Assembly (NCBI RefSeq): GCF_021172045.1
Contig: NZ_CP087164.1
Span: forward strand, 3,782,001 to 3,846,000
Reading direction: 5' to 3'
Source: Capillimicrobium parvum
GTDB lineage: Bacteria; Actinomycetota; Thermoleophilia; Solirubrobacterales; Solirubrobacteraceae
Length of the DNA: 64,000 bases
In this document: positions 1 through 64,000 of the stretch, piece by piece
Numbering within the stretch: position 1 is the stretch's first letter
Layout: each line of letters starts with the position of its first letter
Notes under the pieces: generated by a model
What the model was told of the DNA's origin: nothing
The model's database searches: none
What the model saw: the letters and a program-made list of their open reading frames with translations, nothing else
Translations under genes and position numbers: made by a program

Positions 1-1
1 C

Positions 2-1348
2 ACGCTGGTGGAGCCCGGCTCGGTGGTCAAGACCTACAGCATGGGCGCCGGCTGGCAGCAGTTCGGCCCGGACCACCGCGTCGTCACGCCGGTCAAGCGC
101 AGCGGGCGGCTCACGGGCGGCAGGCTGCGCGGAAACCTGATCCTCGTCGGCCAGGGCGACATGACGATGGGCGGCCGCACCAAGCCCAACGGCGACGTCG
201 ACTTCACCAACCTCGACCACAACGACGCCAACGACCTGCCCGGAGCGACGCTGACGCCGGAGAACCCGCTCGCCGGGCTCGACCAGCTCGCCCAGCAGGT
301 CCGGGCGTCCGGCGTGCGCCGCGTGTCCGGCGACGTCATCGTCGACGACCGGCTCTTCGAGACGTTCCACCTCGAGAACGGCCCGGTCACGCCGATCATC
401 ATCAACAACAACCTCATCGACTTCACGACGACCCCGCGCGGCGTGGGCCGGACGGCCAAGGTGGTCATGCGGCCCGTGGTCGCCCCGTGGAAGGTCACGA
501 GCCAGGTGCGGACGGTGGCGGCCGGCGGAACGACCAAGATCAAGGTGACGTCGCCGGCGCACGGCAGGGTGGTGCTCACCGGCACGATCGCCGCCGACAG
601 CGACCCGGCCGTCAACACGTACGCCTTCGAGGACCCGGCCCGGTACGCGCGCACCGCGTTCATCGAGGCGCTGCGCGGCGCCGGCGTCAAGGTGAAGGCC
701 AACGCCGTCGCCGCCAACCCGGTGCGCCTGCTGCCCTCCAAGCGCGCCGTCACGGCCCTGCCGGCCGTCGCGCGTCTGCAGTCGCTGTCGCTCGACCAGG
801 AGGCCACGTACGTCCTGAAGGTCAGCTACAACCGAGGCGCCCAGACGATGATCTGCCTCCTGGCGGTCGCCGCGGGCAGCACCAAGTGCGACGACGGCCT
901 GGCCAAGGCCCAGCAGATCTGGAGCGCGGCGGGACTCGACACCGACGGGGCGGTCCTGATCGACGGCTCCGGGCTGACCGGCAACCTGATCACGGCCGAC
1001 AACCAGGTGCAGCTGCAGACGATCATGGCCCGGCGCCCGGACGCTGCCGCCTGGCAGGCGACGCTGCCGATCATGGGCGTCGACGGATCGCTAGCCCTCG
1101 TCCAGCCGGGCGGTCCGGCGAGCGGCAAGATCTTCGCCAAGACGGGAACCCTCGCCTCCGGCGATCTGTTCAACGACCGGATCCTGTTCCCGGCGAAGGC
1201 GCTCGGCGGCTACATCGACGCGCGCAGCGGCCGGCGGCTCGCGTTCGCCATCGTCGCCGCCAACTCCGTGTTCACGACCATCGAGGGGGCCTTCGCCGCC
1301 AACGACGACGTGGGCAAGGTGGCCACGCTCATCCAGCAGGGCTACTGA
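2..1348 (+). CDS. dacB: D-alanyl-D-alanine carboxypeptidase/endopeptidase, PBP4 (DacB) family, 5' end outside window
   Basis: Penicillin-binding protein 4 type serine peptidase that trims or cleaves peptidoglycan cross-bridges outside the membrane. All three penicillin-binding motifs are visible: SVVK with the nucleophilic serine (nt 20-31), SYN (nt 824-832) and KTG (nt 1139-1147), as well as the family's DGSGL stretch before KTG. The frame is open to the left edge and SxxK lies only seven codons in, so the signal peptide and start lie upstream of the window. The next gene, convergent, is a paralogue with the same domain order. A housekeeping cell-wall function, unrelated to the catabolic genes that follow. 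Confidence 0.93.
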   Translation, partial: TLVEPGSVVKTYSMGAGWQQFGPDHRVVTPVKRSGRLTGGRLRGNLILVGQGDMTMGGRTKPNGDVDFTNLDHNDANDLPGATLTPENPLAGLDQLAQQVRASGVRRVSGDVIVDDRLFETFHLENGPVTPIIINNNLIDFTTTPRGVGRTAKVVMRPVVAPWKVTSQVRTVAAGGTTKIKVTSPAHGRVVLTGTIAADSDPAVNTYAFEDPARYARTAFIEALRGAGVKVKANAVAANPVRLLPSKRAVTALPAVARLQSLSLDQEATYVLKVSYNRGAQTMICLLAVAAGSTKCDDGLAKAQQIWSAAGLDTDGAVLIDGSGLTGNLITADNQVQLQTIMARRPDAAAWQATLPIMGVDGSLALVQPGGPASGKIFAKTGTLASGDLFNDRILFPAKALGGYIDARSGRRLAFAIVAANSVFTTIEGAFAANDDVGKVATLIQQGY

Positions 1349-1367
1349 CCGGCCCGGCGCGGCTTGG

Positions 1368-2939
1368 TCAGAGGCTCTGCTGGAGCGCCTCGGTCATGAG
1401 GCCCTGGCCGCGGAAGATGTCGAGGATGTCGGTGAACTCCCGCAGCGGGACGTTGTTGACCATCAGCGCGAAGGACAGCCGGCGGCCGCTCTGCGTCGTG
1501 ATGTACCCGACGAGCGTCTGAGCCAGGAGGAGGGTCCGGCCGTCCGGCGTGTTCGTGGCCCTCGTGCCGGTCTTGGCGAAGACGTGCCCGGCCGCCGGTG
1601 AGTCCTCGAGCGTCGTCGCCAGCGACCCGTCACGGCCGAGGATCGGCAGCCCGGCCTCGAGGGCCGGGCCGTAGGGCTGACCCGCCACGGCCCGGTGGAA
1701 CGCGGTCATGTCGCCGGGCGTCGCGCGCGCGACGTCGATGCTGCCGGCCGGGTCGAACAGGAACGTCGACGCCGGCGACACCCCCAGCGGGGTCACTGTC
1801 CGCATCATGCCGGCGGCGGCGTCGTTGCAGTCGCGGCTGCCGCGGGCGACGGCCACGAGGCACCCGAACAGCTGGGCGCCGCGGTTGTAGCTGACCTTCA
1901 GCACGATCTTCACGTACTCAGACAGCGGCGGCGAGACGAACTGCGCCACGCGGCTGCCGCTCGGGTACCGGCCGCGCCTGGGCAGGAGCCGCTGCCGGTT
2001 CGGCGCCGGCGCCGGCGCGTCGACGCGGACGCCGGCGCGCTCGAGCGCCTCGACGAAGGCGGTGCGAGCGAACCGCGCCGGGTCCGGCAGCACGAACTTC
2101 TGCAGCTGAGGGTCCGCTCCAGCGGGGATCTCGCCGTGCACCTCGATCACGCCGTGGCCGGCATCCTCGACGGAGAGCGCAGTCTCGCCGCCCGGGGGCG
2201 TCGTCTTCGCCCGGCTGACGACGCGGTAGGCGGAGGTGTGGGGACGCCAGCGCACCGTGGCGCGCCGGCCCGGTGACGTCGGCGCGACCGTGATGTCGAT
2301 CAGGTTCTCGTTGATCCAGATCGAGTCGATCGGTCCGTCCGGCCAGCCGTCGAACGGCGTGAAGAGCCGGTTGTCGACAACAACGTCGCCGCTCACCCGC
2401 CGGATGCCCGACCGCCGCACGGCGCGAGCCAGCTGCCGGACGCCGGCGAGCGGATCCACTCCTTCGAGCTGCTGCGCGAAGGGGAGCGTGCCCGCCTCGT
2501 TGTGGTCGAAGTCGGTGAAGGCGAGGGTGTCGTCGGGCCGGTTGCGCAGGCCGAAGCTGAAGTCTCCGGTGCCGACCAGCGCGAGATCGCCGCGCAGGAC
2601 CCCTCGGCGAACGCGGCCCAGGGCGTGGACCGGCGTGCGGAACCGGTAGCCGGGGCCGAGCGCGCGAAGCACCGCGGCCGCCGCGTAGTCCTTGATGATC
2701 GAGCCGGGGACGAACTGCTCGTTGGCGTTGCGCCGGTACAGCGACTCGCCGGTCGCCATGTCGACAACGTCCCAGCCCCATGTGCTGTTCGCGTAGCGCG
2801 CCTCGCCGGTCACGGCATCGAAGGCGCCGGTGACGGAGGCAGGGACCTCGGCGGCGGCCGGCTGGGCCGCCGGCAACCCCACAGCCATGACCGCGACGGT
2901 CAGGGTTGCGGCCCAGCGCAGAAAGCCCCGCCCGCCCAT
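1368..2939 (-). CDS. dacB: D-alanyl-D-alanine carboxypeptidase, PBP4 (DacB) family paralogue
   Basis: Exported PBP4-family peptidase of 523 residues. I chose the ATG at 2939 because it opens a clear Sec signal peptide (MGGRG..., hydrophobic core about residues 8-22, cleavage likely after the AAA near residue 30); the frame is open further upstream but without export features. Catalytic motifs are SIIK (Ser80), SYN (Ser350) and KTG (Lys456). The DGSGL stretch found in its neighbour is here FDPAGS, so that conserved loop has diverged. It is convergent with the paralogue at 2-1348, 19 nt apart, which fits an inverted duplication or parallel recruitment. Peptidoglycan trimming is the expected role. 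Confidence 0.9.
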   Translation of the reverse strand: MGGRGFLRWAATLTVAVMAVGLPAAQPAAAEVPASVTGAFDAVTGEARYANSTWGWDVVDMATGESLYRRNANEQFVPGSIIKDYAAAAVLRALGPGYRFRTPVHALGRVRRGVLRGDLALVGTGDFSFGLRNRPDDTLAFTDFDHNEAGTLPFAQQLEGVDPLAGVRQLARAVRRSGIRRVSGDVVVDNRLFTPFDGWPDGPIDSIWINENLIDITVAPTSPGRRATVRWRPHTSAYRVVSRAKTTPPGGETALSVEDAGHGVIEVHGEIPAGADPQLQKFVLPDPARFARTAFVEALERAGVRVDAPAPAPNRQRLLPRRGRYPSGSRVAQFVSPPLSEYVKIVLKVSYNRGAQLFGCLVAVARGSRDCNDAAAGMMRTVTPLGVSPASTFLFDPAGSIDVARATPGDMTAFHRAVAGQPYGPALEAGLPILGRDGSLATTLEDSPAAGHVFAKTGTRATNTPDGRTLLLAQTLVGYITTQSGRRLSFALMVNNVPLREFTDILDIFRGQGLMTEALQQSL

Positions 2940-3178
2940 GGACGCGAGGGTATCCGCTTCACCGCGGCCGTGCCGGATCTCTTCGCTCCGGCGATCGGAG
3001 CGCTCGATCATGAACCCGCGTGACTTCGAGTCATTCACCGACGCAGACGGCACGAGCGGCCGGTTGATCCAGGATCGCCGTGCGGGGGTCGGATCGCCGC
3101 CTCCCCCGGTACCTTTGTCGCCGCACCGCTGACCCGCACGCCGGCCGGTCGGCACGACCCCGATGGGAGCCGGAGACG

Positions 3179-3406
3179 ATGCCAGACACGGAACGCCGCA
3201 CCGACGCGCCACCGACCACGGAGATCACGCTCGCCTCGGGCCTGCAGCTGTCCGTGGCCGGATCGTGCCGCGACGTCGAGGCGGCGATCGTCGGCGCGGC
3301 CCGCGGGGCGATGATGGAGCTCGCGTGGCTCGACGACGCCGCGACGGGGCAGCCGGTCGGCGTCAACCCCGACCACGTGCAGACGCTACGCGCGCACCCC
3401 GGCTGA
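3179..3406 (+). CDS. small hypothetical protein, 75 aa
   Basis: Short reading frame starting at an ATG preceded by GGAG and GGAGA at 3165-3175, a good ribosome binding site. The product begins MPDTERRTD and ends with VNPDHVQTLR and a few residues more. That ending resembles the strand-turn-strand end of small FlbD-like beta proteins of actinobacteria, but this is only a resemblance. No signal peptide or membrane segment. It stands alone between two minus-strand genes; 239 bp upstream carry nothing I can name. Function unknown. Confidence 0.55.
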   Translation: MPDTERRTDAPPTTEITLASGLQLSVAGSCRDVEAAIVGAARGAMMELAWLDDAATGQPVGVNPDHVQTLRAHPG

Positions 3407-3413
3407 GCGGCGG

Positions 3414-4784
3414 TCAGCCCGCCGCCGCGCCGACCCGCTCGAGCGCTTCGCGCGACGCCCGTTCGCCCGCCGAGATCGCGCCCTCGATCCAGTCGTTCTG
3501 CGGCAGGCCCGTCTCGGCGCCGGCCCAGACGATCGGGCCGATCGGGGCGCGCAGCGACGGGCCGACGGTCGACAGCGTGCCGCACCCCAGTCCGGTCCCG
3601 CAGCCCAGCGACCATGGGTCGCCGACCCAGCTGAAGAGGTGCACCTCGACCGGTGCCGGACCGTCGCCGAAGTAGTTGCCGACCTGCTCGACGAAGAGCT
3701 GCTTGGCCGCCTCCTCGTCGCCCATCACGTCCGACCAGCGCGCGACGTCGCGGCCGGTGATCGGCGCAAAGCCCACCAGCCGTCCGGCGCCCTCGTCGTC
3801 GGGACCGGTGGCGTCGACCAGGACCCAGACCGGGTCCTGGCCGAGCCCGAGCCCCATATAGCCCTTCTCGCGCCACCACGGCTCGTCGTAGATCGCCTGG
3901 AACTTGATGCCGTGGCCCATCAGATAGCGGTCCTGCAGGCGGTCGCGGGCCGGCGGCAGCCGCGGCTCCCACTCGATGCGCGGGCACAGCGCCGGCGCGA
4001 TCGCCACGACGAGCGCTTCGGCGCGGATCGCGCCGCGGTCGGTGTGCACGGTCACGCCGCCGGCGGCGTGCTCGACGCGGCGCACCGGCGCCTGCTCGAA
4101 GATGCGGTCGCGCAGCGGCTCGGCCACGCGCGTGACGAGGTCGGACGTCCCGCCCTGAAGGCGGTGCGAAGTCCCCATCTCCCACTGCTCCCACAGGCCC
4201 ATCGCGTGAAGCGTCCACAGGCAGAACAGCAGCGACAGCTCCTCGAACGCGCCGCCCATGAAGTAGAACTCCGCCGCCAGTCCGGCCCGCGCGCCCGGAT
4301 CCGCCACGTTCGCGTCGACCCACTGCAGCAGCGTCTGGGCGTCCCACTCCGCTGCCCGGGGCGCGTTCCAGGGATCCTCGATCGGCACCTGCGCGGCCAT
4401 CGCATCCAATGCCTTCGTGGCGGCGTGCAGCGCCGCGCCGCTGTCCGGCGTCTTCTCGTACGGAAACGCCTCGAGCAGCCGCTCGCCCTCGTGGTAGCGC
4501 ACCAGCTGTCCCTCGCCGACTCCCATGGGGATGATCGGCACGCCGAGCTCGTCCGCGAGCGCCCTGATCGACGCCATGTGCTCGCCGACCAGCTCGCCGC
4601 CGGCCTCGAGCACCCGGCCCGACGGCGTCACGACCCGCTTCAGGCGCCCGCCGACGCGGTCGCGCGCCTCGACGACCGCCACGTCGACGCCGGCCGCGGC
4701 GAGCCGGCGGGCCGCGACGAGGCCGGAGATGCCGGCGCCGACGACGACGACGTCGGCGCGCTCGGGAAGGGCGGGCAGGGTCAT
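3414..4784 (-). CDS. flavin amine oxidase (monoamine oxidase-like FAD oxidoreductase)
   Basis: FAD-dependent amine oxidase family, 456 residues. The N-terminus has the dinucleotide-binding fold with GAGISG at residues 16-21 and the ribose-binding acidic residue in VVEARDRVGG near residue 39; the C-terminus has the matching FAD motif (GAETGLPQNDWIEGA). A lysine in GHGIKFQAIYDEPWW corresponds in position to the conserved active-site lysine of the family. ATG at 4784 overlaps the stop of the upstream P450 in an ATGA, so translation is probably coupled. Last gene of the five-gene operon that starts at 8466. Likely oxidises an amine or C-N bond of the pathway intermediate; substrate not deducible. 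Confidence 0.82.
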   Translation of the reverse strand: MTLPALPERADVVVVGAGISGLVAARRLAAAGVDVAVVEARDRVGGRLKRVVTPSGRVLEAGGELVGEHMASIRALADELGVPIIPMGVGEGQLVRYHEGERLLEAFPYEKTPDSGAALHAATKALDAMAAQVPIEDPWNAPRAAEWDAQTLLQWVDANVADPGARAGLAAEFYFMGGAFEELSLLFCLWTLHAMGLWEQWEMGTSHRLQGGTSDLVTRVAEPLRDRIFEQAPVRRVEHAAGGVTVHTDRGAIRAEALVVAIAPALCPRIEWEPRLPPARDRLQDRYLMGHGIKFQAIYDEPWWREKGYMGLGLGQDPVWVLVDATGPDDEGAGRLVGFAPITGRDVARWSDVMGDEEAAKQLFVEQVGNYFGDGPAPVEVHLFSWVGDPWSLGCGTGLGCGTLSTVGPSLRAPIGPIVWAGAETGLPQNDWIEGAISAGERASREALERVGAAAG

Positions 4785-6079
4785 GCGGAGTCCTCCGGGG
4801 TGAACGTCAGGTGGACGGCGGTCGGGACGCGGAAGCCGAAGCTCGGCTCGGGCCGCAGGTCGCTGCGCTGCTCGTCGAGGCGGATGTCGCGCAGGCGATC
4901 GAGCACCTTGTTGACGGTGACGTCCGCCTGCAGGCGGGCCATCTGGGCGCCCGCGCAGCGGTGCGCGCCGCGGCCCAGGGTCAGCTGGTTGCGCTCGAGG
5001 TTGCGCCGCGAGACGTCGAACGACGCGGGATCCGGGAACTCCGCCGGGTCGTGGTTGCCCGCGATCGTCGCCACCAGGACGAGCGAGCCCGCGGGGATCT
5101 CGACGTCGCCCACGGTCGCGTCGGCCACGCACTGGCGAAACAGCCATGGCACCGGCGACTCGGTCCGCAGCGCCTCGAGCATGAACTGGCGGATCAGCGA
5201 GCGGTCGGCGCGCAGGCGCTCCTGCAGCTGCGGATCGCGGCCGATCCGCGCCAGCATGTCCGCGAGGTGGCCGCCCATCGCGTGGTCGGCACCGAAGATC
5301 GTCACGGTCAGGTGCTTGGCGAGCGCGTTGGGGTCCAGCGCGCCGTCGCGCTCGACCTGGAGGCGCACCACGTCTGTGACGTAGTCGTTCTCGACCGGCT
5401 CGGCGTGCCTGCGCTCGACGAGCTCGACGCACAGCTCGAGCATCCCCATCCAGCTCTCGCGGAGCTCGTCGAGCAGCTCCTGCGGCGCCGCCGGGTTGTT
5501 GTCGGCCACCGACAGCACGGCGGACAGGCGCTTGATGAGCGGGTCGGCCTGCTCCGGCAGGCCCATGATGCGCCGGACGACGTGCAGCGCCATGGGGTCG
5601 GTGAACTGGTGGCGGAAGTCACACCGGCCGTCCGCGGCGAAGGCGTCGATCAGCCCGTCGACGACCTCCTCCACCATCGGCCGGAAGCTCTCGAGGCGGT
5701 CGCGCTCCACGAGCTGGAGCACCCAGCTGCGCTTGACCTTGTGGTCGGCGCCGTCGGCGAAGAAGACGTTGCGGTCCTCGTAGAACGTCGGCACGCCGGG
5801 GCGCGGCGAGGGCACGGCGTTGGCCTCGAAGGCGGGCAGGACGCCGGAGAGGTCGTTCACGAAGACGTCCGCGCGGGTGAGCACCGACGCGCACTCCTCG
5901 AAGCCGGTCACGAGGTAGGTGACGACGCCCTCGGGACTGGGCTCGCGATAGCGGTACACCGGCGCCTGGTCACGGATCTCCTCGAAGTACCGGAACGGGC
6001 AGCGGAGGGTGTCCTCGTCGGGCGGCCAGGCGTCGAAGCCCTCGAGCGCCGGCGTGCCCGCGGCTGCGTGGTCCGTCAT
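4781..6079 (-). CDS. cytochrome P450
   Basis: Soluble bacterial P450 of 432 residues. Heme-binding loop LGRGAHRCAGAQ places the proximal cysteine at residue 375; the K-helix ExxR is EALR. The I-helix, where most P450s have (A/G)GxDTT, reads FGADHAMGGHL: the acid is present but the oxygen-activating threonine is not. This suggests an atypical proton-delivery route or an altered reaction. Overlaps both neighbours by 4 nt (ATGA at 4781-4784 and 6076-6079), between a flavin monooxygenase and an amine oxidase. No ferredoxin or reductase gene is adjacent, so redox partners come from elsewhere. Confidence 0.92.
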   Translation of the reverse strand: MTDHAAAGTPALEGFDAWPPDEDTLRCPFRYFEEIRDQAPVYRYREPSPEGVVTYLVTGFEECASVLTRADVFVNDLSGVLPAFEANAVPSPRPGVPTFYEDRNVFFADGADHKVKRSWVLQLVERDRLESFRPMVEEVVDGLIDAFAADGRCDFRHQFTDPMALHVVRRIMGLPEQADPLIKRLSAVLSVADNNPAAPQELLDELRESWMGMLELCVELVERRHAEPVENDYVTDVVRLQVERDGALDPNALAKHLTVTIFGADHAMGGHLADMLARIGRDPQLQERLRADRSLIRQFMLEALRTESPVPWLFRQCVADATVGDVEIPAGSLVLVATIAGNHDPAEFPDPASFDVSRRNLERNQLTLGRGAHRCAGAQMARLQADVTVNKVLDRLRDIRLDEQRSDLRPEPSFGFRVPTAVHLTFTPEDSA

Positions 6080-7398
6080 GGCTGCGCTTCCTCCATCGGG
6101 TTCGTGGTCAGGCCGTCCTCGCCGTACAGTTCGAGCCGGCGCCCGTCCGGGGTGTTGACGACCGGCATCCCCGCGTAGCGCGGCGCGCGGGCGACGAACT
6201 CCGTCGCGGTGCGGTAGCCGGCACGCGGCTCGCGCTGCCACACCGCCCGGCCGTCCCCCTTGGGCCGGAAGTGCGGCATGACCTCCTCGGCGAGCAGCGT
6301 GATCGACTTGTGCTGCAGCCACGTGGGCGCGCTCCACGGCTCCGTCACGATGACCCGGCCGGCACCCATCTCGCCGGTGACCTCGGCGAGGCGCTCGCGC
6401 ACCGTCTCCGGCGAACCGGCGATGACCGAGCCGCTGTCGATCATCTCCTTCCAGGTCAGCTTGGAGGGGTCCGAGCTGCGATAGCCGCCGGCCATCATGC
6501 CGCGCAGCGACGCCATGCTCACATGACCGGGCGGGAACGACTCGTGAAACGGGAACCGGAACACGTTCTGGACGCCCCACAGCTCGTGGTGCTCGATCTC
6601 GCGCTGCGCCTCCCGGTCGGATTCCGACACATGCACCTCGAGCACCGCCGTTATCTGCTTCGGATCGGCCTCGTAGCCGCTCTGGCGGCACAGCTCGCGG
6701 AACGTCTCGCAGTTGCGCAGCAGCACCGGCCGCGGGACGAGGATCGCCTGATACGTGAAGCCGTACTTCGCCGCCAGCTCCAGGCTCTCGCGCGAGCCCG
6801 CGGCGGGGATGAAGACCGGCGGGTGGGGCTGCTGGCGCGGCTTGGGCCACACGTTGACGTACGGGATGTGGAAGTGGTCGCCCTCCCAGGCGAACGGCCC
6901 GTCCTCCGTCCAGATCCTGTGCAGCAGCGCCACCGCCTCGCGGTAGCGCGATCGCGCGTGAGCCGGGTTCGTGACGCCCTGCGCGTGGTACTGGACGCCG
7001 ATCCCCACCGGCAGGCCGACGGTCAGCCGCCCGCCCGAGACCATGTCGACGAGCGCGATCTCCTCGGCCAGCCGCACCGGCGACAGGTAGGCGTTGGCGA
7101 TCGGCCCGACCGCGGCGATCCGGATTCCCTCGGTCTCCCCCGCGAGCCACGCCGCGCCGGTCAGCGCGTTGCCGAACAGCGCCAGCGGATGGTTGTGCTG
7201 CTCGAAGATCAGCGCGCCGTCGAAGCCCAGCTCCTCGGCCTTGCGCGTGCTGGCGAGCACGCGGTCGTAGACGCGCTGCCCCAGATCGGGGTCGTAGGCG
7301 CTGTTGGACAGGTCGATGCCGATCGACTCGCGATCGTCGGCCGGCGGGAACCACAGGTAGGTGGCGTCGACCATCGAATAGAACTCGAGCTCGTGCAT
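6076..7398 (-). CDS. LLM-class flavin-dependent oxidoreductase (luciferase-like monooxygenase), copy 1
   Basis: Member of the bacterial luciferase-like TIM-barrel family, 440 residues, normally using reduced FMN from a separate reductase to insert oxygen. Family signatures are the N-terminal MHELEFYSM strand, the EQHNHPLA stretch, GPIANAYLSP(V/I)RLAEEIALVD and the GLPVGIG-QYHAQGV loop. Start ATG at 7398 overlaps the stop of the upstream alpha/beta hydrolase by 1 nt. The same hydrolase-then-LLM pair occurs at 13419-11252 and 62502-60350, so the two proteins probably act in sequence on one substrate. No flavin reductase is encoded nearby. Confidence 0.88.
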   Translation of the reverse strand: MHELEFYSMVDATYLWFPPADDRESIGIDLSNSAYDPDLGQRVYDRVLASTRKAEELGFDGALIFEQHNHPLALFGNALTGAAWLAGETEGIRIAAVGPIANAYLSPVRLAEEIALVDMVSGGRLTVGLPVGIGVQYHAQGVTNPAHARSRYREAVALLHRIWTEDGPFAWEGDHFHIPYVNVWPKPRQQPHPPVFIPAAGSRESLELAAKYGFTYQAILVPRPVLLRNCETFRELCRQSGYEADPKQITAVLEVHVSESDREAQREIEHHELWGVQNVFRFPFHESFPPGHVSMASLRGMMAGGYRSSDPSKLTWKEMIDSGSVIAGSPETVRERLAEVTGEMGAGRVIVTEPWSAPTWLQHKSITLLAEEVMPHFRPKGDGRAVWQREPRAGYRTATEFVARAPRYAGMPVVNTPDGRRLELYGEDGLTTNPMEEAQP

Positions 7399-8186
7399 CA
7401 GCGGCCTCCGATCAGGGTCGCGACCTGCTCGGCCGTCCGCTCGGCCTCCTGCGCGATCAGGCCGTGGCCGGTTGGCCCGTCCTTGCCCGCCACGGTGGCG
7501 ACGGCGGCGACGCCGAGGATCTCCGCGTAGCGGTCGGCGTGGGCGCGCGGGAGGATCCGGTCCTCCTGCGCGGCGATCACCTGCGCGGGGCAGCGCACAC
7601 GGCCCAGCCGGCGGTCGAGCTTGTGGTCGTAGCGCGGGTTCCACGCGACCTTGGCGAACGCGGTCAGCTCGGCGTAGGACTGAAACAGCGTCTCGTCGCC
7701 CTCGTCGAACTGGTCGGCGTAGGCGTCCGCCCGGCCGTTGAGGCAGAGGTCGAGATAGCGCTCACGGCTCATGCGGAAGATGTCGGTGGGGGTGTGGCCC
7801 GGCACGCGCAGGCCGAGGGGCGCGATGAGCGTGAGGCTGCGCAGCCGCTCGGGATAGAACGCGGCGATCTCGGCCGCGATCCAGCCGCCGAACGAGTGGC
7901 CGACGAGATGCAGCGGCCCCAGGTCGAGCAGGTCGGCCAGCTCGGCGTAGTGCAGCACGAGGTCGTCGAAGCCCTCGAGCCAGTCGGGCAGCGGCGTGTC
8001 GCCGAAGCCGGGGTGCTCGGGGGCGACGAGATCGCCGTACTGCGACAGCGCCTCGTGGAACGGCAGCCAGCGACGGGTCATCCCGACGCCGTGCAGGTGG
8101 AGGATCGGTTCGCCCGCGCCTTGGCGGCGGTACGCGACGTCCACGCCGCGTACCTCGACACGGCGGACCGGCGGCGCGTCAGCCAC
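7398..8186 (-). CDS. alpha/beta hydrolase paired with LLM oxygenase, copy 1 (Ser nucleophile)
   Basis: Alpha/beta-hydrolase fold protein of 262 residues resembling meta-cleavage-product hydrolases. Oxyanion-side LHGVG at 31-35, nucleophile elbow GHSFGG with Ser98, acid Asp209 in AQEDR, and His241 in GPTGHGL. The classical triad is complete here, unlike in the two other LLM-paired copies (Thr109 and Ala113 at the same place). Its 5' end overlaps the small gene at 8179-8466 and its 3' end overlaps the LLM gene. Probably processes the product of the coupled oxygenase; the reaction could be C-C or ester hydrolysis. Confidence 0.86.
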   Translation of the reverse strand: MADAPPVRRVEVRGVDVAYRRQGAGEPILHLHGVGMTRRWLPFHEALSQYGDLVAPEHPGFGDTPLPDWLEGFDDLVLHYAELADLLDLGPLHLVGHSFGGWIAAEIAAFYPERLRSLTLIAPLGLRVPGHTPTDIFRMSRERYLDLCLNGRADAYADQFDEGDETLFQSYAELTAFAKVAWNPRYDHKLDRRLGRVRCPAQVIAAQEDRILPRAHADRYAEILGVAAVATVAGKDGPTGHGLIAQEAERTAEQVATLIGGR

Positions 8187-8466
8187 CCTCGACCACCGTG
8201 TACACCGTGTCCTGCGCCGGCGCGCCGAGCAGCTCGCCGTACCTGCGGATCGAGGGGGCGGCCTCGGCGATGAACGCGTCGTAGTCCTCGCGGCTGGCGA
8301 ACTCGTCGAGGTCCATGACCTCGCCGTCGCGAGCGGTGCGGCGGTGCCCGGTCATGTACTTCTGGGCGGCCGCCATGATGGCCTGCATCACCTCGGCGTT
8401 GTCGGCCTCGACCTGCTGGACCTTCTCGAGGTCGTGCGGGATGCGGACGGTGCAGATGACGGCCAT
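8179..8466 (-). CDS. small hypothetical protein, 95 aa, first gene of oxygenase operon
   Basis: Small soluble protein with no signal peptide, overlapping the downstream hydrolase by 8 nt, so it belongs to the operon. The pattern of a short beta strand (AVICTVRIP), a helix rich in Ala/Met/Gln, a central DxDEFASREDYDAFI stretch and a final strand (TVYTVVEGG) is compatible with a dimeric alpha/beta-barrel fold such as small monooxygenases or EthD-like proteins. I cannot identify a family motif, so the function is open. It is the operon's first gene, next to the two operator-like sites in the divergent region before the IclR gene. Confidence 0.6.
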   Translation of the reverse strand: MAVICTVRIPHDLEKVQQVEADNAEVMQAIMAAAQKYMTGHRRTARDGEVMDLDEFASREDYDAFIAEAAPSIRRYGELLGAPAQDTVYTVVEGG

Positions 8467-8501
8467 GGTTGCTCCTCGGTCGGCAAGAATCGTGCAATGA
8501 C

Positions 8502-8516
8502 GTACGTATATCGAAC
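8502..8516. promoter_or_regulatory. operator-like element (regulon motif), site 1a
   Basis: GTACGTATATCGAAC; its reverse complement GTTCGATATACGTAC matches the recurring GTTCGATATTCGRNC element at most positions. It lies 35 bp upstream of the minus-strand oxygenase operon. Confidence 0.5.
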
Positions 8517-8550
8517 ATCAGGCGGAAAGGGGAGTCCCTGACACCAGATC

Positions 8551-8565
8551 GGTCGATATTCGGTC
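8551..8565. promoter_or_regulatory. operator-like element (regulon motif), site 1b
   Basis: GGTCGATATTCGGTC, one of the best copies of the recurring element. It lies 32 bp before the GTG of the IclR gene and 49 bp from site 1a, so the pair could control both divergent transcripts. Confidence 0.55.
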
Positions 8566-8597
8566 GTCGATGCTCCTGAGCAGCTATCGTTCCCCGC

Positions 8598-9311
8598 GTG
8601 GCAGAGATCTCGAAGACCGCGGACCAGGCCCTGACCGTCCTGCTGAAGGTAGGAGAGAACGGTCCGATGACGCCTGCCGAGCTCGCGCGCACGCTCGGGA
8701 TGAACCGGACGGTCGTGCACCGCCTGCTCTCCACGCTGCACCAGCGCGGCTTCGTCACGCGTCAGGAGGACGGCTACGTCCCGGGCGCGATCCTCGTGCG
8801 GATCGCCGAGCGCGTCCAGCCGGAACTGCGCGCCTCCGGCCGCACCGCGATGCTCGAGCTCGCGGGCGCCGTCGGCGAGACGGCGGTCATGCACATCGCC
8901 GACGGCCTGGACGCCGTGGTCCTCGAGCAGGTCGTCCCCGACCGCAACATCGTCCGCGTCGAGCACGAGATCGGTTCGCGCCATCCGCTGCACGAAGGCG
9001 CGAGCGGGCGTGCGCTGCTCGCGTTCCTCGGCCAGAGCGCGATCGACCGGGTCGCCCGGGGCATCGACGCTCCCGACGCGCTCGCGCGTCAGCTCGAGAC
9101 GGTGCGCCAGCTCGGCTACGCCCTGTCGCACGACGAGCTCCAGCAGGGCGTCCACGGCCTCGCGGTGCCCGTGCTCGACGCGCCCGGCCACGCCGTCGCC
9201 TCCATCGCGCTGCTCGCCCCCACCACGCGGGCGAGCGCGCTGCCGACCCACCTCGACGCGCTCCTGGCCGCTTCCGCCGGCCTCTCGCGGCTGCTCTACG
9301 GCCGCAGCTGA
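8598..9311 (+). CDS. IclR-family transcriptional regulator 1
   Basis: IclR-type regulator of 237 residues from a GTG start. N-terminal winged helix-turn-helix (about residues 5-65, with TPAELARTLGMNRTVVHRLL as helix-turn-helix) and a C-terminal effector-binding domain carrying the family's HPLHEGASGRALLA segment. Divergent from the five-gene oxygenase operon, with two copies of the recurring palindromic element between them. IclR proteins that control aromatic catabolism bind very similar sequences, so this protein is a leading candidate for the regulator of the dispersed element. No clear Shine-Dalgarno precedes the GTG. Confidence 0.9.
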   Translation: MAEISKTADQALTVLLKVGENGPMTPAELARTLGMNRTVVHRLLSTLHQRGFVTRQEDGYVPGAILVRIAERVQPELRASGRTAMLELAGAVGETAVMHIADGLDAVVLEQVVPDRNIVRVEHEIGSRHPLHEGASGRALLAFLGQSAIDRVARGIDAPDALARQLETVRQLGYALSHDELQQGVHGLAVPVLDAPGHAVASIALLAPTTRASALPTHLDALLAASAGLSRLLYGRS

Positions 9312-9315
9312 GCGC

Positions 9316-10494
9316 TCACGCAGCCGGCGCATCGGCGGCGCGCGGCTCGGTGACGTGCCGCACGCAGACCAGCATCGCGACGAGCGCCACCGCACCGAGG
9401 ATGACGAACGGCACGGCATCGGACGTGAGGTCCGCGCCGAGCGCGCTGGCCGGCGCGCCGATCGCCTCTCCGCTGGCGAACGTCAGGTTCAGCAGCGCGG
9501 CCGCCGGGCCGGGCGTCAGCCCGCTGGCCTCGGCGACCTCCGAGAGCAGTGCCATAAGCGGGATGCTGAACACCGTCACCGCGACCCCGAACGTGACGAC
9601 CGTGAGCGCCGCGACGAGCCCGGGCGGCTGGACCAGGCCGAGCACGACCAGCGCCGGCGCAGTGGCGGCGAGCCCGGCGGCGATGAGCGGCACGCGCCCG
9701 TCGCGGTCCGAGCGCCGGCCGACCAGCGGCGCCGTCGCTGCGGCGACGAGCGCCCCCACGAGGAACGTCGCGCCGATCGCCGGCTCGCCGAACCCGCCAT
9801 CGTCGAGGCGCAACGGCACCAGCGCGTTGAGGGCGCCGAGCACGATGCCCGGCATCAGGCTCAGCGCGGTGAGCCCGATGAGCAGCCGGCTGCGCCGCGC
9901 GCGCGCCCAGTCGGTGCTGAGGTCCGGACGCCGCGCCGGGCCCGGCGTGCGCACGACCCAGACGATGATCGCCGCGCAACAGATGGCGATGGCGCCGAAG
10001 GCGGTCTCCGGTCCGATTGCGACGGCGACGGTGCCGAGCACCGGCCCGAACAGCGTGCCGAAGATCGCCGCCCCCATCGCCGTGCCGATGACCTGCCCGC
10101 GCCGGTCGTCGGGCGCCGCCGCGATGAGCCACGCCAGGACGCCCGACCAGATGAGGCCGGCCCCGAACCCCTGGGCGGCGCGCGCCGCGTCGAGCAGCAT
10201 GACGTCGCCCGCGAGCCCGAAGACGACGCTCGCGGCGCCCAGCAGCGCGAACCCGCCGACGACCGTCCGCCTGGGGCCGGCCCGGCCGGCGGCGATGCCG
10301 CCCGCGATGGACCCGAACACCATGCCCACCGCGTAGGCCGCTGTGAGGACACCCGCTGCGGACTTCGAGAGATCGAACTCGTCGCGGTAGTGCGGCAGCA
10401 GCGGCGCGACCGCCGAGTACAGCGCCGACTCGAGGATCAGCGCGACGGCGGCGAGCAGGCTGAGCCGACGCAGGCTTGCGTCCGGGGCACTCAC
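9316..10494 (-). CDS. MFS transporter
   Basis: Major facilitator superfamily permease of 392 residues with about 12 hydrophobic segments, beginning with LLAAVALILESALYSAVAPLLP. The GxxxGRxGPRR-like loop between the second and third segments (GGIAAGRAGPRRTVV) is the MFS signature and lies on the cytoplasmic side. Start is GTG (10492-10494). Convergent with the IclR gene, 4 nt between stops. Substrate unknown; import of an aromatic substrate or export of a product are both possible. No operator-like element directly in front of it. Confidence 0.85.
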   Translation of the reverse strand: MSAPDASLRRLSLLAAVALILESALYSAVAPLLPHYRDEFDLSKSAAGVLTAAYAVGMVFGSIAGGIAAGRAGPRRTVVGGFALLGAASVVFGLAGDVMLLDAARAAQGFGAGLIWSGVLAWLIAAAPDDRRGQVIGTAMGAAIFGTLFGPVLGTVAVAIGPETAFGAIAICCAAIIVWVVRTPGPARRPDLSTDWARARRSRLLIGLTALSLMPGIVLGALNALVPLRLDDGGFGEPAIGATFLVGALVAAATAPLVGRRSDRDGRVPLIAAGLAATAPALVVLGLVQPPGLVAALTVVTFGVAVTVFSIPLMALLSEVAEASGLTPGPAAALLNLTFASGEAIGAPASALGADLTSDAVPFVILGAVALVAMLVCVRHVTEPRAADAPAA

Positions 10495-10545
10495 CCGGCC
10501 ACCGGCACGACTAGTGGCCCGTCTCGCAACTCTCGAGACGAACCA

Positions 10546-11145
10546 CTATGCGCGCTCGAGGTCTGCCCCCGCGTCGTCGGCGATCGCCTGCGCGCGCACG
10601 GCGTGCTCCTCGCGCTGCTCGAGGTACGCCTCGAAGTCGAACTCGTCGAGGTCGATCTCCTGGATCGGCTCGTACTCGCGCGCGATGCCGTCCCAGCCGA
10701 TCTCGTCGATGCCCCAGTAGAACTCGAGCAGGTGGCCGTCCGGGTCGCGCGCGTAGAAGCGGGGCTGGTTGCCGGGGCCGCCCTTGCGGCAGTTGACGAT
10801 CTGCACGCCGGCCTCGCGCATCTCGCGCAGCTTGGCCAGCAGCTCCCCGGGAGTCGCGAGCTCGAAGGCGATGTGGTGCAGGCCGATGCCCAGCGCCGAG
10901 CCGTCCGGCGCGTCGTCGGTGATCAGACCGTCCTTGAGCTGGAAGATCGAGATCGCGTGGTGGGTCGCGTTGCAGCGCACGAACGCACCGGCCGCCACCG
11001 TGACGCCGTGACCCACCTCGTCCGCGGGGTACTGGAAGCGCTCGGTCAGCCGCATACCGAGGACGCCCGTGTAGAAGTCGACCGATCGATCGAGATCGCG
11101 CACGGTGATCCCGATGTGACCAATGTTCCTGACTCGGACCTGCAC
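10546..11145 (-). CDS. VOC-family extradiol dioxygenase-like protein
   Basis: Vicinal-oxygen-chelate protein of 199 residues made of two beta-alpha-beta-beta-beta modules. The metal triad of type I extradiol dioxygenases is visible: His10 (NIGHIGI), the HH pair at 90-91 (LHHIAFE) and Glu141 (HLLEFYWG). This fits a catechol-2,3-dioxygenase-type enzyme, although glyoxalase or fosfomycin-resistance relatives share the ligands. The GTG start at 11145 has GGAGAT seven bases upstream. The C-terminus carries an acidic tail (DLDEFDFEAYLEQREE). It is transcribed alone from a region with a strong copy of the operator-like element (11166-11180). Confidence 0.8.
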   Translation of the reverse strand: MQVRVRNIGHIGITVRDLDRSVDFYTGVLGMRLTERFQYPADEVGHGVTVAAGAFVRCNATHHAISIFQLKDGLITDDAPDGSALGIGLHHIAFELATPGELLAKLREMREAGVQIVNCRKGGPGNQPRFYARDPDGHLLEFYWGIDEIGWDGIAREYEPIQEIDLDEFDFEAYLEQREEHAVRAQAIADDAGADLERA

Positions 11146-11165
11146 TCGTCTATCTCCCTCATATC

Positions 11166-11180
11166 GGTCGAATATCGAAC
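11166..11180. promoter_or_regulatory. operator-like element (regulon motif), site 2
   Basis: GGTCGAATATCGAAC, reverse complement GTTCGATATTCGACC, essentially the consensus of the recurring element. It is 20 bp upstream of the VOC dioxygenase start. A second half-site (ATATCGG, 11161-11167) adjoins it. Confidence 0.6.
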
Positions 11181-11251
11181 GCGCACGTCCGATTGTCGTC
11201 AGACCCTACTTCAGACCGCGACGGAGCGTCAAGCCCCGCCGCGGCCCGCGC

Positions 11252-12586
11252 TCACAGCTCGACGGGGTGGCGAAGCTCGGGTACATGCGCCGTTCGCGTG
11301 TCGACGATGTCGCCGTTCATGAGCTGGCTGGCGGGCACCGCTCGCGCGCCGCCGGTCCGTGCCGCGATCTCGCTCGACGTCGTGTACGGGCGGCGGTCCT
11401 CGCCGCGCGCCCAGACCGGCTTGCCGCCGGCGGGCCGGAACTTCGGCATGACCTCCTCGGCGAAGATCGACGCGCTCTTCTCGATCAGCCACCGGGGCAT
11501 GCTGCCGTGGTCGATGTCGATGATCACCCGGCCGGCGCCCATCTCGCTCGTCACCTGCTCGAGGCGCTCGGCCACGGTGTCCGGCGAGCCCGCGATCAGC
11601 CACTCCTCGGCGACGAGGTCGTCCCACGTCATCTCGGAGATGTCGCGGCTGCGGTAGCCGCCGCCGGCCGCCATGCCGCGCAGCGAGCTCTCGCTGACGT
11701 GCCCGGGCGCGAAGGCGTCCTGGAACGTCGAGCGGAAGAAGTTCTGCATGATCCAGGCGTAGTGCGGCTCGGCCTCGCGCCGCGCCTGCTCGTCCGTCTC
11801 CGCCGTGTGGACGAACAGCACGGCGGCGATCTGGCGCGGGTCGGGCGTGTAGCCCTCCTCCGCGCACAGCTCGCGGAACAGGTCGCAGTTGCGCAGCAGC
11901 GTCTTCCGCGGCGCGAGGATCGCCTGATAGACGTAGCGGTGCTTGGCGCACATCGCAAGCGACTCGCGCGAGCCGGCGGCGGGGATCCAGATCGGCGGGT
12001 GCGGCTTCTGCACCGGCCGCGGCCACAGGTTCACGTACGGGACGTTGAACCACTCGCCCTCGTACGCGAACGGCCCCTGCTCGGTGAGCGCGCGGATCAG
12101 CAGGTCGTGCGCCTCCTTGAACCGGTCGCGCGCGTCTGCCGGGTTCGTGACCCCGTAGGAGTGGTACTGCGCGCCGAGGCCCATCGGCAGCCCGAGGATC
12201 AGCCGGCCGTTGGACATCATGTCGACCATCGCCACCTCCTCGGCCAGGCGGATCGGCGAGAGGTAGGCGTTCATGATCGGGCCGACGGCGGCGATGTGGA
12301 TCCGCTCGGTCTGAGCGGCGAGGTAGGCCGACGTGACCATGCCCTGCGCGGACAGGCCGATCGGGCCGTTGTGCTGCTCGGAGTGCAGCACGCCGTCGTA
12401 GCCCAGGCGCTCGCACCCGGCCAGGACCTCGAGGAAGTCGCGCATGGCTCGCTGGGCGAGCGCCTCGTCGTAGAACTCGGTGGGCAGGGAGATGAAGTTC
12501 GTCCGCGAGTGCTCGCCGATGACGCTCTTGTGCGGCACCCACGGGTAGGCGCCGTTGTGGAAGGCGTAGAACTCGAGCTCGCTCAT
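11252..12586 (-). CDS. LLM-class flavin-dependent oxidoreductase, copy 2
   Basis: Luciferase-like monooxygenase of 444 residues, closely related to the copies at 6076-7398 and 60350-61642: MSELEFYAFHNG start, EQHNGPIGL, AAVGPIMNAYLSPIRLAEE, GLPMGLGAQYHSYGVTNP and the PIWIPAAGSRESL loop. ATG at 12586 overlaps the stop of the upstream alpha/beta hydrolase in an ATGA. It should require reduced FMN. The downstream VOC gene is separated by 106 bp and has its own operator-like site, so this transcript probably contains only the hydrolase and the oxygenase. Confidence 0.88.
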   Translation of the reverse strand: MSELEFYAFHNGAYPWVPHKSVIGEHSRTNFISLPTEFYDEALAQRAMRDFLEVLAGCERLGYDGVLHSEQHNGPIGLSAQGMVTSAYLAAQTERIHIAAVGPIMNAYLSPIRLAEEVAMVDMMSNGRLILGLPMGLGAQYHSYGVTNPADARDRFKEAHDLLIRALTEQGPFAYEGEWFNVPYVNLWPRPVQKPHPPIWIPAAGSRESLAMCAKHRYVYQAILAPRKTLLRNCDLFRELCAEEGYTPDPRQIAAVLFVHTAETDEQARREAEPHYAWIMQNFFRSTFQDAFAPGHVSESSLRGMAAGGGYRSRDISEMTWDDLVAEEWLIAGSPDTVAERLEQVTSEMGAGRVIIDIDHGSMPRWLIEKSASIFAEEVMPKFRPAGGKPVWARGEDRRPYTTSSEIAARTGGARAVPASQLMNGDIVDTRTAHVPELRHPVEL

Positions 12587-13419
12587 GACTGAGCCTCCTG
12601 GGTGACGAAGTCGGCGATGACGTCGGCGAGCCGCTCGGGCTGCTGGGCGACCATCAGGTGCCCGGTGGGCGCGGCGTCGCCCTCGAGGACTGCCAGGCGC
12701 CCGGCCGGAAGCAGCTCGGCCCAGCGCTCGCAGTGCTCGCGCGGCACGACGCGATCGTCCTGGGCGGCGACGACGAGGGCCGGACAGGCCACGCGCGCGA
12801 GGCGCCGATCGAAGCGGTGGTCGTAGCGCGGGTTGAACGCGAGCCGCGCGGCGGTGGTCAGCTCGAGGTAGCCGTGCACCAGCTCCTCGACCGGGTCGCC
12901 GGACGCCGTGTACTCGCTCAACCGCTCCATCTCCCCGTTGAACAGCACCTCGTCGTACTCGTCCGGCGTCATGCGGAACACGTCGGCCACGGGATGCCCG
13001 GGGACGCGCAGGCCGTACGGCGCGACCAGCGTCAGGCTGGAGACCCGCCGCGGGTAGGTCACCGCGAAGTCGGCCGCGATCCAACCGCCCAGCGTGTACC
13101 CGACGAGATGGATGTCGTCGAGGCCGAGCGCCTCGAACAGGTCGTCGAGGTGCAGGACGACGTCGTCGATCGAGCGTAGCCACGGCGGCATGGGCGTGTC
13201 GCCGAATCCCGGCTGCTCCGGCGCGACGAGGTCGACGCCGGCGCTCAGCCGCTCATGGAACGGCAGCCAGCGGCGCGTGAAGCCCATGCCGTGGAGGTAG
13301 ACCGTGGTGGGTCCGGAGCCGGCCCGGCGGTACGCGGTCGGGATGCCGCGCACGTCGACGACCTCCGGCGGCGTGTAGAACGGCCAGCTCGGGGGCTGGC
13401 TCTCGGTGGCTGTCGCCAT
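12583..13419 (-). CDS. alpha/beta-hydrolase-fold protein paired with LLM oxygenase, copy 2 (Thr at nucleophile)
   Basis: 278 residues, same subfamily as 7398-8186. LHGMG at 42-46, acid Asp222 (AQDDR) and His254 (PTGHLM) are conserved, but the nucleophile elbow reads GYTLGG, placing Thr109 where serine is expected. I checked the codon on the DNA (ACG). The start ATG at 13419 is preceded by GGAGAG. First gene of a two-gene unit with the LLM oxygenase, divergent from the FAD oxidoreductase operon across a region with two operator-like sites. Threonine at this place is unusual; the protein may be slow, non-hydrolytic or use a His-Asp mechanism. Confidence 0.85.
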   Translation of the reverse strand: MATATESQPPSWPFYTPPEVVDVRGIPTAYRRAGSGPTTVYLHGMGFTRRWLPFHERLSAGVDLVAPEQPGFGDTPMPPWLRSIDDVVLHLDDLFEALGLDDIHLVGYTLGGWIAADFAVTYPRRVSSLTLVAPYGLRVPGHPVADVFRMTPDEYDEVLFNGEMERLSEYTASGDPVEELVHGYLELTTAARLAFNPRYDHRFDRRLARVACPALVVAAQDDRVVPREHCERWAELLPAGRLAVLEGDAAPTGHLMVAQQPERLADVIADFVTQEAQS

Positions 13420-13446
13420 GGTCTCTCCAGGAATCGAACTCAAGAG

Positions 13447-13461
13447 CACGATTATCGTTGC
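13447..13461. promoter_or_regulatory. operator-like element (regulon motif), site 3a
   Basis: CACGATTATCGTTGC; the CGATTATCG core is the reverse complement of the CGATAATCG core I recall for PcaR/PcaU-type IclR operators. It lies 28 bp upstream of the hydrolase start. Confidence 0.45.
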
Positions 13462-13542
13462 ACGCGAGCCCATGCAGTTCAATGCGGCCATCTGTTGCAG
13501 GCAGACGCCGAGAGCCGTAGACTCGCGTTTTCGGTCACAACT

Positions 13543-13558
13543 GGTCGATATTCGATAC
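13543..13558. promoter_or_regulatory. operator-like element (regulon motif), site 3b
   Basis: GGTCGATATTCGATAC, a near-perfect copy of the recurring element, 20 bp upstream of the GTG start of the FAD oxidoreductase that opens the 13.6-21.7 kb operon. Confidence 0.58.
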
Positions 13559-13578
13559 ACCTTCGAGCAGGCGGTCTC

Positions 13579-15006
13579 GTGAACCCCAACAGCGCTGTCC
13601 TCGCCGACCCCGGACGCATCTCGCACTGGTTCAAGCAGCTCTATCCGCCGGAGCGGGCCCTCGTTCCGCGGCCGGCGCTGACCGAGTCGCGCGCGGCCGA
13701 CGTCTGCATCGTCGGCGCCGGCTACACCGGGCTGTGGACCGCGTACGCGCTGCGCCGCGCCGACCCGTCGCTGGACGTCGTGCTGCTCGACGCCGAGATC
13801 GCCGGCTACGGCGCCTCGGGGCGCAACGGCGGCGCGGTGATCGCCCAGTTCAACGGCTCGCGCGAGTACTGGACCAAGCGCGGCGGCCGCGCGGGCACGC
13901 AGGCGATGGAGCGCGCCGTACGCGAGTCGGTCGTCGAGGTCGGCGCCGCCGTCGAGCGCGAGGGCATCGACTGCTCCTACGCGCGCAACGGGGTCGTCAT
14001 GGTCGCCCGGACGCCGCTGGAGACCGAGCGTTTCCGCGCCTCGATCGACGAGGACCGCGAGTGGGGCTGGACCGAGGAGGACAGCCGCCTGCTCACCGCC
14101 GCCGAGGTGCAGGAGCGCATCAAGGTCGACGGCGCGCTCGGCGCCCGCTACAACGCCCACTGCGCGTCGATCCACCCGGGTGCGCTCGTGCGCGGCCTGG
14201 CCGACACCGTCGAGCGGCTCGGCGCCACCATCTACGAGGGCACGCGGGTGACCGCCATCGAGCCCGGGCTCGCGCGCACCGCCGCCGGCCACACGGTCCG
14301 TGCGCGCACGGTGGTGCGCGCGACCGAGGCGTACACCGAGAGCCTCGAGACCCACAGGCGGATCATGGTCCCGGTCCACACGTCGATGCTCGTCACCGAG
14401 GTGCTGCCCGACCACATCTGGGCGCAGATCGGCTGGGCCGGCCGCGAGGCGCTGCTCGCCGAGCATCCCTTCCTGCACCTTCAGCACACGGCCGACCACC
14501 GGATCACCATCGGCGGCGACGACAACCGCGTGCCGTACCGCTACGCCTCCGCGCCGAACGCCGACGAGGGTGCGCCGCCGCGCGTGCTGTCGATGTACCG
14601 CCGGGAGCTCGTCCGGCTGTTCCCGGCCCTGCGCGACGTGCGCATCGACCACTCGTGGCAGGGCGTGTTCGCCGCGCCGCGCAACTGGGCGCCCGGCGTC
14701 GGCTACGACGCCGGGACCGGACTGGCCTGGGCCGGCGGCTACGTCGGCGAGGGCGTCGCGACCTCGAACCTCGCCGGCCGCGCCCTGGCCGACCTCATCC
14801 TCGGCCGCGACACCGAGCTCACCCGGCTGCCGTTCGTCGGGCCGCCGGCGCGAAGATGGGAGCCCGAGCCGCTGCGGGCGATCGGCTCCGGAGCCATCGC
14901 CGTGATGCGCCAGATCGGCGACCGCGCCGAGCTGCGCACCGGCAAGCCGTCGAAGGTCGTCGAACTGGGCAACCGCGTCGCCGGATACACGGGACACGTC
15001 GGATGA
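13579..15006 (+). CDS. FAD-dependent oxidoreductase, DAO (DadA/GlpD-like) family
   Basis: 475-residue flavoprotein of the D-amino-acid-oxidase superfamily. The start is taken at GTG 13579, after a GAGCAGG-like ribosome binding site. GAGYTG at residues 46-51 is the FAD-binding motif, followed by the GASGRNGGAVIAQFNGS segment typical of DAO-family oxidases (GxSGRNGG). Near the C-terminus WAGGYVGEGVATSNLAGRA matches the second FAD contact. Likely removes hydrogen from an amine or N-methyl substrate, as sarcosine and amino-acid oxidases do. First gene of an eight-gene coupled operon; overlaps the following hydrolase by ATGA. Confidence 0.82.
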   Translation: MNPNSAVLADPGRISHWFKQLYPPERALVPRPALTESRAADVCIVGAGYTGLWTAYALRRADPSLDVVLLDAEIAGYGASGRNGGAVIAQFNGSREYWTKRGGRAGTQAMERAVRESVVEVGAAVEREGIDCSYARNGVVMVARTPLETERFRASIDEDREWGWTEEDSRLLTAAEVQERIKVDGALGARYNAHCASIHPGALVRGLADTVERLGATIYEGTRVTAIEPGLARTAAGHTVRARTVVRATEAYTESLETHRRIMVPVHTSMLVTEVLPDHIWAQIGWAGREALLAEHPFLHLQHTADHRITIGGDDNRVPYRYASAPNADEGAPPRVLSMYRRELVRLFPALRDVRIDHSWQGVFAAPRNWAPGVGYDAGTGLAWAGGYVGEGVATSNLAGRALADLILGRDTELTRLPFVGPPARRWEPEPLRAIGSGAIAVMRQIGDRAELRTGKPSKVVELGNRVAGYTGHVG

Positions 15007-15812
15007 ACGAGATGACCACCCCCCAGAGGCTGGACGTCAACGGTGTCGACGTGGCCTACCGCCGGGCCGGATCCGGGCCGCCGCTGCTCTACCTGCACGG
15101 CATGGGCCTGACCCGCCGCTGGCTGGAGCTCTACGCGGTCCTCGCGGAGCGCTTCGACGTCATCGTCCCCGAGCACCCGGGCTTCGGCGACACGGCGCGG
15201 CCGGCGTGGTACCGCTCGCTCGACGACTTCGTGCCCCACTACGCGGATCTCCTCGACGCGCTGAAGCTCGACGAGGCGCATGTGGTGGGCCACTCGCTGG
15301 GGGCGGTCGTCGCCGCGGCGTTCTCGGCGACCTACCCCGAGCGGGTGCGGTCGCTGACCCTCATCACCCCCGGGCCGCTGCCGCTCGCGTCGCCGGGATT
15401 CGACGAGCCCGACGACATCCCGGCCGACTTCGACTTCGACGGCATCCTGTTCAACGACAACCAGGCCGCGTATCCCGAGTACCGCAACGGCGACGACGAG
15501 GGCCTCGTGATCGCGCCGAACGACGGCGACGAGCACGCCGACCCGTCCGCGTGGTCGCTCGACGTCACGCCGACCCTCTACCGGCGTCTCGCCCGCGTGC
15601 GCGGCCCCGCCCAGGTGTTGGTCCCCGACGAGGACCGCCTGTTCTCCAACGAGATCTTCGCGGCCTGGGCGCGCTGGCTCGGCGACATGCCCGTCGTCCG
15701 GATCCCCGGCCGGACGCACCCGACCGGCCACCTGCTCATCGTCCAGGAGCCCCAGGCGATCGCGGCCCGGATCGGCGAGCTCGCGCACGCCGCCCAGGAG
15801 GCACGAGCATGA
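15003..15812 (+). CDS. alpha/beta hydrolase, not LLM-paired (Ser nucleophile)
   Basis: 269 residues, the same subfamily as the three LLM-paired proteins but with an intact elbow GHSLGA (Ser98), Asp211 (PDEDR) and His243 (PTGHLL). LHGMGLTRRW at 31-40 is nearly the same as in the copies at 7398 and 12583. It has an extra acidic stretch (FDEPDDIPADFDFDG) in the cap region. Overlaps the upstream FAD oxidoreductase and the downstream RibBA-like gene by ATGA on both sides, so all three are translationally coupled. Probably hydrolyses an oxidised intermediate of this operon. Confidence 0.86.
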   Translation: MNEMTTPQRLDVNGVDVAYRRAGSGPPLLYLHGMGLTRRWLELYAVLAERFDVIVPEHPGFGDTARPAWYRSLDDFVPHYADLLDALKLDEAHVVGHSLGAVVAAAFSATYPERVRSLTLITPGPLPLASPGFDEPDDIPADFDFDGILFNDNQAAYPEYRNGDDEGLVIAPNDGDEHADPSAWSLDVTPTLYRRLARVRGPAQVLVPDEDRLFSNEIFAAWARWLGDMPVVRIPGRTHPTGHLLIVQEPQAIAARIGELAHAAQEARA

Positions 15813-16765
15813 GCATCCGGCCGGCACTGGGCGACCTGCGCGGCGGCCGGCTCGTCGCGCTCGTGGACGTGGCGCGCGGGGCGCCCGAGGGCTACCTCGT
15901 CGCCGCGGCGCGCACGATCACGCCGCTGCTGATCAACGCGATGCTGCTCGACGCCGGCGGGACGCCCTGGGTCGCCCTGCCCGAGTCCCGCTGCCGGGCC
16001 CTGGCCATCGACCCGCTCGGCGACCATGCCGCGCGAGCCGAGGGGTTCGCGTTCATGGTGTCGATCGAGGCCCGTCACGGCGTCACGACCGGCGTGTCGG
16101 CGGCGGACCGGGCGCGGACCATGCGCATCGCCGCCGACCCCCGGACCGGCCCCGCCGACATCGCGGTGCCCGGCCACGTCATGCCGATCCTCGTGGCCGA
16201 GCAGGGCGTGCTCGGCCATGCCGCGGCGCCCGAGGCAGCGGTCGACCTCACACGGCTGGCCGGGCTCGACGGCGGCGGTGCGATGTGCCACATCCTCGAC
16301 GAGTCCGGCCAGGTCGCGGGCCTCGACGCGGTCTGCGATCTCGCCCGGCGCCGCGGCTTCCAGGTCGTCACCACCGAGGACGTCGTCGCCGAGCGCCGGC
16401 GCCGGGAGCCGATGGTCGAGCGCACCGCAGCTGCGCCGATCGAGACGGTCGCGGGGCGTCTGCTCGCCGTGGCGTATCGCGAGACGATCAGCGGGCGCGA
16501 GCACACCGCGCTCGTGGCCGGGCCGCGTCCCGAGGCCATCGTCGACGCGCCGCTGCGCCTCCACGTCCGGCAGCCGATCGAGGACGTCTTCACCTCCACG
16601 CACGAGGAGCTCGAGCGGTCGCTGCACCAGCTGGCTGCCGGCCGGCTCGGCGGGATCCTGCTCTACCTCGCCGCGGGGACCACATCGGATGCGGCCGAGC
16701 GGATCGCCCAGCAGATCCGCGCCGACCTCATGCCCACCCCGGTCGCCCACGCGCACGCGGCCTGA
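15809..16765 (+). CDS. degenerate RibBA-like protein (DHBP synthase / GTP cyclohydrolase II homologue)
   Basis: 318 residues with the layout of bifunctional riboflavin enzyme RibBA. The first ~190 residues follow RibB (SIEARHGVTTGVSAADRA, VPGHVMPI, AAVDLTRLAGL, GAMCHILDESG). However, the acidic active-site loop DxxxRENEGD near the N-terminus is replaced by VARGAPEGY. The C-terminal part follows RibA (YRETISGREHTALVAG, LGGILLYLA) but has neither the zinc-binding cysteines nor the QEGRGIGL motif. So both active sites look lost or changed. Coupled by ATGA to the hydrolase and followed 10 nt later by molybdenum hydroxylase genes. It could bind a flavin precursor or carry a new function. Confidence 0.75.
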   Translation: MSIRPALGDLRGGRLVALVDVARGAPEGYLVAAARTITPLLINAMLLDAGGTPWVALPESRCRALAIDPLGDHAARAEGFAFMVSIEARHGVTTGVSAADRARTMRIAADPRTGPADIAVPGHVMPILVAEQGVLGHAAAPEAAVDLTRLAGLDGGGAMCHILDESGQVAGLDAVCDLARRRGFQVVTTEDVVAERRRREPMVERTAAAPIETVAGRLLAVAYRETISGREHTALVAGPRPEAIVDAPLRLHVRQPIEDVFTSTHEELERSLHQLAAGRLGGILLYLAAGTTSDAAERIAQQIRADLMPTPVAHAHAA

Positions 16766-16775
16766 ACCCGCCACC

Positions 16776-17642
16776 ATGAAGCCGCCACCGTTCCAGTACG
16801 TCGCCGCGGAATCGCGCGACCACGCGATCGCCCTTCTCGCCGAGCACGGCCCCGAGGGGCGAGTGCTCGCCGGCGGCCAGAGCCTGGTGCCGCTGCTCAA
16901 CCGGCGGCTCGTGCGGCCGGCCGTCGTGATCGACATCACGCGCGCGCGAGATCTGCAGCGGATCGGTGACGGCCCGGTCCTGCGCATCGGCGCCGGGGTG
17001 CCACAGTCGCGCCTCGAGCGCTCGGCGGACGCCGCACGCCGCGCGCCGCTGCTGGGGCAGGCGCTCGAGTGGGTCGGCAGCGTCGCGACGAAGAACCGCG
17101 GCACGGCCGGCGGCAGCGCGGCTTTCGCGGATCCAGCCGGTGAGCTGCCCGCCGCGCTGCTCGCACTCGACGCCGAGCTCGTCGCCCACAGCGCGCGGGG
17201 CGAGCGCCGCATCCCGGCGGCCCAGTTCTTCACCGGCGCCTTCGCGACCGCGCTGGCAGCGGACGAGCTGCTGGCCGAGCTGCGCGTGCCGACGCTCGCG
17301 GCGACCGCCACGTCCTGCTTCGCCGAGGTCGCGCGCCGTCGCGGCGGCTCGCGCGCCATCGCCGGCGTCGCCGCGGTTGGCGCGGTCGACCGCGACGGCG
17401 TCTGCACGACCGTCCGCATCGCGCTGTCGGGCGTCGCGGACACGCCGCTGCGCGCACGCGCCGCCGAGCGGATGCTCTCCGGCGCACGGATCGATGAGGC
17501 GCTGCTCGACGCGGCGGCCGAGACGGCCGCGGCCGGCCTCGAGCCGCCATCCGATCCGACCGCATCGAGCACGACCCGTCGTCATCTGGCCAGAACGCTC
17601 GTGCGCCGCGCCCTCGCCACCGTGATGGAGGGGCGGGCATGA
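16776..17642 (+). CDS. molybdenum hydroxylase FAD subunit (CoxM/XdhB-like)
   Basis: Medium subunit, 288 residues, of a three-component xanthine-oxidase-family hydroxylase. FAD-binding stretches AGGQSLVPLLNRRL (about residues 32-45) and NRGTAGGSAAFADPAGELP are the two conserved pyrophosphate/isoalloxazine loops of this family. The C-terminal CO-dehydrogenase flavoprotein domain follows. It passes electrons from the iron-sulfur subunit to an acceptor. Stop overlaps the 2Fe-2S subunit start (ATGA), and the M-S-L order is that of cox-type operons. Molybdenum hydroxylases of this sort typically hydroxylate carbons next to ring nitrogen in N-heteroaromatics. Confidence 0.9.
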   Translation: MKPPPFQYVAAESRDHAIALLAEHGPEGRVLAGGQSLVPLLNRRLVRPAVVIDITRARDLQRIGDGPVLRIGAGVPQSRLERSADAARRAPLLGQALEWVGSVATKNRGTAGGSAAFADPAGELPAALLALDAELVAHSARGERRIPAAQFFTGAFATALAADELLAELRVPTLAATATSCFAEVARRRGGSRAIAGVAAVGAVDRDGVCTTVRIALSGVADTPLRARAAERMLSGARIDEALLDAAAETAAAGLEPPSDPTASSTTRRHLARTLVRRALATVMEGRA

Positions 17643-18133
17643 GCGGCGAGCAGCCGATCACGGTCACGGTCAACGGCGAGCCGCGCACGGCACCCACCGA
17701 GCCGCGGATGCTGCTCGCCGACTTCCTGCGTCACGAGCTCGGGCTGACGGGAACGCACGTCGGCTGCGAGCAGGGGGTGTGCGGGGCGTGCACCGTGCTC
17801 GTCGACGGCGAGCTCGTGCGGTCCTGCCTGTTGTTCGCCGTGCAGGCCGACGGCGCGGCGGTCGAGACCGTGGAGTCGCTCGGAACCCGGGAGGCGCTGC
17901 ATCCGATCCAGGAGGCGTTCCGCGAGCACCACGCGCTGCAGTGCGGGTTCTGCACGCCGGGCTTCCTGATGGCGGCGAAGGCGCTGCTCGACGCCGAGCC
18001 CGACCCGACCGAGGCGGAGATCCGCGATCACCTGCGCGGCAACATCTGCCGCTGCACGGGATACACGGGCATCGTGGCAGCGGTCCGGGCTGCGGCCCAG
18101 CAGCTCGCACAGGAGGGCGACCGTGGCCGCTGA
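17639..18133 (+). CDS. molybdenum hydroxylase 2Fe-2S subunit (CoxS/XdhC-like)
   Basis: Small subunit of 164 residues with both iron-sulfur clusters of the family: the plant-ferredoxin-type site Cys43, Cys48, Cys51, Cys63 (GCEQGVCGACTVLVDG...RSC) and the helical site Cys102, Cys105, Cys137, Cys139 (CGFCTPGF and ICRCTGYTGI). It links the molybdenum centre of the large subunit to the FAD subunit. Overlaps the upstream gene by 4 nt and the downstream one by 11 nt. Nothing is missing relative to active homologues. Confidence 0.95.
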   Translation: MSGEQPITVTVNGEPRTAPTEPRMLLADFLRHELGLTGTHVGCEQGVCGACTVLVDGELVRSCLLFAVQADGAAVETVESLGTREALHPIQEAFREHHALQCGFCTPGFLMAAKALLDAEPDPTEAEIRDHLRGNICRCTGYTGIVAAVRAAAQQLAQEGDRGR

Positions 18134-20501
18134 CTCGGCGCCGCACGTCGGCCGGCGCCGGCTACGCGTCGAGGACCCCCGGCTGCTGACGGGCGGCGGT
18201 CGCTTCGTCGACGACGTCGAGCTGCCCGGCATGCTCCACGCCGCATTCGTGCGCAGCCCCCACCCGCACGCCCGCATCCTCGGCATCGACACGGAGGCGG
18301 CCCTCGCGCTCGACGGCGTCCACGCGGTCGTCACCGGCGCCGATCTGGCCGAGGTCGTCCAGCCGTTCGTCTCCGCCCTCGAGCGCCCCGAGGTCCGCAC
18401 GCTCGTGCGCGACGTGCTCACCACCGACCGCGTCCGCCACGTCGGCGAGGCCGTCGCGGTGGTGGTCGCGAGCTCGCGCTATCTCGCGGAGGACGGCTGC
18501 GACCTCGTCGCGGTCGATTGGGCGCCGACGCCGGCGGTGGCCGACCCGCTCGCGGCCATGACGCCGGACGCGCCGCAGGTCGACCCCGACGCGCCCGGCA
18601 ACCTCGTCGCCGACATCCGGCTGGAGAGCGGAGACGTGGAGGGCTGCTTCGCGGGCGCCGACCACGTCTTCGCCAAGCGCCTGCACGCTCAGCGGCACTG
18701 GGGCGCGCCGCTCGAGAACGACGGCGTGCTCGCCAGCTACGTGCCGGCCACGGACGAGCTGACGATGTGGTGCACGACGCAGACCCCTCACGCGACGCAG
18801 TCGCTCGTCGCCGACGCGCTGGGGATGCCGTCCGCGCAGGTGCGTGTGATCGCCCACGACATGGGCGGCGGGTTCGGCGCGCGGGCGCGCACGTCGGTCG
18901 AGGAGGCGATCGTCCCGGCGGTCTCGCGCCTGCTCGGCCGGCCCGTGAAGTGGATCGCCGACCGCTCCGAGACGCTCGCCGCCGGGGTCCACGCCAAGGA
19001 GATGGTCGTCGACCTGTCGGTCGCCGTCACGAACGGGCGGCTGACCGCGATGCGCGCCGACGTGATCTCCGATGCCGGTGCGTACTCGCTGTTCCCGTTC
19101 ACGTCGCTCGTCGACGCGATCAGCGCGCCGGCGGCGATGCCCGGCATCTACGTCCCCGAGGCGCTCGCCTACCGCACACGGTCGGTCCTGACGAACAAGT
19201 CGTGGTCGGGCCCGTACCGCGGCATCGGCCAGGGGGTCAGCCAGGTCGTCCGCGAGCTGCTCGTGGACGAGGTCGCCCGCGAGCTCGAGGTCGACCCGAT
19301 CGAGCTGCGCGTGCGCAACATGGCGACCGGCGACGGCCCGCACCGTACGCACACGGGCTTCGTCTACGACGGCGGCAGCTACGTGCAGGCGCTGCGCGCG
19401 GTCCAGGAGCGCATGGACTACGCCGGCCTGCGTGACGAGCAGCGCCGGCGCCGCGCCGCCGGCGAGGAGCCGTACCTGGGCATCGGCGTCGGCGCGTACG
19501 TCGAGTTCTCCGGCTGGAGCGGCGAGCTCGGTCGCGCGCACGGCTACCCCTCCGACTACTACGACAGCGCGAGCGTCACCGTCGAGCCCGACGGCTCGGT
19601 CATGGTCACGACGGGGGCGCAGTCGCACGGCCAGAGCCACGAGACCACGCTCGCCCAGGTCGCCGCCGACGCGCTCGGCGTGGCCCCCGACGAGGTGACC
19701 GTCCGCGAGGGCGACACGGCGACCAGCGTCTGGGGCATGGGCACGTGGGCGTCGCGGACGGCGGTCATCTACGGCGGGGCGATCATGCGCGCCGCGGGCG
19801 ACGTGCGCGGGCGGATGGCGCTGCTGGCCGGGCACATGCTCGAGTGCAGCCCTGACGACGTCGAGATGCGCGACGGCCGCGTCTGGGTCGCCGGCTCGCC
19901 GGACGCGGCGATCGCGTTCGCGGACGTCGCCGGGTTCGCCTACTTCGGCACCGCGATGGCCGGACACGCCGGCACCGGCGGCGGCCGCCCCGGCGAGCTC
20001 GACGTCGCGCTGACCTCGACACGCCCCTACAGCCCGCCGCAGGTCTTCAGCAACGGCGCCATCGGCGTCGTCGCCACCGTCGATCCCGGCACGGGCGTGG
20101 TCGCCGTGGAGCGCGTCGCGTTCGTCGAGGACTGCGGCACGATGCTCAACCCCATGGTCGTCGACGGCCAGATCGCCGGGTCGGTCGGCCAGGCGATCGG
20201 CGCCGCGCTGTTCGAGGAGCTCTCCTACGGCGACGACGGCGCGTTCCTGTCCCCCACGCTGCAGGACTACCTGCTGCCGACCGCCCTCGACATGCCGGCG
20301 CTCGACATCGGCCACCTGGTGTCGCCGTCGCCGGTGACCGAAGGCGGCATCAAGGGCATGGGCGAGGTCGGGATGGTCTGCGGGCCCGCCGCCATCGCCT
20401 GCGCGGTCGCCGACGCATTGGCACCGCTCGGCGTCCGCATCGACCGGATGCCGCTCGACCCGGATGGGGTGCTCGACGCGATCCGCCGGGCCCGCGACTG
20501 A
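18123..20501 (+). CDS. molybdenum hydroxylase molybdopterin-binding subunit (CoxL/XdhA-like)
   Basis: Large subunit of 792 residues starting at GTG. Carries the molybdopterin-binding GGGFGAR loop (about residue 247), GPYRGIGQ (about 361-368) and the C-terminal KGMGEVGM segment with the catalytic glutamate near residue 747. The AYxCSFR loop of true CO dehydrogenase is absent and the position reads GPYRGIGQ, so CO oxidation is unlikely; nicotine, nicotinate, quinoline or purine-type ring hydroxylation fits better. With its partner subunits it forms an (LMS)2-type enzyme in the cytoplasm. The MOSC gene downstream may help sulfurate its cofactor. Confidence 0.92.
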   Translation: MAADSAPHVGRRRLRVEDPRLLTGGGRFVDDVELPGMLHAAFVRSPHPHARILGIDTEAALALDGVHAVVTGADLAEVVQPFVSALERPEVRTLVRDVLTTDRVRHVGEAVAVVVASSRYLAEDGCDLVAVDWAPTPAVADPLAAMTPDAPQVDPDAPGNLVADIRLESGDVEGCFAGADHVFAKRLHAQRHWGAPLENDGVLASYVPATDELTMWCTTQTPHATQSLVADALGMPSAQVRVIAHDMGGGFGARARTSVEEAIVPAVSRLLGRPVKWIADRSETLAAGVHAKEMVVDLSVAVTNGRLTAMRADVISDAGAYSLFPFTSLVDAISAPAAMPGIYVPEALAYRTRSVLTNKSWSGPYRGIGQGVSQVVRELLVDEVARELEVDPIELRVRNMATGDGPHRTHTGFVYDGGSYVQALRAVQERMDYAGLRDEQRRRRAAGEEPYLGIGVGAYVEFSGWSGELGRAHGYPSDYYDSASVTVEPDGSVMVTTGAQSHGQSHETTLAQVAADALGVAPDEVTVREGDTATSVWGMGTWASRTAVIYGGAIMRAAGDVRGRMALLAGHMLECSPDDVEMRDGRVWVAGSPDAAIAFADVAGFAYFGTAMAGHAGTGGGRPGELDVALTSTRPYSPPQVFSNGAIGVVATVDPGTGVVAVERVAFVEDCGTMLNPMVVDGQIAGSVGQAIGAALFEELSYGDDGAFLSPTLQDYLLPTALDMPALDIGHLVSPSPVTEGGIKGMGEVGMVCGPAAIACAVADALAPLGVRIDRMPLDPDGVLDAIRRARD

Positions 20502-20523
20502 ACGCCGAGCCGAGGAGAGGCAG

Positions 20524-21687
20524 ATGGACCGGATCCTGACCACCCACGTCGGCAGCCTCATCCGCCCGCCGGAGCTCGTCGAGCTGCTGCGCGCCCGCGA
20601 CGAGGGGCGCGAGGTGGACGAGGCGGCGTTCGACGCATGCCTGCACGACGCGGTCGCCGACGTGGTCCGCCGCCAGGCCGAGGTCGGCGTCGACGTGGTG
20701 AGCGACGGCGAGTTCGGCAAGACGCTGTCGTGGGCGCGGTACATCCGCGAGCGCATCGACGGCTTCGAGCAGCGCCCGATGGCCGCCGAGATGGTCGGCG
20801 CCAACGTACTGCCCGGCACCGACAAGCGCCTGTTCGGCGAGTTCTACGCCGCCTACGAGAAGACCCAGGGCTTCACCGGCACGATCACCAACTGGGTGTG
20901 CACGGGTCCGATCACGTACACGGGGCAGGCGGCGCTGCAGCGCGACATCGACGACCTCAAGGCCGCGCTCGAAACGGTCCACGTCGTGGACGGCTTCCTC
21001 CCGGTCGTCGCGCCGGCATCGGTGGTGCCGATCCGCGAGGACGAGTTCTACGCGTCCGAGGAGGAGTTCGTCCTCGCCGTCGCCGACGCGCTGAACGTCG
21101 AGTACCGCACGATCGTCGAGTCCGGGCTGATGGTCCAGATCGACGACGCCTACCTCGCGACGATGTGGGACACGATGGGCTCGCCGTCCGACATGAGCGC
21201 GTACCGGGAATGGGCTGAGCTGCGCATCGAGGCGCTCGTCCGCGCGCTGGACGGCATCCCCGCCGAGCGCGCCCGCTACCACGTCTGCTGGGGATCCTGG
21301 AACGCCCCGCACGTGGGCGACGTCGCGATCCGCGACATCGCCGACCTCATCCTCCGCGTGCCGGTCGGCGGCTACGCGATCGAGATGGCCAACCCCCGCC
21401 ACGAGCACGAGTGGCGCGTCTGGGAGGACGTCGAGCTGCCCGAGGGCCGCAAGCTCATCCCCGGAGTCATCAGCCACGTCACGAACGTCGTCGAGCACCC
21501 CGAGCTCGTCGCCGAGCGGCTCGTCCGCCTCGCCGACCTCGTCGGCCGCGACAACGTCATTGCCGGCACCGACTGCGGCTTCGCGCAGGGCCCCTACGTC
21601 CAGCGCGTGCACCCCACCATCCAGTGGGCCAAGCTCGAGGCGCTCAGCACCGGCGCCCGCCTCGCCACCGAGCGGCTCTGGCGCTGA
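20524..21687 (+). CDS. MetE C-terminal-domain-like zinc methyltransferase, copy 1
   Basis: 387 residues, only the catalytic barrel of cobalamin-independent methionine synthase. The start (ATG 20524) has a strong GAGGAGAGG ribosome binding site. The zinc site is intact: His-x-Cys in YHVCWG, Glu in IEMANPR and Cys in GTDCGF. The N-terminal THVGSLIRPPE strand is the family hallmark. Full-length MetE is ~750 residues with a folate-binding N-domain, absent here, so the methyl donor and acceptor must differ. Last gene of the 13.6-21.7 kb operon. Possible roles are methyl transfer from a demethylated substrate or an unrelated thiol-activating reaction. Confidence 0.78.
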   Translation: MDRILTTHVGSLIRPPELVELLRARDEGREVDEAAFDACLHDAVADVVRRQAEVGVDVVSDGEFGKTLSWARYIRERIDGFEQRPMAAEMVGANVLPGTDKRLFGEFYAAYEKTQGFTGTITNWVCTGPITYTGQAALQRDIDDLKAALETVHVVDGFLPVVAPASVVPIREDEFYASEEEFVLAVADALNVEYRTIVESGLMVQIDDAYLATMWDTMGSPSDMSAYREWAELRIEALVRALDGIPAERARYHVCWGSWNAPHVGDVAIRDIADLILRVPVGGYAIEMANPRHEHEWRVWEDVELPEGRKLIPGVISHVTNVVEHPELVAERLVRLADLVGRDNVIAGTDCGFAQGPYVQRVHPTIQWAKLEALSTGARLATERLWR

Positions 21688-21729
21688 GCGCGGCCCGTAC
21701 ATCATCGGGCGCGTCGTGGCAGGCTGGGT

Positions 21730-21750
21730 CGGCTGAGCAGCCCTCAGCCG
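21730..21750. terminator. terminator-like hairpin between convergent genes
   Basis: CGGCTGAG (21730-21737) pairs with CTCAGCCG (21743-21750) around a 5-nt loop, just after the MetE-like gene and overlapping the stop of the convergent MOSC gene. No long T-run, as is usual at this GC content. Confidence 0.45.
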
Positions 21751-22523
21751 GCGTCGATGCGGTCGCCCACGCGCACGCGGCCGCCGCGCAGCACCTCGGC
21801 GTAGACCCCGAACGGCACGCCCCGGCCCAAGCCGGTCTCCTGGACGCCGCGGTAGTCGCGGATCGCACGGACGATCGGCGCGTCGCGGTCGCCCTGTTCC
21901 GGGTGGCGGGTCGTCGCTGCGCAGCGTGGGACGGTCCCGCCGACCCGCAGCCGCGCTTCGCCCACCGCGATCTCGCGCCCCTCCCACGTCTCCTCGACGC
22001 GCGGTTCGTCCGACGCGAACTGGATCAGCATCCGAAACCGGCGCGGATCGATCGGGCCGAGCCCGGACCGCCGCTCGAGCTCGGCGAGCGAGCCCTCGCC
22101 GAGCAGCGTGACCGGCGCGACGTCGGTGCCGACGGCCGCGTCATCGACCTTCACGAGCCGCAGGGACTCGCCGGCCGCCTCGGAGAACAGCGCGCTCCAC
22201 GCCCCGAGGACCTCGCGCCCGGGTCGCGGCCCGCCGCCGAAGTCCAGACCCGTGACCGCTTCGCCCAGGCGCACGTCGCCGGCGTGCTCCGAGCCGTCGC
22301 CGGCCACGACGGTGAGCCGGCTGGACGCCGGGTCGTAGTCGGCGCGCATCCGCACGAGCGCCCCGACCAGGGTCACCGAGCGGATGCGGTCCTCGACGTC
22401 CACCAGGAAGAACGCGCGGTCGCCGGCCACGCCCGCCGGCCCGAGCGCGATCTCGTCCCGCTCGTTCATGCGCAGCCCCTTGATCGGCGTGGTGGCGAGG
22501 CGCGTGACGACAAGGTCCGTCAC
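21744..22523 (-). CDS. MOSC-domain protein
   Basis: 259 residues with an N-terminal beta-barrel (MOSC_N) and a MOSC domain, the sulfur-carrier module of molybdenum cofactor sulfurases and of YcbX/YiiM-type proteins. The conserved cysteine is in GGTVPRCAATTRHPEQGDRD, about 60 residues from the C-terminus. Starts at GTG (22523) overlapping the upstream TetR stop by GTGA. Its position 1.2 kb from the molybdenum hydroxylase genes suggests it sulfurates or repairs that enzyme's cofactor, or reduces N-hydroxylated compounds as YcbX does. A decayed relative of its N-terminal part lies at 40538-40669. Confidence 0.82.
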   Translation of the reverse strand: MTDLVVTRLATTPIKGLRMNERDEIALGPAGVAGDRAFFLVDVEDRIRSVTLVGALVRMRADYDPASSRLTVVAGDGSEHAGDVRLGEAVTGLDFGGGPRPGREVLGAWSALFSEAAGESLRLVKVDDAAVGTDVAPVTLLGEGSLAELERRSGLGPIDPRRFRMLIQFASDEPRVEETWEGREIAVGEARLRVGGTVPRCAATTRHPEQGDRDAPIVRAIRDYRGVQETGLGRGVPFGVYAEVLRGGRVRVGDRIDAG

Positions 22524-23080
22524 GACGCGATCCCCAGCGTCACCCGGAGCACGGCTTCGAGCTCCGCGACGTCCGCGGGCTCCCCGCCCAGCAGGGCCCG
22601 GTGCGCCAGCCCACCCGCCGCGATCGTCGTCGCGATCGCCGCCGGACGGCCGACGACCGGTGTCAGCAGGTCCAGCCATGTCTCGTCCCACGCGACCGCC
22701 ACCTCCCGCAGCGACTCCCGGCGCAGCGCGGCGACATAGAGCTCGCTGATCACGACGGACCCGCCGGGATCGTCGCGCAGCGCGTCCGCGATGTGCGAAG
22801 CGAGCAGGGTCGGCAGCTCCTCGGCACAGGGCAGCTCGGCGAAGCGCTCGCGCAGCACCGCCAAGTCGCGCGCGGCCGCCTCGCGCATCGCGCCCTCCAG
22901 CAGGTCCTCGATCGAGGCGAAGTAGTACGAGGGCGCCGACAGCGGCACACCGGCCGCCTCGGCGGCGCGCCGATGCGTCAGCCCCTCGACGCCGTGCTCG
23001 CCGATCACGACGAGCGCGCCGGTGAGGATCCGCTCGCGGCGCTGGCGGTCGATGCGACGCGGTGCCGTCTGCTGGCTCAT
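22520..23080 (-). CDS. TetR-family regulator
   Basis: 186-residue TetR-type repressor. I place the start at ATG 23080 because the helix-turn-helix begins soon after (RERILTGALVVIGEHGVEGLTHRRAAEAAGVPLSAPSYYFASIEDLL). The C-terminal ligand domain is unremarkable. It is divergent from the Rieske oxygenase gene, and the 107-bp gap holds a promoter with an overlapping inverted repeat, so that gene and its own MOSC operon are the likely targets. GTGA overlap with MOSC suggests the two are co-translated. Confidence 0.86.
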   Translation of the reverse strand: MSQQTAPRRIDRQRRERILTGALVVIGEHGVEGLTHRRAAEAAGVPLSAPSYYFASIEDLLEGAMREAAARDLAVLRERFAELPCAEELPTLLASHIADALRDDPGGSVVISELYVAALRRESLREVAVAWDETWLDLLTPVVGRPAAIATTIAAGGLAHRALLGGEPADVAELEAVLRVTLGIAS

Positions 23081-23105
23081 CACACGCCACAGGGTACGTG
23101 CGCCG

Positions 23106-23134
23106 TTGACAGCCCGTATACCGGATGCCATAGT
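23106..23134 (+). promoter_or_regulatory. sigma-70-type promoter of the Rieske oxygenase gene
   Basis: TTGACA (23106-23111), 17-bp spacer, CATAGT (23129-23134). Well placed 54 bp upstream of the ATG at 23188, which also has a strong GAGGAGGAA ribosome binding site at 23172-23180. Confidence 0.55.
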
Positions 23135-23151
23135 CCGAACCGAGTTAGGAC
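23133..23151. promoter_or_regulatory. inverted repeat, candidate TetR operator
   Basis: GTCCGAAC (23133-23140) and GTTAGGAC (23144-23151) are inverted with 7 of 8 positions paired around a 3-bp centre. It overlaps the end of the -10 box and the start region of the promoter at 23106-23134, a typical repressor position. Confidence 0.5.
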
Positions 23152-23187
23152 AAACCTCCCAACTCATCCCCGAGGAGGAATTCGCCC

Positions 23188-24330
23188 ATGGCGTCGGTCA
23201 TCGAGCAGCGGGGCTACTTCACGAGCCTCCCGCGCAACTACTACGTCTCGCCCGAGGTCTTCGAGACCGAGCTGGAGCGGGGGCTGCGGCGACAGTGGCT
23301 GTACGCAGGCCACATCAGCCAGGTCCGCGACACCGGCGGCTACTTCAGCCGGCTCGTCGGCCCCGAGAGCATGATCGTCACGCGCGACGACGAGGATGAG
23401 ATCCGCGCGTTCTTCAACGTCTGCCGCCACCGCGGCGCGCAGCTGTGCCCATCCGGGACCGCCGGACGCGCCAAGCAGTTCGTGTGCCCGTATCACCGCT
23501 GGAGCTACGGGCTCGACGGCCGCCTGCTCGGCGCACCCGGCTCGCCCGACGGCCTCGACTTCGACTACCGCGACTGGCCGCTGCACGAGGCGCTGTGCGA
23601 CACCTTCCACGGCGGCATCTGGGTCTGGCTGGGCGACCCGGCCGAGGCCCCCTCGCTGCGCGAGACGCTCGAGCCGATGGTCAACGATCTCGCGATGCTC
23701 GAGCGCGTGCGGCCCGAGCGCACGAAGATCGCCCACCAGGAGACCTACGACATCAAGGCCAACTGGAAGCTGCTGCTCGAGAACAACTGCGAGTGCTACC
23801 ACTGCGCGGGGGCGCACCCGTCGCTGGCCGCGACCTGCGACTACGCGGGGTTCTTCACGCCGCGCGACGAGGAGGTCGCCAAGCTGTCGGGCCCGCAGCG
23901 GCACTTCCCGCTGCGCGAGGGGATGAAGACGTTCTCGATGGACGGCGAGTGGGTCTCCCGCAAGCCGCTCGGCTGCGGCTTCGTCCCCGACTACAGCTGC
24001 GGCTACATCAACGTCCCGTTCTTCTCCGGGCCCGTGTACTTCGCCGACCACGGCGTCCATCTCGACCTCACCCCGATCGACAAGGACACGACCCGGCTCG
24101 TGTGCCAGTGGTTCGTCCACGAGGACGCGGTCGAGAGCGAGGACTACGACGTCGAGAAGCTGATCGGCGTCTTCCACGTCACCAACATCGAGGACGGCGA
24201 GCTGGCGGCGCTCAACCAGCGCGGCGTGAACTCCCATCGCTTCGTCCCCGGACCGAACTCCCCCACCCGCGAGCCGTTCATCAAGGCCGCGCTCGAGAAG
24301 TACCTGGCGCTGATGGACGACGCCGCGTGA
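23188..24330 (+). CDS. Rieske non-heme iron oxygenase, alpha subunit
   Basis: 380-residue ring-hydroxylating or demethylating oxygenase. Rieske cluster ligands are Cys79-x-His81 and Cys100-x2-His103. The mononuclear iron site shows His205 and His210 in NNCECYHCAGAHPSL, with Glu202 in place of the bridging aspartate of naphthalene-type enzymes; that ECYHC form is usual in the glycine-betaine/carnitine and O-/N-demethylase branches. No beta subunit, ferredoxin or reductase adjoins it. Monocistronic, controlled from the 23.1-kb promoter. Probably an alpha-only oxygenase acting on a quaternary amine or N-/O-methyl substrate. Confidence 0.88.
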   Translation: MASVIEQRGYFTSLPRNYYVSPEVFETELERGLRRQWLYAGHISQVRDTGGYFSRLVGPESMIVTRDDEDEIRAFFNVCRHRGAQLCPSGTAGRAKQFVCPYHRWSYGLDGRLLGAPGSPDGLDFDYRDWPLHEALCDTFHGGIWVWLGDPAEAPSLRETLEPMVNDLAMLERVRPERTKIAHQETYDIKANWKLLLENNCECYHCAGAHPSLAATCDYAGFFTPRDEEVAKLSGPQRHFPLREGMKTFSMDGEWVSRKPLGCGFVPDYSCGYINVPFFSGPVYFADHGVHLDLTPIDKDTTRLVCQWFVHEDAVESEDYDVEKLIGVFHVTNIEDGELAALNQRGVNSHRFVPGPNSPTREPFIKAALEKYLALMDDAA

Positions 24331-24423
24331 GCCGCGCCACCGCGTTCGTCCAGGACGCCCGCCGGGCGTATGATCGGCGTTGCGCACGGCCCGCCGAGCC
24401 GGCGCGCGAAAGGATCTCGCTCG

Positions 24424-25137
24424 ATGGGGCCGCTCGACCACGACACCGCAGCCGTTCGCCTGTCCGCCGCCGCTGAGGAAGCGTGGGCGGTGAGCCCGCT
24501 GGCCAGCTGCACGCCCGCCCTGGCGGAGAACCTGCTCAGCGACGCCCGCGAGGTGACGCTCGGTCCGGGCGCGACGTTCTACCGCGGAACCCACCATGCC
24601 GAGACCGAGAAGCTCGGGCTGGTCGTCACCGGCCTGCTGCGGACGTTCCGGCGCTCGCTCGACGGACGTCAGGTGACGCTGCGCTACGCGGGCCCGGGCC
24701 GCCTGATCGGGCTCCCCGCGGTGCTGGGCGGTGGGGCCGGCGCCGAAGGGCAGGCGCTGCTCGAGAGCCAGGTGCTCGTGCTGAGCGCGTCGCGCTTCCG
24801 GGCGGTCGCGCGGCGCGACCCGGACCTGGCGTGGGCTGTCGCCGAGCACCTGGCGGACATCGTGCGCCATCTCAGCGACAACCTGTCGTCGCACTTGTTC
24901 CTGCCCATGCGCAGCCGGGTCGCCCATCACCTGCTCGACATGGCGTCGGCGGAAGGCGACCGGCTCGTGGTGCGCTCGAGCCACCAGGATCTGGCCGATG
25001 CGGTCGGCTCGGTGCGCGAGGTCGTGTCGCGGACGCTGCGGGAGCTGACGAGCGCCGGCTACATCTCGCGCGAGAACGGGGTACTGGTCATCAACGATCC
25101 GAACAGCCTCCACGGCGTGACGCTCGGCGTCGTCTGA
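24424..25137 (+). CDS. Crp/Fnr-family transcriptional regulator
   Basis: 237 residues starting at ATG 24424, which has AAAGGA at a suitable distance; earlier in-frame starts lack one. N-terminal cyclic-nucleotide-binding-type beta-barrel (about 20-140), long dimer helix and C-terminal winged helix. The recognition helix reads SVREVVSRTLREL, keeping the Arg-Glu-x3-Arg spacing by which E. coli CRP reads TGTGA. No cysteine cluster as in Fnr. The gene is convergent with the end of the 14-kb operon, whose control region (39685-39726) contains two CRP-like sites, making it the prime candidate regulator. Confidence 0.88.
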   Translation: MGPLDHDTAAVRLSAAAEEAWAVSPLASCTPALAENLLSDAREVTLGPGATFYRGTHHAETEKLGLVVTGLLRTFRRSLDGRQVTLRYAGPGRLIGLPAVLGGGAGAEGQALLESQVLVLSASRFRAVARRDPDLAWAVAEHLADIVRHLSDNLSSHLFLPMRSRVAHHLLDMASAEGDRLVVRSSHQDLADAVGSVREVVSRTLRELTSAGYISRENGVLVINDPNSLHGVTLGVV

Positions 25138-25138
25138 A

Positions 25139-25182
25139 CGCGTGGGCGCGGCGCGGTCCCCTCCGCGCGGCGCCGCCACGCG
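25139..25182. terminator. GC-rich hairpin between convergent transcripts
   Basis: CGCGTGG (25139-25145) pairs with CCACGCG (25176-25182), with further imperfect G/C pairing inside around TCCCCT. It sits between the Crp/Fnr gene and the end of the 14-kb operon and could serve both. Confidence 0.45.
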
Positions 25183-25204
25183 AAGGGGAAGCAGATGCAC
25201 GTCG

Positions 25205-26563
25205 TCAGGCGGGTGTGGCCGGCAGTTGCGAGAGGTCGACGCGGCCGCGGTTCTCCTTGTACGGCGCCAAGGCGACCATGGCCCGGATCTCGCGCTGCGC
25301 CGTTCCCGGGTTGCCCCAGACCACCGCCACCTCGTTGCCGATCTCGCTGTGGTCGACGTCGATCACGGCGAGCGACAGCATCTCCCGGAAGTACGCGCTG
25401 TAGCCGCGTGACGTCGAGACCCCCGCGGGAGCCCCGTCCGCGAGCACCTGGTCGGCGTACATGTATCCGCGCCGCTCGCGGGGCATGTCCATGAAGTCGG
25501 GAAGCGGATCGCCCTTGCGGAACAGCTCCCCCCACAGCTTCAGGACGTCATCGGCGTGCCAGACGAGGGTCCGGAGCACGCGGCGCGGATTCGCCACCTC
25601 CTCGGCCAGCGCCTCCCGGCCGATGAACTCGTGGTCGAACTTGATGCGGCCGGCCCAGTCGAACTCCACCGGGCTGCGGTAGTAGTCGCGCGGGTCGTCC
25701 GTGTCGAAGCTGCCCGCCACCTTGTAGAAGAGATCGAACGCGGGCGCCCCGTAGGCGTCGCTGAGCTGGACGTCGAGGTAGTCGCGAAAGTCGGCGGACC
25801 ACTCGTCGAAGATCGCGGGCAGGTAGTCGAGCGTGACGGTCGGGTACGCGGCCTCGAGGTGGTTGAGCATCGAGACCTTGGCGCCCATCCGGCGGATGCC
25901 GTACTCCTGGCCGGCCTCGAGGATGGCGTTCGAGATCTCGGCGAGGAACTCCTTCGGCGCCTGCAGCTCGAACCCGATCTCGCCGGTCATCCCCTGCCGC
26001 AGCGCGAGCACCTCGTGGCCGGCGATCGTCACGGGGGTCGAGCGCATGTAGCCGGCGTCACGGACGCTCTGGCCGGCCGCCCGCTCGAGCACGTAGATGG
26101 ACAGGGGGCCCTGGAGGTGGAGGTTCGTCCACTCGAGCGGCTCCGCGGAGACGTCGTAGCCGCCCTTGCGGAGCTGGTAGTTCGTCCAGTGGACGCACTG
26201 GCCGAACTGCGCGACCTCCTGCTCGCCGATGCGGCTCAGGATCCCCTCCCCGATGAGCTTGCCGTCAGGGTTGCAGTGGATGATGTGCTTCGACTGGCCG
26301 ATCGCGAAGGGGTCCATCGTGTTCACCGAGATGTCCGAGAACAGCCGGAAGACGTCCGGTCCCGTGAACCGCATGTCCGGCAGCCATGACCAGTCGCCGA
26401 GGTAGCACGTCTCCTTCCACGACAGGCTCTCGTCGATCCAGCTCGTGTACTGGGGAGCTCCCCACATGAGATCGAACTCCGCGTAGAGCGGCTTGCGGAG
26501 GAAGTCCACGGTCGTGGAGGGCTGCCCCACCTTCGGTTCCGGCGATGCGTTGCTGGACGTCAT
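25205..26563 (-). CDS. GcvT-fold O-demethylase, LigM/DesA-like (tetrahydrofolate-dependent)
   Basis: 452-residue member of the aminomethyltransferase (GcvT) fold. Its length, single-domain build and motifs (DISVNTMDPFAIGQSKHIIHCN, LQGPLSIYVLERAAG, GMTGEIGFELQAP) resemble the vanillate/3-O-methylgallate and syringate O-demethylases LigM and DesA of Sphingobium, which move an aryl methyl group to tetrahydrofolate. N-methyl transfer is an alternative within the fold. Last gene of the 14-kb operon, 44 nt after the decarboxylase-like gene. It implies that the operon's substrate, or an entry substrate, carries a methoxy or N-methyl group. Confidence 0.75.
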   Translation of the reverse strand: MTSSNASPEPKVGQPSTTVDFLRKPLYAEFDLMWGAPQYTSWIDESLSWKETCYLGDWSWLPDMRFTGPDVFRLFSDISVNTMDPFAIGQSKHIIHCNPDGKLIGEGILSRIGEQEVAQFGQCVHWTNYQLRKGGYDVSAEPLEWTNLHLQGPLSIYVLERAAGQSVRDAGYMRSTPVTIAGHEVLALRQGMTGEIGFELQAPKEFLAEISNAILEAGQEYGIRRMGAKVSMLNHLEAAYPTVTLDYLPAIFDEWSADFRDYLDVQLSDAYGAPAFDLFYKVAGSFDTDDPRDYYRSPVEFDWAGRIKFDHEFIGREALAEEVANPRRVLRTLVWHADDVLKLWGELFRKGDPLPDFMDMPRERRGYMYADQVLADGAPAGVSTSRGYSAYFREMLSLAVIDVDHSEIGNEVAVVWGNPGTAQREIRAMVALAPYKENRGRVDLSQLPATPA

Positions 26564-26607
26564 GTCGAACTCCGTTCGGTTGATCGGGACGGACGCGGGG
26601 CGCGGCC

Positions 26608-27597
26608 TCAGACGGAGAAGCTCTCGAGGGTGGCGGCGACGAAGAGCTCCTCGGGGTCGCGCCTTGTCTGCGCGAGGCCCTGCTCGGCGGAATAGCGAAG
26701 GAACGTCGCCAGGGTCTCGCGGTTGGGTCGCAGGCCGTACGCCCAGGGGTCGGGGCCCATGAGCTCCTCGGTCTCCTCGGCGTGCGCGACGAGCCACGGC
26801 AGCGCGTACTTCAACGCCGTGACCTCGTGCAGGTTCTCGCGGGTCTTGGCGAGCGCCGCGTCGAAGGCCTTCAACAGGCTCTGCGCGACCCACGCGGACC
26901 GCTCGTACAGCTCGCGCCGGATGACGACCACGTGCATGATCGGGAAGATCGCGGTCTGGCGGAAGTACTCGCGCTCGACGGCCGGCCAGTCCGCGAACAG
27001 CCGCACGATCCGGCCGTTGCCCAGCACGCTCGGGGCCCTCGGGCTGTAGATCGCGTCGATCTCGCCGGCGTCGAGCAGCGCCGAGAGCGAGCGGCCCTCG
27101 GGAGCGCGCTCGACGCGAATGTCGCCGGGCAGGTCGATCGCCATCTTCTCGATGCGCCCGGGCTGTTCGAGTCCTCCGGTGACGTAGGTGACGCTCTCGA
27201 CGGGGAGGCCGTGGTGCTCGGCGAGGATGCCGCGGATCCAGACGTTGGCGGTGAGCTGGTACTCGGCGACGCCGACCCGACCGCCGGCCAGCTCGCCGGG
27301 GTGGCGGATCCCACTGCGCGCGTTGACGTAGATGCCGGAGTGGCGGAACATCCGCGACGGGAAGACCGGGATCGCCACGAACGGCGGCTCGTCGGCCTCG
27401 AGCGACAGCACGTAGGAGGACAGCGACATCTCGGCGGCGTCGAACTCGCGGTGGCGCATCATGCGGAAGAACGTCTCCTCCGGCGCCATCGGCAGGTAGG
27501 TCAGGTCGATGCCCTCGGGCACGACGGTGCCGTCGGCGAGCGCGCGGGTGCGGTCGTAGTCCCAGCAGGCCAGGCTGAACGGGCGCCGGCCGGTCAT
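26608..27597 (-). CDS. 4,5-dihydroxyphthalate decarboxylase-like protein (periplasmic-binding-protein fold)
   Basis: 329 residues with the type-2 periplasmic-binding fold but no signal peptide or lipobox, which separates it from transport proteins. The LACWDYDRTRALADG start, the RMMRHREFDAAEMSLSSYV segment and FPSRMFRHSGIYVN match the family annotated as 4,5-dihydroxyphthalate decarboxylase (Pht5-like). Expected to remove a carboxyl group from a dihydroxylated aromatic ring. ATG at 27597 overlaps the NicX-like gene by ATGA. In this operon it could decarboxylate a pyridine carboxylate before ring cleavage. The family is poorly characterised, so the reaction is inference. Confidence 0.7.
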   Translation of the reverse strand: MTGRRPFSLACWDYDRTRALADGTVVPEGIDLTYLPMAPEETFFRMMRHREFDAAEMSLSSYVLSLEADEPPFVAIPVFPSRMFRHSGIYVNARSGIRHPGELAGGRVGVAEYQLTANVWIRGILAEHHGLPVESVTYVTGGLEQPGRIEKMAIDLPGDIRVERAPEGRSLSALLDAGEIDAIYSPRAPSVLGNGRIVRLFADWPAVEREYFRQTAIFPIMHVVVIRRELYERSAWVAQSLLKAFDAALAKTRENLHEVTALKYALPWLVAHAEETEELMGPDPWAYGLRPNRETLATFLRYSAEQGLAQTRRDPEELFVAATLESFSV

Positions 27598-28664
27598 CGC
27601 GAGCGCACCGAACGGGTGGCGCGCACCGTGGACACCTGCAGCTCGGGAATCGTGAACCGGCCGTCGACGATGACGGGCTCGTCGTCGAGGTAGACCGAGC
27701 AGCCGCGCATGGGGATGTCGATGTGGGCGGGCGTGTCGTTGCTGCCGCCGAGCTCCTGGTTGGGGCCGAGCGCGAACATGACGTTGCCGTAGAACGCGCG
27801 CGCCTCCTGACCGAAGCCCTCGGTGCGGCTGGCGCGGTGCGACCAGCGGGCGTTCTCGTTGACGCCCCAGCCGATGTGCGAGCAGGCGTAGCCGCGCGGG
27901 TCGTCGAACTCGTCGAGGTAGTCCTGCAGGAGCTCGGCGTCGTGGCCGCCCCGGATGTCCGTGACGACGCCGTGCTCGATGGTGAGCTCGATCGGCTCGG
28001 AGACGTACGTGTTGAACGGGGCGACGAGGATGTCGCCGCGATCGACGACGAGCCGGCCGTCGACGCCGTCGTCGGCGCCCCCGGTGAACGCGAACCCGCC
28101 GGGCCAGGAGTCCCAGCGCCCACGCGTCTCGGCGAACCCCCACTCGGGGATGACCGGGTAGGCCCCGAGCTGGTACGTGACGTCGCTGCCCGCCGGGTTG
28201 GTCAGCCGCAGCGTCTTGGCCTTCGCCAGCAGCTCAGCGCTGATCTGGACCCGCTCCTTCTGCTCCCTGGTGGGGAACATCCGCGCGAGCAGGTCGACCG
28301 GCTCGATGACCATCAGCATCCGGGTGCCGCTGGCCTGGATGGCGATCTGCTCCTTCGACCACAGCAGGAACACGAGGTCGATGACGAGATCGGCCTCCTG
28401 GAGCGCCCGCAGCGCCGCCGGGTTCCGAGCCAACGGGTTGACCCCCACCGACGTGATCCCGCTCGAGCCCAGGGTCGTGCCGATCTCGCTGAGGCGCAGG
28501 TTGTACGCGTAGGCACCCAGATCGCGAGCGGCCGTCAGGAACGCGTCGGCGTAGTCGAGGCGGTCGTCGCCCTGCGAGAGCACCACCACCGTCTCGCCCT
28601 CCGTCGCGGCGCACAGCTCGAGCTCGCGCTTGCACAGCGCGGCAAAGTCAGCCCAACGGATCAT
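27594..28664 (-). CDS. 2,5-dihydroxypyridine 5,6-dioxygenase-like enzyme (NicX family), copy A
   Basis: 356 residues of the NicX branch of the M29 aminopeptidase-like fold. NicX opens 2,5-dihydroxypyridine to N-formylmaleamate with mononuclear iron. The metal ligands correspond to His263 (SHIGWG) and His314-x-Asp316 (HIDIP), at nearly the spacing of P. putida NicX as I recall it. Other shared stretches are WSKEQ, MFPTxEQ, AGSDVTY, GRWDSWPGGF and ARAFYGNVMFALGPNQELGG. Overlaps both neighbours by ATGA. The alternative reading is a true leucyl aminopeptidase, since database names overlap, but the residues and the NicD/NicF-like neighbours favour ring cleavage. Confidence 0.72.
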   Translation of the reverse strand: MIRWADFAALCKRELELCAATEGETVVVLSQGDDRLDYADAFLTAARDLGAYAYNLRLSEIGTTLGSSGITSVGVNPLARNPAALRALQEADLVIDLVFLLWSKEQIAIQASGTRMLMVIEPVDLLARMFPTREQKERVQISAELLAKAKTLRLTNPAGSDVTYQLGAYPVIPEWGFAETRGRWDSWPGGFAFTGGADDGVDGRLVVDRGDILVAPFNTYVSEPIELTIEHGVVTDIRGGHDAELLQDYLDEFDDPRGYACSHIGWGVNENARWSHRASRTEGFGQEARAFYGNVMFALGPNQELGGSNDTPAHIDIPMRGCSVYLDDEPVIVDGRFTIPELQVSTVRATRSVRSR

Positions 28665-29956
28665 CGAATCTCCTTGCTTGCTCGTGGGTCCCACTCGACC
28701 AGCAGCGACTTCATTGCCACCACCGTCATCACCGCGTCGTAGACGAACTCCTGGTCGGGGACGACGCGGATGTCCGGGATGCGCTCGAACAGCACGTTGA
28801 GCCCGACCCGCGCCTCCAATCGGGCCAGGGGCGCGCCCATGCACATGTGCCGGCCGCGCCCGAACGACAGGTGCTTGTCGGCGTCGGGCCGCGCGATGTC
28901 GAAGCGATCGGGCTCCTCGAACAGCGCCTCGTCGCGGCCCCCCGAGATGTAGACCAGCCACACCAGCGAACCCTTCGGGATGACGGTGCCGGCGATCTGC
29001 ACGTCGCGGGTGGTGATCCGGAACAGGCCGGGCGACGTACCCCGCATCCGCAGGCCCTCCTCGACCGCGTTGGCCATCAGCGTGGGGTCGCGCCTGACGG
29101 CGGCGAACTGCTCGGGGTGGGCGTCGAAGAACCGCACCATGAACCCCATCAGGTTCGCCGTCGTGTCGTTGCCGGCGGCGACGAGCTCCATGATGTGGGT
29201 GCTGATGCGCTCGGGGCTGATCGCCGGGCGCCCCTCGTCGTCGGTGACCTGGACCAGCGCGGAGGTGAGGTCGTCGCGCGGTTCGGCGATGCGATCCTCC
29301 ACGAACTTCGTGTAGTACTCGTAGGCCTCAGCCATGTGCGTCCACCGGCGCCGCCGCTCCTCCTCGGCCATGGGCTTCGCCGTCGTCGCGTCCGGATCGT
29401 CGGCATCGACCGGGCCCATGAGGCTGAACATGTCCTCGGTCCACTGGCGGAACCGCGGCGCGTCCTGCGGCGGCATGCCCAGCAGCCGGATGATCACCTC
29501 CAGCGACAGCGGATAGCAGTAGTCCCGCATCAGGTCGCAGGCGCCGCGACCGACGACGCCGTCGAGCAGTCCGTGCGCGATCTCCTCGATGTCCGCCTCG
29601 AGCGCGGCGATCCGTCCGCGCGTGAACGCCTTGTTGGCGTTCTTGCGCACGACCGTGTGCTTCGGCGGGTCGATCGCGATGAACGCGTGCTCCATGAGGT
29701 TGCGCGGCACACGGTGCGCCAGATCGGCCGGCGGCGGCACCACGCCGGTCGCCCGCGACGAGAACGTCTCGAAGTCGTTGACCGCGGTCACGAGATCCTC
29801 GTGACGGGTGATCACCCACAGGCTCATGGGCTCGTAGAAGAACACCGGCGCTTCGCGCCGCGCCCGCGCAAGCATCGGGTACGGATCCGCGAGGAACTCC
29901 GGGCTCAGCGGATCGAACCCGTCCAGCGTCGGGAACGCGCTGATGTCAGCTGACAC
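28661..29956 (-). CDS. cytochrome P450, operon copy 1
   Basis: 431-residue P450 with all standard motifs: I-helix AAGNDTT, ExxR in EEGLRMR, and heme loop FGRGRHMCMG with Cys372. The start is GTG 29956, after GAGGAGCAGGACC. It resembles the P450 at 35493-36767 over its whole length (QWTEDMFSLM, ITTRDVxxxG, GAPLARLEA), so one is probably a duplicate of the other with a different regiospecificity. Sits between an SDR and the NicX-like gene, the same P450-SDR pairing as the other copy. Likely hydroxylates the ring or demethylates the substrate before NicX-like cleavage. Confidence 0.92.
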   Translation of the reverse strand: MSADISAFPTLDGFDPLSPEFLADPYPMLARARREAPVFFYEPMSLWVITRHEDLVTAVNDFETFSSRATGVVPPPADLAHRVPRNLMEHAFIAIDPPKHTVVRKNANKAFTRGRIAALEADIEEIAHGLLDGVVGRGACDLMRDYCYPLSLEVIIRLLGMPPQDAPRFRQWTEDMFSLMGPVDADDPDATTAKPMAEEERRRRWTHMAEAYEYYTKFVEDRIAEPRDDLTSALVQVTDDEGRPAISPERISTHIMELVAAGNDTTANLMGFMVRFFDAHPEQFAAVRRDPTLMANAVEEGLRMRGTSPGLFRITTRDVQIAGTVIPKGSLVWLVYISGGRDEALFEEPDRFDIARPDADKHLSFGRGRHMCMGAPLARLEARVGLNVLFERIPDIRVVPDQEFVYDAVMTVVAMKSLLVEWDPRASKEIR

Positions 29957-29991
29957 GGTCCTGCTCCTCTCTGGCCTACGAACGCCGCCGG

Positions 29992-30750
29992 TCATGTCGC
30001 GCCCATCGTGGACCCGGCGCTGACGTTGACGATCTCCCCCGTGATCATCCGCGCCCCCGGACCGGCCAGGAACCGCACGCACGCCGCGATGTCCTCCGGC
30101 GTGATCGCCCCCTCGAGCAACTGGGTGCCGATGACCTCGTCGTACCACTCGGCCGGCATCACCGCGCGCCCCGCGTCGGTCGGCACCAGGCCCGGGGAGA
30201 CGGCGTTGCACGCCACCCCGAACGGCCCCAGCTCCCGGGCCATCGACCGCGTCAACCCGACGATCGCCGCCTTGGCCGCCACGTAGTGGATGAGATCCGG
30301 CATGCCGAAGCTCACCGTCGCCGACGTGAAGTTCACGATCCGGCCGGACCTCGCCCGGCGCATCGGCTCCGACACCGCCCGCGACATCACGAACACCGAG
30401 CGCGCGTTGACGGCCATCACCGCGTCGTACTCGTCCACCGGGATCTCCCAGAACGGCCGGCGCGCCAGGTCGATCCATCGCCCGGCGTTGTTGACCAGGA
30501 CGTCCACTCGGCCCCGCTCGCCGATGATGTCGTCGACCACGCGGGCGGCCGCGAGCTGGTCGGTCGCGTCCACCGAACGGGATGCGAACGTCCCACCGGC
30601 CGCCTCGACCGCCGCCGCCGACTCCGCGCAATCGCTCAGATCCGCGCCGTAGACCACCGCGCCCGCCTTGCCGAGCGCCACCGCGATGGCGCGCCCCAGC
30701 CCCCGGGCGGCCCCGGTCACGATCGCCACCTGCCCATCCAGCTCCCTCAC
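29992..30750 (-). CDS. short-chain dehydrogenase/reductase, operon copy 1
   Basis: 252 residues, classical SDR: cofactor motif TGAARGLG at 12-19, NNAG at 87-90, catalytic Ser143 and Tyr156-x3-Lys160. Starts with GTG, overlapping the ABC ATPase stop in a GTGA. Acidic Asp at the end of strand 2 (GADLSD) suggests NAD. Next to a P450, the natural job is oxidation of an alcohol produced by hydroxylation. The other operon SDR (36817-37599) has the same relation to the second P450. Confidence 0.9.
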   Translation of the reverse strand: MRELDGQVAIVTGAARGLGRAIAVALGKAGAVVYGADLSDCAESAAAVEAAGGTFASRSVDATDQLAAARVVDDIIGERGRVDVLVNNAGRWIDLARRPFWEIPVDEYDAVMAVNARSVFVMSRAVSEPMRRARSGRIVNFTSATVSFGMPDLIHYVAAKAAIVGLTRSMARELGPFGVACNAVSPGLVPTDAGRAVMPAEWYDEVIGTQLLEGAITPEDIAACVRFLAGPGARMITGEIVNVSAGSTMGAT

Positions 30751-32261
30751 ACCAGCTCCCCAGTCGTGACTGCTTGCAGAAGCCCATGCTCGGACAGCTC
30801 GTCGCGCCCGAGCTCGCCCATGACGTCGCCCTGGTAGAAGACCAGGACGCGGTCGCAGAGCGCCGCCATCTCCTGCAGGTCGCTCGACGTGTACAGCACG
30901 ACCGTCCCGCCCTCCGCGATCGAGCGGATCACGCCCTGCATCTCGGCCTTGGCCCCGACGTCGACGCCGCGGGTCGGATCGTCGAGCAGCATGAGCGACG
31001 GCCCGGTCTCCAGCCATTTGGCGAACAGGACCTTCTGCTGGTTGCCGCCGGAGAGCGCGCCGACGGGCGCCCACGGGGAGGCCATGGCGACGCGGAGCCG
31101 GTCGCGCCACGTCTCGGCGCGCTGCGCCATCGGCCCGTTCCGTATGACGAGCCCATCGCGGCGCAGCGCGCAGCTGCTCACGAGCGAGATGTTCTCGGCG
31201 ATCGGCTTCTCGAGGTGCAGGCCGGTCTGCTTGCGATCGGCGGGCACGAAGGCGACGCCGGCGCGGATGGCCTCCGCGATGCCGCGCGGGCACGGCCCTC
31301 CGCCCGGCAGGACCACCCGCCCTCCCATGGGACGCTCCACCCCGAAGAGCATGCGCAGGATCGCCTGCACACCCGAGCCCTCGAGCCCGGCCAGGCCCAC
31401 GATCTCGCCCGGATGCGCGTCCAGCGTCACGCCGCGGACCTTGCGCCGGATGGAGACGTCGGCCAGGCGCAGCGCCGCCTCATCGCGCCGGTCGATCGTC
31501 CGCTCGACCTGGGGTGGGGAGGCGCCGGACCGGACCGCGGCCGCCGCCTCGCCGAGCATGCCGTCCACGGCCGCCGCGACGGTGAGCTCGCCGACGGGCC
31601 GGCGTGCGACGACCACGCGGCCCCCGCGCAGGATCGTCACGGCATCGGCGACCTCGAAGACGTCCTCGAGGAAGTGCGAGACGAAGACGATGCCCACCCC
31701 GTGCTCGCGCAGGCTCCGGATGACCCCGAGCAGGCGCGCCGTCTCGTCCGCACTGAGCGCGGAGGTCGGCTCGTCGAGGATCAGGATCCGCGGGTCGCCG
31801 AGCAGCGCGCGGGCGATCTCGACGAGCTGCTGCTCGCCGAGGGCAAGCTCACCGACGGGCCGCTCGAGGTCGAACGCAAGGCCGAGCTGGCGGACGACGC
31901 GCTGTGCACGCTCGCGCATGCCGCGCCGGCTGATCGCGACGTGCCCGCTGACGGGCTCGCGCATGAGGAAGAGGTTGTGCAGTCCGTCGAGCGCGGGGAA
32001 CAGGTTGAGCTCCTGCGACACGAGCGCCACGCCTCGGCGCGCCGCGTCCTCGACGCTCTTGAAGGCCGTCGGCGCGCCATCGAGCCGGAGCGTGCCCGAC
32101 GTCGGCCGCTCGCCCCCCGCCAGGATCTTCACCAGGGTCGACTTGCCGGCCCCGTTGGCGCCGAGGAGGGCATGGACCTCGCCGGGGTCGACCTCGAAGG
32201 TCGCCCCGGCGAGGGCCTGCACGCCGCCGTATCGCTTCGTTATGTCCCTGGCCGAGTACAC
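30747..32261 (-). CDS. ABC transporter ATP-binding protein, RbsA/MglA type (operon importer)
   Basis: 504 residues, two nucleotide-binding domains in one chain as in sugar-type importers. Domain 1 has Walker A GANGAGKST (34-42), signature LALGEQQ and Walker B ILILDEPTSAL. Domain 2 has a degenerate Walker A (GLEGSGVQ), LSGGNQQK and LMLLDDPTRGVDVG, where the usual Walker B glutamate is aspartate. Starts at GTG. Followed downstream by SDR and preceded by its binding protein and permease, so a full importer lies in the catabolic operon; it probably imports the pathway's aromatic substrate rather than a sugar. Confidence 0.92.
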   Translation of the reverse strand: MYSARDITKRYGGVQALAGATFEVDPGEVHALLGANGAGKSTLVKILAGGERPTSGTLRLDGAPTAFKSVEDAARRGVALVSQELNLFPALDGLHNLFLMREPVSGHVAISRRGMRERAQRVVRQLGLAFDLERPVGELALGEQQLVEIARALLGDPRILILDEPTSALSADETARLLGVIRSLREHGVGIVFVSHFLEDVFEVADAVTILRGGRVVVARRPVGELTVAAAVDGMLGEAAAAVRSGASPPQVERTIDRRDEAALRLADVSIRRKVRGVTLDAHPGEIVGLAGLEGSGVQAILRMLFGVERPMGGRVVLPGGGPCPRGIAEAIRAGVAFVPADRKQTGLHLEKPIAENISLVSSCALRRDGLVIRNGPMAQRAETWRDRLRVAMASPWAPVGALSGGNQQKVLFAKWLETGPSLMLLDDPTRGVDVGAKAEMQGVIRSIAEGGTVVLYTSSDLQEMAALCDRVLVFYQGDVMGELGRDELSEHGLLQAVTTGELV

Positions 32262-32279
32262 AGCGGCGTCAGCTCCCCA

Positions 32280-33458
32280 TCAGTTCGGGAAGGAGTCGTC
32301 CAGCGGATGGGTGTTGCCCTGGAGGTCGCCGAGGATCTTCTCCGCCATCGGCTGGAACAGCGCCGACTGCGCGTCGGGCGAACCGGCCGCCTGCAGGTAC
32401 TCGTCGATGTTCTGCTCGGTGACCGGATAGGTCCCCGTGTCGATCCAGCCTTCGGGCGCGGCTCCCTCGCCCCGTGCGGCCTTGGCCAGGAGGTCGATCG
32501 TGACGAAGCCGGCGATCCACGGCGCCGTGCTCACACCGCCCGTGACCTTGCCGCTCTTGATGGCCTGCAGCCCGGCCTCGGTCGGGTCGAGCAGGGCCAC
32601 GGCGACGTCACCGGCCGAGCCCTTGTTCTTCAGGGTCACGATGCTCCCGGTGTCGGAGTCGCACGGGCCGAAGGCGATCACCGCGTCCGGGTTGTCCTGC
32701 ACGACCGACGACCACGTCGACAGGTTCTTCGACGCGTCGGCCGGATCGGTCGTGAAGTTGACGATCTTCACGTTCGGCAGGCGCTGCTTCAGGACCTTCT
32801 CCGCGCCGGCGACGCGCTCGTCGAGGATCGGCGTGCCCTTCGCGCACTCGGACACCAGCGCCGTGCCCTTCGTGCTCGCGTCGAGCTTCGCCTTGTCGAT
32901 CGCCAGAGTGATCGCTTCCTCGCCGCTCTTGGCGTCGCTGGCCCCCACGAACGTCCTGACCGGCGACGTCTGGCCGGGCGCGGCGGCCTGCTTGCACGAG
33001 AACGCGATCACGTTGTTGTCGGGAACCTCCGTCTCCATCCGCTTGAGCACCTTGCTCCACGCGGGCAGGACGCACGGGTTCACCGCGAACCCCTGGGGTC
33101 CGTCGACGAGCAGGTTCTCCGCCATCTGGACCTCCTTGACGCCGGTGGGCGCCTCGGCGGCCTGCAGCGCCAGCTTGATCGCCCCGTCATCCGCGACCGC
33201 CTTCTCGGCGCCGTGCTGTGCCGCGATGAAGTACGGGATCTGGAAGCTCATCACCATGGCCAGATTGACGTCCTTCTTCGCCGCCTCGGTCGTCGCCGCC
33301 GACGTGCCCGCCGCCGACGTGCTCGCCGCCGACGTCCCGGATGTGGCGGTCGAGTCGCCGCCCGAGCTCCCGCACCCGGCGATCAGGACGCCCGCCGTCA
33401 GCGCAGCGGCCAGTGGTCCGGCGATCCGGCGGACCGCGATGCTCCCCATGCTCCTCAC
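32280..33458 (-). CDS. ABC transporter solute-binding lipoprotein (operon importer)
   Basis: 392-residue binding protein with a lipoprotein signal peptide ending LIAGC (lipobox) followed by a Ser/Thr/Ala-rich linker, then a periplasmic-binding fold of the sugar-binding (Peripla_BP_4) class. GTG at 33458 or ATG at 33449 could be the start; both have AGGAG/AGAGG-like sequences upstream. It belongs to a different subgroup from the four related proteins at 43-64 kb, lacking their AFPDALSAHPDA and GNGGSRLG signatures. 18 nt separate it from the ATPase gene. Binds an unknown substrate outside the membrane. Confidence 0.88.
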   Translation of the reverse strand: MRSMGSIAVRRIAGPLAAALTAGVLIAGCGSSGGDSTATSGTSAASTSAAGTSAATTEAAKKDVNLAMVMSFQIPYFIAAQHGAEKAVADDGAIKLALQAAEAPTGVKEVQMAENLLVDGPQGFAVNPCVLPAWSKVLKRMETEVPDNNVIAFSCKQAAAPGQTSPVRTFVGASDAKSGEEAITLAIDKAKLDASTKGTALVSECAKGTPILDERVAGAEKVLKQRLPNVKIVNFTTDPADASKNLSTWSSVVQDNPDAVIAFGPCDSDTGSIVTLKNKGSAGDVAVALLDPTEAGLQAIKSGKVTGGVSTAPWIAGFVTIDLLAKAARGEGAAPEGWIDTGTYPVTEQNIDEYLQAAGSPDAQSALFQPMAEKILGDLQGNTHPLDDSFPN

Positions 33459-33533
33459 CTCGTTACCTCTGTTGGTTGTTGTGCGAACCCACCGGCCGAC
33501 CCATGGTCTGGACGCGGCGGATCCCTACGTCCG

Positions 33534-34544
33534 TCAGGTGCGCGCCGCCTGGCGGCGCAGCAGGCCGGCGATCCCCACCGCCACGAGGATCACGATGCCG
33601 GTGACGACGTCGCCCCAGAGCGGGTCGACCTTGAAGAAGACGAGCCCGCTGGTGATCGCGGCCACGATGAGCGCGCCGATCAGAGCCCCCGGGACCGATC
33701 CCGTGCCGCCGCTCAGCGACGTGCCGCCGATGATGGCCGCGGCGATGACGTTGAGCTCCAGTCCGCGGCCGATCGACGGATCGCCCGCCTCGAAGTACGC
33801 CAGGCTCAGCACGCCGGACAGAGCCGCGAGCAGCCCGGTCAGCATCAGCGCGTAGAGGCGCACCCGCCCGGACGGGATGCCGGAGAACCGCGCGGCCTCG
33901 CGATTGGAGCCGACCGCGCGGACCATGACGCCGAACCGGGTCTTCTGCATGACGAAGGTCAGCACGGCGCCGATGACGACCGCGAACCACCCGATCACCG
34001 GGATCCCCAGCCAGTCCCCGCCGAACGTCGTGAAGAACGACGAGTCGACCGGGAGCGTGGGCGTTGCCTCCCCGCCCGAGATGACGCTGACGAGGCCCCG
34101 GTAGAGGGAGAACGTCCCCAGCGTGACGATGATGACCGGGACCCTGAACGCGTTGGCCGCGACCCCGTTGAACGCCCCCATGGCCACCCCCGCCGCGAGA
34201 GCGATCACCGCGGCGAGGTACGGGTCGACGGAGCTGTCGCCCATCAGCTTCGCGGCGAGGTAGAAGCAGACCCCGTAGATCCCGCCGACCGAGAGGTCGA
34301 TCTCCGTCATCGCCAGCAGGAACACGATCCCGAACGCGATGATGGCGACGACCGACGCCGTGCGGACGTTCGACATGATCACGGTGTCGGAGAAGAACCG
34401 CGAGTGCGTCACCCCGATCACGAGGACGATCGCCACGAGGCCCAGCAGCGGGCCCAGCTCCTGCAGGCGCACCGACCGGCGCCAGCGCCCATCCTGCGGC
34501 GCGCTCGGCGCCGCCACCTTCGCTGCGTCCGCGGTCGGGCTCAC
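33534..34544 (-). CDS. ABC transporter permease, RbsC type (operon importer)
   Basis: 336 residues with about 9-10 membrane segments and the BPD_transp_2 signatures AMTEIDLSVGGIYG and AVGSNREAARFSGI, as in ribose/xylose permeases. Start GTG at 34544 overlaps the NicF-like gene's stop (GTGA). Works as a dimer with the double-domain ATPase at 30747-32261. 75 nt separate it from the binding protein gene, the largest gap within the operon; I see no promoter there. Confidence 0.9.
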   Translation of the reverse strand: MSPTADAAKVAAPSAPQDGRWRRSVRLQELGPLLGLVAIVLVIGVTHSRFFSDTVIMSNVRTASVVAIIAFGIVFLLAMTEIDLSVGGIYGVCFYLAAKLMGDSSVDPYLAAVIALAAGVAMGAFNGVAANAFRVPVIIVTLGTFSLYRGLVSVISGGEATPTLPVDSSFFTTFGGDWLGIPVIGWFAVVIGAVLTFVMQKTRFGVMVRAVGSNREAARFSGIPSGRVRLYALMLTGLLAALSGVLSLAYFEAGDPSIGRGLELNVIAAAIIGGTSLSGGTGSVPGALIGALIVAAITSGLVFFKVDPLWGDVVTGIVILVAVGIAGLLRRQAART

Positions 34545-35242
34545 GACTCCCCCTGCGATCGAAGTGGCGCGATGGTCGCCGGCGCACCGGGAGCCTCCAC
34601 CGCCTCCAGGTACGCGAGCGCCCGCTCGAGCGAGACGACGTCGCCGTACTTGACCTGGATGTCGTAGAGGCTGGCGAGGTGGGGCAGCTCGCGACGGTCC
34701 CCCACCGCCTCGCGAACGACGATGGGGCGGAAGCCGTGCGCGCTCGCGTCGACCGCGCACGCGCGCACGCAGCCGCTCGTCGTGAATCCGGCGATGAGCA
34801 GCGTGTCGACCCCCCGCCCGGTCAGCTCGGCCGCAAGGGTCGTCCCGAAGAACGGTGACGCGTGCTTCTTGATGATGAGCAGCTCGTCCGGCCGGCGCTC
34901 CAGGCGGGGGTCGAGCTCGACCTGCTCCGATCCCTCGACGAGCTGGAGATTGGCGGGGATCTTGTGGCGCCACACGCCGGTGTCCGCCAGCCCGGCGTCG
35001 TAGCGCACCGTCGCGAAGATGACGGGCAGCGCCCGCCGGCGGGCGACCGCGAGAAGCTCTCGGACGGCGGCGATCTGCGGTTCCGCATCGGCGCCGAGCG
35101 GGAAGCGCGGATCGACGAAACCGCGCTGCATGTCCACGACGATGATCGCCGGGCGCCGGCCGAAGCCCATCTCCGCGCCCATCCCGCGCTCGCGCAGCTC
35201 CGCCAGCATCGCCTCGTACTCCGTGGTCGCGCTCCAGCTCAT
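34541..35242 (-). CDS. isochorismatase-fold amidohydrolase, NicF-like (maleamate/N-carbamoyl amidase), copy A
   Basis: 233-residue cysteine hydrolase. Catalytic Asp37 (VVDMQRGF), Lys125/126 (IIKKHASPFFGT) and Cys158 (TTSGCVRA) form the triad of N-carbamoylsarcosine amidase and maleamate amidohydrolase (NicF). The segment ASPFFGT and the HLASLYDIQVKYGD end are typical of this amidase subgroup, not of true isochorismatases. With NicX- and NicD-like genes in the same operon, hydrolysis of maleamate (or a substituted form) to maleate and ammonia is the best guess. A second copy is divergent at 39867-40541. Confidence 0.8.
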   Translation of the reverse strand: MSWSATTEYEAMLAELRERGMGAEMGFGRRPAIIVVDMQRGFVDPRFPLGADAEPQIAAVRELLAVARRRALPVIFATVRYDAGLADTGVWRHKIPANLQLVEGSEQVELDPRLERRPDELLIIKKHASPFFGTTLAAELTGRGVDTLLIAGFTTSGCVRACAVDASAHGFRPIVVREAVGDRRELPHLASLYDIQVKYGDVVSLERALAYLEAVEAPGAPATIAPLRSQGES

Positions 35243-35285
35243 GACCGGTCCCTCCGGGCCCGCTCGCACGGCGGCGCGGGCACCG

Positions 35286-35477
35286 TCAGACGCCGTGGGA
35301 GCTGAGCGGCGTGCCGCCGACCCCCCAGCGGCTCGACGGCACCGGCTCCAGCACCACCGAGACGGACTCGACGGGCACGGGCAGGTGCGTGAGCACCGCC
35401 GCCGTGATGTCGCGGATCAGCGCCTCCTCCGTGGCGTCGTCGGACTTCGCCGCGTAGCGCACGTGGACGAACGGCAT
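35286..35477 (-). CDS. 4-oxalocrotonate tautomerase-like small enzyme
   Basis: 63-residue protein of the tautomerase superfamily: after removal of Met the N-terminus is Pro1, the catalytic base, and the C-terminal WGVGGTPLS matches the FGIGG turn of 4-OT. The two substrate-binding arginines are not conserved: the Arg11 position aligns with Lys10 and the Arg39 position with Ser. So it probably acts on something other than 2-hydroxymuconate, for example an enol form of the ring-cleavage product. Size is normal for the family. Placed 43 nt after the NicF-like start side and 15 nt from the P450. Confidence 0.78.
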   Translation of the reverse strand: MPFVHVRYAAKSDDATEEALIRDITAAVLTHLPVPVESVSVVLEPVPSSRWGVGGTPLSSHGV

Positions 35478-35492
35478 GGGAGACCTCCTGCG

Positions 35493-36767
35493 TCAGCGGG
35501 ACCATTCGATCCTCAGGCTCTTGAGCGTCTGGACGGTCATGGTCGGGACGTACTCGAGGCGCTGGTCGGGGACCGTCAGGCCGGGAAGATGGCCGTAGAC
35601 CTCGCGCATCGCGACCTGGGCCTCGAGGCGGGCGAGCGGCGCGCCGAGGCAGAAGTGGCGGCCCTTGCCGAACGCGAGGTGATCGGTGGCGTTGGGCCGG
35701 TGGACGTCGAACCGCAGCGGGTCGTCGAACTTCGCGGGATCCGTGTTCGCCCCGGTCGTGTTGACGACGATGATCGACCCCCTCGGGATCTTGACGCCGC
35801 TCAGCTCCACGTCGCGCGTCGTGATCCGCAGGAGGTGCGGTCCGGTGGAGCGCCGCCGCAGCCCCTCCTCGACGACCCCCTCCCACAGCGACCCGTCGCG
35901 CTTGACCTCCTCGAGCTGGTCGGGATCGTGGTCGAGGAACTGGACGAGGTTGCCCATGAGGTTCGCGGTCGTGTCGTTGCCGGCCGCGACCAGCTCGATC
36001 AGATGGGTCTTGATGGTGTCGTCGTCCATGGTCCACTCGCCCTCGGGCGTGCGGCTGTTGGACAGGACGGTGAGGAAGTCCTCGCGCGGCGCGGCCCGGC
36101 GGTCGGCGACGACCTCGCCGAAGTAGTCCCACGCATCGGCGAGCCGCGTGTAGCGCTCCGTCGCCTCCGCCTCGCTCATCGGCCGCGTCGGGGCGTCCGG
36201 CTCGTCCGCCGCGCCGGCCGACATCAGGCTGAACATGTCCTCGGTCCATTGGCGCAGGCGCGGCATGTCCGACGGCGGCAGGCCGAGGACCTGCACGATC
36301 ACCCGCAGCGACAGCGGGTAGGCGAACTCCTGCATGAAGTCGCAGTGGCCGCGGTCCGCGAACGCGTCGATGAGCTCGGTGGCGAACTCCCGGATCTTCG
36401 GCTCGAGCGCGGCGACGATGGGCCGCGTGAACCCGCGCTGGGACGCCTTGCGATCGCGAGTGTGCTGCGGCGGGTCGATGTTGATGTAGTTGACGTTCAG
36501 CGGGCGCTCGGGCAGGCGGTCGCGCAGCGCCGCGGGCACGGGTACCGCGCGCAGCGCACGCGACGAGAACGTCTTGGAGTCGGTGAAGACCCACTCGACG
36601 TCGTCGTAGCGGGTCACGAACCAACAGCCCAGCGGCTCGTACCAGAACACGGGCGAGTCCCTGTGCGCCCGGCCCAGCATCGGGTCCGGGTCCCGGCTGA
36701 AGTCCTGGGAGAACGGATCGAACCCATCGAGCTCCGGCCGCACCTGTGGGGAGGTCGTATCGGTCAT
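35493..36767 (-). CDS. cytochrome P450, operon copy 2
   Basis: 424-residue P450 with I-helix AAGNDTT, ExxR in EEGLRRR and heme loop FGKGRHFCLG (Cys373). Closely related to 28661-29956; both have the QWTEDMFSLM and GAPLARLEA stretches. Lies between an SDR gene upstream and the tautomerase gene downstream in the operon. Ferredoxin and reductase are not in the operon; the only ferredoxin in the window is the Rieske type at 55848. Probably supplies a hydroxyl group needed for dihydroxypyridine-type ring opening. Confidence 0.92.
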   Translation of the reverse strand: MTDTTSPQVRPELDGFDPFSQDFSRDPDPMLGRAHRDSPVFWYEPLGCWFVTRYDDVEWVFTDSKTFSSRALRAVPVPAALRDRLPERPLNVNYINIDPPQHTRDRKASQRGFTRPIVAALEPKIREFATELIDAFADRGHCDFMQEFAYPLSLRVIVQVLGLPPSDMPRLRQWTEDMFSLMSAGAADEPDAPTRPMSEAEATERYTRLADAWDYFGEVVADRRAAPREDFLTVLSNSRTPEGEWTMDDDTIKTHLIELVAAGNDTTANLMGNLVQFLDHDPDQLEEVKRDGSLWEGVVEEGLRRRSTGPHLLRITTRDVELSGVKIPRGSIIVVNTTGANTDPAKFDDPLRFDVHRPNATDHLAFGKGRHFCLGAPLARLEAQVAMREVYGHLPGLTVPDQRLEYVPTMTVQTLKSLRIEWSR

Positions 36768-36816
36768 CGTGGGTCTCGTCTCCTGGTCGGTGTCGATCGC
36801 TCGCCCGGCATCGCGG

Positions 36817-37599
36817 TCAGTGGAAGCTGTCGCCGCCGTCGACGTTCACGAGTTGGCCCGTCATGAACCCGTTGGCCGGGGCGACGAGGAACGCGACGCA
36901 CTCCGCGATGTCCTCCGGCCGGCCCCGGCGCCGGATGAGCTGGCTGGGCACCACGAAGCCGAAGAGCTCGTCCGCCCGGGGTCCCAGGTCACGCAGACCC
37001 TCCGTGTCGATGAGGCCGGGCGCCACGGCGTTGACCGTGATGCCGTGCTCCGCGAGCTCGCGGGCGGAGCTCCGGGTGAGGCCGATCGCCGCCGCCTTCG
37101 ACGCGACGTACGCGGGGCCGCCCACGCCGTTGAGGAAGACCGCCGAGGCGAAGTTGACGATCCGGCCGTAGCGCTGGTCGCGCATCGCCGGGAACACCGC
37201 CTTGGAGCACAGGAACGCGCTCTCGGTGTTGACGCGCATGATCCGGCGCCAGTCCTCGAGGGTCAGATCGACGAACGGCACGTGGGGATAGATCCCGGCG
37301 TTGTTGACGAGCGCGTCGATGCGGCCGAGCTCACCGCGCACCGCCTGCGCGGCCGCCGTCACCGCCGCCTCGTCGGTGACGTCCAGCGCGAACGCCTGCG
37401 CGTCCGCGCCGGCGCTGCGCAGCTCGGCCGCCGCCTGCTCGGCGCCGTCGCCGTCGAGGTCCCACACCACCACCCGCATGCCGTCGGCGGCGAGGCGCCG
37501 CGCGACCGCCCGCCCGATCCCGCGGGCGGCTCCGGTGACGATGCCGACCTGGCCCTGGAACGGCCGGGCGTAGGCGTCGTGTGCGGTCGTCGGCTGCAT
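36817..37599 (-). CDS. short-chain dehydrogenase/reductase, operon copy 2
   Basis: 260 residues, classical SDR: TGAARGIG at 22-29, NNAG at 99-102, Ser152 and Tyr164-x3-Lys168. Strand 2 ends VVVWDLDG, the Asp favouring NAD. Six bases separate its start from the NicD-like stop, so the two are co-translated. The C-terminal NVDGGDSFH is the usual FabG-like end. Likely dehydrogenates a hydroxylated intermediate made by the adjacent P450. Confidence 0.9.
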   Translation of the reverse strand: MQPTTAHDAYARPFQGQVGIVTGAARGIGRAVARRLAADGMRVVVWDLDGDGAEQAAAELRSAGADAQAFALDVTDEAAVTAAAQAVRGELGRIDALVNNAGIYPHVPFVDLTLEDWRRIMRVNTESAFLCSKAVFPAMRDQRYGRIVNFASAVFLNGVGGPAYVASKAAAIGLTRSSARELAEHGITVNAVAPGLIDTEGLRDLGPRADELFGFVVPSQLIRRRGRPEDIAECVAFLVAPANGFMTGQLVNVDGGDSFH

Positions 37600-37605
37600 C
37601 GGCTC

Positions 37606-38478
37606 CTAGCCCTCGGCTCCGTCGACGCTCGCGAAGCGCTCGGAGGTGAACTGCCGCAGGGCGTCCAGGAAGCCCTCGAGGTTGGCGTGCGGGACGAGGT
37701 GCCCCGCGCCGGCCACGTCGACCACCGGGATGTCGGGCCGCAGCGCGCCCAGCTCCCGCGCGTCCTCCTCGGTGACGACGGCGCTCTCGGCGCCGCGGAC
37801 GAGCACCGCCGGCGCCGTGATCTGCGCGTAGATCTCGTGGAAGTCCTCGTCGTGGAAGCCGCGGTGCGTCGCCTCGATGGCGCCGAGGTCGCAGCTGCGC
37901 AGCCACCGGATGCGGTCGATCACCGCGTCGTCGCTGACGAGGTTCGGCTCGAGCCGGCGGAACTCCGCGATCGAGGGCTCGGGGGCTTGGGCGATCTCGA
38001 AGAAGCCCTTGTACATGCCGAGGGGGTGGGGGTACGGCGCACGACCGGGTCCGCTCAGGGGCGGATCGACGAGGACGAGCCCGCCGGCGGCGCCCGGAGC
38101 CGCGAGGTCGAACGCCGCCGCGATGCGGGCCCCCATCGAGTGGCCGACGAGGATCGGCGCCTGCAGTCGCAGCCGCTCGACGACGCCCACGAGGTCCGCG
38201 GCGTAGTCGTCCAGCGAGAACCCGGACGCCGGATGATCGGTCAGGCCGCGGCCGCGCACGTCGACGACGAACGCGCGGACGCCGTCGGGCAGGGCGCGGC
38301 CCACGAAGTCCCAGGTGGCCGCTGCCGCCGTCATGCCCGGGATCAGCACGACGTCGATGCCGGCGTCGCCGTCGCCGTACTCGATGACGTGCTGCCAGAT
38401 CCCGTTGGCGAGCACGAAGTGCGTTGCCTGCTCGGCACCGAACGGCGGCCGGGAGGGGACGTCGAACGTCGCGGTCAT
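37606..38478 (-). CDS. NicD-like alpha/beta hydrolase (N-formylmaleamate deformylase candidate)
   Basis: 290 residues with the alpha/beta-hydrolase triad Ser114 (GHSMGAR), Asp138 (LVDPP) and His260 (GAGHLVP). DVRGRGLTD, LVLVDPPLSGPGRAPYP and the Ser-to-Asp distance of 24 residues agree with P. putida NicD, the Ser-dependent N-formylmaleamate deformylase, as I remember it. It is not of the LLM-paired subfamily, which has PTGH around its histidine. ATG at 38478 overlaps the upstream NicX-like gene in ATGA, so dioxygenase and deformylase are made together, matching the reaction order. Confidence 0.8.
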   Translation of the reverse strand: MTATFDVPSRPPFGAEQATHFVLANGIWQHVIEYGDGDAGIDVVLIPGMTAAAATWDFVGRALPDGVRAFVVDVRGRGLTDHPASGFSLDDYAADLVGVVERLRLQAPILVGHSMGARIAAAFDLAAPGAAGGLVLVDPPLSGPGRAPYPHPLGMYKGFFEIAQAPEPSIAEFRRLEPNLVSDDAVIDRIRWLRSCDLGAIEATHRGFHDEDFHEIYAQITAPAVLVRGAESAVVTEEDARELGALRPDIPVVDVAGAGHLVPHANLEGFLDALRQFTSERFASVDGAEG

Positions 38479-39554
38479 CGGTCCACCGCCGGCTCCGGGC
38501 CCCGCCCGGCGCGGGCGCCCTCGACCTTCAGCTCGGGCACGACGAACTCGCCGTCGACGAGCACCGGCACGTCGTCGAGGTGGATCGTGCAGTTGCGCAT
38601 CGGGATGTCGATGTGCACCGGCGTGTCGTTCGTACCGCCGAGCTCCTGGTTCGGGCCCAACGCGAACATGACGTTGCCGTAGAAGGCGCGCGCCTCCTGG
38701 CCGTAGCCGGAGACGCTGTTGGCCTTGTGGCACCACCGGGCGTTCTCGTTGCAGCCCCAGCCGATGTGCGAGACCGCGTAGCCACGGTCGTCCTGGAAGC
38801 CGACGATGTAGTCGCGCAGGAGGTCGGCGTCGAGACCGCCCTGGAGGTCGACGACGCGCCCGGCGCGGATCTCGAACTCGATCGGCTCCTGCACGTAGCG
38901 CCCGAACGGCGCGACGATGATGTCGCCGCGATCGACGACGACCCGGCCGTCGACGCCGTCGTCGTTGCCACCGGTCAGGACGAACCCGGCGGGCCAGTGG
39001 TCCCACCGCCCGGGCACGTCCGTGTAGCCGTAGACGCCCATGACCGGGTACTGATCGAGGCGGTAGGTCACGTCGGATCCCGCCGCGTTCGTCATCCGCA
39101 GCGTCCTGGCCTTCTCGAGCATGCGCTCGCTGAGCTCGACCCGCCGGCGCTGGTCCTCCGTCGGGAACATGCTCGTGAGCGACGTGATCGGCTCGATGCA
39201 CATGAGCATCCGTGCGCCGGCCTTGAGGATCTCGAGCTGCTCCTTGGACCAGAGCAGGAAGATCAGGTCGATGACGAGATCCGCGTCCTTGAGGGCGCGC
39301 ATCGCCGAGTCGTTGCCCGTGAGCGGGTTGATCCCGACGGTCCACACGCCGCTGCCGCTGAGCGCCGACGACGTGTCGCCGAGCCGGATGTTGTACGCGG
39401 TCGCGCCGAGGCGCCGCGCCGCGGCGACGAACGCGTCGGCGTAGTCGAGGCGATCCTCGGCCTGTGAGAGGACCACCACCGTCTCGCCCGCCGCGACCTT
39501 GCAGAGCTCGAGCTCGCGCTGGCACATGTCCGAGAACTCGGCCCACCTGATCAT
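38475..39554 (-). CDS. 2,5-dihydroxypyridine 5,6-dioxygenase-like enzyme (NicX family), copy B
   Basis: 359 residues, first gene of the 14-kb operon. Metal ligands His263 (SHIGWG) and His314-x-Asp316 (HIDIP) sit at the same numbers as in copy A, and the two proteins align with almost no gaps. ATG at 39554 has GGAGG at a good distance; an in-frame ATG at 39587 is less likely. Coupled to the NicD-like deformylase gene. Two ring-cleavage copies in one operon suggest either two substrates or a two-step degradation of related rings. Lead enzyme of the proposed pathway. Confidence 0.73.
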   Translation of the reverse strand: MIRWAEFSDMCQRELELCKVAAGETVVVLSQAEDRLDYADAFVAAARRLGATAYNIRLGDTSSALSGSGVWTVGINPLTGNDSAMRALKDADLVIDLIFLLWSKEQLEILKAGARMLMCIEPITSLTSMFPTEDQRRRVELSERMLEKARTLRMTNAAGSDVTYRLDQYPVMGVYGYTDVPGRWDHWPAGFVLTGGNDDGVDGRVVVDRGDIIVAPFGRYVQEPIEFEIRAGRVVDLQGGLDADLLRDYIVGFQDDRGYAVSHIGWGCNENARWCHKANSVSGYGQEARAFYGNVMFALGPNQELGGTNDTPVHIDIPMRNCTIHLDDVPVLVDGEFVVPELKVEGARAGRGPEPAVDR

Positions 39555-39684
39555 GCGAGACCTCCTCTCGTCCGGCCGGCGTCGCACCGCTCCCGGGCAG
39601 CGGCTCGCGTTCGTCCTGTCGTCATGGGGCGACCTTAGGTGCGCCCTGACGACGTGTCAGTGATCCTTGTCCGTGATCGCGATC

Positions 39685-39700
39685 GGTGACCGAAGTCACA
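39685..39700. promoter_or_regulatory. CRP-like site 1
   Basis: GGTGA-N6-TCACA matches the CRP-type consensus TGTGA-N6-TCACA at 9 of 10 positions. It is centred at 39692.5, between the divergent genes. The Crp/Fnr protein at 24424-25137 has the matching recognition residues. Confidence 0.6.
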
Positions 39701-39710
39701 GCCTCGACGG

Positions 39711-39726
39711 TGTGACCTGGGTCACC
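39711..39726. promoter_or_regulatory. CRP-like site 2
   Basis: TGTGA-N6-TCACC matches the CRP-type consensus at 9 of 10 positions. It is centred 26 bp from site 1, about two and a half helical turns, so dimers would lie on roughly opposite faces. Confidence 0.6.
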
Positions 39727-39866
39727 GATCCGGATCACTGACAGGTCCTGGGGGTCCCCGTACGGTGCCGTGATGCATCGAGCGCGCACGTGACCGCCCG
39801 AGGGCGTGTCCCGGCCGGCGCGAGCCGTCCGTGCCCACCCCCGACGTTCATGAAGGAGACCCAACC

Positions 39867-40541
39867 GTGAGCCAGCACCTGCTCGACGCCGAGGCCGAGT
39901 TCGAGCGCCTGTGGCAGGTCTACCAGCAGCAGGGCATGGTCAAGCGAGCCGGGTTGGGCGGGCGTCCGGCGGTCCTGTCGGTCGATCTCGTGCGCGGGTT
40001 CACCGACCCCTCCGCGCCGATGGGCCTGCACGCGTTCGGGGACGTCGTCGCCCCGTCGCGGACCGTCCTGGACGCTGCGCGCCGCGCGGGAGCACCCGTG
40101 GTCCTCGTCGGGTCCGGCTACGACGCCGAGTTCCGCGAAGCCGGAAGCTGGGAGCGGAAGGTCACCCACGCCGGGCTGGTGCACGGCAGCGAGTGGGTCG
40201 AGTTCGACGAGGGCCTCGGCCAGATCCCCAGCGACCACGTCGTCGTCAAGCGCTACGCGTCGGGCTTCTTCGGCACGGATCTCGTCAGCCGGCTCGTCAG
40301 CCAGGGGGTCGACACCGTGCTGGTCACCGGCGCGGCCACCAGCGGGTGCGTTCGCGCGACGGCGGTCGATGCCCTGCAGCACGGCTTTCGCGTCGCCGTC
40401 GTGCAGGACGCCGTCGCGGACCGCGAACGTCTCCCCCATCTCGCGTCGCTGTTCGACCTCGGCACGAAGTACGCGGACCTGGTCACCGTCGAGGAGGCGG
40501 TCGCCCATCTCTCGGCGGTCGGGGCGGCCGCCCCGCACTAA
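39867..40541 (+). CDS. isochorismatase-fold amidohydrolase, NicF-like, copy B
   Basis: 224 residues from a GTG start at 39867 chosen for its AAGGAGA ribosome binding site; an upstream GTG at 39831 has none. Triad Asp40 (LSVDLVRGF), Lys128 (VVVKRYASGFFGT) and Cys161 (ATSGCVRA). Related to copy A at 34541-35242 and also ends HLASLFDLGTKYADLV. Transcribed divergently from the NicX-like operon out of the same control region. Probably maleamate or N-carbamoyl amide hydrolysis. Ends four bases beyond the edge of a decayed MOSC fragment on the other strand. Confidence 0.8.
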   Translation: MSQHLLDAEAEFERLWQVYQQQGMVKRAGLGGRPAVLSVDLVRGFTDPSAPMGLHAFGDVVAPSRTVLDAARRAGAPVVLVGSGYDAEFREAGSWERKVTHAGLVHGSEWVEFDEGLGQIPSDHVVVKRYASGFFGTDLVSRLVSQGVDTVLVTGAATSGCVRATAVDALQHGFRVAVVQDAVADRERLPHLASLFDLGTKYADLVTVEEAVAHLSAVGAAAPH

Positions 40542-40669
40542 CCGGCCGGGGGTGCCGGCGAGCCGAGCGCGACCGCCTCATCGCAGACCCGGCCGTCGTC
40601 GCAGACGATCGTGAGTCGGACGGTCGCCGGGTCGTGGTCCGCCCGCATCCGCAGCAGCGCGCACACGAC
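40538..40669 (-). pseudogene. MOSC N-terminal domain remnant
   Basis: Directly after the TAG stop of the MetE-like gene at 40670, and in the same frame, 43 codons read VVCALLRMRADHDPATVRL and onwards to a TAG at 40538-40540. This matches the stretch LVGALVRMRADYDPASSRL in the MOSC protein at 21744-22523, with T(V/I)V and a DG pair following at the same distance. No start codon, no rest of the MOSC domain, no conserved cysteine. I read it as the leftover of a MOSC gene that was deleted on both sides. Confidence 0.72.
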
Positions 40670-41827
40670 CTAACCACGCCCCCACACGCGGTCGGCGACC
40701 TCCACGACGACCTCGAGCTTGCGCCATTGGCTCTCCTCGGCGAGCTCGTTGCCCTCCCACGTCGACGCGAACCCGCACTGCGGAGAGATCGCCAGCTGCT
40801 CGACGGGCACGTAGCGCGCCGCCTCCTCGAGGCGGCGCTGGACGTCGTCGGCCGACTCGACCGTCGTCGACTTCGAGCTCACCACGCCCATCACCACGAT
40901 CGGCCCGCCGGCGGGGACGTGGCGCAGCGTGTCGAAGTCGCCCTCGCGCGCGGTGTCGTCCCACTCGACGAGCAGCCGGTCGTAGCGCAGGTCGCCGAAG
41001 AGCTGCTCGGCGATCGGCTCCAGCGAGCCCTCCGTCATCCACATGGACCGGTAGTTGCCGCGGCAGACGTGCAGCGCGGTGGTCACGTCGGCGGGCAGGT
41101 CGGCGATGACCGCGTTGTCGACGGCGATGAGCTCGTCCATGAGCTCCCCGAGCGCGAGGCCCTCGGTGCCGGGCAGGTGGTCGCGCCACTTCGGGTCGAT
41201 CGCCATGACGTACGCGGGCCAGTCCATCTGCACGTGGCGCACGCCGGCCGCGACGACCTCGGCGAGCAGCTCGCGCTGGATCGCGACGACCTCCTCGACG
41301 AACTCGCGCTGGCTGGAGTACGCGCCCTTGGCGAGGTCGACCGGCTCGCAGTACCAGTACGACGGCGCCGGGAACGTGACCTTCAGCGGGTGGTCGGTGA
41401 GCGTGCGCACGAAGCGCGCCTCGTCGAGCGCGGGGTTGGCGACCTTGCTGACGCGCTGCGCGCCGACGAGCGGCCCGCTCGGAGGGACCATCTCCTCGCC
41501 CTGCTCGTTGGTGAACGCGAACTCCACGTCTGAGTCCTCGAAGCCGCCGAGCGCGTCGACCAGCGAGTGGGTGAACGACGCGCGGCGCATCTCGCCGTCG
41601 GTGATGACGTCGAGCCCGATGTCGATCTGCCGGCGCACCACGTCGGCCACCGCCGTATCGGCCCGGCGCTCGAGCTCGGCCAGGCGCTCCAGGCCGGCCG
41701 CGTCGAGCAGCCGCGGCGACGGCGTCTTGTGCCCCGCGTAGACCTGCGGGAACATCGCGCGCAGCGCCGGCGGCCGCAGGAGGCTGCCGACCGTCTCGGC
41801 GCGGGGAACCGTCCGGGAGGCGCTCAC
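40670..41827 (-). CDS. MetE C-terminal-domain-like zinc methyltransferase, copy 2
   Basis: 385 residues, catalytic barrel only. Zinc ligands: His-x-Cys in LHVCRGN, Glu in LLVEWDD, Cys in SPQCGFAS. ETVGSLLRPP at the N-terminus is the usual first strand. Starts at GTG 41827, overlapping the stop of copy 3 (GTGA), so the two paralogues are translated together. They share motifs such as LAISPQCGF and VEVADRVW but differ in length of internal loops. The MOSC remnant follows its stop codon directly. Methyl transfer is inferred from the family, the partners are unknown. Confidence 0.8.
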   Translation of the reverse strand: MSASRTVPRAETVGSLLRPPALRAMFPQVYAGHKTPSPRLLDAAGLERLAELERRADTAVADVVRRQIDIGLDVITDGEMRRASFTHSLVDALGGFEDSDVEFAFTNEQGEEMVPPSGPLVGAQRVSKVANPALDEARFVRTLTDHPLKVTFPAPSYWYCEPVDLAKGAYSSQREFVEEVVAIQRELLAEVVAAGVRHVQMDWPAYVMAIDPKWRDHLPGTEGLALGELMDELIAVDNAVIADLPADVTTALHVCRGNYRSMWMTEGSLEPIAEQLFGDLRYDRLLVEWDDTAREGDFDTLRHVPAGGPIVVMGVVSSKSTTVESADDVQRRLEEAARYVPVEQLAISPQCGFASTWEGNELAEESQWRKLEVVVEVADRVWGRG

Positions 41828-42957
41828 CGCGGCCACACCCGGTCGGCCACCTCGACGACGAGCTCGAGCTTGCGCCACATGACCTCGCGGGCGTTCTCGT
41901 TGCCCTCGAAGAACGACGAGAATCCGCACTGCGGCGAGATCGCCAGCTGCTCGACGGGCAGGAAGCGCTGCGCCTCGTCCAGCTTGCGCAGCAGCTCGTC
42001 GGCGGTCTCGAGGCGCGACGACTGCGTCGAGACGAGCCCCATGACGACGACCTTGCCCTTCGGCACGAAGCGGATCGCGTCGAACCCGCCGGTGTGCGCC
42101 TCATCGTTCCACTCCATGAGGAAGCGGTCGTGCGGCAGCTCGTTGAACACGCGCTCGGCCACCGGGTCCAGCGCGCCGGTGACGATCGACTCCGACTTGA
42201 AGTTGCCGCGGCACATGTGGATGGCCGTCGTCACGTCGTCGGGGAGGCCGTCGAGCACCGCGGCGTCCGAGCGCAGTGCGTGGGCGAACGCCTTGTCCGA
42301 TTCGCTGGAGACCATCTGCCCGGCGTTCGGGTCCACGAGCGTCGTGTAGATCGGATAGTCGAACTGGACGTAGTCCGCGCCGGCGGCGACCGTCTCGCGG
42401 ACCATCTCGCGCTCGACGGCCACGACGTCGGCGATGAAGGCATACGCGTCGGGATAGACGTCTTCGGACCGTGCGTGGCCCTCCATGTGGTAGATCGACG
42501 GCGCCGGGATCGAGGCCTTCACCGGATGGTCGGTGAGCGTGCGCAGGTACTCCAGCTCGTCGGCCAGCGGGTTGCCCGTCTTCGTGATGCGGTCTGCGAC
42601 GAACGGCTCCATCGCGAAGATCGGATCGTCGTCGGCGGGAAGCGACTCGAGCCCCTTGACGCCGTCGTAGAGCGAGTTCAGGAAGTAGCCGCGGCGCATC
42701 TCGCCGTCGCCGACCACGTCGAGGCCGATCTCGAGCTGGCGAGCGACCGCCTCCCGCGTCGCCTCCGCCGCCGCCGCGCGCAGCGCGTGCAGGCGCTCGT
42801 CGCGCTCCGGCGGCACGAGCGTCTCCTGGGCGCTGATGCCGTCGTAGACCTCGCGGAAGAGCTCCATCAGCCGCGGGGGCTTGAGCAGGCTGCCGACCAT
42901 CTCGGCGCGCGGGACCTCGCGCGTCGTCCGGGCGGCCGTAAGGGGCGCCGTCGTCAT
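41824..42957 (-). CDS. MetE C-terminal-domain-like zinc methyltransferase, copy 3
   Basis: 377 residues. Zinc site intact: IHMCRGN, LMEWNDEA, SPQCGFSS. EMVGSLLKPPRLMELF is the first strand and helix. Leads a two-gene unit with copy 2. The upstream gap to the divergent small gene at 43036 is only 78 bp and contains a weaker copy of the recurring operator-like element. A tandem of two such single-domain proteins could form a heterodimer, in place of the two-domain MetE. Confidence 0.8.
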   Translation of the reverse strand: MTTAPLTAARTTREVPRAEMVGSLLKPPRLMELFREVYDGISAQETLVPPERDERLHALRAAAAEATREAVARQLEIGLDVVGDGEMRRGYFLNSLYDGVKGLESLPADDDPIFAMEPFVADRITKTGNPLADELEYLRTLTDHPVKASIPAPSIYHMEGHARSEDVYPDAYAFIADVVAVEREMVRETVAAGADYVQFDYPIYTTLVDPNAGQMVSSESDKAFAHALRSDAAVLDGLPDDVTTAIHMCRGNFKSESIVTGALDPVAERVFNELPHDRFLMEWNDEAHTGGFDAIRFVPKGKVVVMGLVSTQSSRLETADELLRKLDEAQRFLPVEQLAISPQCGFSSFFEGNENAREVMWRKLELVVEVADRVWPR

Positions 42958-42980
42958 GTGCCCATCATACGGACGCCTAA

Positions 42981-42995
42981 TGTCGATATGCGGAT
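42981..42995. promoter_or_regulatory. operator-like element (regulon motif), site 4
   Basis: TGTCGATATGCGGAT, a weaker copy (one change in the core) between the MetE-like pair and the divergent 90-residue gene. Confidence 0.4.
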
Positions 42996-43035
42996 TTCGG
43001 TAGCGTCCCTCGCACGCAACGCGAGGGAGGTCGGG

Positions 43036-43308
43036 ATGTCTGACGTTGTGGAGAAGATGGCGGCGCATTTCGCACCGCCGGACCTGCGGGATCGGGTCGC
43101 CGCCGTGCTCGAGAAGGCGGGCAGGACGCCGCCGGACGCCACGGTCGAGGACCTGGCGGGCCTGGTCCAGTGGCAGGAGGAGACGATCGAGGGCCTCGAC
43201 ATCTTCCCGCTCGTCGGCGAGCAGACGCTCGCCATGGCCGAGAACAGCGTCAAGGACATGCAGGCCGGTTCGGTCGGGATCTTCGAGGCGGTGCTGTGCA
43301 GGCCGTGA
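43036..43308 (+). CDS. small hypothetical protein, 90 aa
   Basis: Begins MSDVVEKMAAHFAPPDL at an ATG with GAGGGAGGTCGGG upstream. Mostly helical by eye, acidic, no membrane segment. A stretch reading QWQEETIEGLDIFPLVGEQTLAMAEN suggests a helical bundle. Divergent from the MetE-like pair across 78 bp with an operator-like site, so it may be a small accessory protein of that system. I do not recognise the family. Confidence 0.6.
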   Translation: MSDVVEKMAAHFAPPDLRDRVAAVLEKAGRTPPDATVEDLAGLVQWQEETIEGLDIFPLVGEQTLAMAENSVKDMQAGSVGIFEAVLCRP

Positions 43309-43316
43309 GACGCCGG

Positions 43317-43351
43317 AAGCCGCCGCGACGGGCCCGCCGCAGCGGCGGCTT
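43317..43351. terminator. bidirectional terminator-like hairpin
   Basis: AAGCCGCCGC (43317-43326) and GCGGCGGCTT (43342-43351) are perfect 10-bp arms, following the plus-strand small gene by 8 bp. A second hairpin, CCCGGCGC (43367-43374) with GCGCCGGG (43391-43398), faces the convergent binding-protein gene. Confidence 0.65.
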
Positions 43352-43420
43352 GTATCGCGGCCGCGGCCCGGCGCCCGAGCATGAGCCCGAGCGCCGGGAG
43401 AATAGGAGCGGGTCAGTCGA

Positions 43421-44491
43421 TCAACCGGGGCGCTCGGCGCCCCACTCCGGCTTGAACTGCGACACCGTCGCCTTCGTGACCAACGACGGCGTGTCGATCT
43501 CGAGGGCGTTGACGGACTGAGGGTCGACCTTCTCGCCGTTGACCGCCTGGACCACCATCCGGCCGGCCGCCTCGCCGTGCTGCAGCGGCCAGTTGGCGAC
43601 GGTTCCGAACATCGTCCCGTCGGCGATCGCCTTCGCGCCCAGGCGGCTGCCGCCGCTGCCGATCAGCTTGACCCGGCCGAGCTTGCCCGCCTGCTTGAGC
43701 GCCGGCACCACCGCGAGCGCCTGCGAGTCGGCCGCCGACACGAACACCTGCGCGTCCGGATGCGCGCTCAGCGCATCGGGGAAGGCCTTGGCGATCATGC
43801 TCGGGTCGTACTGGCCGACTACCGTCTGAACGACGTCGGCGCCGGGGACGTCCTTCTTCACGGTATCGATGACCTGGTTGGTGACCGGGTCGTCGGGCGT
43901 GGCCACCTCGCCGATGATCTTGCAGGGGTCCTGCCCCTTGCAGGCTTCGGCCGTGAGCCCCGCGATCTTCTTCGCGTTCTGCGAGGTCGGGAAGCCGACG
44001 ACGCCGACGACGCCCTCGACCTGCGGGTCCATCCGCTCGGTCGACGTGCCGACCTGGATCTCGATGGTCACGACCGGGATCCCGGCCGCTTGGGCGGCCT
44101 TCACACACGGCACGCCGGTGGGGGCGGTGACCGGCGCGATCACGATGCCGTTGTAGCGACCGCTGGAGATCGCGTCCTGGCACTGCTGCGTCATCTTCTG
44201 CGGGTCGAAGTTCGCGTTGAACACCGTCACGCTGCCGCCGTCCGGCTCGACGGCCTTCTTGACGCCGTCGACCTCGACCGACACGTAGTCGTTCATGGCG
44301 TACGTCACGTACGCCACCTTCGCCGGCTTGCCGCCGGACGAGACGGTGGTCGAGGCTCCCGTGCTCGCGGCCGTGCCGCTCCCGGTCGCCGCCGACGTCG
44401 ACGAGTCGCCGCCGCTCGAGCCGCACCCGGCGGCCGTCAGCGCGACGGCCCCCAGCATCGCGCCGAGCGCGAGCACCCTTGAACTCCTCAT
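43421..44491 (-). CDS. ABC solute-binding lipoprotein, paralogue 1 of 4
   Basis: 356 residues. Lipobox LTAAGC ends the signal peptide, then a Gly/Ser/Thr linker and a Peripla_BP_4 fold starting KVAYVTYAMNDYV. Paralogue signatures: TVFNANFDPQKMTQQCQDA, AFPDALSAHPDAQVF, GSGGSRLGAKAIADGT and PEWGAER at the C-terminus. ATG at 44491 has GGAGGGAGAGG before it. Adjacent to a second, very similar binding protein and close to a permease and ATPase, but with its own operator-like site. Probably captures an aromatic or other catabolic substrate for the shared importer. Confidence 0.9.
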   Translation of the reverse strand: MRSSRVLALGAMLGAVALTAAGCGSSGGDSSTSAATGSGTAASTGASTTVSSGGKPAKVAYVTYAMNDYVSVEVDGVKKAVEPDGGSVTVFNANFDPQKMTQQCQDAISSGRYNGIVIAPVTAPTGVPCVKAAQAAGIPVVTIEIQVGTSTERMDPQVEGVVGVVGFPTSQNAKKIAGLTAEACKGQDPCKIIGEVATPDDPVTNQVIDTVKKDVPGADVVQTVVGQYDPSMIAKAFPDALSAHPDAQVFVSAADSQALAVVPALKQAGKLGRVKLIGSGGSRLGAKAIADGTMFGTVANWPLQHGEAAGRMVVQAVNGEKVDPQSVNALEIDTPSLVTKATVSQFKPEWGAERPG

Positions 44492-44537
44492 GGCCTCTCC
44501 CCTCCTCGCCTCCCGGTCCGGCCGACCACCGGACGGA

Positions 44538-44552
44538 GTACGAATATCGGAC
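44538..44552. promoter_or_regulatory. operator-like element (regulon motif), site 5
   Basis: GTACGAATATCGGAC, reverse complement GTCCGATATTCGTAC, a strong copy 46 bp upstream of the binding protein at 44491. A further palindromic core CGATATCG lies at 44569-44576. Confidence 0.58.
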
Positions 44553-44616
44553 ATACTTGTCCGCTAGACGATATCGGCGGCCCTCATGCAGCGCAACCGC
44601 GAACCGTCAGAACGAT

Positions 44617-44646
44617 CGATGCCCGGGCAGCCTTGCCCGGGCATCG
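44617..44646 (-). terminator. terminator-like hairpin after binding-protein gene
   Basis: CGATGCCCGGGCA (44617-44629) and TGCCCGGGCATCG (44634-44646) pair perfectly over 13 bp with a 4-nt loop, 24 bp beyond the stop at 44671. This separates the two binding-protein transcripts. Confidence 0.7.
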
Positions 44647-44670
44647 GTCACTGCAAGATGCGGCTGAGGC

Positions 44671-45726
44671 TCAACTGCTGGGACGCTCCGCGCCCCACTC
44701 GGCCTTGAACTGGTCCACGTTGTCCTTCGTCAGCAGCAGCGGCTGGTCGATCTCCAGGCCGTTGACGCCCTTCGGATCCACGGTCTCGCCGTTGACCGCC
44801 TGGGTCAGCATCTTGCCCGCGATCTCGCCCTGCTGCTCGGGCCAGTTGCCGATCGTGCCGAACAGCGTCCCGTCCGCGATCGCCTTGGCGCCGAGGCGGC
44901 TGCCGCCGTTGCCCACCAGCTTGATCTTGCCGAGCTTGCCCGCCTGCTTGAGCGCCGGGACGACCGCCAGCGCCTGCGAGTCCGCCGCCGACACGAAGAC
45001 CTGCGCGTCCGGATGGGCGCTCAGCGCGTCCGGGAACGCCTTCGCGATCACGCTCGGGTCGTACTGCCCCGAGATCGTCTGCACGACGTCCGCGTTGGGC
45101 ACGTCCTTCTTGACCGCGTCGATCGCGGCGTTGGTCAGCGGATCGTTCGGCGTCGCGACCTCCGCGATGATCTTGCACGGATCCAGGCCCTTGCACGCCT
45201 GGGTCGTGATCCCCGCGACGGCCTTCGCGTTCGCCGACACCGGGATCGTCACCACGCCCACGACGCCGTCGACCTGCGGGTTGATGTCCTCTGTGGACTT
45301 GCCCGTCTGCGTCTCGATCGTCGCCACCGGGATGCCCTCCGCCTTCGCGGCCGTCACGCACGGCACGCCCGTCGGCGGCGTGACCGTGGCGAGCAGGATC
45401 GCGTTGTAGCGCCCGCTGCTCACGGCGTCCTGGCACTGCTGCGTGAGCTTCTGCGGATCGAAGTTCGCGTTGAACACCGTCACGCTGCCGCCGCCGGGGC
45501 CGACCACGCTCTTGACGCCCTGCTTCTCGGCCTCGACGTAGTCGGTCAGCGCGTACGTCAGGTAGGCGACGTTCACCGGCTCGCCCCCGGACGAGCCCGT
45601 GCTCGCCGCGGTCGAGCCGGTGGACGGCGTCGAGGTCGTCGAGCTGCCGTCGTCCGAGCCGCAGCCGGCGGCGAGCGCCGCCGCGGCGATCACCGCCGCG
45701 AGCCCGAGCGCGCGTGGGTACCTCAT
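44671..45726 (-). CDS. ABC solute-binding lipoprotein, paralogue 2 of 4
   Basis: 351 residues, lipobox LAAGC and Ser/Thr-rich linker, Peripla_BP_4 fold. Nearly the same signatures as the neighbour at 43421: TVFNANFDPQKLTQQCQDA, AFPDALSAHPDAQVF, GNGGSRLGAKAIADGT, AEWGAERP. Lies 88 bp downstream of the permease gene, so it is probably the permease's cognate binding protein in an ATPase-permease-binding protein order. No operator-like element in the 88-bp gap, consistent with read-through from upstream. Confidence 0.9.
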   Translation of the reverse strand: MRYPRALGLAAVIAAAALAAGCGSDDGSSTTSTPSTGSTAASTGSSGGEPVNVAYLTYALTDYVEAEKQGVKSVVGPGGGSVTVFNANFDPQKLTQQCQDAVSSGRYNAILLATVTPPTGVPCVTAAKAEGIPVATIETQTGKSTEDINPQVDGVVGVVTIPVSANAKAVAGITTQACKGLDPCKIIAEVATPNDPLTNAAIDAVKKDVPNADVVQTISGQYDPSVIAKAFPDALSAHPDAQVFVSAADSQALAVVPALKQAGKLGKIKLVGNGGSRLGAKAIADGTLFGTIGNWPEQQGEIAGKMLTQAVNGETVDPKGVNGLEIDQPLLLTKDNVDQFKAEWGAERPSS

Positions 45727-45814
45727 GGTCGTTCCCCCTCGATGGTTCTGGTGTGCAGGCGAGCGTCAGGGCCGCCCGTCCAAAGGCCCGTCCCGTAACG
45801 AGCCACTTGGTGGA

Positions 45815-46810
45815 TCAGGCTCGGCGGCGCGTCCAGGCGTCGGCGCCCACGGCGACGAGGATGATCGTGCCGCTGACGATCTGCTGGTACAGCGGGTCGA
45901 CGCCGAGCAGGTTGAAGCCGTTGGAGATGACGGCGAGGATGGCCACCCCGACCATCGTGCGCCAGATGGCGCCTTCGCCGCCGAAGACGCTGTTGCCGCC
46001 GATGAGGATCGCGGCGAGCGCGTCGAAGATGATGTTCGCCCCGGTCGTGGCGCTGACCGACAGGCTGCGCGCGGCGACGATGAGGCCGGCCGCCGCGGCG
46101 ACGCCGCCCGACAGCACGTAGGTGAGCGTCTTGATCCGCGCCACGGGCAGGCCCGAGAGGCGCGCCGCCGCGGGGTTGCCGCCCAGGCCGAAGACGGCGC
46201 GGCCGAAGACGGTCCAGTTCAACAGGAAGCCGCAACCGAGCGCGACGGCGACGAGGATCCAGCTCGAGAGGTGGAACCCGAGCACGTCGGTGTTCGCAAC
46301 GTTGGCGAACGACGGGTCGTTGACGAGCACCAGTCCCGAGCCGCTGATCGCCACCGCCATGCCGCCGTAGGCGATCATCGTGCCGAGCGTCGCGACGAAG
46401 TCGTTGATGCGCCCCACCGTGCAGAGCAGTCCGTTGACGAGACCCAGGCCGCAGCCGACGAGGACGCCCACGACGATGCCAACGAGCGGGCTCGCGTCGT
46501 TGCTGGTCTTCACGCCGATGATGGCGGACACCGCGAAGATCGCCCCGGCCGACAGGTCGAAGCCGCCGGCGATGATGACGATCGTGCCGGCCACCGCGAT
46601 CAGCCCGGTGGCGACGGCGCCGTCCAACACGTTCTTCAGGTTGTTGACCGTCATGAACGTGTCCGTGCTGATCCAGAGGGCGATGATCAGCGCGACGAGG
46701 AAGACGACGATGCCGTAGTCGCGCAGGTTGGAGAGCTGCAGCGCCGGGTGGCGCCGGGCGGCGGTCGCCGCGTCCGGCGTGGCAGGCGTCGCCGAGGTGG
46801 CGTCGGTCAT
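45815..46810 (-). CDS. ABC transporter permease, RbsC type
   Basis: 331 residues with about 9-10 membrane segments, signatures IIAGGFDLSAGAIFAVSA and GLGGNPAAARLSGLP as in ribose-type permeases. ATG at 46810 lies 85 bp after the ATPase stop; the gap holds an operator-like site, so the permease and the binding protein may have their own promoter. It is the only permease for the four related binding proteins in this part of the window. Confidence 0.9.
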   Translation of the reverse strand: MTDATSATPATPDAATAARRHPALQLSNLRDYGIVVFLVALIIALWISTDTFMTVNNLKNVLDGAVATGLIAVAGTIVIIAGGFDLSAGAIFAVSAIIGVKTSNDASPLVGIVVGVLVGCGLGLVNGLLCTVGRINDFVATLGTMIAYGGMAVAISGSGLVLVNDPSFANVANTDVLGFHLSSWILVAVALGCGFLLNWTVFGRAVFGLGGNPAAARLSGLPVARIKTLTYVLSGGVAAAAGLIVAARSLSVSATTGANIIFDALAAILIGGNSVFGGEGAIWRTMVGVAILAVISNGFNLLGVDPLYQQIVSGTIILVAVGADAWTRRRA

Positions 46811-46827
46811 CCCTGGTGTCCCATGTA

Positions 46828-46842
46828 GTTCGTTATTCGGAC
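46828..46842. promoter_or_regulatory. operator-like element (regulon motif), site 6
   Basis: GTTCGTTATTCGGAC, 18 bp upstream of the permease start. It differs from consensus only in the A-to-T after TTCG. Confidence 0.5.
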
Positions 46843-46895
46843 TGACTTGTTCGGAACATTATCAGCGGACCTCGGACGGCGCAAAGCCGAGGCGT

Positions 46896-48413
46896 TCACG
46901 CGGCGACCTCGGTGCCGAAGGCGGCGGCCAGGACGGTCTCCTCATCGGCCTCGTCGTGGGGCAACTCCGCGACGAGGCGGCCGCGGCGCATGACGAGCAC
47001 GCGGTGGGCCAGGCCGAGCACCTCCTCGAGCTCGCTCGAGACGACCAGCAGGGCCATGCCCTCGGCCGCGAGCGACACGATGAGGTCGTAGAGCGCGCGC
47101 TTGGCGCCGACGTCGACGCCGCGGGTCGGCTCGTCGATGAGCATCACGCGCGGGTTGCCCATCAGGCACTTGGCGAAGAGCACCTTCTGCTGGTTGCCGC
47201 CCGACAGGCTCCAGATCGGCGCATCGGCCCCGCTGGTGCGTACGTCGAGATCGGCCATCAGCTTCGCGACCGCGGCCTTCTCGCGGTCGCGGCGCATGAG
47301 CCCGCCCGAGCTGACGTCGTCCAGATGCGAGATCACCGTGTTGTCGGCCACCGAGCGCACCATCACGAGCCCGTCGTCCTTGCGACTCTCGGGCAGCAGC
47401 ACGAGCCCGTTGGCGATCGACCTGCGCGGCGACCGCGAGCGAACACGCTTGCCGTCGAGCAGGACTTCGCCCGACGAGACCCGGTCGGCGCCGAACACCG
47501 CCCGCAGCACCTCGGACCGGCCGCTGCCGATCAACCCGGCCATCCCCACGATCTCCCCCGGCCGCAGCGTGAAGCTCACGTCCTCGAACCGGCCCGGCGC
47601 GCACAGATCACGCACCTCCAGCACCGGCTCCGCCGATTGATCGCACAGCTTGCGCTCCGGGAAGTTCAGCTCCAGCGACCGCCCCAGCATCCCTCGTACC
47701 AGCGACGCCTCGGTCTCCTGCGCCGACGGCTTCGTGCTCACGTGCAGCCCGTCGCGCATGACGGTCACCGTGTCGGAGACCTGCAGCACCTCCTGCAGGA
47801 AGTGCGAGATGTACAGGATCGTCGTCCCGCCGTCGCGCAGCCCCCAGATGATCTCGTAGAGCTGCTCGGCCTCGACCTGCGTCAACGGCGCCGTCGGCTC
47901 GTCCATGATGATCAGGTCCGCGTCGCGCGCGATCGCCCGCAGGATCTCGACCTTCTGCTGCTCGGCGACCCGCAGCGCCCCGACCGGCACGTCACGCGGC
48001 AGCCCGAACCCGGTGCGGTCGATGAGCTCCTTGAAGCGCGCCCGCTGCGCGCGCAGGTTCAGCACCCCGCCGCGCCGCGACTCCACCCCCAGGAACACGT
48101 TGTCCATCACCGACCGAGCCGGCACCATCGCCAGCTCCTGATCGATCATCGCGATCCCCGCCGCCAGCGCCTGGCGCGGCGAATGGAAGTGCACCGGCTC
48201 GCCGTTGACCAGCAGCTCGCCCGCGCTCGGCGTGATCACCCCGGCGATCATCTTGCTCACCGTCGACTTGCCCGCGCCGTTCTCGCCCACGATCGCATGC
48301 ACCGACCCGCGGGCGATCGACAGGCTCACATCACGAACCGCCTGCACGCCGCCGTAGTTCTTCGATACGCCGCGCAGCTCGACGTGTGTCCGATCCGCCG
48401 CGTCGCCGCTCAT
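46896..48413 (-). CDS. ABC transporter ATP-binding protein, RbsA/MglA type
   Basis: 505 residues, two fused nucleotide-binding domains. Domain 1: GENGAGKST, LIIMDEPTAPL. Domain 2: GLIGSGRSE (degenerate Walker A), LSGGNQQKVLFAK and LIDEPTRGVDVG with the normal glutamate. ATG at 48413 chosen with AAAGGA upstream; the frame extends further but without features. Divergent from a TetR gene, with an operator-like site in the 142-bp gap. Energises the permease at 45815-46810. Confidence 0.92.
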   Translation of the reverse strand: MSGDAADRTHVELRGVSKNYGGVQAVRDVSLSIARGSVHAIVGENGAGKSTVSKMIAGVITPSAGELLVNGEPVHFHSPRQALAAGIAMIDQELAMVPARSVMDNVFLGVESRRGGVLNLRAQRARFKELIDRTGFGLPRDVPVGALRVAEQQKVEILRAIARDADLIIMDEPTAPLTQVEAEQLYEIIWGLRDGGTTILYISHFLQEVLQVSDTVTVMRDGLHVSTKPSAQETEASLVRGMLGRSLELNFPERKLCDQSAEPVLEVRDLCAPGRFEDVSFTLRPGEIVGMAGLIGSGRSEVLRAVFGADRVSSGEVLLDGKRVRSRSPRRSIANGLVLLPESRKDDGLVMVRSVADNTVISHLDDVSSGGLMRRDREKAAVAKLMADLDVRTSGADAPIWSLSGGNQQKVLFAKCLMGNPRVMLIDEPTRGVDVGAKRALYDLIVSLAAEGMALLVVSSELEEVLGLAHRVLVMRRGRLVAELPHDEADEETVLAAAFGTEVAA

Positions 48414-48489
48414 CGCCAGGTCCTTTCCCCTCTCTCCGACCGCCGCGCCGCGCGGCAGTTGCAGGATGCTACCGGAATCGAACACGGTA

Positions 48490-48504
48490 CAACGATATTC
48501 GACC
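48490..48504. promoter_or_regulatory. operator-like element (regulon motif), site 7
   Basis: CAACGATATTCGACC, with the full CGATATTCG core, between the ATPase gene and the divergent TetR gene. Confidence 0.52.
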
Positions 48505-48555
48505 ACCGGTCGGCGGACCGCCGTCCGCGTGAGACCGGGCTACCGTCTCCGGGCG

Positions 48556-49119
48556 ATGGAGCAGACCGCCGGCCCGCGCCGCCGCCGCTACGACCCCGCC
48601 CGCCGCGAGCGCATCGCCGCCGCCGCGATCCGGGTCATAGCACGCGACGGCATCGACGGCCTGACGCACCGCGCCGTGGCGAAGGAGGCCGACGTGCCGC
48701 TCGGCTCCACGAGCTACCACTTCGGCGACATGGACGAGCTGCTGCGCAGCGCGGTGGAGCTCGCCGAGGCGCTGAACCGCGACGTGTTGACCGAGATCCT
48801 CGAGCGCCTCGAGCCTGAGCGCGACCTCGCCGCCGCGATGGCGGGGCTGGTCGAGGAGCTCACGGTGCGCCAGCGCGAGCAGCTGATGCTCGACTACGAG
48901 CTGTTCCTGGCGGCGCGTCGGCGCCCGAACCTGCGCGAGGCCGCGCGCCGCTGGGTGGACGACGGCCGTGCGCTCGTCCGCCGCTTCACGGCCGACGACA
49001 TCACCGCGGACACCGTCTCCCAGGTGTTCGAGGGGCTGCTCGTCCACGCCGTCGTGCTCGGCGAGCCACTCGAGGCGGCGCGAGTCGAGCCGCTCTTCCG
49101 GCGCGCGCTGGCCGGTTGA
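48556..49119 (+). CDS. TetR-family regulator
   Basis: 187 residues, helix-turn-helix in RVIARDGIDGLTHRAVAKEADVPLGSTSYHFGDMDELL. Much like the TetR protein at 57889-58446 (same GLTHRAVA and PLGST motifs), so they are paralogues. Divergent from the ABC ATPase gene; may repress it, or share the region with the IclR-type site at 48490. Start ATG 48556 is preceded by no strong ribosome binding site. Confidence 0.86.
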   Translation: MEQTAGPRRRRYDPARRERIAAAAIRVIARDGIDGLTHRAVAKEADVPLGSTSYHFGDMDELLRSAVELAEALNRDVLTEILERLEPERDLAAAMAGLVEELTVRQREQLMLDYELFLAARRRPNLREAARRWVDDGRALVRRFTADDITADTVSQVFEGLLVHAVVLGEPLEAARVEPLFRRALAG

Positions 49120-49143
49120 CCGCCGCGAGGGGACGGCGGTCAA
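49116..49143. terminator. bidirectional terminator-like hairpin
   Basis: TTGACCGCCG (49116-49125) and CGGCGGTCAA (49134-49143) pair perfectly over 10 bp with an 8-nt loop. It overlaps the TetR stop codon and faces the convergent binding-protein gene at 49160. Confidence 0.65.
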
Positions 49144-49159
49144 CCGGGCCGCTTCTCGC

Positions 49160-50215
49160 CTACTCGGAGCGCTCGGCGCCCCACTCGGGCGTGAAGTCCT
49201 TCACGCTCTCCTTGGTGATGTAGAGCGGCGTGTCGAGCTTCAGCGCGTCGACCGAGCTCGGATCGATCGTCTCGCCGTTGACCGCCTCGTCGGCCATCTT
49301 GCCGGCCGTCTCGCCCATCTGGGCGGGGTAGTTGCCGGCGGTGCCGAATAGCGTGCCGTCGGCGACGGCCTTCGCGCCGAGCCGGCTGCCTCCGTTACCG
49401 ATCAGCTTGACCTTGCCCAGCTTGCCCGCCTGCTTGAGCGCGGGCATGACGGCCAGCGCCTGCGAGTCCGACGCGGAGAGGAAGACGTTCGCGTCGGGGT
49501 GGGCGCTCAGCGCATCCGGGAACGCCTTGGCGATGACGCTCGGGTCGTACATGCCGGCGAGCTTCTGGACGATGTCGACGTTCGGCAGCTTCTCCTGCAC
49601 CATCTTCGGGACCTGGTTGGTGAAGTAGTCGCTCGGTGTCGCGACCTCCACGATGACCTTGCACGGGTCCAGGCCCTCGCACGCCTGCTTGGTGATCTCC
49701 GTCATCGCCTCGGCGTTTCCGACCGGCCCGATCAGCACCGAGCCGACCACGCCCTCGACCTGCGGCTTGATGTCGTTCGGGTCCTTGCCCACGACGCCTT
49801 CGATGTTGACGACGGGGATGTTCGCGGCCTTGGCCGCCGCCACACAGGGAATCCCCGTCGCGGGATCCACCGGAGCCAGGACGATCACGTTGTAGCGTCC
49901 GCTCTGGACCGCGTCCTGGCACTGCTTGATCTGCTTCTGCGGGTCGAACCCGGCGTTGAAGATCGTCGCGCTGCCGCCGCCTGACTCCGCGGCCTTCTTG
50001 ACTCCGCCGAGCTCGGCCTGGATGAAGTCGTTGTCGGAGTAGCTGATGTAGGCGACCTTCGCCGCCTTGCCGCCGCCGCCCGTCGTCGCGGCGCCGGTCG
50101 CCACGCCGCCGGTGCTGCCGGTCGAGCCGCCGTCGTCGCTCGATCCGCAGCCGACGCCGACGGCGGCGATCGCCAGCGCCGCCCCGATCGCCAGCAGATG
50201 TCCCGTCCGTGTCAT
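49160..50215 (-). CDS. ABC solute-binding lipoprotein, paralogue 3 of 4
   Basis: 351 residues; lipobox VGVGC, then a Gly/Ser/Thr linker. Shares IFNAGFDPQKQIKQCQDAVQ, AFPDALSAHPDANVF, GNGGSRLGAKAVADGT and PEWGAERSE with the paralogues at 43421, 44671 and 63495. ATG 50215 has GGAGGGG. No permease or ATPase of its own, so it presumably feeds the importer at 45.8-48.4 kb. Divergent from an HpaB-type oxygenase over a 103-bp region with one operator-like site and two other palindromes. Confidence 0.9.
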   Translation of the reverse strand: MTRTGHLLAIGAALAIAAVGVGCGSSDDGGSTGSTGGVATGAATTGGGGKAAKVAYISYSDNDFIQAELGGVKKAAESGGGSATIFNAGFDPQKQIKQCQDAVQSGRYNVIVLAPVDPATGIPCVAAAKAANIPVVNIEGVVGKDPNDIKPQVEGVVGSVLIGPVGNAEAMTEITKQACEGLDPCKVIVEVATPSDYFTNQVPKMVQEKLPNVDIVQKLAGMYDPSVIAKAFPDALSAHPDANVFLSASDSQALAVMPALKQAGKLGKVKLIGNGGSRLGAKAVADGTLFGTAGNYPAQMGETAGKMADEAVNGETIDPSSVDALKLDTPLYITKESVKDFTPEWGAERSE

Positions 50216-50235
50216 CCGTCCCACCCCTCCATATA

Positions 50236-50250
50236 GTTCGTTTTTCGGTC
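50236..50250. promoter_or_regulatory. operator-like element (regulon motif), site 8
   Basis: GTTCGTTTTTCGGTC, similar to site 6; 21 bp upstream of the binding protein start. Confidence 0.45.
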
Positions 50251-50261
50251 TGCGGTGTTCG

Positions 50262-50274
50262 TGGTACGGTACCA
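50262..50274. promoter_or_regulatory. palindrome TGGTAC-G-GTACCA
   Basis: Perfect 6-bp arms around one base in the divergent region before the HpaB-type oxygenase gene. A candidate repressor site distinct from the recurring element. Confidence 0.4.
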
Positions 50275-50278
50275 ACGC

Positions 50279-50296
50279 TATGGACGGGTGTCCATA
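50279..50296. promoter_or_regulatory. palindrome TATGGAC-N4-GTCCATA
   Basis: Perfect 7-bp arms, 22 bp before the ATG at 50319. It could be an operator or, in the transcript, a small hairpin near the ribosome binding site GGAGAGG. Confidence 0.45.
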
Positions 50297-50318
50297 GGAC
50301 TACTCACGGAGAGGATCG

Positions 50319-51881
50319 ATGACCGAGTTGCACGAAGCCGCCGCCGCCACCACCGAGCGCCATCTGCCCTTCACCGGCGACGAGTACCTCGAGAGCCTGC
50401 GCGACGGCCGCGAGATCTGGATCTACGGCGAGCGCGTCGACGACGTCACCACGCATCCCGCGTTTCGCAACTCCGCCCGGTCGATCGCACGCCTCTACGA
50501 CGCAATGCACGACCCGCAGCACCGCGACCGCCTGACCGCCCCCACCGACACCGGCAACGGCGGCTTCACCCACCCGCTGTTCAAGGCGGCGCGCACGAAG
50601 GACGACCTGCGCGCGTCGCGCGACGCGGTGCGCGTGTGGGCGGAGCTGACGTTCGGCTGGATGGGCCGGAGCCCCGACTACAAGGCGGCGATGCTGGGCG
50701 CGCTGGGCGGCGACCCGGAGTGGTATGGCGAGTACGCGGGCAACGCGCGCCGCTGGTACCGCGAGGGCCAGGAGAAGGTCCTGTACCTGGGACACGCGAT
50801 CGTCCCCCCGCCGGTCGACCGCGACCTGCCGCCCGACGACATCGCGGACGTCTACGTGCACGTCGAGGACGAGACCGACAACGGCCTGATCGTCAGCGGC
50901 GCCAAGGTCGTCGCGACGGGCTCGCCGCTCACGCACCAGGTGTTCATCTCGCACTTCGGCGTTCCGCTGCGCAAGAAGGCGTACGCGCTCGTCTTCCTGG
51001 CGCCGACGAACGCGCCCGGCGTGAAGTTCCTCTCGCGCGCGTCCTACGAGCTGGCCGCCGGCCGCGCGGCGAGCCCGTTCGACTACCCGCTCTCCAGCCG
51101 CCTCGACGAGAACGACTCGATCATCGTCTTCGACCGCGCGCAGATCCCGTGGGAGAACGTCCTCGTCTACGACGTCGACAAGTCGAACTCGTACGACGCC
51201 GAGTCCGGCTGGATCGGGCGCGCGCTGCTGCAGGCGGCGACGCGCATGACCGTCAAGCTCGAGTTCCTGTCGGGCCTGATGGCCAAGGCGCTCGACATCA
51301 AGGGCGGCGGCGACAGCCGGCAGCTGCAGGCTGCGTTCGGCGAGATCATCGTCTGCCGCAACGCGGTCGCGGCGATGGTCGACGGAATGATCGAGAGCCC
51401 GCAGCCGCAGCACGGCGGCGACGCACTGCTGCCCAACGAGTCCTATGGCACCGCGTACGCGGCGATGGCGCCGGTGATGTACCGGCGCGTCAAGGAGATC
51501 ATCCAGTCGACGGTCTCCTCGGGCCTCATCTACCTGAACTCCAGCGCGGTCGACTTCGACCAGCCGGAGATGCGCCGCCACATGGACCGCTTCATGCGCG
51601 GCACCGGCGGCATCACCGCCGAGGAGCGCTCGAAGACGATGAAGCTCTTCTGGGACGCGATCGGCAGCGAGTTCGGCGGCCGCCACGAGCTCTACGAGCT
51701 CAACTACTTCGGGCCCCCGGAGCTCAACCACCTCGGCATGATGGAGATCGCCAAGCACGACGGCTCGATCGAGCAGTGGCGCGGCCTCGTCGACCGCTGC
51801 ATGGCCGACTACGACCGCAGCGGCTGGACCGCGCCCGATCTCATCAACCCGACGGACATCTCCGCGGTTCGCCGCGGCTGA
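50319..51881 (+). CDS. HpaB-type FADH2-dependent aromatic monooxygenase, copy 1
   Basis: 520 residues of the 4-hydroxyphenylacetate 3-hydroxylase (large component) family, which hydroxylates phenolic rings with reduced FAD delivered by a separate reductase. Signatures: TGDEYLESLRDGREIWIYGE, TDTGNGGFTHPLF, FDYPLSSRLDENDS, and RFMRGTGGITAEERSKTMKLFWDAIGSEFGGRHELYE. Nearly the same as 58720-60285 over long stretches. ATG with CGGAGAGG upstream. No HpaC-type reductase in the window. Divergent from binding protein paralogue 3, as though import and hydroxylation of one compound were controlled together. Confidence 0.9.
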   Translation: MTELHEAAAATTERHLPFTGDEYLESLRDGREIWIYGERVDDVTTHPAFRNSARSIARLYDAMHDPQHRDRLTAPTDTGNGGFTHPLFKAARTKDDLRASRDAVRVWAELTFGWMGRSPDYKAAMLGALGGDPEWYGEYAGNARRWYREGQEKVLYLGHAIVPPPVDRDLPPDDIADVYVHVEDETDNGLIVSGAKVVATGSPLTHQVFISHFGVPLRKKAYALVFLAPTNAPGVKFLSRASYELAAGRAASPFDYPLSSRLDENDSIIVFDRAQIPWENVLVYDVDKSNSYDAESGWIGRALLQAATRMTVKLEFLSGLMAKALDIKGGGDSRQLQAAFGEIIVCRNAVAAMVDGMIESPQPQHGGDALLPNESYGTAYAAMAPVMYRRVKEIIQSTVSSGLIYLNSSAVDFDQPEMRRHMDRFMRGTGGITAEERSKTMKLFWDAIGSEFGGRHELYELNYFGPPELNHLGMMEIAKHDGSIEQWRGLVDRCMADYDRSGWTAPDLINPTDISAVRRG

Positions 51882-51889
51882 GAGCGGCT

Positions 51890-51918
51890 GCGCGCCGCGG
51901 TCGGCATCCGCGGCGCGC
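51890..51918. terminator. bidirectional terminator-like hairpin
   Basis: GCGCGCCGCGG (51890-51900) and CCGCGGCGCGC (51908-51918), perfect over 11 bp with a 7-nt loop, right after the HpaB-type gene and facing the convergent MetE-like gene. Confidence 0.65.
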
Positions 51919-51998
51919 GACTAGCGATCTCACCCGGCAGCACGAGCAGCGGCGCGCCGGCACCGGCCCGGCGCACGCGGGTCTCGAGCCCGCCGGCG

Positions 51999-53186
51999 TC
52001 AGCGGCCCCAGACGCGGTCGGCCACGCGGCCGATCAGCTCGAGCTTGCGCCACTGGGCATCCTCGGCGCTGACGAGGTGGTCGCCGTAGATGCTGGCGAA
52101 CCCGCACTGCGGACAGATCGCCAGCTGCTCGATCGACAGATGCTCGGCGGCCGCCTCGATGCGACGCACGATCTCGTCCTCGTCCTCGAGCTCCGGCGTC
52201 TTGGTGGAGACGACGCCCATCGCCATGATCCGGTCCTTGGGCACGTGCTTGATCGGGGAGTAGTCGCCCTCGCGGCCGATGTCCTCCCACTCGAACAGGA
52301 ACCGCTCGTGCGGCAGCTCGGTGAAGATGCGCTCGGCGATCGGGGCCAGCGAGCCACTCCAGAAGCCGCCCTCGAAGTTGCCGCGGCACAGGTGCAGCGC
52401 GACGGTGACGTCGTCGGGGATGCCCTTCGCCACCGCGGCGTCGGCGGCCAGCGCCTTGTCGAGCAGCGTCTGCTCGGTCTCCCCTTCACCGCGGGCAAGC
52501 TCGATCATCGAGCCGAGGCTGCTGGTCGACTCGGCGACCAGCGCCGGGTAGAGCGGGAAGTCGAACTGGATCCAGCGCGCGCCGGCGGCGATCGTCTCGT
52601 CGACGAGGCGCCTGGTGATCGCGACCACGTCCTCGAGCAACGCCGCGTGCGTCGAGTACGCACCGCCGCCCAGCTCGATGAAGTCCGTCAGGAAGTACGA
52701 GGGCGCGGGCAGCGTGATCTTGAACGGGAAGCCGCCCGCGACCGAGCGCATGAACGCGGCCTCCTCGGCGGCGGGCGCGTACGCCTTGCGGATGCGATCG
52801 GCGAACACCGGCTCGCCGAAGTTCTCGTAGACATCGCCCTGCTCGTTCTCGGCGATCAACCGGCTCCCGGGCTGCGCGAGCCCGTCGACGGAGTCGTAGA
52901 AGCTGCCGATGAACGTGCTGCGCCGCAGCTCGCCGTCGGTGACGACGTCGAGGCCGGCGTCGATCTGGCGCTGCACCGCCGCACGCGAGGCCGCGTCGGC
53001 GAGCCGGTTGAGCTCGGCGATGCGCTCCGCGCGGGTGTCGAGCACGAGCGGCCGGACGTACGTGTTGGATCCCTCGAAGATCTTGTCGATCTGCGCGGTG
53101 ATCTGCGGGTTGCGCAGCAGGCTGCCGACGGGCTCGGCGCGCGCGACGGTACGTGCCGTGCGGGCGGCGGGGGCGGTGGTGCTCAT
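51999..53186 (-). CDS. MetE C-terminal-domain-like zinc methyltransferase, copy 4
   Basis: 395 residues. Zinc site intact: LHLCRGN, LFEWEDIG, CPQCGFAS. AEPVGSLLRNPQ is the first strand. Lies 7 bp after the MoaF-like gene in a four-gene operon (P450, XRE/cupin, MoaF-like, MetE-like). The SLGSMIELARGEGE insertion is not in the other copies. Its pairing with P450 and MoaF differs from the other copies, which suggests each MetE-like protein serves a different pathway with the same type of chemistry. Confidence 0.8.
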   Translation of the reverse strand: MSTTAPAARTARTVARAEPVGSLLRNPQITAQIDKIFEGSNTYVRPLVLDTRAERIAELNRLADAASRAAVQRQIDAGLDVVTDGELRRSTFIGSFYDSVDGLAQPGSRLIAENEQGDVYENFGEPVFADRIRKAYAPAAEEAAFMRSVAGGFPFKITLPAPSYFLTDFIELGGGAYSTHAALLEDVVAITRRLVDETIAAGARWIQFDFPLYPALVAESTSSLGSMIELARGEGETEQTLLDKALAADAAVAKGIPDDVTVALHLCRGNFEGGFWSGSLAPIAERIFTELPHERFLFEWEDIGREGDYSPIKHVPKDRIMAMGVVSTKTPELEDEDEIVRRIEAAAEHLSIEQLAICPQCGFASIYGDHLVSAEDAQWRKLELIGRVADRVWGR

Positions 53187-53193
53187 GGGGTCC

Positions 53194-53970
53194 TCACAGT
53201 CCCTCGTAGGTGGTCTCGTTGAGCAGCGTGGCGATGGAGCCGGTGCGGATCTGCAGGGCGCGGCCGGTCTCCTTCTCCCAGCCGAACAGGCGGCCGGTCG
53301 CCCGGCCCGCCTCGAGATCGAGCGTGATGGCCCCGTTGAACGGCTGTGCGCGCTCGTGCCAGGAGAACAGGTACAGGCGGTCGGCGAGTTTGTAGGCGTC
53401 GGTGTAGTCGACGTCGGCGATGCCCGCCTCGGGGCCCTCGAGCCCCTGGTAGGCGTAGGTGCGGTGGCTGAGGTAGATGTGCTCGAACGCGTGGGTGTCG
53501 CTGTAGCGGTGATGGACGCGCCTGCCGACGAGCTCATGCGTGCGCTCGAAGCGCTCGCCGATCGGCCCGCCCACGCCGGCCTGGCCGAAGGTCGTCACCT
53601 CGCGAACGCCGTCGCCGTCGTCGACGAGCCGCGTGAGGTTGAGGATCGCGCGCGCGTGCGCGAGGTCGAGGACGGCGAGCAGGCTCGTGCGCTCCTCCAG
53701 GCGCCCGATCACCACCAGATACAGGTCGGGGCGCAGCTCGATCGCCTCATAGTCATCGGTGCCGGACAGGCCCCAGAGCTGCTCGACATCGCTGCTCCAC
53801 GTCAGCTGCGCCTCGCTGTCGAAGCGCACGTCGATCACCGAGCCGTCCTTCATGTGCAGCGCGAGCCTCCGGCCGGCGAGTGCGTCCGTGGGCTCCGGCC
53901 GGTACGCGTCGTGGTTGTCGAACTGCTCGGAGAGCGGGATGACGTCGGTGGCGAGGGTGGGTTCGGTCAT
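53194..53970 (-). CDS. MoaF-like protein
   Basis: 258 residues with the two MoaF domains: an N-terminal lipocalin-like part (LALHMKDGSVIDVRFDSEAQLTW) and a C-terminal part (ELVGRRVHHRYSDTHAFEHIYLS, GLEGPEAGIADVDYTDAYKLADRLYLFSWHE). MoaF is named from molybdenum-related operons, but its function is not settled and the fold suggests ligand binding. ATG 53970 overlaps the XRE/cupin gene stop in ATGA. Here it could bind a pathway intermediate for the P450 or the MetE-like protein. Confidence 0.75.
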   Translation of the reverse strand: MTEPTLATDVIPLSEQFDNHDAYRPEPTDALAGRRLALHMKDGSVIDVRFDSEAQLTWSSDVEQLWGLSGTDDYEAIELRPDLYLVVIGRLEERTSLLAVLDLAHARAILNLTRLVDDGDGVREVTTFGQAGVGGPIGERFERTHELVGRRVHHRYSDTHAFEHIYLSHRTYAYQGLEGPEAGIADVDYTDAYKLADRLYLFSWHERAQPFNGAITLDLEAGRATGRLFGWEKETGRALQIRTGSIATLLNETTYEGL

Positions 53971-54551
53971 GAGTTCCTCTCGTGGTGTGCGACGGTGAGG
54001 ACGGCCCAGACGCGCGCGGTCCCGGGGCCGAGGCCCTCCCAGCGGTGCGGACGGTCGCCCGGGTAGACGGCGTAGTCGCCCTCGGCGAGCTCGGCCTGCT
54101 GGTCGATCGGCCCGGCGGCGATCCGCCCCGAGCGCACGATCACGTGCTCCCACGACCCCTCGCCATGCGTGGCCGACACCTCGGCGTGGCCCGCCGGCAG
54201 CGTGAGGTCGTGGACCTCCACGAGGAGGCGGTCGCGCGACATCACGTTGACCAGCCGCGCCGGGCCGGCGTCGTCGCCGATGTCGAGCCCCTCATGGGCG
54301 CGGACGACCTCGATGCCGACCAGCGACGCGGCGAACAGCTCGGGCAGCGGGACGGCGAGCGCGGCCGCCAGCGTGGCGAGCGTGTCGAGGGTCGGGTTGG
54401 CCGCGCCGGTCTCCAGCTTGGACAGCGTGCCCTTCGACATGCCGGCCCGGGCGGCCAGCTGCCCCAGGCTCATGCCGTGGCGGGCGCGCAGGACGCGGAC
54501 GTTCGTGGCGACGTTCGTGGCGGCGGAGCCGAGGGCGGCGGCCTCCGCCAT
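53967..54551 (-). CDS. XRE-cupin transcriptional regulator
   Basis: 194 residues: helix-turn-helix of Cro/CI type (about 18-72, LGQLAARAGMSKGTLSKLETGAANP) and a C-terminal cupin (about 110-190, HRWEGLGPG). Such regulators sense small molecules in the cupin and often repress their own operon. Start ATG at 54551 overlaps the P450 stop by one base. Likely controls the P450-MoaF-MetE unit and the divergent Rieske ferredoxin. Confidence 0.88.
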   Translation of the reverse strand: MAEAAALGSAATNVATNVRVLRARHGMSLGQLAARAGMSKGTLSKLETGAANPTLDTLATLAAALAVPLPELFAASLVGIEVVRAHEGLDIGDDAGPARLVNVMSRDRLLVEVHDLTLPAGHAEVSATHGEGSWEHVIVRSGRIAAGPIDQQAELAEGDYAVYPGDRPHRWEGLGPGTARVWAVLTVAHHERNS

Positions 54552-55744
54552 CACGCGTCCCAGCGGACGTACAGCTGCTTGGGGGCGCGGAACGCGAAGC
54601 CGGTGACGACCGGCTCGCGATCGGGGTCCAGGCGCAGGCCGGGCAGCGCGGGCAGGAGCTCCTCGAGCGCGATGCGCTCGAGCTGGCGCGAGAAGTAGTG
54701 CCCCGAGCAGAAGTGCTCGCCGTTGCCGAAGGACATGTGCGACTGCCGGGGCCGGTCGATGTCGAACTCGTCGGGACGCTCGAAGCGGGCCGGGTCGCGG
54801 TTGGCCGACGACAACACGATCTCGACGACATCGCCCTCGGGGATCGACACGCCGTCGAGCTCGAGGTCGCATGCGGCCTGGCGCTCGGTCCAGCCGATCG
54901 GCGCGATCCAGCGCAGCCCCTCGGTGACCGCCGTGGGCACGAGCGAGACGTCGGCGGCCACGCGGGCCAGTTGGTCGTCGGAGCGGCCGAGCAGGCCGAG
55001 CATCGTGGAGCCGGCGGCATGGCCCGGCTCCTGCATGCCGCCGAGCAGGATCACCTTCAGCGACGGGAGCACCTGGGCGGGCGTGCGAGGGTCGCCCTCG
55101 GGGCGCCCGCCATGGAGCATGTGCGAGAGCATGCTCTCGTCCGGCTCGCGTGTGAGCCGCTCGAGCAGCGGCACGATGCGCTCCTCGATCTCCGTCGTCA
55201 CCGCGTCGGCGCGGGCGAGCTTGGCCGGATCGAGCTCCGAGCTCGAGATCCCGACGTTGAGCTCATGGAACCAGCGTCGCAGCGTGTCGTCGTCGACGCC
55301 GAGGCCGAGCAGGTCGCCGAGGCCGCGCACGCTCACCGGCTCGAAGAACTCGCTCATCAGCTCGGCCTCGCCGCGGCCCTCGAGCGCGGAGAGGCGCTCG
55401 AGGGCCACCGGCCGGACCAGATCGTCGATATAGCCGTTGACCGCGCGCGGGCGCAGCAGCGGGTCGACGCCGTCGCGCAGGTCGCGGTGCTCGTCGCCGC
55501 TCGTGGCGAGGATGTTCGGCTCACCGAAGACGCGGTTGAGCGTCGGGTGGTTGGCGGCGGAAGCGAAGCGGTCCGTGTCGGTGCCGGCCGTCCAGCACTC
55601 GTCCCAGCGGGTGACGAGCCAGGCGTTCGCCCAGGGCAGCCAGGCGACCGGCGCCTCGTCGCGAAGCCGGGCGTACGCGGGGTACGGGTCGGCGTGGAGG
55701 CTGTCCGGCGTGATGTCGTCGATCCAGTTGACGGTCGAGCGCAT
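54551..55744 (-). CDS. cytochrome P450, first gene of P450-XRE-MoaF-MetE operon
   Basis: 397 residues. Heme loop FGNGEHFCSG (Cys346), ExxR in EGLR. The I-helix is atypical: LLGGMQEPGHAAG instead of AGxDTT, with Glu-Pro in place of the acid-threonine pair. A similar pattern is found in some P450s that act on N- or O-alkyl groups or that have an unusual oxygen activation. The divergent Rieske-type ferredoxin at 55848 could be its electron donor, though P450s normally use other ferredoxin types. Confidence 0.9.
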   Translation of the reverse strand: MRSTVNWIDDITPDSLHADPYPAYARLRDEAPVAWLPWANAWLVTRWDECWTAGTDTDRFASAANHPTLNRVFGEPNILATSGDEHRDLRDGVDPLLRPRAVNGYIDDLVRPVALERLSALEGRGEAELMSEFFEPVSVRGLGDLLGLGVDDDTLRRWFHELNVGISSSELDPAKLARADAVTTEIEERIVPLLERLTREPDESMLSHMLHGGRPEGDPRTPAQVLPSLKVILLGGMQEPGHAAGSTMLGLLGRSDDQLARVAADVSLVPTAVTEGLRWIAPIGWTERQAACDLELDGVSIPEGDVVEIVLSSANRDPARFERPDEFDIDRPRQSHMSFGNGEHFCSGHYFSRQLERIALEELLPALPGLRLDPDREPVVTGFAFRAPKQLYVRWDA

Positions 55745-55771
55745 GGGTCGGTCCTTGTGTTCACCAGGATG

Positions 55772-55781
55772 AACGATCGTT
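55772..55781. promoter_or_regulatory. palindrome AACGATCGTT in divergent region
   Basis: Perfect 10-bp palindrome 28 bp upstream of the P450 start, a possible XRE operator. A wider inverted pair, CATTCC (55796-55801) and GGAATG (55826-55831), lies between it and the ferredoxin ATG. Confidence 0.35.
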
Positions 55782-55847
55782 TCCTACTACAACACCATTC
55801 CAGGTGCAGACGACGCCGTCAACCCGGAATGAGAACAGGATCGTCCG

Positions 55848-56171
55848 ATGACCGACCACTGGACCGAGCTTGAGCTGCTGGACGAGCCGAGCGACGACGA
55901 GGTGCTCGGGGCCCGCGCCGGTGACCGCGCACTGGTCGCGGTTCGCCACCAGGGCGCCTGGCGCGTGTTCGCGGACAGGTGCACCCACGCGGAGTGCGCG
56001 TTCACCGACTACGCCGAGGTCGTCGCCGAAGACGGGGTGATCGTCTGCAACTGCCACGGCGCCGAGTTCCGCCTGGCCGACGGGTCGGTGGCTCTCGAGC
56101 CGGCCGAGATCCCGCTCACCCTGCTCGAGGTGCGCGAGCGGGACGACCGGCTCGAAGTGAGGCTGGATTAG
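55848..56171 (+). CDS. Rieske-type [2Fe-2S] ferredoxin
   Basis: 107 residues. Cluster ligands Cys45-x-His47 and Cys67-x2-His70 (CTHAEC...CNCHGAEF), the size and spacing of the soluble ferredoxins of ring-hydroxylating dioxygenases. Start ATG 55848, tightly before the body of the domain. Divergent from the P450 operon and convergent with an HpaB-type gene (4-nt overlap of stops). It may serve the P450, or the alpha-only Rieske oxygenase at 23188, which lacks a local ferredoxin. Confidence 0.9.
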   Translation: MTDHWTELELLDEPSDDEVLGARAGDRALVAVRHQGAWRVFADRCTHAECAFTDYAEVVAEDGVIVCNCHGAEFRLADGSVALEPAEIPLTLLEVRERDDRLEVRLD

Positions 56172-57754
56172 CCCGTGACGCGGCGCCGGACGACGCTCAC
56201 GTCACCCGGATCGACGAGATCGCCGGCGGTCCAGCCGTCGAGGTCGTACTCGGTCATGCAGCCTTCGACCATCTCCTGGCAGTGCTCCAGGAGACCGCTC
56301 GCCTGCGCGCCCCAGAGCGACCGCATGCGGTTGGTGCGGCGCGGCGCGCCGTAGTTGAGCTCGTAGAGCTCGTGGCGGCTGCCGAACTCCGAGCCGATCG
56401 CGTCCCAGAGCAGCTTCATCGTCTTGACCCGGTCGGGCGCCGCCATGCCGTGCGACCCGCGATAGAACCGATCGAGGACCGGGCGCAGCTGCTCGTTGTG
56501 GAAGTCGGCGGCGTTGGAGTTGAGATAGATCAGGTTCGACCCGACGGTCTCCTCGATGAGCTGGCGGATGCGGACATATGCCTGCGACGCCATGTGCAGG
56601 TACACCACGCCATACGACCCGTCCGGCTGCACGGCGTCGCCGGCCCACGGGTGGGCGTTCTCGATCATACCGTCGGTCAGCCCGGCAAAGAGGTTGCGCC
56701 ACATCAGCAGCTCCCCCAGCGCCTCCTGACCGGCTGCCGTCGTCTCGGTCCCGTTGACCGCCTGCGCCCGGGCGAACAGGCCGGCGAGGAACTCGAGCTT
56801 GACCGTGAAGCGCACGACCGCCTGGAAGGCGAGGCGCTCGACGAACCCAGAGCCCTGCATCCAGGCGTTCGCGACCTCGGCGCCGTAGCAGAAGACGTCC
56901 TCCCACGGGACGAGCGCCCGCTCGAGGATCAGCACGGAGTCGTTCTCGTCGAGGCGGCTGGACAGCGGGTAGTCGAAGGGGCTTCCCACGGTCGCCGCCT
57001 GGAACTCGTAGGACTGGCGCGCGACGAGCTTGACGCCCGGGGTGTCCATGCCCACCGCGAACACGAGGCCGAACGCGTCCTTGCGCACCGGGGCGCCGTA
57101 GTGGGCGACGAAGTTCGCCTGCGTCAGCGCCGCGTTGGTCGCCACCATCTTGGCGCCGCTGACGATGAGTCCCGCATCAGTCTCCTCGTCGACGTGCATG
57201 TAGACGTCCGGCACCTCGTCGGGCGACAGGTGCCGATCGACGGGCGGATGGACGATCGCATGGTCGAGGTACATGACCCGCTCCTGGGCCATGCGATACC
57301 AGCGCTCGGCGTTGGCCTCGTAGTCCTCGTAGAACGCCGAGTTGGCCCCGAGGGTGCCGAGAAACGACGCCTTGTAGTCGGGCGTGCGCCCCATGAACCC
57401 GTAGCCCATCTGCTGCCAGGCGCGGATCGCGGCGCGCGACGCACGCAGGTCGTCCTTGCTGCGCGGCGTGCGGAAGAACGGGTGCGTGAACCCGCCGTTG
57501 CCCGTGTCGGTGGGGCCCGTCAACACAGCGCGCCGGCTCTCATCGTGCAGCGCGTCGTAGAGCCGAGCCACGGAGCGCGCGCCGTTGCGAAAGGCGGGAT
57601 GCGCGGTGACGTCGTCGACCCGTTCGCCGTAGATCCAGACCTCGCGGCCGTCGCGCAGGCTCTCGAGGTACTCGTCGCCGGTGTACGGACGTGCTACAGG
57701 CGACGAACCGCTGTCGTCGGGCCGGCGCGGCTCCTGCTCGCTGCTGAGGCTCAT
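56168..57754 (-). CDS. HpaB-type FADH2-dependent aromatic monooxygenase, copy 2
   Basis: 528 residues, same family as 50319 and 58720 but clearly more diverged: TGDEYLESLRDGREVWIYGE and TDTGNGGFTHPFF are kept, while the C-terminal half differs (MWRNLFAGLTDGMIENAHPW, RGSHGMAAPDRVKTMKLLWDAIGSEFGSRHELYE). Probably another substrate. The gene has its own upstream palindrome at 57806-57820. Its stop overlaps that of the convergent ferredoxin gene. No reductase partner nearby. Confidence 0.9.
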   Translation of the reverse strand: MSLSSEQEPRRPDDSGSSPVARPYTGDEYLESLRDGREVWIYGERVDDVTAHPAFRNGARSVARLYDALHDESRRAVLTGPTDTGNGGFTHPFFRTPRSKDDLRASRAAIRAWQQMGYGFMGRTPDYKASFLGTLGANSAFYEDYEANAERWYRMAQERVMYLDHAIVHPPVDRHLSPDEVPDVYMHVDEETDAGLIVSGAKMVATNAALTQANFVAHYGAPVRKDAFGLVFAVGMDTPGVKLVARQSYEFQAATVGSPFDYPLSSRLDENDSVLILERALVPWEDVFCYGAEVANAWMQGSGFVERLAFQAVVRFTVKLEFLAGLFARAQAVNGTETTAAGQEALGELLMWRNLFAGLTDGMIENAHPWAGDAVQPDGSYGVVYLHMASQAYVRIRQLIEETVGSNLIYLNSNAADFHNEQLRPVLDRFYRGSHGMAAPDRVKTMKLLWDAIGSEFGSRHELYELNYGAPRRTNRMRSLWGAQASGLLEHCQEMVEGCMTEYDLDGWTAGDLVDPGDVSVVRRRVTG

Positions 57755-57805
57755 GCGGTCTGCTCTCCTCCGCTCGCGCGGCCGTATCAGCGCCGCTCAC
57801 TCATA

Positions 57806-57820
57806 TGTACGCTGCGTACA
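57806..57820. promoter_or_regulatory. palindrome TGTACG-CTG-CGTACA, candidate TetR operator
   Basis: Perfect 6-bp arms around CTG, 52 bp upstream of the HpaB-type gene start and 69 bp beyond the stop of the TetR gene at 57889. Shape and position suit a TetR repressor site. Confidence 0.55.
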
Positions 57821-57888
57821 CAACAGGTGGCCCGGCAGCGTACGCCGTCGGTGGCGCCGATGCAAGCGGAGGGCGGGACGGGCTCAGA

Positions 57889-58446
57889 TCAGCCGGCGAG
57901 CACCCGCCGGAAGTCCGGCTCGATGCTGTGCGCCGGCATCGGCTCGTGCAGCACCACGGACTCCGCCAACATGCCCTCGACCATGTGGATGAGCACCCGG
58001 GCCGTCCGCGCGTCCGTGAAGCGGCCGATGAGCGCCTCGGTGTCGTCGACCCAGCGCCGCGCGCTCGCCGCGAGCGCCGGGCGCTGGCGCGCCGCCAGGA
58101 AGAGCTCGTAGTCGAACAGCAGCCGCTCGCGATCGTGGACGGTCAGGTGCTCGATCAGCTGCGCCAGCGCGCCCGCGAGGTCCTCGTGCGGGCCGAACCG
58201 CTCGAGCGCCTGAGCGAGCATCTCGCGGTCCGCGGACTGCGCGAGCTCGACCGCGCTGTTGAGCAGATCGTCCTTGCCTGCGAAGTGATACGTGGTCGAC
58301 CCGAGCGGCACGTCGGCTTGCCTGGCGACGGCACGATGGGTCAGGCCATCGATGCCATCGCGCGCCACGACGGCGATCGCCGCGCGCGCGATCCGGTCGC
58401 GACGCTCGGGATCATGGCGTCGTCGCCGCCGCGCCGTTGAGGCCAT
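57889..58446 (-). CDS. TetR-family regulator
   Basis: 185 residues; helix-turn-helix in AVVARDGIDGLTHRAVARQADVPLGSTTYHFAGKDDLL. A paralogue of 48556-49119. ATG at 58446. Upstream lies the long divergent region with a promoter for the HpaB-type copy 3; downstream is HpaB copy 2, so the gene sits between two members of one enzyme family that it may control. Confidence 0.87.
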   Translation of the reverse strand: MASTARRRRRHDPERRDRIARAAIAVVARDGIDGLTHRAVARQADVPLGSTTYHFAGKDDLLNSAVELAQSADREMLAQALERFGPHEDLAGALAQLIEHLTVHDRERLLFDYELFLAARQRPALAASARRWVDDTEALIGRFTDARTARVLIHMVEGMLAESVVLHEPMPAHSIEPDFRRVLAG

Positions 58447-58530
58447 GGCGCCCACGCTACTCGCACTCCCCGCCAGATCGTCGCCCGCGATCCTCCCCGG
58501 CCAAGACGCACACGGTCGTCGGTCGATTGC

Positions 58531-58543
58531 TGAATATCGGTAT
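58531..58543. promoter_or_regulatory. operator-like element (regulon motif), site 9a
   Basis: TGAATATCGGTAT, reverse complement ATACCGATATTCA; it keeps the CGATATTC core. It ends at the start of the -35 box of the promoter at 58543-58571. Confidence 0.48.
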
Positions 58544-58571
58544 TGACGTTCGCTATTCGTAGACGCATAAT
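58543..58571 (+). promoter_or_regulatory. sigma-70-type promoter with operator in spacer
   Basis: TTGACG (58543-58548), 17-bp spacer, CATAAT (58566-58571), reading towards the HpaB-type gene at 58720. The spacer contains GTTCGCTATTCGTAG (58548-58562), a copy of the recurring element, so a bound regulator would cover the promoter. This leaves an untranslated leader of about 140 nt that contains the palindrome GCGATATCGC (58645-58654). Confidence 0.6.
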
Positions 58572-58719
58572 AGTGCGCGGGTGTCGCCTTTGCGCGCAGC
58601 GCGAGCCAGCGTCGGCAGTTGCTGCTGATAGCGGATCGTGCGGTGCGATATCGCGACACCGTTGTTCGCAAGCCCGTGGCTGACCGCGGGCAGCCCCAGC
58701 TTCGACCGAGGACGGAGAG

Positions 58720-60285
58720 ATGACACAGTTCGACGAGCCGGCGGCGTCCACGACGACCCAACGACAGCTGCCGTTCACCGGCGACGAGTACCTCGAGAGC
58801 CTGCGCGACGGCCGCGAGGTGTGGATCTACGGCGAGCGGGTCGACGACGTCACCACGCATCCCGCGTTTCGCAACTCCGCCCGGTCGATCGCGCGCCTCT
58901 ACGACGCAATGCACGACCCGCAGTACCGCGACCGCCTGACCGCGCCCACCGACACCGGCAACGGCGGCTTCACGCACCCGCTCTTCAAGGTCGCGCACAC
59001 GCGCGATGACCTGCGCGCCTCCCGGGACGCCGTCCGCGTCTGGGCCGAGCTGACATTCGGTTGGATGGGCCGCACGCCGGACTACAAGGCCGCACTGCTC
59101 GGCTCCCTGGGCGCCGACCCGGACTGGTACGGCGGGTACGCCGGCAACGCACGCGCCTGGTACCGCGACGGCCAGGAGCGGATCCTCTACCTCGGGCACG
59201 CGATCATGCAGCCGCCGGTCGACCGCCACCGGCCGCCCGACGAGGTCTCCGATGTCTACGTCCACGTCGAGGACGAGACCGACAACGGCCTGATCGTCAG
59301 CGGCGCCAAGGTCGTCGCCACCGGCTCGCCGCTGACCCACCACGTCTTCATCTCGCACTTCGGGCTGCCGATGCGCAAGAAGGAGTACGCGCTCATCTTC
59401 ATGGCGCCCACCAACGCGCCCGGCGTGAAGTTCCTCTCCCGGGCCTCCTACGAGCTGGTCGCCGGTCGCTCCGCGAGCCCATTCGACTACCCGCTCTCCA
59501 GCCGCCTCGACGAGAACGACTCGATCATCGTCTTCGACCGCGCCGAGATCCCATGGGAGAGCGTCCTCGTCTACGACATCGACCGGATGAACGCGTTCGA
59601 CGCCGAGTCCGGCTGGGAGTCGCGGGCGCTCCTGCAGGCCGCGACGCGCATGACCGTCAAGCTCGAGTTCCTCGCCGGCCTCATGAGCAAGGCGCTCGAC
59701 ATCAAGGGCGGCGGCGATGCCCGCGGCATCCAGGCCGCCTTCGGCGAGATCATCGCGAACCGCAACATCGTCGCCGGCCTCGTCGACGGCGGCATCGAGT
59801 CCGCCCTACCGCACAACGGCGGCAAGTCGCTCGTGCCCAACGGCGAGGTCATGGCGGCGTACGCGGCGATCGCCCCGACGCTCTACCGCCGGGTGAAGGA
59901 GATCGTGCAGACGACGGTCTCGTCGGGCCTGATCTACCTGAACTCGAACGCGGTCGACTTCGACACGCCGGAGATGCGCCAGTACATGGATCGCTTCATG
60001 CGCGGCACCGGCGGCATCACCGCCGAGGAGCGCTCGAAGACGATGAAGCTGTTCTGGGACGCGATCGGCAGCGAGTTCGGAGGGCGGCACGAGCTCTACG
60101 AGCTCAACTACTTCGGCCCGCCGGAACTCAACCACCTCCGCTGCCTGTGGGGCGCGGAGGAGTACGGGGCGCTCGCCGAGTGGCGGGAGCTGGTCGACCG
60201 CTGCATGGGCGACTACGACCTCCATGGCTGGACGGCGCCCGACCTCGCCGGCACAGCCGACATCTCGGCGATCCGTCGCGGTTGA
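58720..60285 (+). CDS. HpaB-type FADH2-dependent aromatic monooxygenase, copy 3
   Basis: 521 residues, sister of copy 1 at 50319. Blocks such as THPAFRNSARSIARLYDAMHD and RFMRGTGGITAEERSKTMK are the same or nearly so, while the middle around 345-385 differs (RNIVAGLVDGGIESALPHNGG), which is where substrate specificity might change. ATG 58720 with GGAGAG directly upstream. Preceded by the best-defined promoter/operator in the window and followed by a strong hairpin, so it is probably a single-gene transcript. Needs an external flavin reductase. Confidence 0.9.
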   Translation: MTQFDEPAASTTTQRQLPFTGDEYLESLRDGREVWIYGERVDDVTTHPAFRNSARSIARLYDAMHDPQYRDRLTAPTDTGNGGFTHPLFKVAHTRDDLRASRDAVRVWAELTFGWMGRTPDYKAALLGSLGADPDWYGGYAGNARAWYRDGQERILYLGHAIMQPPVDRHRPPDEVSDVYVHVEDETDNGLIVSGAKVVATGSPLTHHVFISHFGLPMRKKEYALIFMAPTNAPGVKFLSRASYELVAGRSASPFDYPLSSRLDENDSIIVFDRAEIPWESVLVYDIDRMNAFDAESGWESRALLQAATRMTVKLEFLAGLMSKALDIKGGGDARGIQAAFGEIIANRNIVAGLVDGGIESALPHNGGKSLVPNGEVMAAYAAIAPTLYRRVKEIVQTTVSSGLIYLNSNAVDFDTPEMRQYMDRFMRGTGGITAEERSKTMKLFWDAIGSEFGGRHELYELNYFGPPELNHLRCLWGAEEYGALAEWRELVDRCMGDYDLHGWTAPDLAGTADISAIRRG

Positions 60286-60293
60286 GCCGCCTC

Positions 60294-60327
60294 GCCCGGG
60301 TCGCCCTCCCCTCGTGGCGACCCGGGC
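60294..60327. terminator. bidirectional terminator-like hairpin
   Basis: GCCCGGGTCGCC (60294-60305) and GGCGACCCGGGC (60316-60327) pair perfectly over 12 bp with a 10-nt loop, 9 bp after the HpaB-type stop and facing the convergent LLM gene. Confidence 0.7.
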
Positions 60328-60349
60328 ATGCGGCGGCCGGAGATGACGG

Positions 60350-61642
60350 TCAGCCGCCGGCCGCGACCGCGCGGCGCGGGTCGACGAGCTCGCCGTCGAT
60401 CCGGGCGCTCGGCGCGACGGCCGGCTGCCGGCCGCGCTCGGCCCGCTCGGACCACGTCTCCGCGCCGGGCAGCGGCCGGTCGGCCCACACGGGACGGCCG
60501 CCGCGCAGGCGCGGGATGACCTCCTCGGCGAGCAGCGACATGTTCTTCAGCATCTGCCAGCGCGGCATGGGACCGGGGTTGACGTCGATCAGGAAGCGCC
60601 CCGCGCCGGTCGCCTCGGCGATCTCGCCCAGGCGCTCGACGACGGTGTCCGGCGATCCGGCGACGATGCCCCACTCGCGTTCGAGCTGCTCCCAGGTCGC
60701 GTCGGCCGGATCGGAGCTGCGGTAGCCCCCGCGCATCATCCCCGCCAGCGACGCCTGGCTGACGTGCCCGGGCGGGAATGCGTCCGGGAACGGCGAGTTG
60801 AAGAAGTTCTGATACTGCCAGAGGACGTGGGGCTCGGCCTCGCGCCGCGCGGCGGCATCGGTCTCGGCCACGTAGACGGTGTTGACCATCGTCACCTGCT
60901 GCGGCTCGGGCTCGTAGCCCTCCGCGCGGCAGAGCTCCCGGAACAGCTCGAGGTTGCGCAGGAGGGTCGCCCGCCCCGTGAGGACGCACTGGTACACGTA
61001 ACGGTGCCGTGCGACGAGCTCGAGCGTCTCGCGCGAGCCGACCGCCGGGATCCAGATCGGGGGGTGCGGCTTCTGGAGCGGACGCGGCCACAGGTTGACG
61101 TGCGGCACGTGGAAGTGGCGTCCCGCCCACTCGAACGGCCCCGGCTCGGTCATCGCCTTGACCAGCAGCTCGTGCGCCTCGTTCCAGCGCTCGCGCGCGA
61201 ACGCCGGGTTCATGACGCCGTATGCGTGGTACTGCATGCCGATCCCCATCGGCAGGCCCACCACCAGCCGGCCCTTGGACATGATGTCGACGAGCGCGAT
61301 CTCCTCGGCCAGCCGGACCGGCGTGAGGTAGGCGTTGGCGATGGGCCCGACCGCACCCAGCTGGATCCGGCTGGTGCGAGCCGCCGCCCACATCATGGCC
61401 GTGAGCGCGTTGCCGACCAGCCCGATGGGGCCGCCGTGCTGCTCGGTGAGCAGGACGCCGTCGAACCCCATCTCCTCGGCGACGACCATCGACTCGAGCT
61501 GCTCCTCGAGGACGCGCTGGGCGACGGCGTCGTCGTAGATCTCCTCCTGCGGCAGGTCGATGTAGTTCGACCGACGATGGCCGGCCCAGGGGACCTCCGG
61601 GTACGGGCCGTTGAACAGGGCCCAGAACTCCAAGCGCGTCAT
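60350..61642 (-). CDS. LLM-class flavin-dependent oxidoreductase, copy 3
   Basis: 430 residues: MTRLEFWALFNGPYP start, EQHGGPIGL, GPIANAYLTPVRLAEEIALVD, GLPMGIGMQYHAYGVMNP, PIWIPAVGSRETL. The third member of the LLM set here, overlapping its alpha/beta-fold partner by ATGA. Its partner has alanine at the nucleophile place. C-terminal tail beyond the barrel is Arg/Ala-rich and not conserved with the other copies. FMNH2 must come from elsewhere. Confidence 0.88.
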   Translation of the reverse strand: MTRLEFWALFNGPYPEVPWAGHRRSNYIDLPQEEIYDDAVAQRVLEEQLESMVVAEEMGFDGVLLTEQHGGPIGLVGNALTAMMWAAARTSRIQLGAVGPIANAYLTPVRLAEEIALVDIMSKGRLVVGLPMGIGMQYHAYGVMNPAFARERWNEAHELLVKAMTEPGPFEWAGRHFHVPHVNLWPRPLQKPHPPIWIPAVGSRETLELVARHRYVYQCVLTGRATLLRNLELFRELCRAEGYEPEPQQVTMVNTVYVAETDAAARREAEPHVLWQYQNFFNSPFPDAFPPGHVSQASLAGMMRGGYRSSDPADATWEQLEREWGIVAGSPDTVVERLGEIAEATGAGRFLIDVNPGPMPRWQMLKNMSLLAEEVIPRLRGGRPVWADRPLPGAETWSERAERGRQPAVAPSARIDGELVDPRRAVAAGG

Positions 61643-62502
61643 GCGATGACCTCGTTTCGCGGATGGGCGGCCACGTGCCCGGCGATGTGCTCGGCCAGGG
61701 CGCGCGGCTCTTGCAGGAGAAGCAGGTGGCCCGTCGGCGCGTCCGGTGGCCCGGAGACCGTCTCGAGCCGGGCGTTCGGGATGAGCTCGACCGCGCGCTG
61801 CGCGGCCTCCACCGGGATGGCGCGGTCCTCGTCGGGCCGGACGACCAGCGTCGGGATGCGCACCCGTCCGAGGCGTTCGTCGAGCTTGACGTCGTAGCGG
61901 GGGTTCCACGCGAGCCGCGCGTGCGTGACCGACTCCGCGTAGGCGCGCAGCGTGTCATCGGGTTCGCCGTCGAGAACGAGCAGGTGCTCGTAGCGATCGG
62001 CGCGGCCGTTCAGGAGGACGTCCAGCTGCTCGCGAGCGGTGAGCCGGAAGAGATCGGGCTGGGGCACGCCGGGCAGCCGCAGGCCCGCCGGCGCGACGAG
62101 CGTGAGGCTGCTGAACCGCTCCGGGTAGGTGATCGCGAGCTCCATGGCGATCCATCCCCCGAGCGCGTGGCCGACGACATGCGGGCGATCGACGTCGAGC
62201 GCGCGCAGGAACGCGTCGTAGTGGAGCACCACGTCGGCGAATCCGGTGAGGGTCGGCGGCAGCGGCGTGTCGCCGAAGCCCGGGTGCTCGGGCACGACGA
62301 GGTCGACCGACTCAGAGAGGTGCTCGTGGAACGGCAGCCAGCCGCGCGTGAGGTACGGCGCGGCGCCGTGGAGGTAGAGCACCGGCTCGCCGGATCCGCT
62401 CCGGCGGTACGCGGTGTGGAGCCCGTCCACCTCCACGTGATGTGGCTCCGCGCGCCGGGTTCGCTGGCCGCCCGGTCCGGTCCCTTGGTCGCGTGTCGTC
62501 AC
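61639..62502 (-). CDS. alpha/beta-hydrolase-fold protein paired with LLM oxygenase, copy 3 (Ala at nucleophile)
   Basis: 287 residues, same subfamily as 7398 and 12583. Asp226 (PDEDR) and His259 (PTGHLL) are conserved, and LHGAAPYLTRGWLPFHE keeps the oxyanion segment with a small insertion. The elbow reads GHALGG: Ala113 replaces the nucleophilic serine, confirmed on the DNA (GCG codon). An ordinary Ser-hydrolase mechanism is impossible. The frame is clean and coupled to the LLM gene, so decay is unlikely. A His-Asp mechanism, as in cofactor-free dioxygenases of this fold, or a binding role are options. Confidence 0.85.
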   Translation of the reverse strand: MTTRDQGTGPGGQRTRRAEPHHVEVDGLHTAYRRSGSGEPVLYLHGAAPYLTRGWLPFHEHLSESVDLVVPEHPGFGDTPLPPTLTGFADVVLHYDAFLRALDVDRPHVVGHALGGWIAMELAITYPERFSSLTLVAPAGLRLPGVPQPDLFRLTAREQLDVLLNGRADRYEHLLVLDGEPDDTLRAYAESVTHARLAWNPRYDVKLDERLGRVRIPTLVVRPDEDRAIPVEAAQRAVELIPNARLETVSGPPDAPTGHLLLLQEPRALAEHIAGHVAAHPRNEVIA

Positions 62503-62670
62503 GTTGGTCTCCTGTCTGGGTTATGTGCGCTATGCGTGCAGATGTCTCATACTCCGGGCTGTGAGCTACGACATACCACGCACGCGATGGGCCCGGAGCG
62601 CGGGCGCCGGTGACGGACCTAGGCTTTGCCGGATGCGCCCCGAGACCGGTCCGAGGGCGGCGACGCCACC

Positions 62671-63384
62671 GTGCCCATGACCCCGTCCGATACCGCCCGC
62701 CCCGCCCTGAGCGCGGGCGCTCAGACGCTGGACCGCGGGCTGCACATCCTGGAGCTCCTGGCCGACGCCCCGCACGGGCTCACGGTCACGGAGCTCGCGA
62801 CGGCGCTGGGCGTCCATCGCGCGGTCGTCTACCGCCTCGTGACCACGCTCACCAGCCGCGGGCTGGTCGCCCGCTCCGACGGCGGTCGCGTCCGGCTGTG
62901 GACCGGCGTCGTCCGGCTCGCCCGGGGAGCATTCTCGGAGCTGCGCACCGCCGCGATGCCCGAGCTCGAGACGCTCGCGCGAGACGTCGAGGCGACCGCC
63001 ACGTTGAGCGTCGCCGATGGCGGCGAGGCGATCTGCATCGCCGTCGTCGAGCCGCAGAACACGGTCATGCACGTCGCCTACCGGACCGGGACGCGCCATC
63101 CCCTGACGATGGGCGCGTCCGGCAAGGCGATCCTCGCTGGCCATGCACCGCAGCCGAACGAGCCGCCCGACGTGGCCGCCGCCCGCCGCCGCGGGTACGT
63201 GCAGACGGAGGGCGAGCTGCAGAGCGGCGCCGTCGGTCTGGCGGCGCCGATCCGCGTCGGCGCCGCCCCGCCCGAGGCCAGCGTCGCGGTGGTGAGCCTG
63301 GCGCCGCTGGGCCCGGAGTGCGCGCCGCGCGTCGTGGATGCCGCCGATCGGATCTCGCGCGCGCTCACCGACGCGATGCTGTAG
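62671..63384 (+). CDS. IclR-family transcriptional regulator 2
   Basis: 237 residues from GTG 62671 (GAGGGCGG ten bases before); ATG 62677 is an alternative. Helix-turn-helix LTVTELATALGVHRAVVYRLVTTL and an effector domain with HPLTMGASGKAILAG. Divergent from the third hydrolase-LLM pair. The 168-bp gap does not contain the recurring GATATTCG element but has other G/C-rich repeats, so this protein may bind a different site than IclR 1, or control sites elsewhere. Confidence 0.87.
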   Translation: MPMTPSDTARPALSAGAQTLDRGLHILELLADAPHGLTVTELATALGVHRAVVYRLVTTLTSRGLVARSDGGRVRLWTGVVRLARGAFSELRTAAMPELETLARDVEATATLSVADGGEAICIAVVEPQNTVMHVAYRTGTRHPLTMGASGKAILAGHAPQPNEPPDVAAARRRGYVQTEGELQSGAVGLAAPIRVGAAPPEASVAVVSLAPLGPECAPRVVDAADRISRALTDAML

Positions 63385-63494
63385 CCGGTCTCCCGGGGAC
63401 GTCGTGCCGTTCGGGTGCAACGGTTGCGGGAGGCCCACCAACCGCACGGCGTCGGCCTGCGCCGGCGAGCGCGCTCGATCCGGTCGTCCTGCCG

Positions 63495-64000
63495 CTACTC
63501 CGCGCCCCACTCGGGCGTGAACTCGGCGACGTTCGCCTTGGTGATGATCCTCGGCTCGTCGATCGCCAGGGCGTCGACGCCGGTCGGGTCCACCGTCTCG
63601 CCGTTGACCGCCTGCGTTGCCGCCTTCGCCGCGGCCACGGCCTCCTGGAACGGCCAGTTGCCCGCGGTCGCGAACAGCGTGCCATCCTCGACGCCCTTGA
63701 TGCCGAGGCGGCTTCCGCCGTTGCCCAGCAGCTTGACCTCGTCCTGCTTGCCCGCCTGCTTGACGGCGGGCACGACGGCCAGCGCCTGCGTGTCGGCAGC
63801 CGAGAGGAACACGGTGGCATCCGGATGCGCGCTCAGCGCGTCAGGGAACGCTTTCGCGATGACGCTCGGGTCGTACTGGCCGACGACCTTCTGCTCGATC
63901 TGCACGTTCGGTCCCGCCTCCTTGGCCACGGTGTCCACGCCGAGGTTCGTGAAGTGGTCGCTCGGCGTCGCGACCTCCGCGATCACCTTGCACGGGTCGA
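63495..64000 (-). CDS. ABC solute-binding protein, paralogue 4 of 4, 5' part outside window
   Basis: C-terminal ~168 residues of a binding protein of the same subgroup as 43421, 44671 and 49160: DPCKVIAEVATPSDHFTN at the edge, then AFPDALSAHPDATVF, GNGGSRLGIKGVEDGT and a PEWGAE end. The frame is open to the right edge, so the lipoprotein signal and N-lobe lie beyond it. Convergent with IclR 2. Suggests a further transport or catabolic unit to the right. Confidence 0.88.
   Translation of the reverse strand, partial: DPCKVIAEVATPSDHFTNLGVDTVAKEAGPNVQIEQKVVGQYDPSVIAKAFPDALSAHPDATVFLSAADTQALAVVPAVKQAGKQDEVKLLGNGGSRLGIKGVEDGTLFATAGNWPFQEAVAAAKAATQAVNGETVDPTGVDALAIDEPRIITKANVAEFTPEWGAE

What the first reader, a model, noticed from the sequence alone, without database searches (positions are those of the whole stretch)
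39655..39743. Nested palindrome with two CRP-like sites controls the 14-kb operon
Perfect 12-bp and 11-bp inverted repeats with different centres enclose GGTGA-N6-TCACA and TGTGA-N6-TCACC, each 9/10 to the CRP consensus and 26 bp apart. The Crp/Fnr protein at 24424-25137 lies at the far end of the same operon and has Arg-Glu-x3-Arg in its recognition helix, the residues CRP uses for TGTGA. The 26-bp spacing would put two dimers on opposite faces, and the outer repeat adds two GTGATC half-sites, so a loop or a multi-protein complex is possible.
Basis: partly seen in the sequence, partly recalled or inferred. Interest (0 to 1): 0.72.

Follow-up and report, generated by a model that had tools for sequence, protein, structure and literature searches.

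The report
CRP-type divergent promoter of pyridine-catabolism genes
The repeat is a real, nearly symmetric two-way promoter with two CRP-type protein-binding sites between genes that probably break down pyridine-ring compounds; it is a fairly ordinary bacterial switch, made lopsided by a 13-base duplication.

Summary
The repeats are real and exact: 12-bp arms 39655-39666/39732-39743, 11-bp arms 39681-39691/39720-39730, and two CRP-like sites (9/10 each) 26 bp apart. The two 'centres' have a simple cause: one 76-bp palindrome (39668-39743) whose left end is displaced by a 13-bp tandem duplication (39655-39667/39668-39680). Dropping one unit makes the element 87% symmetric. The outer TGTCAG/CTGACA are best read as two divergent -35 boxes: TGACA-N17-TANNNT occurs three times in 98 kb, twice here and once in a second copy of the element 39 kb away. 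That copy is the promoter remnant of a decayed operon duplicate. The element separates a leftward nicX-nicD-like (2,5-dihydroxypyridine pathway) operon from a rightward amidase gene. The Crp/Fnr gene is not in this operon: it lies on the opposite strand, convergent with its far end. It is still the best binder candidate: only CRP-type consensuses stand out among those tested, strict sites are at chance level genome-wide, and a 43%-identical homologue has 9/10 sites in its own cluster. Binding is untested, and conservation in orthologous operons could not be shown. Verdict: new member of a known kind.

The parts
39668..39743 (.). 76-bp imperfect palindrome (38-bp arms), the core two-way operator-promoter
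   Evidence: inverted repeat at 82%; 87% symmetric if the 13-bp unit 39668-39680 is removed and 39655-39667 kept
39655..39680 (.). 13-bp tandem duplication TGTCAGTGATCCT|TGTCCGTGATCGC, which causes the two different palindrome centres
   Evidence: 10/13 identical; the same tandem unit is present in the second copy of the element
39685..39700 (.). CRP-like site 1, GGTGACCGAAGTCACA
   Evidence: 9/10 to TGTGA-N6-TCACA
39711..39726 (.). CRP-like site 2, TGTGACCTGGGTCACC
   Evidence: 9/10 to TGTGA-N6-TCACA
39655..39660 (-). -35 box CTGACA of the leftward promoter
   Evidence: TGACA-N17-TANNNT found only three times in 98 kb, all in the two copies of the element
39632..39637 (-). -10 box TAAGGT of the leftward promoter; start inferred near 39625
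   Evidence: conserved as TAGGGT in copy 2
39738..39743 (+). -35 box CTGACA of the rightward promoter
39761..39766 (+). -10 box TACGGT of the rightward promoter; start inferred near 39773
38475..39554 (-). nicX-like 2,5-dihydroxypyridine 5,6-dioxygenase, first gene of the leftward operon
   Evidence: E 2.3e-87 to PDB 7cn3; frame
37606..38478 (-). alpha/beta hydrolase, nicD-like by position and fold, second gene
25205..37599 (-). rest of the leftward operon: SDR, P450, isochorismatase-family hydrolase, ABC transporter, SDR, P450, second nicX-like gene, unassigned 329-aa protein, DesA/LigM-like demethylase
   Evidence: co-transcription is inferred from shared strand and close spacing
39867..40541 (+). 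isochorismatase-family amidohydrolase (N-carbamoylsarcosine amidohydrolase-like, possible maleamate amidase), the only gene of the rightward unit
   Evidence: frame
24370..25137 (+). Crp/Fnr regulator, candidate binder; not in the operon (convergent, opposite strand)
   Evidence: Pfam HTH_Crp_2 and cNMP_binding; helix GSVREVVSR

Best explanation
39632-39766 is a back-to-back promoter pair. Two sigma-70-type -35 boxes (CTGACA) form the outer ends of a palindrome, and between them sit two inverted CRP-type operators (GTGAC-N4-GTCAC) 26 bp apart. A dimeric Crp/Fnr-type regulator, most likely the one encoded at 24370-25137 and responding to something other than cAMP, binds the operators and switches the leftward nicX-nicD-type pyridine-ring operon and the rightward amidase gene together. 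The original element was a symmetric 76-bp palindrome; a 13-bp tandem duplication in the left arm moved the leftward -35 outward, so that site 1 lies near -67 of the leftward start and site 2 near -54 of the rightward start (starts inferred from the -10 boxes). Positions upstream of -35 suggest activation, but repression is not excluded. Shown: sequence anatomy, promoter-like spacing, second copy, gene content. Inferred: which protein binds, sign of regulation, ligand.
For: Exact anatomy. TGACA-N17-TANNNT occurs only three times in 98 kb, all in the two copies. The CRP consensus is the only one tested that none of 1500 random sequences reaches; S. coelicolor Crp GTG(N)6GNCAC (PMC10033298) is matched 7/7 (1.2% of random sequences reach that), while IclR, FNR and CooA consensuses are at or near chance. 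Between copies, proposed motif bases are kept 55/61 against 32/54 elsewhere, p 1.1e-4. Exact GTGAC-N4-GTCAC is not above chance genome-wide (10 found; about 12 expected at 2.1 per Mb), and three of the ten lie in the two copies within one catabolic island, which suits a local regulator. Crp/Fnr helix GSVREVVSR fits TGTGA recognition (residue roles from own knowledge). A homologue in G032, 43% identical with the same helix, has GGGAC-AATT-GTCAC in its 90-bp divergent gap and GCGAC-ATAA-GTCAC upstream of an ABC-transporter operon.
Against: No binding data. The Crp/Fnr gene is 14 kb away, convergent, and has no such site in its own promoter region. None of 80 nicX loci in other species has the exact motif or this regulator, and three congeners lack the element. 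Homologues in R. opacus and two other actinobacteria have at best 7-8/10 sites. One-mismatch sites are expected about three times per 40 kb, so the G032 sites are only suggestive. Motif positions for the footprint test were chosen after seeing the sequence. The inferred -67 and -54 positions are not the classical CRP positions (-41.5, -61.5).
Confidence: 0.55

Rival explanations
1. Same divergent promoter-operator, but the binder is an IclR-family regulator of the catabolic island (8598-9311, 62626-63384 or 69725-70450), using the palindrome plus the extra direct half-sites as a multi-box operator.
For: Three IclR genes lie in the island. IclR operators of aromatic pathways can carry an external direct half-site (PcaU, PobR, HmgR), and TsdR of Rhodococcus jostii uses GTGTGRYTSSMRTCAYAC, with the same TGA-N6-TCA core (PMC8222616).
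Against: TsdR and both general IclR consensuses match the element no better than random sequence (8.5-33% of Markov sequences do as well). No palindrome of this sequence is seen upstream of the three IclR genes.
Confidence: 0.18
2. Same element, but bound by a global CRP-type paralogue (such as the protein at G000:C1:5678365-5678889) as carbon-catabolite control.
For: That paralogue also has Arg-Glu-x3-Arg (GSSRESASR). TGTGA-N6-TCACA with up to one mismatch occurs at 17 places against 5 for the reversed-pattern control.
Against: Most of the other relaxed sites examined lie in predicted coding sequence, and exact GTGAC-N4-GTCAC is at chance level genome-wide.
Confidence: 0.15
3. The element is a small non-autonomous mobile element (MITE-like inverted repeat) that happens to lie between divergent genes.
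For: Two copies in the genome with inverted-repeat anatomy.
Against: Homology between the copies is not bounded by the palindrome: it runs on through the leftward -10 box, and a nicD-like fragment lies beyond it beside copy 2, as expected from operon duplication. Only two copies by DNA search of the genome, none in three congeners.
Confidence: 0.03

Closest known systems
CRP-type operators (E. coli CRP TGTGA-N6-TCACA; Streptomyces coelicolor Crp GTG(N)6GNCAC)
   Same: 9/10 match at two sites; 7/7 match to the Streptomyces form; upstream of -35 boxes; candidate protein with Arg-Glu-x3-Arg helix.
   Different: The candidate regulator appears to lack the cAMP-contact residues; two sites in opposite helical phase within one symmetric divergent promoter; site positions are not the classical -41.5 or -61.5.
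IclR-family operators of aromatic catabolism (PcaU, PobR, HmgR, TsdR)
   Same: Palindrome plus direct half-site repeats; aromatic catabolism; TsdR shares the TGA-N6-TCA core.
   Different: The published consensus sequences fit this element no better than random sequence.
nic lower pathway for nicotinate (nicX, nicD, nicF) of Pseudomonas putida
   Same: nicX-like dioxygenase strongly similar to the solved 2,5-dihydroxypyridine 5,6-dioxygenase; alpha/beta hydrolase and isochorismatase-family amidase beside it.
   Different: Embedded in a long operon with P450s, SDRs, an ABC transporter and a demethylase-like protein; substrate unknown.

Membership tests
CRP-type operator | TGTGA-N6-TCACA palindrome | tested here: met
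   9/10 at both sites; 0 of 1500 random sequences as good
CRP-type operator | a regulator with Arg-Glu-x3-Arg in the recognition helix is encoded in the genome | tested here: met
   GSVREVVSR at 24370-25137; also GSSRESASR in a paralogue
CRP-type operator | site centre at a classical distance from the transcription start | tested here: inconclusive
   about -67 and -54 from starts inferred from the -10 boxes; starts are not mapped
CRP-type operator | site kept upstream of the orthologous operon | tested here: inconclusive
   exact motif absent from 80 more distant nicX loci; no close orthologous operon found; kept only in a paralogous remnant in the same genome
CRP-type operator | binding by the Crp/Fnr protein | not testable with these tools
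   needs EMSA or footprinting
cAMP-dependent CRP (regulator 24370-25137) | cAMP-contact Glu and Arg in the effector domain | tested here: not met
   in the alignment to mycobacterial Crp, GE becomes GL and PRT becomes AGA; residue roles from own knowledge
IclR-family operator | GKTYCRYW3-4RYGRAMC, TGRAACAN1-2TGTTYCA or TsdR-type consensus | tested here: not met
   matches no better than random; the N1 form of the group 2 consensus was tested
MITE | homology between copies ends at the terminal inverted repeats | tested here: not met
   homology extends past the palindrome on the left side

The most novel reading that the evidence does not exclude
A pathway-specific Crp/Fnr regulator that does not use cAMP works through two antiphase operators inside a symmetric two-way promoter; a 13-bp duplication, shared by a decayed second copy, put one promoter in a different helical phase and so set a fixed ratio between the ring-opening operon and the amidase gene.
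Probability: 0.2. Interest if true: 0.45.

Novelty: new member of a known kind. Interest (0 to 1): 0.3.

Why it matters
It names a concrete candidate switch, with base-level predictions, for a pyridine-type catabolic cluster in an actinobacterium of a group with little studied regulation (the closest nicX relatives are Solirubrobacterales). It also shows how an apparently complex nested palindrome can come from one symmetric promoter plus a short tandem duplication.

Tried and rejected
Calls with nicX translated in the wrong frame (window:38475-39555:-) and the amidase in the wrong frame were discarded and repeated with correct frames; the tally of relatives is not used. Pattern ATCGGTGAC-N4-GTCAC in 398 other genomes of the class gave 15 hits, none with the composite element. 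Plasmid search gave only distant DNA matches and one Crp/Fnr homologue, in two records of R. opacus PD630. Searches for papers on nicX regulation or on Crp/Fnr in pyridine catabolism found nothing directly relevant in the library held. MITE reading rejected; no terminator-like site in the region. Structure prediction was not run, since it would not discriminate between candidate binders.

Full report
Observation. The sequence at 39655-39743 is TGTCAGTGATCCTTGTCCGTGATCGCGATCGGTGACCGAAGTCACAGCCTCGACGGTGTGACCTGGGTCACCGATCCGGATCACTGACA. Both perfect repeats and both 9/10 CRP-like sites are there. An independent repeat search reports a 38-nt inverted repeat 39668-39705/39706-39743 at 82%. It is not chance: none of 1500 Markov-generated 89-mers reaches 9/10 on the CRP consensus, and paired GTGAC-N4-GTCAC within 60 bp did not arise in 60 Mb of Markov sequence.

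Why two centres. The left arm holds a 13-bp tandem duplication, TGTCAGTGATCCT|TGTCCGTGATCGC (10/13 identical). The whole 89 bp is only 56% symmetric; without the second unit it is 66/76 (87%) symmetric, without the first 82%. So this is one palindrome with an insertion, not two separate nested palindromes.

Promoters. Read outward, the arms carry CTGACA on each strand, followed after exactly 17 bp by TAAGGT (leftward, 39632-39637) and TACGGT (rightward, 39761-39766). TGACA-N17-TANNNT occurs only three times on both strands of 98 kb: these two, and once in the second copy of the element. A strict E. coli-type scan does not list them, since the -10 boxes match TATAAT only 3/6; TANNNT -10 boxes are usual in high-GC actinobacteria (own knowledge). 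Both flanking genes have good ribosome-binding sites (AGGAGG before ATG 39554; AAGGAG before GTG 39867).

Genes. Leftward: nicX-like 2,5-dihydroxypyridine dioxygenase (E 2.3e-87 to 7cn3), alpha/beta hydrolase, SDR, P450, a small ORF, isochorismatase-family hydrolase, ABC transporter with a sugar-type binding protein, SDR, P450, a second nicX-like gene, a 329-aa protein without family match, and a DesA/LigM-like demethylase, down to 25205. Rightward: one isochorismatase-family amidohydrolase. The Crp/Fnr gene 24370-25137 is on the + strand behind a Rieske oxygenase. It meets the operon tail to tail, so the 'same operon' claim fails.

Second copy. A DNA search of the own genome finds the element once more, 39 kb to the right (G000:C1:3860516-3860631). 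Its leftward promoter reads TTGACA-N17-TAGGGT. To its left lies an 83-bp stretch 78% identical to the 5' part of the nicD-like gene; to its right are 38 bp identical to the 3' end of ORF 73488-75635 (window numbering continued) and then a short ORF whose start looks like a glyoxalase-family gene (the latter by eye). This is best read as the promoter remnant of a decayed duplicate operon. Proposed motif bases are better kept between copies than the rest (55/61 against 32/54, p 1.1e-4), with the caveat that motif positions were chosen after looking. The homology does not stop at the palindrome edge, which speaks against a mobile element.

Who binds. CRP-type is the only consensus tested that no random sequence reached; the Streptomyces Crp form (7/7; 1.2% of random sequences) points the same way, while IclR, FNR and CooA consensuses are at or near chance. 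The local Crp/Fnr protein has Arg-Glu-x3-Arg and appears to lack the cAMP-contact residues in its alignment to mycobacterial Crp. Exact GTGAC-N4-GTCAC does not exceed chance genome-wide: 10 sites, three of them in the two copies, against about 12 expected at 2.1 per Mb. That suits a pathway-specific regulator. A homologue in genome G032 (43% identical, same helix) has 9/10 sites in its divergent gap to an FAD monooxygenase and upstream of an ABC-transporter operon in its own cluster. This is suggestive only, since about three such sites per 40 kb are expected by chance. Homologues in R. opacus and two other actinobacteria show at best 7-8/10. The CRP paralogue and the three IclR regulators remain possible.

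Limits. None of 80 nicX loci from other species carries the exact motif, none has this Crp/Fnr protein nearby, and three congeners lack the element. Binding, sign of regulation and ligand are inferred.

Verdict. A real divergent promoter-operator of CRP type, ordinary in kind, with a simple explanation for its asymmetry.

Noticed in passing
G000:C1:3860374-3860631 (beyond the right end of the window; L004 14374-14631): A second copy of the element beside an 83-bp nicD-like fragment and a 38-bp perfect repeat of the 3' end of a nearby ORF: a rearrangement scar left by a decayed operon duplicate.
   Followed up: partly
27594-28664: A second nicX-like dioxygenase gene (64% identical to the first) within the same operon; a further homologue lies elsewhere in the genome (L028).
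   Followed up: partly
50278-50297: Perfect 8+8 palindrome CTATGGAC-gggt-GTCCATAG just upstream of an HpaB-type hydroxylase gene (50319-51881): a candidate operator for another regulator.
   Followed up: no
66710-66730 (window numbering continued; L004 2710-2730): Palindrome ATCGGTATTG-t-CAAGACCGAT upstream of ORF 66790-68109.
   Followed up: no
50319-51881, 56168-57754, 58720-60285: Three HpaB-type flavin hydroxylases lie in the same island, together with several sugar-type ABC transporter genes and methionine-synthase-like proteins, suggesting a large heteroaromatic catabolic island.
   Followed up: no
8179-8466 and 78078-78359 (window numbering continued): Two related small genes (about 95 aa, 71% DNA identity) in the island; the second lies beside the decayed operon copy.
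   Followed up: no
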